Shown here: piece by piece, positions 1 through 39,008 of the stretch
Position numbering within the stretch: the stretch's first letter is position 1
Layout: every line of letters begins with the position of its first letter
NCBI GenBank assembly: GCA_031292695.1
Contig: JARLGS010000518.1
Coordinates: 1-39,008, forward strand
Reading direction: 5' to 3'
DNA from: Mycobacterium sp.
Lineage (GTDB): Bacteria > Actinomycetota > Actinomycetes > Mycobacteriales > Mycobacteriaceae
Length of the DNA: 39,008 nucleotides
Program-made: the position numbers and the translations under genes
The notes under the pieces: generated by a model
Databases searched by the model: none
Told to the model about the DNA's origin: nothing
Seen by the model: only the letters and a program-made list of their open reading frames with translations

Positions 1-391
1 CGGCGGTGCCGCGCCGCGGGGCGTCGTACAGCAGACGGACGCCGTCGGCGCGCAGTCGCTCGGACAGCGCGTCGATGTCACTGGTCCGGTAGGCCAGCTG
101 CTGCAGACCGGGGCCGCGGGTGTCGAGGAATTTGGCGATCGTCGACTTCTCGTCGAGCGGCGCGAGGAGCTGGATCTGGGCGCTGCCCACTGGCGCGCCC
201 CGGACCGACAGCATTGCTTCGCGGACGCCCTGGCCCTCGTTGATCTCCTCGTGGAGGACGATCATGCCGAGGTGGTCGTGGTACCAGCGAATTGCCGCGT
301 CGAGGTCCGGCACGGCGATGCCAACGTGATCGATCGCTGTCACGAGGGCGCTGGCCAGCGCCGGACGGGCATCGACGTGTTCGGTGGTCAT
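1..391 (-). CDS. Methylmalonyl-CoA epimerase (VOC/glyoxalase superfamily), truncated at the window start
   Basis: Minus-strand reading from ATG at 391: MTTEHVDARPALASALVTAIDHVGIAVPDLDAAIRWYHDHLGMIVLHEEINEGQGVREAML; divergent from fadA4 as in Rv1322A/Rv1323. Confidence 0.9.
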   Translation of the reverse strand, partial: MTTEHVDARPALASALVTAIDHVGIAVPDLDAAIRWYHDHLGMIVLHEEINEGQGVREAMLSVRGAPVGSAQIQLLAPLDEKSTIAKFLDTRGPGLQQLAYRTSDIDALSERLRADGVRLLYDAPRRGTA

Positions 392-474
392 AACGTAAAG
401 GTAACCTGAAGCGACAGATTTTGCGCCTGTGTGATCGGCCACACTGGCCGTTACAAACGTGTTGGAGGATGGAA

Positions 475-1656
475 ATGACGACCTCGGTGATTGTTGCTGG
501 AGCCCGCACTCCGGTGGGCAAGCTGATGGGTTCGCTGAAGGATTTCTCGGGTAGCGACCTGGGCGCCATCGCGATCAAGGGGGCGCTCGAAAAGGCCGGG
601 GTCGACGCTTCGCTGGTCGATTACGTGATCATGGGTCAGGTGCTGACCGCCGGAGCCGGCCAGATGCCGGCCCGCCAGTCGGCCGTTGGCGCGGGTATCC
701 CGTGGGACGTGCCGTCGCTGACCATCAACAAGATGTGCCTGTCGGGCATCGACGCCATCGCTCTGGCTGACCAGCTGATTCGCGCCGGCGAGTTCGAGGT
801 CGTGGTGGCTGGTGGTCAGGAATCGATGAGCCAGGCCCCGCACCTGCTACCCAAGAGCCGTGAGGGCTACAAGTACGGCAATGTCACCGTGCTGGACCAC
901 CTGGCCTACGACGGCCTGCACGACGTGTTCACCGACCAGCCGATGGGCGCCCTGACCGAGCAGCGCAACGACGTCGACAAGTTCACCCGCGCCGAGCAGG
1001 ACGAATTCGCTGCGCAGTCGCACCAGAAGGCCGCGGCGTCCTGGAAGGACGGCGTCTTCGCCGACGAGGTGGTGCCCGTCTCCATCCCGCAGCGCAAGGG
1101 CGACCCGATCGAGTTCGCCGAGGACGAGGGCATCCGCGGCAACACGACCGCTGAGTCGCTGGGCGGGCTGAAGCCGGCGTTCCGCAAGGACGGCACCATC
1201 ACCGCGGGTTCGTCGTCGCAGATCTCCGATGGCGCGTGCGCTGTCGTGGTGATGAGCAAGTCCAAGGCCGAGTCGCTGGGCCTGACCTGGCTCTGCGAGA
1301 TCGGTGCTCATGGCGTGGTGGCCGGCCCCGACTCGACTCTGCAGAGCCAGCCGGCCAACGCCATCAAGAAGGCCGCCGAGCGCGAGGGCATCTCTCTGGA
1401 CCAGCTGGACGTGCTGGAGATCAATGAGGCGTTCGCGGCGGTGTCGCTGGCCTCGACCAAGGAGCTTGGTATCGACCCGGCGAAGGTCAATGTCGACGGC
1501 GGCGCCATCGCCATCGGCCATCCGATCGGCATGTCCGGTGCCCGGATCACCCTGCACGCTGCGCTGGAGCTGGCGCGCAAGGGTTCGGGCTACGCCGTCG
1601 CGGCGCTGTGTGGCGCCGGCGGCCAGGGCGACGCCCTGATCCTGCGTCGCCCCTGA
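475..1656 (+). CDS. fadA4: Acetyl-CoA C-acetyltransferase (thiolase)
   Basis: [31 protein letters not shown] active-site Cys; [16 protein letters not shown] and CGAGGQGDA motifs; GGAGG upstream of ATG 475. Confidence 0.95.
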
Positions 1657-1722
1657 TGTTCAAACCGGACGTGTGAACTACGCCTCGTAGTAGTCAGCCC
1701 GTCACTCGGGCACAATGGCGCC

Positions 1723-2088
1723 ATGAGCGCTGTTGGTGTGTCCCGGGTGGCGGGCTGGTTTCGTCTGATCGCTATGGCCGAAGCCGTCAGCTGGATCGGA
1801 CTGCTGATCGGCATGTACTTCAAGTACCTCGGCACGCCCCGGACCGAGATCGGCGTGCACATCTTCGGCATGGTCCACGGTGTGGTGTTCCTCGGCTTCC
1901 TGGTCACCGGTGTACTGGTGGGGCGGGCCGTGCGCTGGTCGCTGGTCACCTGGGTACTGGCAGGACTGGCCAGCATCGTGCCGCTGGCCAGCGTGATCTT
2001 CCTGCGCTGGGCCGAACGCGGCGGTGCGCTGGCCGCCAAGGCACCTGCGGTGCCCGATGCCGAGCCGGAGACTTCTGCCGTCGCGTGA
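1723..2088 (+). CDS. DUF3817-family integral membrane protein
   Basis: Hydrophobic ORF with GxHIFGMVHGVVFLGFLV typical of DUF3817; a possible -10 (CACAAT) lies 6 nt before the ATG. Confidence 0.75.
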   Translation: MSAVGVSRVAGWFRLIAMAEAVSWIGLLIGMYFKYLGTPRTEIGVHIFGMVHGVVFLGFLVTGVLVGRAVRWSLVTWVLAGLASIVPLASVIFLRWAERGGALAAKAPAVPDAEPETSAVA

Positions 2089-2101
2089 CAGACTGGACGG
2101 C

Positions 2102-2983
2102 GTGACTCGTCCGCGTCCCTTCGGTCCCGCGCTGGCTGGTGCGGTTGACCTGTCTGCCCTCAAGAACCGCCCCGCCGAAGGCCAGGCGCCTGCCGGCGGT
2201 GGTCTCGGCGGCGTTGAGATCACCGAGGCCAATCTCGAAGCCGAGGTGCTGATCCGTTCCGGCGAGGTGCCGGTCGTCGTGCTGCTGTGGTCGCCGCGCA
2301 GCGACTCGAGCGTGCAGCTGGGGCAGACGCTGGCCGCGCTGGCCGACCAGGACGGTGGCAAGTGGTCGTTCGGCACGGTGAATGTCGACACCTCGCCGCG
2401 GATCGCGCAGATGTTCGGCGTCCAGGGCGTCCCGACGGTGGTGGCGCTCGTCGGCGGTCAGCCGATTTCGAGCTTCGAGGGTGGTCAGCCGGCCGATCAG
2501 TTGCGGCGCTGGGTGGACTCGTTGTTGAAGGCGGCCGCAGGTGAGCAGGACGGCGGCGACGACGCCGAGCAGGTCGACCCGGCCATCGCGCAGGCCCGCG
2601 ATTACCTGGACGCCGGGGACTTCGACGGCGCGCTGAGTGCCTACCAGGCGATCCTGGACGCGGACCCGACGAACGCTGAGGCCAAGGGCGCGGTGCAGCA
2701 GATCGCATTCTTGCAGCGGGCCTCTGCACAGCGCCCCGACGCGGTGGCAGCGGCCGATGCCGCGCCCGATGACATCGACCTGGCATTCGCGGCTGCGGAT
2801 GTGCAGCTGTTCCAGCGTGACGTGAACGGCGCCTTCAATCGGCTGATCGCTCTGGTGAAGAAGACCGCGGGCGACGACCGGACCAAGGTGCGCACCCGGC
2901 TCATCGAGTTGTTCGATCTCTTCGACCCGGCAGACCCCGAGGTCATCGCCGGGCGGCGCAACCTCGCCAACGCCCTGTACTGA
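2102..2983 (+). CDS. Thioredoxin-fold plus TPR protein (CnoX/YbbN-like; Rv1324 family)
   Basis: Thioredoxin fold with cis-Pro segment GVQGVPTVVAL followed by C-terminal TPR-like helices; GTG start; CxxC replaced by SPRSDSS. Confidence 0.85.
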   Translation: MTRPRPFGPALAGAVDLSALKNRPAEGQAPAGGGLGGVEITEANLEAEVLIRSGEVPVVVLLWSPRSDSSVQLGQTLAALADQDGGKWSFGTVNVDTSPRIAQMFGVQGVPTVVALVGGQPISSFEGGQPADQLRRWVDSLLKAAAGEQDGGDDAEQVDPAIAQARDYLDAGDFDGALSAYQAILDADPTNAEAKGAVQQIAFLQRASAQRPDAVAAADAAPDDIDLAFAAADVQLFQRDVNGAFNRLIALVKKTAGDDRTKVRTRLIELFDLFDPADPEVIAGRRNLANALY

Positions 2984-3107
2984 TCACAGCTTCTCACTGC
3001 TTCCCGGCGCTACTTCCCGCCCAACCGGACGAACGGGCCGCTTTTTGCGAGTAATCCCGGCCATTTCGTCGATCTCAGCGAACTGCCCCGTTCGTCCGTT
3101 TGGGCGC

Positions 3108-5279
3108 TTACGGCGCGAGCCAGATGGCGGACAGCGGCGGCAACACCAGAACGGCGGAGGCCTGACGGCCGTGCCAGGGCTCGGCGGTGGCTTCGACCGC
3201 GCCCATATTGCCCGCGCCCGCACCGTGATAGACGGTCGCATCGGTGTTGAGCACCTCGTGCCAGGTCCCGATGTGCGGCAGGCCCAGCCGGTACTGCGAG
3301 TGCTCGCCGCCGGAGAAGTTGAACACGCAGGCGATCGCCGATCCGTCGTCTCCGAAGCGCAGGAAACTCAGCACGTTGTTGTTCGAATCGTTGGCGTCGA
3401 TCCACGAGTAGCCCTCGGGGCTGCTGTCGCGGGACCATAGCGCCCGGTTTCCGCGGTAGATGCCGTTGATGTCGCGGACCAGTCGCTGCACGCCCGTGGA
3501 GAAACTGTTCTCGTCGAGCTGGAGCCAGTCCAGCCCGCGTTCCTCGGACCACTCGGCCCGCTGGCCGAATTCTTGCCCCATGAACAGCAATTGCTTTCCC
3601 GGATGCGCCCATTGGTAGGCCAGCAGCTGACGGAGGCCGGCGGCCTTGGAATGGTCGCCGCCGGGCATCCGGGTCCACAGGGTGCCTTTGCCGTGCACCA
3701 CCTCGTCATGGCTGATCGGCAGCACGAAGTTCTCGCTGAACGCGTAGAGCATGGAGAACGTCATCTCGTGGTGGTGGTAGCTGCGGTGCACCGGATCGTG
3801 GCTGATGTAGTCCAAGGTGTCGTGCATCCAGCCCATGTTCCACTTCATCGAAAAGCCAAGGCCACCAAGATTGGTCGGTCGGGTGACACCTGGCCACGAG
3901 GTGGATTCCTCGGCGACGGTGACGATGCCGGGGACCACCTTGTGCACAGTGGCATTCATCTCCTGGAGGAACTGCACGGCTTCCAGGTTTTCCCTGCCGC
4001 CGTAGACGTTCGGCGTCCAGCCGCCGTCAGGGCGGGAGTAGTCCAGGTAGAGCATGGAGGCGACGGCATCGACCCGGAGCCCGTCGAGGTGGAACTCGCT
4101 CAGCCAGTACAGCGCGTTGGCGACCAGGAAGTTCCGCACTTCGGGCCGGCCGAAGTCGAAAACGTAGGTGCCCCAGTCGAGTTGCTCACCGCGCCGGGGG
4201 TCGGCGTGCTCGTACAGCGGGGTGCCGTCGAAACGGCCCAGTGCCCAGGCATCCTTCGGGAAATGCGCCGGCACCCAGTCCACGATCACCCCGATACCGG
4301 CCTGGTGCAGTGAGTCGACGAGGTGTCGAAAATCGTCGGGAGTTCCCAATCGCGAGGTCGGCGCGTAGTACGACGTCACCTGGTAACCCCAGGAGGCTCC
4401 GTACGGATGCTCGGCGACCGGCAGCAGTTCGACGTGGGTGAAGCCCTGCGTCACCACGTATTCGGTGAGTTCGACGGCCAGTTCCCGGTAACTCAACCCG
4501 GGGCGCCAGGACATCAGGTGCACCTCGTAGGTGCTCATCGGCTCGAATACCGGGTTGCGTTCGGCGCGGGCTGACATCCACGCGTCGTCATGCCAGTCAT
4601 ATGAGCTGACAAAGGTTTTCGACGCGGTGAGTGGCGGTACCTCGGTGCAGAACGCCATCGGATCGGCGCGGTCGCTGACCGAGCCGTCGACGCCGTGGAC
4701 CCGGAACTTGTACAGCCCGCCGGCCTCGAATCCCGGCCAGAACAATTCCCACACCCCGGACGAGCCCAGCACCCGCATCGGTGCTTCGTTGCCGTCCCAG
4801 TGGTTGAAGTCGCCGATCAGGTTGACGCCCTTGGCATTCGGCGCCCACACCGCGAATGAGAAGCCTTCGACCACGCCGTCCGGCGTGGTGAAGGAACGTG
4901 GCTGTGCGCCAAGAACTTCCCACAGCCGCTCGTGGCGGCCTTCGGCCAGTAGATGCAGGTCCATGTCGCCGAGCGTGGGCAGGAACCGATAGGGATCGGC
5001 CACGGCGTGCGCTGGAGCGCCGGGGTATTCGACCTCTAGGCGGTAGTCGGCCAGATTGGTGCCCGGCACCGCGACGGCGAACAGGCCACCCTCGATGGGT
5101 TCCAGCGGATAGCGCTTCTTGCCGATCAGGGCAGTGACGGCCGCAGCGTGCGGACGCAGCGCCCGGATGACGGTGCGCTTGCCGTACTCGTGCGCGCCCA
5201 GGATGGAATGCGGGTCGTGGTGTTCGCCGGCCAGCAGGCGGGCGAGATCGGCGGCGGGCGGTCGGAGGTGGCTGGTCAA
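3108..5279 (-). CDS. glgB: 1,4-alpha-glucan branching enzyme
   Basis: GH13 motifs ([44 protein letters not shown]); TTG start overlaps the glgE stop (TTGA). Confidence 0.96.
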
Positions 5280-7345
5280 GGTTGCCTCCGCAGCAGCTTC
5301 AGCCGCTTGTCGTAGGGGATTTGCGGCATGTTGAGCACGTGGGCCACCGCCTTGCCCGGATCCAGTCGCACGTAGTTCGATGCGCCCCACTGGTATTCCT
5401 CTCCGGTGATCTCATCGCGCACCCAGAAGCGGTCATGCTCCGCCATTCCGAGGGAGCCCATGTCCAGCCACAACGTGGCTTGCTCGGGGCCGAATGCATT
5501 GAGCGTCAACACCACCAGCACGGTGTCCCCGGTGACCGGGTCGAACTTGCTGTAGGCCAGCATGGCGTCGTTGTCGACGTGCTGAAACTTGATGGTGCGC
5601 AACTGACTGAGCGCGGGGTGCACCCGGCGAATCTCGTTGAGCCGGGTCAGCAGGGGCTCCAGTGACTGCCCGCCGGCCAGTGCCGCCTCGAAATCCCTTG
5701 GCCGCAACTGGTATTTCTCGGAATCCAGGTACTCCTCGCTGCCCTCGCGGACCGCCACGTGCTCGAACAGTTCGTAGCCCGAGTAGACGCCCCACGAAGA
5801 ACTCAGCGTCGCGGCGAGCGCCGCGCGGATCGCGAACATGCCGGGGCCGCCATGCTGCAGGCCGGCGTGCAGGATGTCGGGGGTGTTGACGAACAGGTTG
5901 GGCCGGGCGAAGTCGGCGTACTTGGCGATCTCCTGACCGAACTCGGTGATCTCCCACTTGTAATTCCGCCAGGTGAAATACGAATACGACTGGGTGAAGC
6001 CGAGTTTGGCCAGTCCGTACAGTCGGGCCGGCCGAGTGAACGCTTCGGACAGGAACAACACGTCGGGGTCGATGTTCTTGGCCTGGGCGATGAGCCAGGC
6101 CCAGAAGTTCGGCGGCTTGGTGTGCGGATTGTCGACGCGGAAGATCTTGACGTCGTGGGACATCCAGTACCGGACCACCCGTAGCACCTCGTTGTACAGG
6201 CCGCCCGGGTCGTTGTCGAAGTTCAGCGGGTAGATGTCCTGGTACTTCTTCGGCGGATTCTCCGCATAGGCGATGGTGCCGTCGGGCAGCACGGTGAACC
6301 ATTCCGGGTGCTCCTTGGCCCACGGGTGATCCGGTGCGCACTGCAGTGCCAGGTCCAGCGCTACTTCCAGGCCGTTGTCGTGCGCCGCGGCGACCAGGTC
6401 GTCGAAGTCGGCGATGGTGCCGAGGTCCGGGTGCACCGCGTCATGGCCGCCCTCGGCGCTGCCGATCGCCCATGGCGAGCCGATGTCGCCGGGGGCTGCG
6501 GTCGCGTTGTTGTTCGGGCCTTTACGGTGCACTTTGCCGATCGGATGCACCGGCGGCAGGTACAACACGTCGAAACCCATTGCGGCAATGCGGGGTATCG
6601 CCTTGGCCGTGGTGGCGAAGGTGCCGTGCACGGGCTGGTCGTCGGCATCCCAGCCGCCGGTCGAGCGGGGGAACAGCTCATACCAGGAACTGAACCGGGC
6701 CCGCGGACGGTCCACCCAGATGCCGTATTGCTCACCGCGGGTGACCAATTCGCGCAGCGGGTACTTGCGCAGCAGGTCGGTCACGTCGGGAGCCAACGCA
6801 GCGCCGGCCCGGACGAACGGGTCGCCCGGTTCGCGGAGGCGCCGTGCGGCGGCCAGTAGTGGCGTGCGGTCGTCCTGGGGTACTGCGGTGGCGGCGCGCT
6901 CCAGCAGCGCTGCGCCGATCAGCAGGTCGTTGGCCAGCTCGGCCTCGCTCTGGCCGGCGTCGAGTTTGGCGGTGACGGCGCGGCGCCAGGTGGAGAACGG
7001 GTCGCCCCAGCCGTCCACCCGGAAGGTCCACAGCCCGACCGTATCCGGGGTGAACTGGCCGTGAAAGACATCGGGGGTGACGCCCTGTGCCATCGGCAGC
7101 CGGGTCGGCTTGACCTTGGTCCGCGGTGGCACCGGGACGGCTGTTGCACCTGGCGGAGTTTCGGCGAGTTGCGGGTAGGCGGTGCCGTGATAGCGGACCA
7201 CCAGGGTGGCTGCTACCGCCTCATGGCCTTCGCGCCACACCGTCGCGCTGATCGGGACCACTTCGCCGACCACAGCCTTGGCGGGATAGCGGCCTGCAGA
7301 CACCACTGGTGCGACGTCGTCGATCTCGATCCGACCGGCCACCAA
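5276..7345 (-). CDS. glgE: Alpha-1,4-glucan:maltose-1-phosphate maltosyltransferase
   Basis: GlgE-type GH13: [45 protein letters not shown]-type segment, [28 protein letters not shown]. Confidence 0.96.
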
Positions 7346-7498
7346 TCACTCCTTACCCGGGCGCGGCACTACGCACCGTAGTGGCCACGCGGCTCGTTGT
7401 GCTCCATACCCACCGTAGTAGTCGATGACAGGCGATGGGCACCGAGCAGTCGACGAACTGCCCCTGCACGTCCGCGAAATGTCAGTAAGGTGAACTCG

Positions 7499-10117
7499 GT
7501 GAAAGCCCTCCGCCGGTTCACCGTCCGTGCCCACCTGCCCGAACGCCTGGTAGCCCTCGAGCGGCTGTCCATAAACCTGCGCTGGTCCTGGCACAAACCG
7601 ACCCAGGAGCTGTTCGCGGCCATTGATCCGGTGCTGTGGGAGCAGGTCCGCGCCGACCCGGTCGCCTTACTCGGTGCGGTCAGCCCGGGACGGCTCGACG
7701 AACTGGCGGCCGATGATGAGTTCGTCGGCCGGGTGAACCACCGGGCTGCCGATCTGGACACCTATCTGAGCCGGCCCATGTGGTACCAGGAGCAGGCCGG
7801 ACGCTCCGATGCCGGCGCACCGGCCATGCCCAGGGGCATCGCCTACTTCTCCATGGAGTTCGGTGTCGCCGAGGTGCTGCCGAACTATTCAGGCGGCCTG
7901 GGCATCCTCGCCGGTGACCACCTCAAGTCGGCGTCGGACCTCGGGCTGCCGCTGATCGCGGTGGGGCTGTACTACCGGTCCGGCTATTTCAGGCAGTCGC
8001 TGACCGCTGACGGCTGGCAGCACGAGGACTATCCGTTATTCGACCCGCAGGGCCTGCCCCTGCGGCTGCTGACCGGGGTCGACGGCGAGCCGGTCCTGGT
8101 GTCGCTCAACCTGCCCGAAGCGCAGGTGCTGCGGGCCCGGGTGTGGGTCGCCCAGGTCGGCCGAATCCCGTTGCTGATGCTCGATTCCGACGTCCCCGAG
8201 AATGATCACGAGTTGCGATCGGTGACCGACCGGCTGTACGGCGGCGACCAGGAACACCGGATCAAGCAGGAGTTGCTCGCCGGCATCGGCGGTATCCGCG
8301 CGATCCGGGCGTTCACCGAGATCGAGGGCATCGAGGCGCCCGAGGTCTATCACATGAACGAAGGCCACGCGGGTTTCCTTGGTGTGGAACGTATTCGGGA
8401 GTACATCAGCGGCTCGGCACTCGACTTCGAGACCGCACTGACCGTGGTCCGGGCGTCGACGGTCTTCACCACGCACACCCCGGTGCCGGCCGGTATCGAT
8501 CGGTTCCCGGTGGAGATGGTCCGGCGCTACTTCGACGACACCGTCGCCGCGCCCCTGCTGCCCGAAGTGCCGCTGTACCGGGTGGTGGCGTTCGGCGCCG
8601 AGGACGACCCGGACAAATTCAACATGGCGCACATGGGTTTACGGCTCGCGCAGCGGGCCAACGGGGTGTCGCTGCTGCACGGCCAGGTCAGCCGCGGCAT
8701 GTTCAATGAGTTGTGGCCGGGGTTCGACCAGGCCGAGGTGCCGATCGGGTCGATCACCAACGGCGTGCATGCGCCGACCTGGGCGGCGCCGCACTGGCTG
8801 GAGTTGGGCCGGGAGCTGGTCGGCGTCGAAGGGCTGGCAGCCGTCGATCAGGCAGCGGGTGAGCCCGAGTTGTGGCACCGGCTGCACGACGTCGATTCGG
8901 GTCATCTGTGGTGGATCCGGTCCCAGCTGCGCGAGACGCTGGTCGCCGACGTGCGGGCCCGCCTTCGCCGGTCGTGGCTGGAACGCGGCGCCACGGAGGC
9001 CGAACTGGGCTGGATTGCAAAGGCTTTTGATCCGGGTGTGCTGACCATCGGGTTCGCCCGCCGGGTGCCCACCTACAAGCGCCTGACGTTGATGCTGCGC
9101 GACCCGGAGCGGTTGGAGCAACTGCTGCTCGACGAGGACCGGCCGGTGCAGCTGATCGTCGCCGGCAAGTCGCATCCGGCCGACGAGGGCGGCAAGGCGC
9201 TGATTCAGCAGGTGGTGAAGTTCGCCGACCGGCCCGAGGTGCGGCACCGCATCGCGTTTCTGCCGGACTACGACATGTCGATGGCGCGGCTGCTGTACTG
9301 GGGTTGCGATGTGTGGCTGAACAACCCGCTGCGTCCGCTGGAGGCGTGCGGCACGTCGGGCATGAAAAGCGCGCTCAACGGCGGGCTGAATCTGTCGATC
9401 CGCGACGGCTGGTGGGACGAGTGGTACGACGGCGAGAACGGTTGGGAAATCCCAACTGCCGACGGAGTCACTGACGAGGCGCGCCGTGACGACCTGGAAG
9501 CGGCCGCGCTGTACGACCTGATGCAGCACGCGGTGGCGCCAAAGTTCTACGAGCGCAACGAACACGGAGTGCCGATGCGTTGGGTGGAGATGGTCCGGCA
9601 CACCCTGCAGTCGCTCGGCCCGAAGGTGCTGGCCTCGCGGATGGTGCGCGACTACACCGAGAAGTATTACGCCCCTGCGGCACAGTCGTTCCGGCGCACG
9701 GTGGCGCCGATCGACGGCGTGCCGTTCGGTGCCGCGCGATCGCTGGCCGCCTACCGGCAGCGGGTTGGGGAGACGTGGCCGAAGATCCAGATCACCGATG
9801 TGGACAGCTACGGGCTGCCGGACACGCCGCTGCTGGGCTCGGAGCTATCGCTGACCGCGACCGTAGATTTGGCCGGCCTGCACACGGACGAGGTTGCAGT
9901 GCAAGCGGTTCTGGGCCGCGTCGACGCCAGCAACCAGTTGGTGGATCCGGTGATGGTGCCCATGGCGCACACCGGTTCCGGCGACCACGGCGTCGAGGTG
10001 TTCTCGGCCACCACGCCGCTGCCGGTCGCCGGTCCGGTCGGATACACGGTACGGGTGTTGCCGCACAACGCATTACTGGCCGCCGACAACGAGCTTGGCC
10101 TGGTCACCTTGGCATGA
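7499..10117 (+). CDS. glgP: Alpha-glucan (glycogen) phosphorylase, long DUF3417 form
   Basis: VKALRRFTVRAHLPERLVALERLSINLRWSWHKPTQ N-terminus; YFSMEFGVAEVLPNYSGGLGILAGDHLKSASDLGLPL; EACGTSGMKSALNGGLNLSIRDGWWDE; divergent from glgE. Confidence 0.95.
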   Translation: MKALRRFTVRAHLPERLVALERLSINLRWSWHKPTQELFAAIDPVLWEQVRADPVALLGAVSPGRLDELAADDEFVGRVNHRAADLDTYLSRPMWYQEQAGRSDAGAPAMPRGIAYFSMEFGVAEVLPNYSGGLGILAGDHLKSASDLGLPLIAVGLYYRSGYFRQSLTADGWQHEDYPLFDPQGLPLRLLTGVDGEPVLVSLNLPEAQVLRARVWVAQVGRIPLLMLDSDVPENDHELRSVTDRLYGGDQEHRIKQELLAGIGGIRAIRAFTEIEGIEAPEVYHMNEGHAGFLGVERIREYISGSALDFETALTVVRASTVFTTHTPVPAGIDRFPVEMVRRYFDDTVAAPLLPEVPLYRVVAFGAEDDPDKFNMAHMGLRLAQRANGVSLLHGQVSRGMFNELWPGFDQAEVPIGSITNGVHAPTWAAPHWLELGRELVGVEGLAAVDQAAGEPELWHRLHDVDSGHLWWIRSQLRETLVADVRARLRRSWLERGATEAELGWIAKAFDPGVLTIGFARRVPTYKRLTLMLRDPERLEQLLLDEDRPVQLIVAGKSHPADEGGKALIQQVVKFADRPEVRHRIAFLPDYDMSMARLLYWGCDVWLNNPLRPLEACGTSGMKSALNGGLNLSIRDGWWDEWYDGENGWEIPTADGVTDEARRDDLEAAALYDLMQHAVAPKFYERNEHGVPMRWVEMVRHTLQSLGPKVLASRMVRDYTEKYYAPAAQSFRRTVAPIDGVPFGAARSLAAYRQRVGETWPKIQITDVDSYGLPDTPLLGSELSLTATVDLAGLHTDEVAVQAVLGRVDASNQLVDPVMVPMAHTGSGDHGVEVFSATTPLPVAGPVGYTVRVLPHNALLAADNELGLVTLA

Positions 10118-10959
10118 GTGCGTTGACGGTTGCGGTCGACGGTGGACCGTACGCTGTGGCGGCTGGGCCCGACGGTGCGATGTGGGTGACTCTGGTTTCG
10201 GCCGGCTCGGTGGCCCGGGTGAATGGCGTTGGCGCAGTTCAGGTGTACGACGTCGGCGCCGATAGCCGGCCGTCGCTGATCTGCGCCGGGCCGGACGGGG
10301 CCATGTGGTTCAGCTGCCATGGCACTGACCGACTGGGTCGGATCGCGAGTGACGGGTCACTGGACTTCATTGAATTGGACTCGGGCACTGCGCCGTTTGG
10401 AATTACCGCGGGTCCAGACGGCGCGGTGTGGTTCACCGCCATCGACGCCGGGATCGTGGGCCGGGTCGGCGCAGACGGTGCGGTGGAGCAGGTCGCCGCT
10501 CCCGGCGGCGGCCCGTCGATGATCACCGCGGGAGGTGATGGTGCACTGTGGTTCACGCTGAACCGGAAGTCGGCGATCGGTCGGCTGAGTGTCGCTGGTG
10601 AGCTGGCGGTCCGGCCGACTCCGACGCCGGCTTCAGGCCCGGTGGGCATCTGCGCCACGCATGATGATGCGGTGTGGTTCACCGCGATCGGTGCCGACAA
10701 GCTGGGCCGGATCCCGCGGGGCGATGCCATCCAGGAACTGGAGCTACCGGGCAAGCCCCATGCGGTGGTGGCCGATGTCGCCGACGGCGTGTGGGTCAGT
10801 CTGTGGGGCGCTGACGCCATTGCCCGGGTCGGCTCTGACGGAGAGGTGGCGACGTTCGAGTTGCCGCCGGGCAGTGAGCCGCACGGATTGGCCGTCGACT
10901 GCGATGGTGCGGTGTGGGTGGCATTGGAGTCCGGTTACGTGGTGCGGCTGCCGGTGTAG
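10114..10959 (+). CDS. Vgb / streptogramin-lyase-like beta-propeller protein
   Basis: Repeated PDGAxWF blades; C-terminal SEPHGLAVDCDGAVWVALES; ATG overlaps glgP stop (ATGA at 10114-10117). Confidence 0.8.
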   Translation: MSALTVAVDGGPYAVAAGPDGAMWVTLVSAGSVARVNGVGAVQVYDVGADSRPSLICAGPDGAMWFSCHGTDRLGRIASDGSLDFIELDSGTAPFGITAGPDGAVWFTAIDAGIVGRVGADGAVEQVAAPGGGPSMITAGGDGALWFTLNRKSAIGRLSVAGELAVRPTPTPASGPVGICATHDDAVWFTAIGADKLGRIPRGDAIQELELPGKPHAVVADVADGVWVSLWGADAIARVGSDGEVATFELPPGSEPHGLAVDCDGAVWVALESGYVVRLPV

Positions 10960-11131
10960 CGGCTCGGCCGGGTGGTGGAGCCATCACGCGGGTCGGACGG
11001 CATCCACTCAGGACACGCACAGGGGCCAAACCGTGACCTGATCTTGTTGAAAGAGTGACTGCTGTAAAGCATCGTTATCAAAGTGATTTATCGCCGCCGC
11101 TAATTTGGCCCTGCTCGAGGAGTTGTTGGAG

Positions 11132-11398
11132 ATGACCTCACTGAGGCACCGACGGATTCTGCGTCGGACCAACCAGACCATGCCCGTCTATCAGGTGACC
11201 AACCGGCTGTGTGCCCGCTCCGTGCAGGTGACCGCTGACGAGATCGCGGCGACTGTCTCGGCCTGGCTGGCCGAACTGGGGACCGACAGCCCACTCGTCG
11301 ACGACCTGGTCCGTGCGGTTGAGGCCGGCAACTGGCCGGCTGCCCATGCGATCAGTGAGCACCTCTCCGTCCGAGTGACCGAGCTGCCGGCCGCATGA
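11132..11398 (+). CDS. Small uncharacterised protein
   Basis: MTSLRHRRILRRTNQTMPVYQVTNRLCARSVQ...; purine-rich tract before the ATG; coupled to the next ORF. Confidence 0.6.
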   Translation: MTSLRHRRILRRTNQTMPVYQVTNRLCARSVQVTADEIAATVSAWLAELGTDSPLVDDLVRAVEAGNWPAAHAISEHLSVRVTELPAA

Positions 11399-11631
11399 AC
11401 CGCCGCCCGTCGGAGTCCGATATTCACGTTCTTACAACGGAATTCGTCAACTCGGGTTACCGCGGCGCCGAGTACGCGAACTGGCCGATCGAACGACGTC
11501 TCGAACGTTTCCTGCGTCGACGGGGTCTGGATCGGCATGCCGACGACGGCGACATCTGCAACGTCATCCTCGAGCGCCTGATGGCCCACCGGTATCACGG
11601 CCACGGCGGGAGCGCCGCCGCGCCGATTTGA
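11395..11631 (+). CDS. Small uncharacterised protein, translationally coupled
   Basis: ATGA overlap with the upstream ORF; MNRRPSESDIHVLTTEFVNSGYRGAEYANWPIERRLERFLRRRGL. Confidence 0.6.
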   Translation: MNRRPSESDIHVLTTEFVNSGYRGAEYANWPIERRLERFLRRRGLDRHADDGDICNVILERLMAHRYHGHGGSAAAPI

Positions 11632-11818
11632 ACCTGGTGTCAGGCCGCTGACCCGCGCTCCGGCGTGTCGCTCGACCTGTGGCCCTTGCGATCTGGGCCC
11701 GTCAGCATGTGCTGACATTGTCAGCAGTTGGTGACACGTCGTGGCGCGAGTAGTGCGGGAGAGCCGTCGCACCCGCGGGATGTCGCCAGCCTGGAGAGCA
11801 TCCGGGCCCGGGCGTCGG

Positions 11819-13828
11819 TCAGCTCGAGGCGGCCAGCCGCTGCAGGGCGCTGCGCACCCGGACCGGATCGGTGGTCGACCAGTACGGCGGCAGCGACGAC
11901 TGCAGGAACCCGCCGTAACGGGCGGTCGCCATCCGGGAATCCAGAATCGCGATCACCCCGCGGTCGTCGACGCTGCGCAGCAATCGGCCGGCGCCCTGCG
12001 CCAACAGCAGCGCCGCATGCGACGCCGCCACCGCCATGAACCCATTGCCTCCGCGGGCCGCGATCGCCCGCTGCCGCGCGGTGAGCAGCGGATCGTCGGG
12101 CCGCGGGAACGGAATCCGGTCAATGATCACCAGCGACAGCGACGGCCCGGGCACATCGACGCCCTGCCACAGCGACAGCGTCCCGAACAACGACGTGGCC
12201 GGGTCCTCGGTGAAGCGCCGCACCAGCGTCGACGTGGTGTCCTCACCCTGACACAGCACCGGGGTGTCCAGTCGTTCGCGCATGATCTCGGCCGTGGCCT
12301 TGGCTGCCCGCATCGACGAGAACAACCCGAGCGTGCGGCCGCCCGCCGCGGTGATCAGCTCGTAGATCTCATCCAGCTGCTCCGGTGCGGCGGCGTCGCG
12401 CCCCGGCGGCGGCAAGTGCTTGGCGACGTAGAGAATGCCCGACTTGGCATGGGAGAAGGGCGATCCCACGTCCATGCCCTTCCACTTCGGAGCGGGCGGA
12501 GTACTGGCCCCGTCTTCTGATGGCACCGACAACCCCCATGACCGGGCCATCGATTCGAACCGGCCGCCGATGGTCAGGGTGGCCGACGTCAGCACGGCGG
12601 TCACCTCACCGAACAGCCGACCGCGCAGCAACCCGGCCACCGACAGTGGCGCCACCCGAAGGATGTAACGCACTGTGCCCCTGGACTCTTCGCGGTCCAG
12701 CCACACCACGTCGTAGCGGTCGGGGATGGCCGGGACGAAGGAGTCGATGATGCGTGATGCGGTATCGCTCAACTCCGACAGCGCGGTGACGGCCTCGGTG
12801 CGGGCCGCCGCCGCGGACGGGTCGGCGACCGACGTTGCTGATGTCTCTGTGGCCATCCGCGCCTTGTCCGCCGAGTCGCGCACCACAGTCAGATAGGTGG
12901 CCAGCTCGTCGTCGAGCACGTCGATGCGCCCGGGCTCCATGTCGTGGATGGCCGAGGACAGTGTGGCGATCGAGGCCTCAAGGCGTTCTGCCAGTTCGGG
13001 TTCCACCAACCGCGACGCCCGCCGGTGCGCGACACCCATCGAGGTGGCCGACAGTTCGCCGGTCGCCACGCTGGTCACCCGGTCCACGAGTTCGTGGGCC
13101 TCGTCAACGACCAGTAGCTCGTGCTCGGGCAGCACGTTGACCTCGGAGATGGCGTCGATCGCCAGCAGTGCATGGTTGGTCACGATGATGTCGACCGCCC
13201 CGGCCTTGGCGCGCGCCTTCTCGGCGAAACAATCTGTGCCGTAGGGGCATCGGGTGGCGCCCAGGCATTCCCGTGCACCGACGCTGACCTGCGACCAGGC
13301 CCGGTCCAGCACGCCCGGGGCCACCTCGTCGCGGTCGCCGCTCTCGGTGTCCGACGACCACTCGATCAATCGCTTGACGTCTCGACCCAATGCAGAAGCG
13401 GCGACGGGATTGAACAGTTCCTCCTGCGGGAGGTCCTCTTCCGCGGACGTTCCGCTGTGAACCTTGTTCAGGCACAGGTAGTTTCCGCGGCCCTTGAGCA
13501 ACGCGAACTCGGGACGCCGGGGTAGGTGTGGGGCCAGCGCATCGGCGAGCCGGGGCAGATCACGGTCCACCAGCTGACGCTGCAGCGCGATCGTCGCGGT
13601 CGACACCACCACCGGCCGGTTGGACGCGACGGCATGTGCGATCGACGGCACCAGGTAGGCCAACGACTTTCCGGTACCGGTTCCGGCCTGCACCGCCAGG
13701 TGCTCGCCCTTGTCGAAGGCGTGGCCGACGGCCTCGGCCATCTCGATCTGGCCGCTGCGCTCGGCGCCGCCAAGGGCGGACACCGCGATGGACAGCAGCG
13801 CGGAAACTTCGGAAACGTCGGAGGTCAT
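11819..13828 (-). CDS. dinG: DinG-family ATP-dependent helicase
   Basis: Walker A GTGTGKSLAYLVPSIAHA; DEAH box VVDEAHELVDR; GAGRLLRSVDDRGVIAILDSR; Rv1329c position. Confidence 0.94.
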   Translation of the reverse strand: MTSDVSEVSALLSIAVSALGGAERSGQIEMAEAVGHAFDKGEHLAVQAGTGTGKSLAYLVPSIAHAVASNRPVVVSTATIALQRQLVDRDLPRLADALAPHLPRRPEFALLKGRGNYLCLNKVHSGTSAEEDLPQEELFNPVAASALGRDVKRLIEWSSDTESGDRDEVAPGVLDRAWSQVSVGARECLGATRCPYGTDCFAEKARAKAGAVDIIVTNHALLAIDAISEVNVLPEHELLVVDEAHELVDRVTSVATGELSATSMGVAHRRASRLVEPELAERLEASIATLSSAIHDMEPGRIDVLDDELATYLTVVRDSADKARMATETSATSVADPSAAAARTEAVTALSELSDTASRIIDSFVPAIPDRYDVVWLDREESRGTVRYILRVAPLSVAGLLRGRLFGEVTAVLTSATLTIGGRFESMARSWGLSVPSEDGASTPPAPKWKGMDVGSPFSHAKSGILYVAKHLPPPGRDAAAPEQLDEIYELITAAGGRTLGLFSSMRAAKATAEIMRERLDTPVLCQGEDTTSTLVRRFTEDPATSLFGTLSLWQGVDVPGPSLSLVIIDRIPFPRPDDPLLTARQRAIAARGGNGFMAVAASHAALLLAQGAGRLLRSVDDRGVIAILDSRMATARYGGFLQSSLPPYWSTTDPVRVRSALQRLAASS

Positions 13829-15141
13829 GCGCCCACCAGTCGGGTCGGGATGGCCGGTTCGCCGCGGGAGAGCTTCAGTCCATCCCAGGGCAGGCTGTGC
13901 AGTCCGGCGGCGACGCGCTCGCGGGCGGCGGCCAGCGAGACATCGAAAACCACGGAACCCGAACGCGCCAACGGGACCGTCAGCACTCGGCCGTCGAGCC
14001 CGTCCGGCGCCGAACCAGCGGGGTACACCACCTCTTCGACGATGGTCCCGGACGGCTTGGCCAAGCGCAGCGCCGCTTTGCGGCCACCGTGAGATTCCTT
14101 CTGGCTGCTGCGTTTTGCCACCGGCATACCGTCGACCTCGACGAGCTTGTAGACCATCGACGCGGTCGGCGCGCCGGATCCGGTGACCACCGAGGTGCCG
14201 ACGCCATAGACATCAACCGGCGCCGCGGCCAGTCCGGCGATCGAGTACTCGTCCAGGTCGCCGGACACCACGATCCGGGTGCGGTGCGCGCCAAGGGAAT
14301 CCAATTGGTCGCGGACTTGGTGGGCCATCTGGCCCAGGTCGCCGGAGTCGATGCGCACGGCACCGAGCTCGGGTCCGGCCACCGCGATGGCGTTGGCCAC
14401 GCCCTGGGTGATGTCGTAGGTGTCCACCAGCAGCGTCGTCCCGACGCCCAACGCGTCGACCTGAGCGCGGAAGGCGGAAACCTCATCAGGCCCCGCCCCT
14501 GAGGTGTGCAGCAGGGTGAACGCGTGGGCGCTGGTGCCCACGGCCGGCACGCCGTAGGCGCGCCTGGCTTCCAGGTTCGAGGACGCGTAGAACCCCGCCA
14601 GGTACGCGGCCCGGGCGGCAGCGACCGCGGCCTGTTCGTGGGTGCGCCGGGAACCCATCTCGATCAGCGGTCGGCCGGCCGCGGCGCTGACCATCCGGGC
14701 GGCCGCAGAGGCGATCGCGGTGTCGTGATTGAAGATCGACAGCACCAGCGTCTCGAGAATGACGCATTCGGCGAAGCTGCCGTGCACCGAAAGCACCGGT
14801 GAACCGGGGAAGTACAGCTCACCCTCGGGGTAGCCGTCGATGTCGCCGCGGAACTCATACGCGGCGAGCCAGTCGCACGTCGCCGGGTCCAGGAAGTCCA
14901 GCGAGGCCAGCGCCGCGTCGTCGAAACGGAAGTCGGCGAGCGCCGCGACGAAGCGCGCAGTCCCGGCCACCACGCCGTATCTGCGCCCGAAGGGCAGCCG
15001 CCTGGCAAACACCTCGAACGACGCCCGGCGATCCGCGGTGCCGTCGCGCAACGCGGCATCGAGCATGGTGAGCTCGTATTTGTCGGTCAGCAGCGCCGCG
15101 GTCACAGAGCTCACCGTACTGGTTCGAGGGCGCGCACCCAC
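13825..15141 (-). CDS. pncB: Nicotinate phosphoribosyltransferase
   Basis: [54 protein letters not shown]; overlaps the dinG start. Confidence 0.94.
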
Positions 15142-15146
15142 CCGGC

Positions 15147-15152
15147 TATTCT
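15147..15152 (+). promoter_or_regulatory. Predicted -10 element (TATTCT) giving a leaderless clpS transcript
   Basis: TATTCT-GGGCTC-ATG: -10 hexamer 6 nt before the start codon. Confidence 0.5.
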
Positions 15153-15158
15153 GGGCTC

Positions 15159-15458
15159 ATGGTTCTGGGAGTCCCGGTCGCGCGGACCAGCCCGGCGACC
15201 CACGAGGAAGAGGTGGTCGACCTCGACAGCCCGTGGGTGACCATCGTCTGGGATGACCCGGTGAACCTGATGACCTATGTCACCTACGTCTTCCAGAAGG
15301 TGTTCGGCTACAGCGAGACGCGAGCCACCGAGCTGATGATGCAGGTGCACACCGAAGGCAAGGCCGTGGTGTCGGCGGGCAGCCGCGAATCGATGGAGGT
15401 CGACGTCACCAAGCTGCACGCGGCCGGGCTGTGGGCGACCATGCAGCAGGACAGCTGA
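15159..15458 (+). CDS. clpS: ATP-dependent Clp protease adaptor ClpS
   Basis: [72 protein letters not shown]. Confidence 0.95.
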
Positions 15459-15462
15459 GAAA

Positions 15463-16044
15463 GTGCGCAAGTGGAAGCGGGTGGACACCGCGGCGGGCGT
15501 ACGGATCCGGTCCGGTCTGGAAGCGCATGAGGTGACGATGCTGCGCAACCTGGTCGGATCGTTGGTCGAGATGCTCGATGATCGCGAATCATCCTCGCCG
15601 CGTGACGAACTCGCCGAGCTGACCGGGATGAAGATGGGGCCCTCGACTGGGCCGGACGACGACACCATGCGTCGGCTGCTGCCCGACTTCTACCGCGACC
15701 CCGGCGAGCATCCGGACGGCCGAGCCGCCGGCGACAGTCTGAACGGCGCGTTGCGCAGCCTGCATGAGCCGACGATTCTCGACGCCAAACGCGATGCCGC
15801 CCAACTGCTTCTGGATACTCTGCCCAACCCGGCCGGCCGATTCGAGCTGACCGAGGAGCAAGCCCACGACTGGGCCTGCGCGGTCAACGACGTGCGTTTG
15901 GCACTCGGCACCATGCTCGATATCGGACCCGAAGGGCCGCAAAATCTTTCGCTGGACCATCCATTGGCCGGACATCTGGAGGTGTATCAGTGGCTGACCT
16001 ACCTGCAGGAGTATCTGGTGCTGAGCCTGCTGGACGAGCGGTGA
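15463..16044 (+). CDS. DUF2017 protein (Rv1332-like)
   Basis: MRKWKRVDTAAGVRIRSGLEAHEVTMLRNLVGSLVEML...; follows clpS as in M. tuberculosis. Confidence 0.85.
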   Translation: MRKWKRVDTAAGVRIRSGLEAHEVTMLRNLVGSLVEMLDDRESSSPRDELAELTGMKMGPSTGPDDDTMRRLLPDFYRDPGEHPDGRAAGDSLNGALRSLHEPTILDAKRDAAQLLLDTLPNPAGRFELTEEQAHDWACAVNDVRLALGTMLDIGPEGPQNLSLDHPLAGHLEVYQWLTYLQEYLVLSLLDER

Positions 16045-17069
16045 CCGGCTCCATCACGTTCGTCCCCGACATTCTGGTCGGCAATCACCACCACATCGAA
16101 GACGCGGCGCTGGGCAGCGGCTGGGCCACCGGCACGACCGTCGTGCTCGCGCCACCGGGCACCGTCGGCGCGGTCGACGTGCGCGGGGGAGCGCCCGGCA
16201 CTCGCGAGACCGATCTGCTCGATCCGGCCAACAGCGTGCGGCACGTCGACGCGATCGTGCTCACCGGCGGGAGTGCGTACGGGCTGGCTGCCGCCGACGG
16301 CGTCATGACCTGGCTGGAGGAACACGACCGCGGCGTGAAGATGCCCGGCGGCCGGGTGCCGATCGTGCCCGGCGCGGTGATCTTCGACCTGCCTGTCGGA
16401 GCGTGGGCCAATCGTCCGACGGCCGAGTACGGCTACCTGGCGGTCGACAGTGCGGGCACCGAGGTGCCTACCGGCAACCAGGGCGCCGGCGCCGGCGCGC
16501 GGGCCGGGGCGCTCAAGGGTGGGCTCGGCACCGCGTCGGTCACCCTCGACAACGGCGTGACGGTCGGCGCCCTGGTGATCGTGAACGCGGCCGGCAACGT
16601 CGCGGACCCGCAGACCGGACTGCCGTGGTCGGCCGATCAGATCGCCCGGTTCGGGCTGCAGCCCCCGCCCGCCGAACAGATTGAGGCATACCGGAACCGG
16701 CAGAAGGACCCCATGGCGCCGGAGCCGCTCAACACCACCATCGCCGTCGTCGCCACCGACGCGGCGCTGAGCCCGGGCGGCTGCCGGAAGGTGGCGATGG
16801 CCGCGCACAACGGTCTGGCGCACACCATCCGGCCGGCGCACACCGCGATCGACGGCGACACCGTCTTCGCGTTGGCGACCGGACGAATTCACGTCGACCC
16901 GGACCCTGCGACGCCCGAGCAGCTGAGTCCGGAGACCCGGCTGATCACCGAGATCGGCGCGGCCGCGGCCGACGCGCTGGCCACCGCGGTGATGGTCGGG
17001 GTGCTGGCCGCCGAGTCGATCGCCGGAATACCGACCTACCGCGAGCTGTTGCCGGGAGCATTCGGCTAG
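16041..17069 (+). CDS. P1/S58-family peptidase (DmpA-like; Rv1333 family)
   Basis: ILVGNHHHIEDAALGSGWATGTTVVLAP, VDAIVLTGGSAYGLAAADGVMTWLEE, GAGAGARAG, VGALVIVNAAGNV; GTGA overlap with DUF2017. Confidence 0.9.
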   Translation: MTGSITFVPDILVGNHHHIEDAALGSGWATGTTVVLAPPGTVGAVDVRGGAPGTRETDLLDPANSVRHVDAIVLTGGSAYGLAAADGVMTWLEEHDRGVKMPGGRVPIVPGAVIFDLPVGAWANRPTAEYGYLAVDSAGTEVPTGNQGAGAGARAGALKGGLGTASVTLDNGVTVGALVIVNAAGNVADPQTGLPWSADQIARFGLQPPPAEQIEAYRNRQKDPMAPEPLNTTIAVVATDAALSPGGCRKVAMAAHNGLAHTIRPAHTAIDGDTVFALATGRIHVDPDPATPEQLSPETRLITEIGAAAADALATAVMVGVLAAESIAGIPTYRELLPGAFG

Positions 17070-17082
17070 GACCCCGGAATCT

Positions 17083-17147
17083 CCGCCGAAACCGCATTCC
17101 AGCAGGAGCGCACTCGCGATTTCGCTGCTGGAATGCAGTTTCGGTGG
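17083..17147. repeat. Long imperfect inverted repeat, 23-nt arms with 19-nt loop
   Basis: CCGCCGAAACCGCATTCCAGCAG (17083-17105) / CTGCTGGAATGCAGTTTCGGTGG (17125-17147), 2 mismatches; loop contains CACTCGCGA. Confidence 0.85.
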
Positions 17148-17227
17148 TGCGGAGTACGCCGGTAGCCTGGATGAAGCAGGGGACGCGTCGGAAGGACAGC
17201 TCTGGGCATGAAGGCAGCGAGCAGCGC

Positions 17228-17887
17228 ATGAGTGCGCAATTGCCGAGCACGTCGTCGCGGCCGAAACCGCCCGCGCCGTGGAAGGTCGGCGGCGTCACCA
17301 TCCTCAGCTTTGTCGCGCTGCTGTACCTCATCGAGGGCTGGGACTCGCTGCACCACCAGGAGCTCAACGCCGACGGCATCCGGCCGCTGGAGACCGACGG
17401 GCTCTGGGGCATCTTGTGGGCACCGTTGCTGCACGCCAACTGGGAGCACCTCGCCGCCAATACCGGCCCGGCCTTGGTGCTCGGCTTCCTGGTGACGCTC
17501 GCCGGGTTGGGTCGGTTCCTGGCGGCCACCCTGATCATCTGGATCGGCGGCGGGCTCGGGACCTGGCTGATCGGCAATATCGGCTCCCCGCCCGGTGTCG
17601 AGTCGGTGCACATCGGGGCTTCGGGACTGATCTTTGGCTGGCTGACCTTCCTGCTCGTGTTCGGGTTCTTCACGCGGCGGGTGTGGCAGATCGTCGTCGG
17701 GATCGTCGTGCTGTTCATCTACGGCGGTGTGCTGTGGGGCGCGCTGCCCGGCACCTTCGGGGTGTCGTGGCAGGGGCATCTGTGCGGTGGCGTCGTCGGC
17801 GTATTTGCCGCGTATTTGCTCAGTAGTCCGGAAAGACAAGCGCGCGAACGGCGTAAGCATTCGACCCTGCCGTCCATTCGGTCGTGA
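17228..17887 (+). CDS. Rhomboid-family intramembrane protease (Rv1337-like)
   Basis: HANWEHLAANTGPALVLGFL; HIGASGLIFGWLTFLL (GxSG catalytic Ser); WQGHLCGGVVGVFAAYLL (catalytic His). Confidence 0.93.
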   Translation: MSAQLPSTSSRPKPPAPWKVGGVTILSFVALLYLIEGWDSLHHQELNADGIRPLETDGLWGILWAPLLHANWEHLAANTGPALVLGFLVTLAGLGRFLAATLIIWIGGGLGTWLIGNIGSPPGVESVHIGASGLIFGWLTFLLVFGFFTRRVWQIVVGIVVLFIYGGVLWGALPGTFGVSWQGHLCGGVVGVFAAYLLSSPERQARERRKHSTLPSIRS

Positions 17888-18025
17888 TTTGCTGGAATCG
17901 GCATTAGCCGGGCTGGACGTGACCCGAAGTGCTACCGGCGTCACACCCCGAAAGAATCTTGAAACTGGTCGCCTAAAGGTGCCGTCTTTTCGTCATAGGC
18001 CGTATTGACGTGGCAAGCTAGGGGT

Positions 18026-18793
18026 GTGCGCCTCACCATTCTCGGTTGCTCCGGCAGCGTGGGTGGGCCGGATTCTCCGGCCTCGGGCTATCTGCTGACC
18101 GCACCGGACACCGTGCCGATGGTCATCGACTTCGGCGGCGGGGTGCTCGGCGCGCTGCAGCGTCATGCCGACCCGGGCGATGTGAATGTATTGCTGTCGC
18201 ATCTGCATGCCGACCACTGTTTGGATCTGCCGGGTCTGTTCGTCTGGCGGCGGTACCACCCGAATCCTCCGGTCGAGCGCGCGTTGATGTACGGGCCGGC
18301 CAACACCTGGCACCGGCTGGGTGCGGCGTCTTCACCCGAGGGCGGCGAGATCGACGACATCAGCGACATCTTCGATCTGCAGACGTGGGTCGACGGCAAG
18401 TCGGTCGACATCGGCTCGCTGACGGTGACGCCGCGCTTGGTATGCCACCCGACCGAGTCGTACGGCATGCGGTTCACCGATCCGTCCGGCGCGACGCTGG
18501 TGTACTCGGCTGACACCGGCTACTGCGATGCGCTGGTCGACCTGGCGCGCGGCGCCGACGTGTTCCTCTGCGAGGCATCCTGGACGCACGCGCCAGACCG
18601 TCCGCCGCGGCTTCACCTTTCCGGCACCGACGCCGGGCGAGCGGCCCGCGAGGCCGGCGTCGGCGAGCTGCTGCTGACTCACATTCCACCGTGGACGTCG
18701 CGCGAAGACGTCATCAGCGAGGCCAAGGCCGAGTTCGACGGGCCGGTGCACGCCGTCGTGTGCAACGAGTCGTTCGACATCACTCGCGGGTAA
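18026..18793 (+). CDS. Metallo-beta-lactamase-fold cyclic nucleotide phosphodiesterase (Rv1339 family)
   Basis: VRLTILGCSGSVGGPDSPASGYLL; LLSHLHADHCLDLPGLFVWRRYH; LVYSADTGYCDALVDLARGADVFLCEASW; LTHIPPW. Confidence 0.88.
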   Translation: MRLTILGCSGSVGGPDSPASGYLLTAPDTVPMVIDFGGGVLGALQRHADPGDVNVLLSHLHADHCLDLPGLFVWRRYHPNPPVERALMYGPANTWHRLGAASSPEGGEIDDISDIFDLQTWVDGKSVDIGSLTVTPRLVCHPTESYGMRFTDPSGATLVYSADTGYCDALVDLARGADVFLCEASWTHAPDRPPRLHLSGTDAGRAAREAGVGELLLTHIPPWTSREDVISEAKAEFDGPVHAVVCNESFDITRG

Positions 18794-18830
18794 GCCTGGG
18801 TAAGTCGAGGCCCCGCCACACGTGGGCCGC

Positions 18831-18836
18831 TAGGGT
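18831..18836 (+). promoter_or_regulatory. Predicted -10 element (TAGGGT) giving a leaderless rphA transcript
   Basis: TAGGGT-TGTCGG-GTG. Confidence 0.5.
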
Positions 18837-18842
18837 TGTCGG

Positions 18843-19625
18843 GTGTCCCGACGAGAAGACGGTCGCCTTGACGACGAACTCCGCCCGGTAAAGATCACCC
18901 GAGGTTTCACTTCGCATCCCGCCGGTTCGGTGTTGGTGGAGTTCGGCCAGACCCGGGTCATGTGTACGGCCTCGGTGTCCGAGGGGGTGCCGCGCTGGCG
19001 TAAGGGTTCCGGGTTGGGCTGGCTGACCGCCGAATACGCGATGCTGCCGGCCGCCACCCACGACCGCTCCGACCGCGAGTCGGTGAAGGGCCGCGTCGGT
19101 GGCCGGACCCAGGAGATCAGCCGGTTGATCGGCCGCTCGCTGCGGGCGTGCATCGACCTGAGTGCGCTGGGCGAGAACACCATCGCCATCGACTGCGATG
19201 TGCTGCAGGCCGACGGTGGCACCCGGACCGCAGCGATCACGGGTGCCTATGTGGCGTTGGCTGACGCGGTGACGTATCTGGCCGCCGCGGGCCGGTTGAA
19301 GGATCCCCGTCCGCTGTCGTGTGCGATCGCCGCAGTGTCGGTCGGTGTGGTCGACGGCCGGGTCCGTACGGATCTGCCCTACGTCGAGGATTCGCGGGCC
19401 GAGGTCGACATGAACGTGGTGGCCACCGATACCGGGACCCTGGTCGAGGTGCAGGGCACCGGCGAAGGCGCGACGTTCCCGCGCTCGACGCTCGACAAGC
19501 TGCTCGATGCGGCGCTGGCCGCGTGCGAGGAGCTGTTCGCGTTGCAGCGGGCCGCACTGGAACTGCCGTACCCGGGCGAGCTGCCGGAGCCGTCCGGGCC
19601 GGCCAAGAAGGCATTTGGTGCCTGA
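18843..19625 (+). CDS. rphA: Ribonuclease PH
   Basis: [88 protein letters not shown]. Confidence 0.96.
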
Positions 19626-20223
19626 GCTGCTGGTTGCCTCACGCAATGTGAAGAAGCTGGCTGAGCTTCGCCGGGTGTTGGACGCCGCCGGGATCACCGG
19701 TCTGACGTTGTTGTCGTTGGACGACGTGCCGCCGTTTTCGGAGGCGCCCGAGACCGGGGCGACGTTCGAGGAGAACGCGTTGGCCAAGGCTCGCGACGGT
19801 TTTGCGGCCACCGGAATTGCTTGTGTCGCAGACGATTCCGGGGTTTCGGTCGAGGCGCTGAACGGTATGCCCGGGGTGTTGTCGGCTCGGTGGGCCGGGC
19901 GACACGGGGACGACGTGGCGAACCTGGAGCTGCTGCTGGGGCAAATGGCCGACGTACCGGACGCGCGCCGGGGTGCCGCATTCGTCTCGTGCTGTGCGCT
20001 GGTTTCGGCGTCGGGTGCTGGTGTCGTGCGTGGCGAGTGGCCGGGGGCTATTGCGCGGGCGCCGCGCGGTGCCGGTGGGTTCGGGTATGACCCGGTGTTC
20101 GTGCCATCGGGTGGTTCGCTGTCCGCCGCTGAGCTGACGCCTGCCGAGAAGGATGCGGCGTCGCACCGGGGTCGGGCGTTGGCTCAGTTGGTGCCGGCGC
20201 TGCGGGAGTTGGCGCAGGCTTGA
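19618..20223 (+). CDS. rdgB: XTP/dITP diphosphatase (RdgB/HAM1)
   Basis: [88 protein letters not shown]. Confidence 0.95.
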
Positions 20224-20315
20224 GCCGCGCCTTGGGGTTGGCGTCTGCGCGCTGTGGTTCGCGAGTCACAGGCGCCCCAGCCGTCTCTGGCCGAAACTGG
20301 GATGGTTCTGCCCGC

Positions 20316-20924
20316 CTATTTGCGACAAATCGGGTCGGCCAGATAGCCGTCGATGAAGTCGTGCAGCGCGGGCGCAAGGTTGGCGACGCCCGAGTCGTTG
20401 AGCTTGGCCAGCAGGATGATGCCCTGATATTGCGCCAGTAGCGCGTGTGCGAGCTGATCGGCATTGGTGCCCGGGCGAAGCGCACCGGCGGCGTCGGCCT
20501 CGCGGCAGATGACCGCGAGGTGGTGCTCCATCGCACCCAGAATCTGCGCCAGGTGTTGGCGCACGTCGTCGTCGGTGGTGGATAGTTCGGCGGCGAAATT
20601 GCCGAACGGGCAGCCCACCGCGCGGCCGAATTGGGCTTCGAGCGCGGACTGGATGACGCCGATGGCGTCGGGTACCGCGTGGAGTTTTTGTGCCGGCGTA
20701 TCGGTGGGGGAGCCGGCGAGTTGCCGCTGAAACACGGTGGCGTGCTGGTCGATGACCGCTTTGGCCAGTTCGGATTTCGACGAAAAGTAGTGGTAGAAGC
20801 TGCCTTTGCGGATGTCGGCCGCGCGGCACAGTTCGTCGACGCCAACGGCTTGATAGCTGCGTTCGAGGAAGAGCCGGGCGGCGGTCGCCACCAGGCGTTC
20901 GCGGGCGTCGGAACTTCGGGGCAC
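20316..20924 (-). CDS. TetR-family transcriptional regulator
   Basis: MPRSSDARERLVATAARLFLERSYQAVGVDELCRAADIRKGSFYHYFSSKSELAKAVID (HTH); divergent from the dehalogenase. Confidence 0.92.
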   Translation of the reverse strand: MPRSSDARERLVATAARLFLERSYQAVGVDELCRAADIRKGSFYHYFSSKSELAKAVIDQHATVFQRQLAGSPTDTPAQKLHAVPDAIGVIQSALEAQFGRAVGCPFGNFAAELSTTDDDVRQHLAQILGAMEHHLAVICREADAAGALRPGTNADQLAHALLAQYQGIILLAKLNDSGVANLAPALHDFIDGYLADPICRK

Positions 20925-20943
20925 CGGTGCAGACTAACTAATA

Positions 20944-20961
20944 GTTGACCGGTCGGTCAAC
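20944..20961. promoter_or_regulatory. Probable TetR operator in the divergent promoter
   Basis: GTTGACCG-GT-CGGTCAAC: 8-bp perfect arms, between tetR and the dehalogenase and upstream of its -10. Confidence 0.75.
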
Positions 20962-20968
20962 ACGAGGC

Positions 20969-20974
20969 TAGGTT
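20969..20974 (+). promoter_or_regulatory. Predicted -10 element (TAGGTT) giving a leaderless dehalogenase transcript
   Basis: TAGGTT-TGCGAC-ATG. Confidence 0.5.
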
Positions 20975-20980
20975 TGCGAC

Positions 20981-21871
20981 ATGACTGCCACCACTGAGGT
21001 TTTCCGTACCCCCGACGAACGGTTCGCGAACCTGCCGGGCTACGACTTCGCCCCGAACTACGTCGACGTCGACGGATTGCGAATGCACTACCTGGACGAG
21101 GGGCCGCGCGACGGGACGCCGATCGTGTGTTTCCACGGCGAGCCGACCTGGGCGTACCTGTACCGAAAGATGATCGGCCCATTCGTGGCGGCCGGGCATC
21201 GCGTGATCGTGCCGGATTACGCGGGCTTCGGTCGGTCGGACAAGCCCACCGATCGGCGGTGGTACAGCTACGACCGGCATACCGAACTGGTCACCCGCGT
21301 GCTCGGCGGTCTGGACTTGAGCGACGCCACCGTCGTCGTGCAGGACTGGGGCGGGCCCATCGGGTTGCGGTGGGCGATGGAGAACGCTGATCGCGTCGGC
21401 GCGTTGGCGATCTTCAACACCGGGCTGTTCACCGGCCGGGTGTCCAAGGGCTTCATGGCGTGGCGGGACTTCGCCGAGAAGAATCCCGATCTGCCGGTCG
21501 GCTTCGTGATTCAGGGCGCCACCGCGACCGAGCTTCCGCCCGAGGTGGTCGCAGCCTACGACGCGCCGTTCCCCACCGTTGAGTCCAAGGCCGGTGCCGC
21601 CCAGTTCCCGCTCCTGGTGCCGACCACCGAGGACGCGGTCGGCGCCGCCGAGATGAGTGCCGTCACCGACGCACTATCGCGATGGCAGAAGCCCGCCCTG
21701 GTCGCGTTCTCCGACGGGGACCCGGTGTTCCCGTATCCCCGTGCGGGAGAAGCGTTTTGCGATCTGATCCCGACGGTCGCCGAGCAGGTGCGTATCGAGG
21801 GTGCGTCGCACTTCCTGCAGGAGGATCAGGGCGAGCGGTTGGCGACCGAGGTGCTCAAGCACCTCGGCTGA
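20981..21871 (+). CDS. Haloalkane dehalogenase, HLD-I-like alpha/beta hydrolase
   Basis: HGEPTWAYLYRKMI oxyanion region; VVVQDWGGPIGLRWA nucleophile Asp plus halide Trp; SHFLQEDQGE catalytic His region; PxxRFANLPGYDFAPNYVDVDGLRMHYLDEG. Confidence 0.88.
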   Translation: MTATTEVFRTPDERFANLPGYDFAPNYVDVDGLRMHYLDEGPRDGTPIVCFHGEPTWAYLYRKMIGPFVAAGHRVIVPDYAGFGRSDKPTDRRWYSYDRHTELVTRVLGGLDLSDATVVVQDWGGPIGLRWAMENADRVGALAIFNTGLFTGRVSKGFMAWRDFAEKNPDLPVGFVIQGATATELPPEVVAAYDAPFPTVESKAGAAQFPLLVPTTEDAVGAAEMSAVTDALSRWQKPALVAFSDGDPVFPYPRAGEAFCDLIPTVAEQVRIEGASHFLQEDQGERLATEVLKHLG

Positions 21872-21876
21872 GGCTG

Positions 21877-22215
21877 TCAGACGTCGAAGCGCTTCCGCAC
21901 GTCTTCGGTGCGGAAGTGCTCGACGATGATGCCGAGCAGCGGGACAGTACCGGCGAAGAGGGTGCCGATGGTCTGGCCGAGGGGCCAGCGGACCTTGACC
22001 GCCAGGTTGAACGTGCACAGCAGGTAGATGAAGTACACCCAGCCGTGCACGATGCCGATCCAGTTCAGGCTGGCGTCGTTGAAGATGTAGTGCATGACCA
22101 GCTCGTAGCAGAGGGCGATGAGCCAGATCCCGGTCGCCCAGGCCATCACGCGGTAGGCGGTCAGCGCCTTGCGGATGGAGTCTTTGGACACGGTGGTCGG
22201 CTGCGACTCGGTCAT
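21877..22215 (-). CDS. DUF3817-family membrane protein (Rv1342c-like)
   Basis: WATGIWLIALCYELVMHYIFNDASLNWIGIVHGWVYFIYLLCTFNLAVKVRW. Confidence 0.85.
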   Translation of the reverse strand: MTESQPTTVSKDSIRKALTAYRVMAWATGIWLIALCYELVMHYIFNDASLNWIGIVHGWVYFIYLLCTFNLAVKVRWPLGQTIGTLFAGTVPLLGIIVEHFRTEDVRKRFDV

Positions 22216-22583
22216 GTGGTGGTCCTGTCCTGTTTGTCGTTCTTGGCCAGTTCGGCCAGGTAGGCGTTGTATTCGTTGAGCGTCGGGTCCGCGGTGTCCT
22301 TGGCGGCCGCCGGGCGCTCGGGGAGCAGGCCCGCGGGGATTTCGGTTGGCTCGGTCTTGGGCTGTTGCTGGGGTGGGGCTTCTTCGTAGCGGACGAACTT
22401 GTAGTAGCCGTAGAAGCAGAACGCGCCGAACATCGGCCACTGCAGCGCATAGCCCAGGTTCTGGAACGTGCCCGAGTTGGACTGGAATCGCGACCACTGC
22501 CACCAGGCCAGGGCCATGCAGCCCAGGGCGGCGACGGTCACCAGCATGATGAGCGCCGGCCTCCTACGCCGTGTAGTGGACAT
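22212..22583 (-). CDS. Membrane protein resembling LprD (Rv1343c)
   Basis: Position and coupling (ATGA) with the DUF3817 gene; two hydrophobic segments (RPALIMLVTVAALGCMALAWWQWSRF; WPMFGAFCFYGYYKFVRY). Confidence 0.7.
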   Translation of the reverse strand: MSTTRRRRPALIMLVTVAALGCMALAWWQWSRFQSNSGTFQNLGYALQWPMFGAFCFYGYYKFVRYEEAPPQQQPKTEPTEIPAGLLPERPAAAKDTADPTLNEYNAYLAELAKNDKQDRTTT

Positions 22584-22786
22584 ACGGCAACGGTACCGCG
22601 CAGGGGTTTGGGCTGACGAACTCGGCGAGGCTATTGAACTGGGCCTCGACCTAGATTGCTGATTGCGGATGAGCGGTTCCTAATCGGCCTACGCTGCGAC
22701 GCGGGGGCATTCCTCGGTTCAGCACTGGCGGGTTGGTCGAAGCCCGGCAGATCCTCGTGCTCAGATGGGTCGAAGGGGGCGGCGAA

Positions 22787-24307
22787 GTGTCTGACCCGAA
22801 GAGACCTCCACCAAAGAAGCTGGTAAAGCGCTCGCCGCCGGGCACCGTCTCGGCCCCAAGCGACTCCAACTGGCCAAAGAAAGCTTCGCCGTCGCTTTTC
22901 AGTCGGACGCTGCGAGCTCGAGACGCATTCGGCCTCCGAGTGGTCGGTCCGATCATCTTTGTGGGTGCGCTCCTCCTCGCTGGGCTGCTTATCGTTTACG
23001 GACTCCGGGTGTGGCCGTTTCACGACGCGCCCGTTGTCCATACACCGACGACGTCTCAGGCGATCGACGTCACCATTCCCGACGACGTCGGCCAGTCCGC
23101 GCGCAGCACCACTACGCCTTCGAAGGACCCGCCGCCACCGGTTACGCCTTCCAAGGACCCGCCGCCACCTATTGCGCCGCGGGAGGGTGGGAAGCCGTCC
23201 GCCCCGGCTTCCGGTGAGCCTCCACCGCACAAGCTGGTCACGGTGGAGGTTCCAGGAGCTGTTTTCGACCGATTGGGGCCGCAGCCTGATACCGGGCCGA
23301 CGGCGCCCCAGGTAGCTGCCGCTGCCGTCGGAGTCAGCATCATCGTCGCCCTTCTTGCGCTCTTTGGTGTGTTGCGGACGGTCAGAGGTAAGTGGGTCGA
23401 TGATCAGCTTGCCGACATATGGGAGCGGTTCCAGTGGATCATCGACCAGCCGCGCTACGAATTCTTCAATCCGCTTGATAGGGGAACGATCCTCGCCGGC
23501 CTTGCAAAGCGAGCTGAGTTGTTCAAGGACGGTGACCTTCGGCGCGTCATCGATCACTTCCAGCTGGAAGTCCTCGATAGGCTTGCCAAACAAAGAGGCG
23601 ATGATCCGCAGGCTATCCCCGCGGAGCAAATGGACGAGTACCTCAAACTTTTGCTGAGCTCTCGGGCAGTGCCCCCGGTCATCGCGCACCGGGCCGCGCA
23701 TCTACAGGACGGGCGCATATCTGGCGCGGCGCAACAGGAATACAGTGGCCCGGCCACAGCGACTTCGCCGAGCGCGCCTGGCGCCGGGGATGGTGGCGCC
23801 AGGTCGCGTGTCGCCGTCAGCCCGACAGCCGGCCCAGCGCGGCCGACCTCGCTGCCGACATCTAAGGACGCCGTCGAACAACTCTGCGACGATTTCACCC
23901 GACAACTGCAGGACGCCGTCACCCAGGGGCCGAAAGCAGCAGGGCTGCACAGCGATTACCTCGACAGCGAAACCATGGACGCCATCAACGCGGTCGCAGC
24001 CCAACACCCACACGCCGCCCCGGAGTCGATCACCAACGCACTCGGCGAGTTTCAGCTGCAGCTGGACGGCACCCACTACAAGGAGCGCGAGGCCGTGTGG
24101 CGCGCAGCCAAGGCAGGTGAAATCGCCTCCACCGTCACCACTATGGAGCTCACTGAGACAACCACCGCAGCCAGAGCGGTCGCCGTGCCGCGCACGGTTG
24201 AAATCGTGTTGCCCGACTACGCCGCAGCCCGGGCATGGGTGATGCGCAATCGTCGGTACCCGTTCCTGTCGCGCATCTATGTCGAGACGGTTTTCAACAC
24301 TCCCTGA
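22787..24307 (+). CDS. Uncharacterised two-TM protein with Pro-rich linker and helical C-terminal region
   Basis: GTG 22787 after a GGGGGCGG tract; TM segments VVGPIIFVGALLLAGLLIVYGLRVW and VAAAAVGVSIIVALLALFGVL; PSKDPPPPVTPSKDPPPPIAP linker; no family recognised. Confidence 0.75.
   Translation: MSDPKRPPPKKLVKRSPPGTVSAPSDSNWPKKASPSLFSRTLRARDAFGLRVVGPIIFVGALLLAGLLIVYGLRVWPFHDAPVVHTPTTSQAIDVTIPDDVGQSARSTTTPSKDPPPPVTPSKDPPPPIAPREGGKPSAPASGEPPPHKLVTVEVPGAVFDRLGPQPDTGPTAPQVAAAAVGVSIIVALLALFGVLRTVRGKWVDDQLADIWERFQWIIDQPRYEFFNPLDRGTILAGLAKRAELFKDGDLRRVIDHFQLEVLDRLAKQRGDDPQAIPAEQMDEYLKLLLSSRAVPPVIAHRAAHLQDGRISGAAQQEYSGPATATSPSAPGAGDGGARSRVAVSPTAGPARPTSLPTSKDAVEQLCDDFTRQLQDAVTQGPKAAGLHSDYLDSETMDAINAVAAQHPHAAPESITNALGEFQLQLDGTHYKEREAVWRAAKAGEIASTVTTMELTETTTAARAVAVPRTVEIVLPDYAAARAWVMRNRRYPFLSRIYVETVFNTP
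23113..23172 (+). repeat. Two near-identical 30-nt tandem units inside the Pro-rich linker
   Basis: TACGCCTTC[G/C]AAGGACCCGCCGCCACC[GGT/TAT] x2. Confidence 0.85.
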
Positions 24308-24372
24308 GCGCAGGCGGGGTAGCAGCCTCCCACGGGTTCGTGGACTGTGACGCCAGGTACGATCGGGGTGCT

Positions 24373-24455
24373 GCGGGCGTGGCGAAATGGCAGACGCGCG
24401 GTCTTTAGGTGTCCGTGTTCGAAAGAACGTGGGGGTTCAAGTCCCTCCGCCCGCA
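24373..24455 (+). tRNA. tRNA-Leu (UAG anticodon)
   Basis: Acceptor GCGGGCG/CGCCCGC, discriminator A; D arm GCG/CGC; anticodon loop TTTAGGT; long variable arm GTTC-GAAA-GAAC (class II); T arm GGGGG-TTCAAGT-CCCTC. Confidence 0.95.
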
Positions 24456-24459
24456 CTGT

Positions 24460-24504
24460 TGTGATGAGTCGAGTCATATGTAACCCATGACTCGACTCAT
24501 CACA
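24460..24504. repeat. Perfect 18-bp inverted repeat with 9-nt loop just downstream of tRNA-Leu
   Basis: TGTGATGAGTCGAGTCAT - ATGTAACCC - ATGACTCGACTCATCACA; possible terminator without a U tract. Confidence 0.9.
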
Positions 24505-24579
24505 GTCGCTCGCGAGCCGCGCATCACCCTCCCTGTGGCGTGCTCGATTGGGGAGGAGTGCCTCGCCGAGTCGCCGCGC

Positions 24580-24601
24580 CGGTGGGCGCATGCGCCCACC
24601 G
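24580..24601. repeat. Perfect 22-bp palindrome downstream of glnN
   Basis: CGGTGGGCGCATGCGCCCACCG. Confidence 0.9.
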
Positions 24602-24656
24602 TGGCGGCGTGCGCTCAGCACAAACCGTCGGCGATACCCGTGAACGGTTGTGTGGT

Positions 24657-26834
24657 TCAGTGGATGTAGAGCATCTCCTGATACGTCGGGAGCGGCCAGA
24701 GATCGTCGGCGACGACGCCTTCGAGGGTGTCGGCAGCAACGCGAACGGCCTCCATCGCCGGCAACAGCGCTGCCTGCGCGTGCTTGGCCTCGTCGTAGGT
24801 TGACTCTGCCGAATGGTCGGACAACGCGGCTTTCAAGGTGGCGAGAGCCTCGGTCAGTGCGTTGATCGGCTCCGAAACCGATTCCAGCAGAGTCACACTC
24901 GGTGCCATGCCCGCTGCCTTTACCGCCACGATGTTCTGTGCGAGCTCGGTCTGGTAGCGGATCGCGGCGGGCAGGATGACAGTCGAACCGATCTCCAGTG
25001 CCAGCTTCGCCTCCACGGCGATGGTCAGCGCGTACTGCTCTAGCCGTACCTCGTAGCGGCTGTGCAGCTCGCGCTCGTTGAATACGCCGTACTTCTCGAA
25101 GACCTCCACCGCCTCAGGTTTGATCAGCTCGGGAATGGCGTCCAGCGTGGTCTTGAGGTTCGGCAGCCCGCGGGCGGCTGCCTCGGCCTGCCAATTCTCC
25201 GAGTAGCCGTCCCCGTTGAAGACCACCGCACCGTGCTCGATGATGACCTGCGTCAGCAGGTTCTGCACCGCACTGTCGAACTCTTCGCCGTCGGCTACCG
25301 CTTTCTCCAGGATGGTGGCCAGGTAGTCGAACGAGTCGGCCATGATGGTGTTCAGGACGATCATCGGCACCGCAACCGTCTGACCTGAGCCGGGGGCGCG
25401 GAACTCGAATCGGTTGCCGGTGAACGCGAACGGGCTGGTGCGGTTGCGGTCACCGGGATCGGTCGGCAGCACCGGCAAGGTGTCCACGCCAATGATCATG
25501 CTGCCCTTGCCTTTTGAGGACGTCGCAGCGCCTTTGGCAATCTGGTCGAAGACGTCGGCGAGCTGATCGCCGAGGAAGATCGAGATGATCGCCGGCGGCG
25601 CCTCATTGGCTCCGAGCCGGTGGTCGTTGGTGGCCGAAGCCACCGAAACACGCAGCAGCCCACCGAATTTGTGCACAGCGCGAATGACCGCCGCGCAGAA
25701 CACCAGGAATTGGGCGTTCTCGTGGGGGGTGTCACCGGGCACCAGCAGCGAGCCCAACTCGGCGTTGCCCATCGAGAAGTTGACGTGCTTTCCCGAGCCG
25801 TTCACCCCGGCGAACGGCTTCTCGTGGAACAGGCATTCCATGCCGTGCTTTTTGGCGATGGTCTTGAAGACGGTCATCAGCAATTGCTGGTGATCGGAGG
25901 CGATGTTGGCGCGCTCGAACATCGGCGCGATCTCGAACTGGCCGGGCGCCACCTCGTTGTGGCGGGTCTTGGCCGGAATACCGAGCTTGAACAGCTCACG
26001 CTCGGTGTCCATCATGAAGCCCAGCACCCGCTCGGGGATCGCCCCGAAGTAGTGGTCGTCGAACTCCTGACCCTTGGGCGGCTTGGCGCCGAACAAGGTG
26101 CGGCCGGAGTTGATCAAGTCTGGACGGGCCAGGAAGAAGTGCCGGTCTACCAGGAAGTACTCCTGCTCGGGGCCACAGAACGAGACGACCTTCTCCAGGT
26201 TCTGGTGGCCGAACAGCGTCAGAATGCGCTCAGCGTGCACACCCATTGCCTGCTGGCTGCGCAGCAGCGGCGTCTTGTAGTCCAGTGCCTCACCGGTCAT
26301 CGACACGAACACGGTCGGGATGCACAACGTGTTGCCGTTCGGGTTCTCCAGGATGTACGCCGGGCTGGTCACGTCCCACCCGGTGTAGCCGCGAGCCTCG
26401 AACGTCGACCGCAGACCGCCGGACGGGAAGCTCGATGCGTCGGGCTCGCCCTGAACCAGGGTCTTGCCGGCGAACTCAGCCAGCGCCTGCCCGTCCGAAA
26501 CTGGTTCCAGGAAGCTGTCGTGCTTCTCGGCGGTCAGTCCGGTCATCGGATAGAAGACATGCGCGTAATGCGTCGCGCCTTTTTCCAGCGCCCAGTCCTT
26601 CATCGCGGCTGCGACCGCGTCGGCGACCGTCGGGTCCAGCGTGGCGCCCTTCTCGATTGTGGCCACGACCGACTTGTAGCTTGCCTTCGGCAAGCGGGAC
26701 CGCATCTCGGCTTTCGTGAACACGTTCGCACCGAAAATCGCGCCGGGAGCCTCGGCAAGATCGAAACTGAACGCTGGAGGCACGTACGCCTCGACAGCAT
26801 TGATCGCCTGTTGCCGCGCCGCGTTTCCACTCAT
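24657..26834 (-). CDS. glnN: Type III glutamine synthetase
   Basis: 725 aa; [101 protein letters not shown]. Confidence 0.95.
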
Positions 26835-26896
26835 TCGACGTCCTCTCGTTCCGTGTGCATGACGGGCCCACGGTAGGGAGGTCAGATGGCGGAGCT

Positions 26897-26912
26897 GTTA
26901 CCAGCGCGTCAC
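26897..26912. promoter_or_regulatory. Candidate GlnR-binding site upstream of glnN
   Basis: On the glnN strand GTGAC-GCGCTG-GTAAC (two 5-mers, N6 spacing), resembling actinobacterial GlnR a/b sites. Confidence 0.5.
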
Positions 26913-27119
26913 AGGTAAAATTCATCCATCGGCAATGCCAGCGAGTTCGGGTGGTCAAATGCTCGGCGGGCAGCTGCGGTAGTCCCGGTCTTTGCCTGCT
27001 CGACCTTTGGCCGCTCGCTGATGCTGGAGGACTATCACCATCACCGTGAGTGCAGGATGCGCACCCTCGGCCTCGCATCGGCGTGGATGCCGGCTTGCGT
27101 TACCGGCGGCGGGCGTCAG

Positions 27120-27159
27120 CCGATCAGGCGCGGTCGCTTGTGTTGCCGAGCCTGATCGG
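27120..27159. repeat. 10-bp inverted repeat in a non-coding gap
   Basis: CCGATCAGGC (27120-27129) ... GCCTGATCGG (27150-27159), 20-nt spacer. Confidence 0.75.
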
Positions 27160-27366
27160 AACTGAGTCCAGGACGTCGATGGTGAGGTTCGTCGACGGCA
27201 CCCCGCGGGCCGTCAGTCGCTAGACCGGACACCAAATTTATTGGGGCAGATAGGAATTCGGGTGACGCCACAAGCTATCGCCGCGTTGCGGTCACGTCGG
27301 GTGGTCGAATCGCAGACGGCCTAGCGGCACGAAAAACGTTGGGACGCTTGATCAGTGGGACGTGCG

Positions 27367-27498
27367 TCAGCGCTTCTTGGAGTGCAGGATACCTTCGGTC
27401 GGCGCCGGGTCGGTCTTGGCGCGCTTTTCCGCCCGTTTCTCTTTGAGCGACTTGCCGGCTTTCTTGGTCATGCTCTGCCGCGGAGATTTGTCGGACAT
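27367..27498 (-). CDS. Small highly basic protein (43 aa)
   Basis: MSDKSPRQSMTKKAGKSLKEKRAEKRAKTDPAPTEGILHSKKR; ATG at 27498. Confidence 0.65.
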   Translation of the reverse strand: MSDKSPRQSMTKKAGKSLKEKRAEKRAKTDPAPTEGILHSKKR

Positions 27499-27730
27499 CA
27501 CGGGCCCCTTTGTTCGGGGGCCTGGGTGGTCCCTATCAACCGACCATACGCGCACCGCGGACAGCCCCGCAACGATGTAAGTCAACGGTGTTGACACCAC
27601 TGTCTGGTTTGCGCGTTGCCCGCCGAGGCTGCCATGTGGCACGGATGCGCGCCGACGCCTAGGCTGGATGGTGACACACACCTAGGTAGCCAAGACCCCG
27701 CTGCCGCGCGTAGACGGACCGGGAATTCTG

Positions 27731-28819
27731 GTGGCCATCACTGATGTCGCCGCGTACGCGCGGTTGAGTTCGGCGGACGTCGAGGCGATCGGGGCCGAAC
27801 TCGACACCATTCGCGCTGACGTCGAGGACTCCCGCGGCGAGAAGGATGCGTCCTATATCCGCCGTGTCATCGCGTTCCAGCGGACCCTTGATGTCGTCGC
27901 TCGGCTGCAGATCGCCAGGAGTCGGTCCAGGGTCGGCTGGATGGTCGGCACGGCGGCGTTGGCATACGCGAAATCCGTTGAGAATATGGAGATTGGGCAC
28001 AACGTCTGCCACGGCCAATGGGACTGGATGAACGATCCGGAAATCCATTCGAACACCTGGGAATGGGACATGGTGGGGCCGTCGGTGCAGTGGCGCTACT
28101 CGCACAACTATCGCCACCATGTGTTCACCAACGTGGTCGGCGTGGATGACGACCTCGGGTTCGGGGTGCTGCGGGTGACCCGCGATCAGCCGTGGAAGCC
28201 GGAGTACCTGTGGCAGCCGCTGCGAAATCTGTTGTTGGCCTTGGTTTTCGAGTGGGGCATTGCCCGCCACGGATATCACTCCGAAACGGAACGAGCCGGT
28301 ACCGAGGACGGCAGGCAGGCTGCCATGAAGGCGATGCTGGCCAAGATCGCTCGGCAGACCGCCAAGGACTACCTCATCCTGCCCGCACTCAGCCTGCGCC
28401 GTTGGAGTCGGACGCTGACCGCCAACGCGACCGCCAACCTGCTGCGCAACCTCTGGTCCTACGTGGTGATCTTCTGCGGACATTTTCCCGACGGTGTGCA
28501 GACGTTCGCCCCGCAGGTGCTGCAGTCCGAGACCAGGGCGGAGTGGTATCTGCGCCAGATGCTGGGTGCGGCGAACTTCAAAGCCGGTCGGCTGCTGGCA
28601 TTTTCGAGTGGAAATCTCTGTTACCAGATCGAGCATCACCTGTTTCCGGATCTGCCGAGTAACCGGTACGCACAGATCAGTGTCCGGGTCCGCCAGTTGT
28701 GCGACAAGTACGACCTGCCTTATACCACCGGCTCGCTCACCCATCAGTACCTGCAGACTCTGCGGACCATTTTCCGGCTGGCATTGCCTGATGGCGGTTG
28801 GGCCGGCATTCGCCGATGA
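27731..28819 (+). CDS. Fatty acid desaturase (DesA3-like, membrane-bound)
   Basis: His boxes GHNVCHGQWDW, YSHNYRHHVFTN, QIEHHLFPDLPSNRY; GTG start. Confidence 0.9.
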   Translation: MAITDVAAYARLSSADVEAIGAELDTIRADVEDSRGEKDASYIRRVIAFQRTLDVVARLQIARSRSRVGWMVGTAALAYAKSVENMEIGHNVCHGQWDWMNDPEIHSNTWEWDMVGPSVQWRYSHNYRHHVFTNVVGVDDDLGFGVLRVTRDQPWKPEYLWQPLRNLLLALVFEWGIARHGYHSETERAGTEDGRQAAMKAMLAKIARQTAKDYLILPALSLRRWSRTLTANATANLLRNLWSYVVIFCGHFPDGVQTFAPQVLQSETRAEWYLRQMLGAANFKAGRLLAFSSGNLCYQIEHHLFPDLPSNRYAQISVRVRQLCDKYDLPYTTGSLTHQYLQTLRTIFRLALPDGGWAGIRR

Positions 28820-29532
28820 TGAGCGGCGCCCCGCCCGGGTCGAGCGGGGCGCGGATACGGTTCTTGGCGGCACTCGAGAGGGCAGCCGTCGACCGGCCGG
28901 CACAGTTGTGTGACGCGTGCGTGCAGGTTTTGCCGGTTCAGCGAGCGGCCATCGCCGTGCATGTCGACGGGGTGGGTCTGGAAATACTTTGTGCCAGTGA
29001 CGCTCTCGCGGAACGGGTGGAGTGGGACCAGATCACCCTGGGCGAGGGGCCAGGGTGGGATGCGGTCACCGGTTCCGGTCCGGTGGCCGCGGACCTGACT
29101 GTTGACAGCCGCCGCTGGCCGGTCTTCGCCGCGGCGGCAACGCGGGACGGCGTGGGCGCGATGTGTGCGCTGCCGCTGCAGGTCGGGGCGATTCGGGTGG
29201 GGGTGCTGGATCTTTACTGCGACGCCGCGGTGCCCCTGGTCGCAGGCGATTTCGCCGACGCGGTCGCCATCGCCGACCTGGTGAGTGCGATCCTGCTGAC
29301 CGTCGGACGCACCGGCCGGCTCGCCGAATCGCTGGGCCCGTGGTGGGATCAGCCGCTGAGCACCCGGGCCGTGCATCAGGCCACCGGGATGATCATGGTG
29401 CAGCTCGGTGCCGGCGCGCGCGATGCCTATGTACGCTTGCAGGCTTTCGCTTATGCGAATGACCGGCTGATCAATGAGGTTGCTGGTGATGTGGTCCGTC
29501 GCCGATTGCGGTTCGACCCGAATTGGGCGTGA
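28816..29532 (+). CDS. GAF domain protein with ANTAR-like C-terminus
   Basis: ATG overlaps desaturase stop; GAF-like LCDACVQVLPVQRAAIAVHVDGVGLEILCASD; C-terminal STRAVHQATGMIMVQLGAGARDAYVRLQAFAYANDRLINEVAGDVV. Confidence 0.82.
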   Translation: MMSGAPPGSSGARIRFLAALERAAVDRPAQLCDACVQVLPVQRAAIAVHVDGVGLEILCASDALAERVEWDQITLGEGPGWDAVTGSGPVAADLTVDSRRWPVFAAAATRDGVGAMCALPLQVGAIRVGVLDLYCDAAVPLVAGDFADAVAIADLVSAILLTVGRTGRLAESLGPWWDQPLSTRAVHQATGMIMVQLGAGARDAYVRLQAFAYANDRLINEVAGDVVRRRLRFDPNWA

Positions 29533-29567
29533 CATCCGTGGGAGGATTCAGATCTGGAGGGAGTGCG

Positions 29568-30296
29568 ATGGATCGTTATGAACGTCTCGCGAACGCATTC
29601 GTCGGCTTGGCAGACACCCTGGTCGCTGACTATGACGTGGTCGAACTCGCTCAGCAGCTGATCGACAGTTCGATGGCGTTGTTGCCGATAGTCGCCGCCG
29701 GGATCGTGCTCGGTGATGCGGATGGCGTATTGCACGTATTCGCGTCCAGCAGCGAGCAGACCTGGCTGCTCGAACTGCTTGAGGTGGAAAGCGGTGCAGG
29801 CCCTTGCCTGGAGGCGTACCGGACCGGGCAGCCGGGTTTCGTCGACGACCTTGCGGTGGATGTGCAGCGGTGGCCGGCGTTCGCCGGGCAAGCCGCCGAA
29901 TATGACTTCCGATCCATGTCGGCGCTGCCGATGCGGTTGCGCGAAGAGCGGATCGGCGCACTCAACCTGTTTCGTAGCGAGGTGGGTCGGTTACCGCGTG
30001 CCGATATCGCGGTTGGGCAGGCACTGGCCGATGTGGCGACGGTCGGGATTCTGCACCAACGGATCATGAACCGCTCGGAGATCGTCAACCAGCAGCTGCA
30101 GACCGCGTTGAACACCCGGGTCATCATCGAGCAAGCCAAGGGCGTACTGGCCGAGCGCGGCACGCTCGACATGGACGAGGCGTTCGCCGTCTTGCGCAGC
30201 TACGCCCGCCAGACGCATCAGCGGCTGGCCGACCTCGCCCGCGCTGTGGTGGGCGGGGTGGATACCACTGCGATCCTCAACGTGCACTCCGGGTAG
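29568..30296 (+). CDS. GAF-ANTAR regulator
   Basis: GAF region LIDSSMALLPIVAAGIVLGDADGVLHVFASS; ANTAR NTRVIIEQAKGVLAERGTLDMDEAFAVLRSYARQTHQRLADLARAVV. Confidence 0.9.
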   Translation: MDRYERLANAFVGLADTLVADYDVVELAQQLIDSSMALLPIVAAGIVLGDADGVLHVFASSSEQTWLLELLEVESGAGPCLEAYRTGQPGFVDDLAVDVQRWPAFAGQAAEYDFRSMSALPMRLREERIGALNLFRSEVGRLPRADIAVGQALADVATVGILHQRIMNRSEIVNQQLQTALNTRVIIEQAKGVLAERGTLDMDEAFAVLRSYARQTHQRLADLARAVVGGVDTTAILNVHSG

Positions 30297-30444
30297 GGCC
30301 CGCGCACACCCCTGTTCGGTTGTTTCTCTACTCCGTTGGAGTCGAGTAATTCCATTGTGGGATAGTATATTTCGCGATATCTGGACGGGAAGGCGTGGTT
30401 GTGCGGCTGGGCTGCGCGTGGGGTCCGACACCGGTGCCGGCCGC

Positions 30445-30462
30445 GTGAACCGCCAAGTTCAC
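30445..30462 (+). other. Predicted hairpin (6-bp stem, 6-nt loop) in the GT4/GH130 operon upstream region
   Basis: GTGAAC-CGCCAA-GTTCAC. Confidence 0.55.
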
Positions 30463-30605
30463 CCCGATCGGATGGGCCCGGAGGGTGTAGCGTGGAGGAG
30501 GTTGGGAACCCAGCCAGCCCGGGTGTAGGCAGCCTCTCGCCGTTGAATTCCCCGAGCAGCCGCTCGCGCCGGACACATCGGTGACAACCACGCGACGGGA
30601 TCACC

Positions 30606-31793
30606 TTGAAATCTCAACCCAGCCTTCAATTTTCAGATACCTCGGTGCTGAGTTCCAGGCGCGCCGGCGCACCGAGTTTCGGGATGCTGAGCACATATCC
30701 ACCGACGCGATGCGGGCTGGCGACGTTCAGCGCTGCCCTGAGCGACGGGTTGGCCGTCAACGGCGCCGACGTCAGTGTGGTGCGCGTCGCGGACGGGTCG
30801 TCCACCAGCGACAGTCGCGTCATCGGTGAATTGACCAACGGATCGGCGGCATCTGTGGCAGCCGCCGCAGACTTGCTCAACCAGAGCGATGTGGCGGTGA
30901 TCCAGCACGAGTACGGCATCTACGGCGGAGCCGACGGCGATGAGGTCGTAGACATCATCGGTGGTCTGCGGGTCCCGTCGATCGTGGTGGCGCACACCGT
31001 CCTCAAAGATCCGACCAGGCACCAGCGCAGCGTGCTCGAGGCCGTGATGGCGCTCGCCGACCAGGTGGTGGTGATGTCCGACGCCGCCAGAATGCAACTG
31101 CGTTCCGGGTTTGACGTGGACCGCCAGAAGGTCACCACGATCCCGCACGGCGCGACCGTTCCGACCGGTGGCTACACGAAACGGGGCGGCCGACCTACGT
31201 TATTGACCTGGGGCCTGGTGGGGCCAGGCAAAGGGGTCGAGCGAGTCATCGATGCGATGGGTGCACTGCACCGCATCAACAGCCGACCGCGGTATCTGAT
31301 CGCCGGCGAGACCCATCCTCGGGTGCTCGCCGCTGACGGCGAGGCCTACCGCGACGCCCGTATCGAGCAGGCGCAGCGCGCCGGGGTGGCGGACGCGGTG
31401 CACTTCGATGCCGGTTACCGTGACGTGCCGTCATTGATCGCGCTGATGCTGTCGGCAGCCGTGGTGGTGCTGCCTTACGACTCCACCGATCAGACCACCT
31501 CCGGCGTCCTGGTCGACACCATCGCCAGCGGTCGGCCGGTTGTCGCGACGGCCTTCCCACATGCGGTCGAGCTGCTGTCCACCGGGGCCGGCATCGTGGT
31601 GGGCCATGATGACCCGGACGCGCTGCACGCGGCGCTGCGCGCGGTACTGACCCAGCCCCGGTTGGCCGGTGCGATGGCCGCAGAGGCCAGGCGGCTGGCC
31701 CCGACGATGGCCTGGCCGATCATTGCCAGGTCTTATCAAGCTGTGGCACAACGAATTCTGAGTAAACAACCGGAGTGGACGTGGCTGCGCTGA
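30606..31793 (+). CDS. GT4-type glycosyltransferase
   Basis: STYPPTRCGLATFSAALSDGL; VTTIPHGATVP; LLTWGLVGPGKGVERVIDAMGAL; VLPYDSTDQTTSGVLVDTIASGRPVVATAFPHAVELLSTGAGIVV. Confidence 0.88.
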   Translation: MKSQPSLQFSDTSVLSSRRAGAPSFGMLSTYPPTRCGLATFSAALSDGLAVNGADVSVVRVADGSSTSDSRVIGELTNGSAASVAAAADLLNQSDVAVIQHEYGIYGGADGDEVVDIIGGLRVPSIVVAHTVLKDPTRHQRSVLEAVMALADQVVVMSDAARMQLRSGFDVDRQKVTTIPHGATVPTGGYTKRGGRPTLLTWGLVGPGKGVERVIDAMGALHRINSRPRYLIAGETHPRVLAADGEAYRDARIEQAQRAGVADAVHFDAGYRDVPSLIALMLSAAVVVLPYDSTDQTTSGVLVDTIASGRPVVATAFPHAVELLSTGAGIVVGHDDPDALHAALRAVLTQPRLAGAMAAEARRLAPTMAWPIIARSYQAVAQRILSKQPEWTWLR

Positions 31794-32803
31794 TGCCGGA
31801 TCCCAAGTTCGACCACCTGCTCGCGATGACAGACCGGCATGGCACCTTCGAGCACGCGTGTGGCGCCGAACCACGGCCCGAGAACGGCTACTGCACGGAC
31901 GATATGGCCAGGGTTCTGGTAGTAGCCAGTCGCGAGCCGGACGGCGGGGACGCCCTACACGCTCTGGCCAGGCTGGCGGTGCGGTTCCTGAACGAGGCCC
32001 AGTCCTTCGCCGGTGGTTGCCGCAACCGGATGGACCGCAATGGTCACTGGACCGACGACTTCGCCTTCCAGGACTGCTGGGGCAGATGCCTGTGGGGCTT
32101 GGGCACGGCCGCCGCGCACAGTGACATCGGTTTGGTCCGCAGCCTGTCGGTGGTGCAGTTCGAGCGTGCCGCACGTGGCAGGTCGGCCTGGCCGCGGGCC
32201 ATGGCCTTCGCGGCGCTGGGTGCTGCCGAGTTGCTCAGTGTTGAGCCCGGTCACGTTGCGGCGCGGAGACTCATCGCTGACTACGCCACGGGCGTTCCGG
32301 CGCGGAGTGCCGACCTCGATTGGCCGTGGCCCGAGGCACGCCTGACGTACGCCAATGCGTTGCTGCCCGAGGCGATGATCGCCGCCGGCGTTGCGCTCGA
32401 GGACTCGACGCTGTCCGAGCGCGGCTTGGACCTGCTGGAATGGCTGATCGATTGCGAGACCGTCGACGGCCAGTTGTCGGTGAGCCCAGCCGGGGGCTGG
32501 TCGGCTGGGGAACCCCGGCCCGGCTTCGACCAGCAGCCCATTGAGGTGGCCACATTGGCCGATGCGTGCGCCCGGGCCGCGGGCGTTGATGCCAGCGCCC
32601 TCTGGCCAAACACGTTGCGGATTGCTGCCGCCTGGTTCGAGGGCGCCAACGACGCCGCGGCGCCGATGTGGAATCCGGCCACCGGCGGCGGATTCGACGG
32701 GCTGCAGGCCGATGGAGTCAACGTCAACCAGGGCGCCGAGTCGACGCTCGCGGTGCTGTCCACTTTTCAGCAGGCTCGCCGCCTGGTAGCCGTGTCGCAA
32801 TGA
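31793..32803 (+). CDS. Glycosyltransferase-associated alpha/alpha-barrel-like protein
   Basis: MPDPKFDHLLAMTDRHGTFEHACGAEPRPENGYCTDDMARVLVVA; regular Trp-rich helical ORF; TGATG overlap with the GT gene. Confidence 0.7.
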   Translation: MPDPKFDHLLAMTDRHGTFEHACGAEPRPENGYCTDDMARVLVVASREPDGGDALHALARLAVRFLNEAQSFAGGCRNRMDRNGHWTDDFAFQDCWGRCLWGLGTAAAHSDIGLVRSLSVVQFERAARGRSAWPRAMAFAALGAAELLSVEPGHVAARRLIADYATGVPARSADLDWPWPEARLTYANALLPEAMIAAGVALEDSTLSERGLDLLEWLIDCETVDGQLSVSPAGGWSAGEPRPGFDQQPIEVATLADACARAAGVDASALWPNTLRIAAAWFEGANDAAAPMWNPATGGGFDGLQADGVNVNQGAESTLAVLSTFQQARRLVAVSQ

Positions 32804-34278
32804 CTTCCGTTCGGTCGGGGCTGGTCACGCGCAGCCCACAGCGGCTGAGCGCAGACCGGACACGGGTCATCACCCGGCTTTTCGTTCCCGGGCAGGAAGG
32901 CTTCGAGCACCAGGAGTCCCGCGCCGGCGCGGTGCTGGCGCGGATCCTGGCTCTGGACGAGGCCGACGTGCGGGTGGCGCTCGACAGCGTCGTCGTGCGA
33001 TTCGATCGGCGGCACCGTGACCTGGTCGGCACCTTTCGGCACCACGCTCGCGAGCTCGCCGATCGATTGGAGCCCGGCATCAAGATCTCCGAGACCCGAA
33101 TGTTGTTGTTGGGTGCGACATTCACCAACGAGTTCGCGATCGAGGGGGCGGCGCTGTGTAATCCGAGTATCGTCGCGCACCCTGATCAAACGGGCGTGGA
33201 CGCGGGCAGTCTGCGATTTGTGCTGAGCGTCAGGGGAATCGGGGAGGGGCATCGGTCCTCGATTGGCTTTCGCACCGGCACCGTGGACCATGCGGGCCGC
33301 GTCACGGTCGATGACCCGGCTCCGTTCGCCACTGCAGGGACGGTGGTGCCGACGCTGCTGGACGCCGCGGTGTTCCGCAGCGAGCTGGCGCGGCTGGACG
33401 ATGCTGGTGAGTCCTCCGATTACGTGCTTGACGCGCTCGGCGACCAGTTCACCCGCGCCGATCTCGACGAGCAGCTGGACAGGCTGCAAAGCCACCGCAG
33501 CACCCGTGTTCGTGCGGCGGAGACCATCACGCTGATCCGGGGTATCGCCGAGCGATCCTACGCAGTCGAATTCTCCTCTGAAACAACAATTTCCGAGCGA
33601 GTTCTGTGGCCGGCGATCGGTGCCGAGGCAGCCGGCATGGAGGACGCACGGTTCGTCCGCTTTGTCGACGACGACGGTGTCGCCACCTACTGCGCCACCT
33701 ACACGGCGTACAGCGGATCGCAGATCAGTCAGCAATTGTTGGCTACCAACGATTTCCGGTCGTTCACCTCGGTGCCGATGGTCGGCCCGGCGGCCGCGAA
33801 CAAGGGCCTGGCGCTGTTTCCCCGCCGGATACGCGGGCGGTTCGCGGCGATGTCACGCTCTGACCGGGAATCGAACATGGTGGCCTACTCCGATGAGCTG
33901 TCGGTGTGGTCCTCCGGCTCGGCATGTCAGTACCCAGTGGAGGCTTGGGAGACGCTGCAATTGGGCAACTGCGGGGCGCCGATCGAGACCGAGGCGGGCT
34001 GGTTGGTGCTGACCCATGGTGTCGGTCCGATGCGCACCTACTCGATCGGGGCGATCCTGCTCGACCTGGATGACCCGACCCGGATAATCGGCCGGCTACC
34101 GGAGCCGCTGCTGAGTCCCGCCGCCGACGAGCAGGATGGCTACGTGCCCAATGTGGTGTATTCGTGTGGGGCGCTGGTGCATGCCGACACCCTGGTGCTG
34201 CCGTACGGCATCGGCGATGCCGCGATCGGTTTCGCCACGGTGGCGCTACCCGAGCTGCTCGCGGTTCTGCGCCTGTAG
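32800..34278 (+). CDS. GH130-family glycoside phosphorylase/hydrolase-like protein
   Basis: ATGA overlap with the upstream gene; EDARFVRFVDDDGVATYCATYTAYSG; GNCGAPIETEAGWLVLTHGVGPMRTYSIGAILLDLDDPTRIIGRLPEPLLSP; GYVPNVVYSCGAL. Confidence 0.82.
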   Translation: MTSVRSGLVTRSPQRLSADRTRVITRLFVPGQEGFEHQESRAGAVLARILALDEADVRVALDSVVVRFDRRHRDLVGTFRHHARELADRLEPGIKISETRMLLLGATFTNEFAIEGAALCNPSIVAHPDQTGVDAGSLRFVLSVRGIGEGHRSSIGFRTGTVDHAGRVTVDDPAPFATAGTVVPTLLDAAVFRSELARLDDAGESSDYVLDALGDQFTRADLDEQLDRLQSHRSTRVRAAETITLIRGIAERSYAVEFSSETTISERVLWPAIGAEAAGMEDARFVRFVDDDGVATYCATYTAYSGSQISQQLLATNDFRSFTSVPMVGPAAANKGLALFPRRIRGRFAAMSRSDRESNMVAYSDELSVWSSGSACQYPVEAWETLQLGNCGAPIETEAGWLVLTHGVGPMRTYSIGAILLDLDDPTRIIGRLPEPLLSPAADEQDGYVPNVVYSCGALVHADTLVLPYGIGDAAIGFATVALPELLAVLRL

Positions 34279-34297
34279 GCCGCCGCGGCGGGTTGTC

Positions 34298-35173
34298 CTA
34301 TTGCGCGCTGCGCAACCGCACCAACCGGGTCGTCGAACTCTCATCGAGTTCGACGACGTCAGCACGGGACCGCAGGAAATCGCTGAAAGACCGGAATCCC
34401 AGAGACTTTTCGCTGAAGGACGGGTCCATCCGCTTCATCTGCGCCTTCACCGCCGAGTTGTGCAGCCATTCGACGTCGTCCTTCTCCAGCCCGATCTGCA
34501 GGGCTCGGGTCAGCAGGGCAGTGGCGGTGAGCTGCGGGTCCGGGGACTCGGGTTCCTCGGGCTCGGCTTGCTTGGTCTGCCGGGCGCGCTTGGCCGGTGC
34601 CGGGTCCGTGGGGGTTTCCGGCTCGAATGCCGGGACGCCGGGCAGCGCGTCATAGCTGACGAAGTCGTCGCAGGCCGCGGCGAGCGCGCGGCTGGTGGAC
34701 CCGGCGACCCCGATACCCACGACGTAGCGGCCGAGGCGTTTGCAGCGTTGGGCCAGCGGAATGTAATCGGAATCCCCGGCGGCGATGACCACGTGCGTGA
34801 GATCGGGCAGCCGGAACATGTCTTCCACGGCGTCCACGGCGAGCCGGATGTCGGCGCCATTCTTGCCGTAGGCCGCGGCCGGGAAGAGCTGCACCAGGTC
34901 GACCGCGCGGCCAACCAGCTGCTGGCGGTAGCCGGCGTTGACGTCGGCGGACCAGTCGGCATAGGCCCGGGTGAGTACCAACGTGCCGAACGAGGAGGCG
35001 AAGTCCAGCACCGCGCCGACGTCGACGGTGGCCCGGGTCAACCGGTCGGCTTCGAGGCCCTTGGCTTTGTCCTTCTGAAACGAGTTGCGGCCGTTGAGCT
35101 GGTCGTACCGCGATATCACGATGTTGTCGAAGTCGAGGTAGACCGCCACGCGGCCGGCAGCGGTTTCAGTCAT
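34298..35173 (-). CDS. NYN-domain protein (LabA/DUF88-like) with C-terminal OST-HTH/LOTUS-like domain
   Basis: RVAVYLDFDNIVISRYDQ; THVVIAAGDSDYIPLAQRCKRLGRYVVGIG; C-terminal ALLTRALQIGLEKDDVEWLHNSAVKAQMKRMDPSFSEKSLGFRSFSDFLRSRADVVEL. Confidence 0.85.
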   Translation of the reverse strand: MTETAAGRVAVYLDFDNIVISRYDQLNGRNSFQKDKAKGLEADRLTRATVDVGAVLDFASSFGTLVLTRAYADWSADVNAGYRQQLVGRAVDLVQLFPAAAYGKNGADIRLAVDAVEDMFRLPDLTHVVIAAGDSDYIPLAQRCKRLGRYVVGIGVAGSTSRALAAACDDFVSYDALPGVPAFEPETPTDPAPAKRARQTKQAEPEEPESPDPQLTATALLTRALQIGLEKDDVEWLHNSAVKAQMKRMDPSFSEKSLGFRSFSDFLRSRADVVELDESSTTRLVRLRSAQ

Positions 35174-35216
35174 GGGTCCAGTGTGGTCCATCGGGGTAAG
35201 CCACGGTGTGGAACCC

Positions 35217-35245
35217 CACTCGGGCGCCCATCTTGGGCGCGAGTG
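35217..35245. promoter_or_regulatory. Strong inverted repeat overlapping the predicted -35 region of the FGE gene
   Basis: CACTC(gg)GCGCCCA-TCT-TGGGCGCGAGTG: 12 paired bp, 2-nt bulge, 3-nt centre. Confidence 0.7.
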
Positions 35246-35247
35246 CA

Positions 35248-35253
35248 TAGCCT
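35248..35253 (+). promoter_or_regulatory. Predicted -10 element (TAGCCT) giving a leaderless FGE transcript
   Basis: TAGCCT-GTCGAG-ATG. Confidence 0.45.
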
Positions 35254-35259
35254 GTCGAG

Positions 35260-36135
35260 ATGCTCACCGAACTGATCGCGCTTCCCGGCGGGTCCTATCG
35301 CATGGGATCGCAAGATTTCTATCCGGAGGAATCGCCCGTACACGAGGTGACCGTCGCGCCGTTCTCGATCGAACGCCATCCGGTCACCAACGGTCAGTTC
35401 GCCGAATTCGTAGCCGAGGCCGGATATGTCACGGTCGCTGAGCAGCAGCTGGACCCGGCCGCGTTTCCGGGCGTGCCCGCCGACGAACTGATCCCCGGGG
35501 CCCTGGTCTTCCGCCCCACTGAAGGGCCGGTGAACCTGCGCGACTGGCGGCAGTGGTGGACCTGGGTGCCTGGCGCCAGCTGGAAGCACCCGTTCGGCCC
35601 CGAGTCGTCGATCGCCGACCGGCTCGACCACCCGGTGGTCCAGGTTGCCTACCCCGACGCCGCGGCGTACGCGGCCTGGGCGGGTAGGCGGCTACCTTCC
35701 GAAGAGCAATGGGAGTATGCCGCTCGCGCGGGCGCGACCACGGTCTACGCCTGGGGCGACGACGTCCGGCCGAACGATCAATTGATGGCCAACACCTGGC
35801 AGGGCCGGTTCCCATACGACAATCACGGTGCGCTGGGCTGGATCGGGACGTCCCCGGTTGGCACGTTCTCGCCCAACGGTTTTGATCTGGTCGACATGAT
35901 CGGCAATGTGTGGGAATGGACCACCACCCGGTACACACCCCGGCATCAGCGCAACCCCGAGGTCTCCGGGTGCTGCCCGCCGCCGGCCGGCGACCCCTCG
36001 ATCATGCAGACCCTCAAAGGCGGCTCGCACCTGTGCGCGCCGGAGTACTGCCACCGGTACCGGCCCGCGGCGCGGTCCCCGCAGTCGCAGGACAGTGCAA
36101 CCTCGCACATCGGATTCCGTTGCATCGCAGACTGA
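35260..36135 (+). CDS. Formylglycine-generating enzyme (sulfatase-modifying factor)
   Basis: LIALPGGSYRMGSQDFYPEESPVHEVTVAPFSIERHPVTNGQFAEFV; RLPSEEQWEYAARAG; MIGNVWEWTT; GGSHLCAPEYCHRYRPAARSPQ with both active-site-type Cys. Confidence 0.95.
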   Translation: MLTELIALPGGSYRMGSQDFYPEESPVHEVTVAPFSIERHPVTNGQFAEFVAEAGYVTVAEQQLDPAAFPGVPADELIPGALVFRPTEGPVNLRDWRQWWTWVPGASWKHPFGPESSIADRLDHPVVQVAYPDAAAYAAWAGRRLPSEEQWEYAARAGATTVYAWGDDVRPNDQLMANTWQGRFPYDNHGALGWIGTSPVGTFSPNGFDLVDMIGNVWEWTTTRYTPRHQRNPEVSGCCPPPAGDPSIMQTLKGGSHLCAPEYCHRYRPAARSPQSQDSATSHIGFRCIAD

Positions 36136-36145
36136 GGTGGCGAAA

Positions 36146-36163
36146 GCGGCGCCTAAACGCCGC
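36146..36163 (+). terminator. Possible hairpin terminator after FGE
   Basis: GCGGCG-CCTAAA-CGCCGC, no U tract. Confidence 0.45.
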
Positions 36164-36209
36164 CAGATAGCCCCTGGCCTAGCGCTTTACCTATCTGCAG
36201 GTGGCGTAA

Positions 36210-36250
36210 CACTGTGCCTATCGCCACTGGCAGACATCGGTGGCACAGTG
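36210..36250. promoter_or_regulatory. Inverted-repeat pair upstream of the GntR gene (possible autoregulatory operator)
   Basis: CACTGTGCC (36210-36218) ... GGCACAGTG (36242-36250), plus an overlapping GTGGCG/CGCCAC pair (36201-36206/36222-36227). Confidence 0.5.
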
Positions 36251-36255
36251 AGTTC

Positions 36256-37059
36256 ATGACCCGGCGCCCGCACATCCCACCGAAGGACTTTCCACGTCCT
36301 GCGGCCAGGGACTACGCCGGTACCCGGGCCGATGCGGCTCGATGGGCACGCGATGTGCTGCGGAGCCAGATTCTCGACGGTGTGTACGGCGGGCTGGCCG
36401 CGGCCCGCCCGTTGCTGCCACCGGAGAACGAACTGGCCGCCGAATTCGGCGTGAGCCGCAATGCCATCCGCGAAGCGCTGGAACTGCTCCGCGGCGAAGG
36501 CTTGATCACCCGGGTGCAAGGCGCGGGGACGTTTGTCACCGGCGCAAAGCTGAGCCAGCGAATCGACCGTCTGGAAGGTCTCGCGGAATCTCTTGCCGGA
36601 CATCAGCTCCCGGTCGAGAATATGGTGCTCTCGGCGCGCGAGTCGGTGGCCTCACCGTTTGTCGCGGCGAAACTCCAAGTGGCCGAAGGCGCACCGATTC
36701 TGTTCATCGAGCGCCTGCGGTCGGTCGGGGGAGTCCCGTTGTCGTTGGACACCACGTCGTTGCGGATCGGGGCGATACCCGTCGATGCCAATCTGGCCGA
36801 TCAAGACGTCTTCGCGTTGATCGAAACCGAACTCGGGATGCGGCTGGGCTGGGCCGAGATCACGGTGGAATCGGTCTCGGCTGACGCAGACACCGCCGAA
36901 CTGCTGCAAATCCGTTCCGGTGCACCGCTTTTACTGCTGCACCGGCTGACCCACCTTGAAGACGGCACGCCGTTCGATCTGGAAACCGTGCGGTATCGCG
37001 GTGACCGTTGCTCGCTGATCACCACCGCGACCCGAGGCTCCACCCTGCCGCCACCGTAG
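36256..37059 (+). CDS. GntR-family regulator, HutC/UTRA subfamily
   Basis: LLPPENELAAEFGVSRNAIREALELLRGEGLITRVQGAGTFVTG wHTH; UTRA-like C-terminus. Confidence 0.92.
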   Translation: MTRRPHIPPKDFPRPAARDYAGTRADAARWARDVLRSQILDGVYGGLAAARPLLPPENELAAEFGVSRNAIREALELLRGEGLITRVQGAGTFVTGAKLSQRIDRLEGLAESLAGHQLPVENMVLSARESVASPFVAAKLQVAEGAPILFIERLRSVGGVPLSLDTTSLRIGAIPVDANLADQDVFALIETELGMRLGWAEITVESVSADADTAELLQIRSGAPLLLLHRLTHLEDGTPFDLETVRYRGDRCSLITTATRGSTLPPP

Positions 37060-37095
37060 TCGGCACCTCTGTAGTCAATCATCCCAACCCCTTAC

Positions 37096-37111
37096 CGATT
37101 AACCGTAATCG
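37096..37111. promoter_or_regulatory. Inverted repeat upstream of the sulfatase gene
   Basis: CGATTA-ACCG-TAATCG, about 20 nt before the ATG. Confidence 0.5.
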
Positions 37112-37130
37112 ATAGAGAGGCAGTACAACC

Positions 37131-38483
37131 ATGCCCGGACAACCCAACATCGTCTATTTTCACGTCGACAACCTAGGTATGGGCGAGCTCGGCTGCTACG
37201 GCGGTGGCATCCTGCGCGGGGCCGATACCGCCCGCATGGACGCCTTCGCGGCCGAGTCGCTGAAGTTGTCGCACTTCGTCGTCGAACCGCAGTGCACGCC
37301 AACACGTTCAGCGCTGATGACCGGGCGGTACCCGATCCGGTCGGGCAACCACACCATCGCCCTGGGTGGCAATGGTGGTGGCATCGTGGCCTGGGAGCGC
37401 ACCATGGGCGACATTCTGTCCGAGGCGGGTTACACCACAGCGTGTTTCGGGAAGTGGCACATCGGCGCCGAGGACGGCCGGTGGCCGACCGATCACGGAT
37501 TCGACGAGTGGTATGGCCCGGCGCGTACCTACGACGAGTGCCTGTGGCCCGACGATCCCTGGTACAAGGCCGAGCGCGACGGCTACTCGTACATGTACGA
37601 CGGCACCAAGGAAGACGGCGTCCGCACCACCGACCAGCAGCTGACGGTCAAGCTCAAGGGCGAGGTCGACGGCGAATACGACCGCCGGGCAAAGGCGTTC
37701 ATGAAGCGCAGCGTCGAAGAAGACAAGCCGTTCTACCTGTACCACAACCACTCGCTGATGCACTTCCCGATGGAGGTCCGTCCGGAATTCAAGGGTAAGA
37801 GCATCAATGGGGCGTGGGGTGATTCGCTGCTCATGCTCGATCACGACTTCGGCAGCATCCTGGATACGCTGACCGAACTCGGCATCGAGGACAACACCAT
37901 CGTCATCATGGCCGGGGACAACGGCGCCGAGGACCACCTGGCCGGACGCGGCACGGCGGGCTTCTTCGACGGGTCGTACTTCAGCTCCGCCGAGGGTGGT
38001 ATCCGGACCCCATGCCTGATTCGCTATCCCGGACACGTCCCGGTGCGCGAAAGCAACGAGATGGTGCACGTCACCGACATGTTCCCGACGCTGCTGCGCT
38101 GGGTCGGTTGCGATATCCCCGACGACCGGATCATCGACGGCATCGACCAGCGCGAATTCTTCGGTGGCGCAGAAGAATCCAACCGTGAGGGCTGCATGGT
38201 GTGGCTCAACGAGGAGTTACACGCGGTGAAATGGTCGCAGTTCAAGATCAACTTCAAGCGCCAGCAGCATTTCCACGACCCGGAGATCCCGTTGGGCTTC
38301 GCCCGCATCACCAACCTGTTGGAGGACCCGAAGGAACGTGAGGCGGTCAACCAGACCTGGGTGCGGTGGTGGGTGATGCAGCACGCGTACCGCTTCATCC
38401 AGGAGTTCGACGCCAGCGTCGAGACCGAACAGCTCATCCCGGCTGGGGCGCCCATCGATTTCGTTCCCGATCGAACCCAGTAG
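37131..38483 (+). CDS. Type I (formylglycine-dependent) sulfatase
   Basis: FGly signature CTPTRSALMTGRYPIRSG (CxPxR); TTACFGKWHIG; VIMAGDNGAEDH; EGGIRTPCLIRYPG. Confidence 0.95.
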   Translation: MPGQPNIVYFHVDNLGMGELGCYGGGILRGADTARMDAFAAESLKLSHFVVEPQCTPTRSALMTGRYPIRSGNHTIALGGNGGGIVAWERTMGDILSEAGYTTACFGKWHIGAEDGRWPTDHGFDEWYGPARTYDECLWPDDPWYKAERDGYSYMYDGTKEDGVRTTDQQLTVKLKGEVDGEYDRRAKAFMKRSVEEDKPFYLYHNHSLMHFPMEVRPEFKGKSINGAWGDSLLMLDHDFGSILDTLTELGIEDNTIVIMAGDNGAEDHLAGRGTAGFFDGSYFSSAEGGIRTPCLIRYPGHVPVRESNEMVHVTDMFPTLLRWVGCDIPDDRIIDGIDQREFFGGAEESNREGCMVWLNEELHAVKWSQFKINFKRQQHFHDPEIPLGFARITNLLEDPKEREAVNQTWVRWWVMQHAYRFIQEFDASVETEQLIPAGAPIDFVPDRTQ

Positions 38484-38487
38484 CACC

Positions 38488-38517
38488 GAAGCCCTGCCCC
38501 GACCGGGGCAGGGCTTC
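38488..38517 (+). terminator. Strong hairpin terminator after the sulfatase
   Basis: GAAGCCCTGCCCC-GACC-GGGGCAGGGCTTC: perfect 13-bp stem. Confidence 0.75.
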
Positions 38518-38535
38518 CCTGTCTGAGGGGATCAG

Positions 38536-38865
38536 CTAGACCGGCAGCATCAGATACATCAATATCAGCGCACCCTCGACTACGACAGCGAGTCCGACCG
38601 CCGGCAGGTGATGCATCGCAGAATAGTGCCCGTGCGCCAACTGCCGGCGACGGTGCGCGCCGAGGCCACACACCACCGCGGCGAGCGCCGCTACCGCGGC
38701 AACGACTGTCATGCGTGCCGTGTGGTGACCGCTGGTGAAGGTATCGCCGTTGCGAAGCACCACCAGGACTCCCGATGCGGCGATCGCCAGCACCGTGCGA
38801 TTCCAGGCCAGTGCCGTACGTTCAGTCTGCAGTCCGCGATCCTGCGCCAGCGCTTGGCGCGTCAT
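38536..38865 (-). CDS. DUF202-family membrane protein
   Basis: MTRQALAQDRGLQTERTALAWNRTVLAIAASGVLVVLRNG plus two further TM segments. Confidence 0.85.
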   Translation of the reverse strand: MTRQALAQDRGLQTERTALAWNRTVLAIAASGVLVVLRNGDTFTSGHHTARMTVVAAVAALAAVVCGLGAHRRRQLAHGHYSAMHHLPAVGLAVVVEGALILMYLMLPV

Positions 38866-39008
38866 TGGACCGTGGCCGTGATCGCCAAGACCACCGTGAC
38901 GAGTCCGATCAGGGCGAGTCCGGTGGTCAGGTAAGTGGGAGCGGACGCCGGCGGCAGCGGCTCGTCGTTGCGTATCGCCCGGTCCACCTGGCTCCACCGG
39001 CGGAGCCC
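38862..39008 (-). CDS. DUF202/YidH-like membrane protein, C-terminal part only
   Basis: RWSQVDRAIRNDEPLPPASAPTYLTTGLALIGLVTVVLAITATVQ*; ATGA coupling to the next DUF202 gene; cut by window end. Confidence 0.75.
   Translation of the reverse strand, partial: GLRRWSQVDRAIRNDEPLPPASAPTYLTTGLALIGLVTVVLAITATVQ

Follow-up and report, generated by a model that had tools for sequence, protein, structure and literature searches.

A conserved GT4-MID-GH130 operon with a candidate RNA leader in a Mycobacterium: a tentative intracellular mannoside pathway

Three overlapping genes in a 39,008-nt stretch of Mycobacterium DNA (contig JARLGS010000518.1, here called the window) form a coupled operon that may serve an intracellular mannose oligosaccharide, be controlled by an RNA leader, and represent one arm of a stress-like regulon; this reading is put forward tentatively, at a little under even confidence. 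In this model, the translationally coupled genes would yield a soluble intracellular mannose oligosaccharide that acts as a protectant or reserve under stress. GT4 would pass mannose from GDP-mannose to an acceptor, giving an alpha-mannoside, and GH130, to judge from its residues and fold, would reversibly add or remove beta-1,2-linked mannose, most probably using alpha-mannose 1-phosphate and phosphate. The middle protein (MID) would trim, remodel or release the resulting glycan, which is the weakest step. In mycobacteria, transcription would run from a -10 box straight into a 115-nt RNA, structured according to covariation, whose state would determine how GT4 and, through coupling, the other two genes are translated. 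If this is true, bacteria, including environmental mycobacteria, possess an uncharacterised cytoplasmic mannoside pathway, and MID is an enzyme family, so far unassigned, of Actinobacteria, Alphaproteobacteria, Deinococcus and Fusobacteria.

All three genes lie on the + strand: GT4 at 30606..31793 (TTG 30606 to TGA 31793, 395 aa; assigned by Pfam and kept in 74 loci), MID at 31793..32803 (ATG 31793 to TGA 32803, 336 aa) and GH130 at 32800..34278 (ATG 32800 to TAG 34278, 492 aa). The junctions that the sequence-only reading described, a TGATG overlap at 31791-31795 between GT4 and MID and an ATGA overlap at 32800-32803 between MID and GH130, are exact, and they are kept in relatives. In 67 of 74 loci the MID start lies no more than 3 nt from the GT4 stop codon; the GH130 start is as close to the stop codon of MID in 73 of 75, chiefly through ATGA or GTGA. 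The overlaps thus exceed chance and are kept in most of about 75 relatives. They suggest coupled translation at most; the fixed stoichiometry that had also been read from them goes further than that. The cassette is conserved across Actinobacteria; in Alphaproteobacteria, Deinococcus and Ilyobacter, GT4 and MID form a single fused protein. MID and the long GH130 are almost always found together: among 297 genomes, 12 carry strong hits to both and 15 to either, where chance would give about 0.6. No description of a GT4-MID-GH130 cassette was found in literature searches. As had been noted earlier, there is no obvious signal peptide; by crude hydropathy, no such stretch was seen in any of the three N-termini.

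Pfam places residues 262-490 of GH130 in Glyco_hydro_130 (PF04041; 2e-29), the top 35 Foldseek hits of the model are all GH130 proteins, and the five-bladed propeller and catalytic Asp of the family are present. The protein is a long form, with an N-terminal helical extension and a helical insert in the propeller. Five residues, numbered here from T2 (add 1 to count from Met1), are invariant in 32 of 32 sequences: E280, D281, K334, R352 and H405, with D281 being the catalytic Asp. Aligned to Teth514_1788, E280 corresponds to the Glu beside the catalytic Asp of GH130_NC enzymes and K334 to Lys199 of BT3780, a beta-1,2 determinant (PMC4599007, PMC4264767). In both fold and sequence the nearest proteins are the beta-1,2-mannoside phosphorylases Teth514_1788/1789, and with its signature Glu and Lys, GH130 is predicted from its residues to be of the beta-1,2-mannoside type.

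The mode of cleavage is less secure. Loss of the catalytic and phosphate-binding residues, which would have undone the earlier assignment, was looked for; the catalytic residues are in place, and so are two of the three basic phosphate-site residues. In the phosphorylases we take these three to be R150, K212 and H231 of UhgbMP. R352 and H405 are the two that are kept, while one position, assigned by spacing to the His rather than by superposition, is Q386 in 30 of 32 sequences. With this Gln in place of a basic residue of the phosphate site, phosphorolysis is a likely prediction rather than a secure or proven activity. The pair of Glu residues (E227/E268) that replaces the basic residues in GH130_NC hydrolases was not found, since G388 stands at E268, R352 is retained, and the equivalent of E227 is placed by spacing only. 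A Glu at residue 395 was considered as a mark of a hydrolase and dropped, as Glu is found at that place in the phosphorylase TM1225 too. The altered phosphate site could instead mean that GH130 works like GT108, building beta-1,2-mannan directly from GDP-mannose on a chain primed by GT4, so that the operon would be a bacterial mannogen system. Foldseek does detect the GT108 protein MPT-2 (6q4x/6q4z), and some of the operons carry GDP-mannose genes; the match is weak, however (E 6e-6, TM 0.43), whereas the beta-1,2 phosphorylases match the fold at 1e-22 to 1e-21, and this alternative is judged quite improbable.

GT4 contains the GT-B domain of its family (Glycos_transf_1, 3e-14). In its EX7E motif the first Glu is Q296 in 83 of 83 sequences and an Asp is also present, and because of these residues its donor and activity are unproven; the enzyme is probably GDP-mannose-dependent, as far as its sequence can tell. 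GT4 enzymes are retaining, that is, they keep the configuration of the donor. An alpha-mannoside is therefore expected from GDP-mannose, and the bond cleaved by GH130 is consequently not one made by GT4; any beta-linkage would come from GH130. Thus, GT4 and GH130 are not simply the synthesis and turnover of one linkage. Of the pathway drawn by the sequence-only reading, cytoplasmic mannoside metabolism stands, in view of the GH130 residues and the GDP-mannose operons, and the making and turning over of a beta-mannoside by this pair is not supported as worded, since GT4 is retaining.

MID matched no Pfam family. Its predicted model (pLDDT 95.4) is an (alpha/alpha)6 barrel, which bears out with high confidence the alpha-alpha-barrel-like fold proposed earlier, and Foldseek relates it to YPO2471 and to AGE/cellobiose 2-epimerase folds. 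An acidic pocket is invariant. The AGE superfamily joins this barrel to a catalytic His pair; MID has the fold, and only one His, H21, is invariant across 51 sequences. No characterised enzyme matching MID was found. On its model, MID is probably a putative glycosidase-like enzyme.

The neighbours in other genomes point toward mannose. GT4::MID fusions occur beside GH130 with mannose-1-P guanylyltransferase, mannose-6-P isomerase, phosphomannomutase and groES/groEL; another fusion operon has a guanylyltransferase with dnaK/grpE/dnaJ/hsp20 nearby, and further fusion loci beside GH130 have mannose-6-P isomerase. A mannose-6-P isomerase cupin lies 3' of the cassette in four actinobacterial loci; the mycobacterial loci show no recurrent GDP-mannose gene beside it. 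These repeated GDP-mannose genes, together with the beta-1,2-mannoside residues of GH130, argue against a glycan not based on mannose, in which GT4 and MID would assemble or modify a different sugar, with GH130 acting on a mannose cap or having a new specificity. That alternative draws on the AGE epimerase gene of one rhizobial operon and on the difference of the long GH130 from characterised members (N-terminal extension, insert, Q386), and it is considered very unlikely. The operon could also serve salvage, with GH130 converting imported beta-1,2-mannosides to mannose 1-phosphate, which becomes GDP-mannose that GT4 spends on an envelope or lipid glycan. Salvage has been proposed for a Thermoanaerobacter cluster that pairs two GH130 genes with a guanylyltransferase and a GT4 (PMC4264767). 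That cluster, however, encodes an ABC importer as well as a GH5, whereas no importer gene set was found in the conserved cassette or, in the annotated plasmid loci, directly beside it; a single ABC ATP-binding cluster appears in 8 distant actinobacterial loci. Furthermore, the GT4-MID fusion and the chaperone and stress neighbours do not suggest uptake, and salvage is judged unlikely.

At the 5' end of the operon lies a structured RNA of six helices (30498..30612, + strand; CM R2, 108.6 bits); this genome has six copies of it, out of about 90 in total. To our knowledge, few cis-regulatory RNAs have been described in mycobacteria. The case for its structure rests on covariation and fixed placement. 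Among 90 distinct copies, changes on both sides of a pair occur in 23 of 28 pairs against 13.5 after shuffling, and the covariation score is 0.272, compared with at most 0.070 for slid partners; a first alignment, made from 18 close copies, hardly exceeded shuffles in covariation, and only wider sets did. Folding energy is only slightly below that of shuffles (median z -0.65). The start codon holds a fixed place in 86 of 90 copies, and G.GTANNNT lies 11-14 nt upstream in 82 of 90 (background 0.3% per 25-nt window), here as the promoter -10-like box GTGTAGCGT (30485..30493, + strand; TANNNT at 30488-30493). The TTG start of GT4 sits inside the leader, and its position is fixed by the leader in relatives. 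The last hairpin contains an SD-like GGGA and has its 3' end at this codon; because the ribosome-binding site and start codon lie in it, the state of the RNA would set GT4 translation. The leader is absent from seven mycobacterial-type cassette loci and from other actinobacterial classes, and is therefore not intrinsic to the operon. No Rfam 15 family scores above its gathering cut-off, and the leader is a candidate for a previously uncatalogued folded RNA switch. It was missed by the sequence-only reading. A coding sequence was rejected, as indels are not multiples of three. A SigF-type promoter (GGTT-N-GGGTA) 5' of GT4 is matched in the window only and missing in 39 relatives, and an ECF promoter reading of GGGAAC-N-GTC was dropped, its bases lying in RNA helices by covariation.

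Directly behind leader copies are genes for GT4, STAS, SPFH, a P-type cation ATPase, GAF-ANTAR and desaturase proteins, a list that defines a candidate regulon and offers a direct handle on its trigger. Because the same RNA precedes these genes, mannoside synthesis would be one arm of a stress-like regulon, and the operon is a candidate member of it. In the window, a fatty acid desaturase gene (27731..28819, + strand; Pfam) lies near the cassette, as in 27 loci, and elsewhere (L176, L034) the desaturase has its own leader copy. It is followed by two overlapping ANTAR genes (28798..30296, + strand; 28798-29532 and 29523-30296; Pfam), of which the second has a GAF domain and the first falls just below the ANTAR cut-off; they are possible regulators. 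The stress setting, already suspected by the sequence-only reading, is supported by the chaperone neighbours in other phyla and the leader gene set. The same stress-related-looking genes and heat-shock neighbours, with the SD and start codon in or beside the last hairpin, would also suit a leader that works as an RNA thermometer or binds a protein, instead of a riboswitch that binds a ligand, and this is a reasonable if somewhat doubtful possibility. With its conserved unpaired bases and a conserved three-way junction set apart, the leader exceeds the needs of a thermometer, and an ANTAR-target RNA was rejected, as A1/G4 dual hexaloops were found in 0 of 92 copies by strict and 14 of 92 by relaxed rules, against 13.6 after shuffling. 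A bolder extension of the leader-controlled operon, rather unlikely as a whole, is that the RNA is a new translational riboswitch-like class across Actinomycetes, sensing either a signal of stress or a ligand related to sugars, and that the regulon it switches includes a bacterial, mannogen-like beta-1,2-mannoside reserve, which GT4, a GH130 running toward synthesis and MID, as a new glycosidase family, would build.

Among known systems, the Thermoanaerobacter Teth514_1788/1789 cluster (PMC4264767) is similar in joining GT4, beta-1,2-type GH130 and GDP-mannose synthesis, and it supplies the nearest solved structures; it differs in its short GH130s, its ABC importer and the lack of a known RNA leader, and its published gene list names no MID but includes two hypothetical proteins. 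The mannogen system of Leishmania, with GT108 (reviewed in PMC8950772), shares a GH130-like propeller and the logic of a beta-1,2-mannan reserve, but is eukaryotic and only weakly matched in fold. With GH130_NC beta-1,2-mannosidases such as BT3780 (PMC4599007), the cassette GH130 has in common the Glu next to the Asp and the beta-1,2 Lys; it differs in having Gly at the E268 base position, in keeping Arg and His, and in having no signal peptide. MID shares its (alpha/alpha)6 barrel with AGE/cellobiose 2-epimerase and with YPO2471 (PDB 7tem), a protein of no assigned function with about 18% identity to it, and YPO2471-like proteins lie beside GH130 genes in three loci (L108, L109, L114). The leader, compared by description, resembles the dauA motif of Streptomyces (SRC-36-1, PMC11109978), a three-stem junction that includes the SD and immediately precedes a STAS gene, although that motif has been reported only in Streptomyces before STAS. 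Finally, while it is without the dual A1/G4 hexaloop hairpins of the actinobacterial ANTAR-target RNAs (PMC8164766), the leader is like them in overlapping the ribosome-binding site and start codon, and ANTAR genes are adjacent at the window locus.

The three open reading frames proposed in the sequence-only reading, together with both of their overlaps, are borne out: a GT4 gene (30606-31793), a gene for a middle protein, MID (31793-32803), and a GH130 gene (32800-34278) whose start codon is the ATG at 32800. Among 80 loci found through MID alone, about 70 have the gene order GT4, MID, GH130, and those without the full cassette mostly lie at contig ends or come from Nocardia (L064, L084, L087, and L089). 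The GT4 stop lies at most 3 nt from the MID start in 67 of 74 loci, as does the MID stop from the GH130 start in 73 of 75; across these junctions the type of overlap is conserved. In one locus (L082), MID and GH130 form a single continuous open frame. Because the Nocardia loci keep MID without GH130 and mostly without GT4, MID may act there alone or with a different partner. A strong MID match (E <1e-100) was found in 13 of 297 genomes of the phylum Actinobacteria, a full-length long GH130 (with an N-terminal extension and helical insert) in 14, and both in 12. Within the genus the cassette is patchy, with long GH130 in 6 of 25 genomes, host included.

On plasmids of Alphaproteobacteria, Deinococcus, and Ilyobacter, the MID match falls within the GT4 gene; in profile searches, GT4 covers roughly residues 1-390 and MID roughly 400-750 of the fused protein (GT4::MID), and GH130 adjoins. 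Plasmids of Sphingobium amiense and S. yanoikuyae carry groES, groEL, guanylyltransferase, mannose-6-P isomerase, GT4::MID, GH130, and phosphomannomutase; in Sphingomonas sanxanigenens, guanylyltransferase, GT4::MID, and GH130 lie amid hsp20, grpE, dnaK, and dnaJ; mannose-6-P isomerase, GT4::MID, and GH130 occur together in Sinorhizobium and Devosia; and in Ilyobacter the preceding genes are another GT4 and a short GH130. Actinobacterial loci have a PF01050 mannose-6-P isomerase cupin 3' of GH130 (four loci), a nearby fatty acid desaturase (27), or a nearby second GT4, mostly divergent (17). These contexts are the best evidence for GDP-mannose as the donor, which we infer for the window operon. 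Convergent with that operon is a gene for an NYN and OST-HTH (LOTUS) domain protein (34298-35248, minus strand), and the cluster to which it belongs is found close to the cassette in seven loci. Farther on, the sequence by itself points to a likely formylglycine-generating-enzyme-like gene (35260-36135) and a likely sulfatase gene (37131-38483), with a probable GntR-type regulator between them.

The Pfam match of GH130 is limited to residues 262-490 (numbered from T2; Met-initiated numbering is +1). Its model (pLDDT 93) consists of a propeller, the N-terminal extension, and the helical insert, and its top fold matches are Teth514_1788 and Teth514_1789. All of 32 sequences retain E280, D281, K334, R352, and H405. 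By alignment, K334 matches the Lys responsible for beta-1,2 specificity, and E280 matches the Glu of GH130_NC (PMC4599007, PMC4264767). G388 occupies the place of E268, the hydrolase base of BT3780. Position 386, 19 residues N-terminal of the active-site His, is Gln in 30 of the 32 and His in two; at the equivalent site TM1225 and Teth514_1789 have Lys, whereas Teth514_1788 and Uhgb_MS have Arg. By this spacing to the His, we take position 386 as the third phosphate residue, the counterpart of UhgbMP K212. GH130 therefore looks active and of the beta-1,2 type, with phosphorolysis probable.

MID matches no family in Pfam or NCBIfam. Its confident model has YPO2471 as best match (E 2e-13), followed by AGE-type epimerases and GH9-like enzymes. 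Invariant residues (E20-H21, D36-D37, N78-R79, D94, D246, E251, D287, D302, and E316) lie mostly at loops preceding the barrel helices, as the secondary structure of the model places them. Having a single invariant His would argue against the usual epimerase chemistry; a glycosidase-like role is suggested tentatively. A more distant YPO2471-like protein of ~680 aa is encoded beside GH130 at L108 (6090-9223), L109 (6730-9881), and L114 (6476-9589), its gene overlapping or coming straight after a short GH130 gene. The arrangement is a remote, uncharacterised form of the MID-GH130 pair, and the adjacency supports a general partnership of MID and GH130.

GT4 family enzymes are configuration-retaining, and GH130 enzymes are inverting, working between beta-mannoside and alpha-Man-1-P. 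Since GT4 retains configuration, with GDP-mannose it would give an alpha-mannoside; since GH130 acts on a beta-mannoside, the two enzymes would handle different bonds. The earlier proposal that the operon makes and turns over a beta-mannoside is half right: what stands is a conserved pathway linked to mannose and containing an unassigned enzyme, with GT4 expected to form an alpha bond and GH130 to act on a beta bond. The product would likely be an oligosaccharide that is alpha-primed and then beta-1,2-extended, or GT4 and GH130 might serve separate steps; every enzymatic step is a prediction.

Aligned upstream regions revealed ~110 conserved non-coding bases up to the GT4 start, a structured leader at 30498-30612 in the window. 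A covariance model built on 18 copies places it before the cassette in most mycobacterial loci (finally 36, window included) and also elsewhere. Six copies occur in the host genome: the window's and five on another contig, C927 (25.5 kb; locus L143 spans its positions 1-19000), at 2515-2632, 7851-7970, 9414-9529, 15221-15341, and 16011-16128, in front of STAS, SPFH, and cation ATPase genes and unknown ones. A second model, built on 60 copies, has matches in 20 of 299 genomes from the order and in 22 of 297 from the class; among them is another family, in which the leader precedes a 77-aa protein. Helix 1 is a hairpin (GUUGG/CCAGC), helices 2-4 form a three-way junction, and the final hairpin (GGUGA/UCACC plus CC/GG) holds an SD-like GGGA immediately 5' of the start codon. 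Among 90 distinct copies, 90.5% of cells are paired, both sides change in 23 of 28 pairs (13.5 when shuffled) and in 141 cells (45.6 when shuffled), and covariation is 0.272 compared with at most 0.070 for slid partners, figures biased in favour of the structure to which the alignment was fitted. Given the slid controls and the number of new pair types, a chance origin is unlikely. A -10 box (G.GTANNNT), outside the covariance model, lies 11-14 nt 5' of the leader in 82 of 90 copies (background 0.3%). ATG, GTG, or TTG occupies a single fixed position in 86 of 90, and in 75 of 88 it opens an ORF of 60 codons or more; this position was partly present in the seed alignment and so is supportive rather than independent.

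Downstream of most copies is GT4, and one copy precedes MID without GT4. Others precede STAS, SPFH, cation P-type ATPase, GGDEF-EAL, GAF-ANTAR, GAF-ANTAR-STAS, and ANTAR proteins, a DUF6131 membrane protein, the C-terminal half of a phosphoketolase, and desaturases behind short ORFs. The set resembles a regulon for stress or sensing, with a presumed ligand or trigger acting on the leader. At L138 and L134 a short proline-rich ORF (MTTPVTPKPAPAQ...; MTTAAKPQMPKPAPAQ...), possibly a leader peptide or uORF, begins at the start codon of the leader, 5' of the P-type ATPase. In another family (L180-L182, L184-L187, and L190-L192) the leader stands before a conserved protein of 75-90 aa (GSYYGTYRGKSAYARETSAGSWQVKVHDP...), and a representative of it (L181) matches nothing in Pfam. 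Acidimicrobiia-type cassettes (L050, L057, L068, L071, and L075) share a different conserved stretch 5' of GT4, GGGAGAGTCGCC..TTGGGCAGGACGGCC..GTGCAGGCTCGACGCC, which also folds and is possibly a second leader family.

The leader matches no family in Rfam 15. ANTAR genes adjoin the window operon, and ANTAR-type hexaloops are absent, beyond chance level, from the leader copies. As a new family of cis-regulatory RNA, the leader is a strong candidate. The nearest published idea, possibly of the same family, is the dauA motif of Streptomyces, a three-stem junction with an SD that lies before STAS (PMC11109978).
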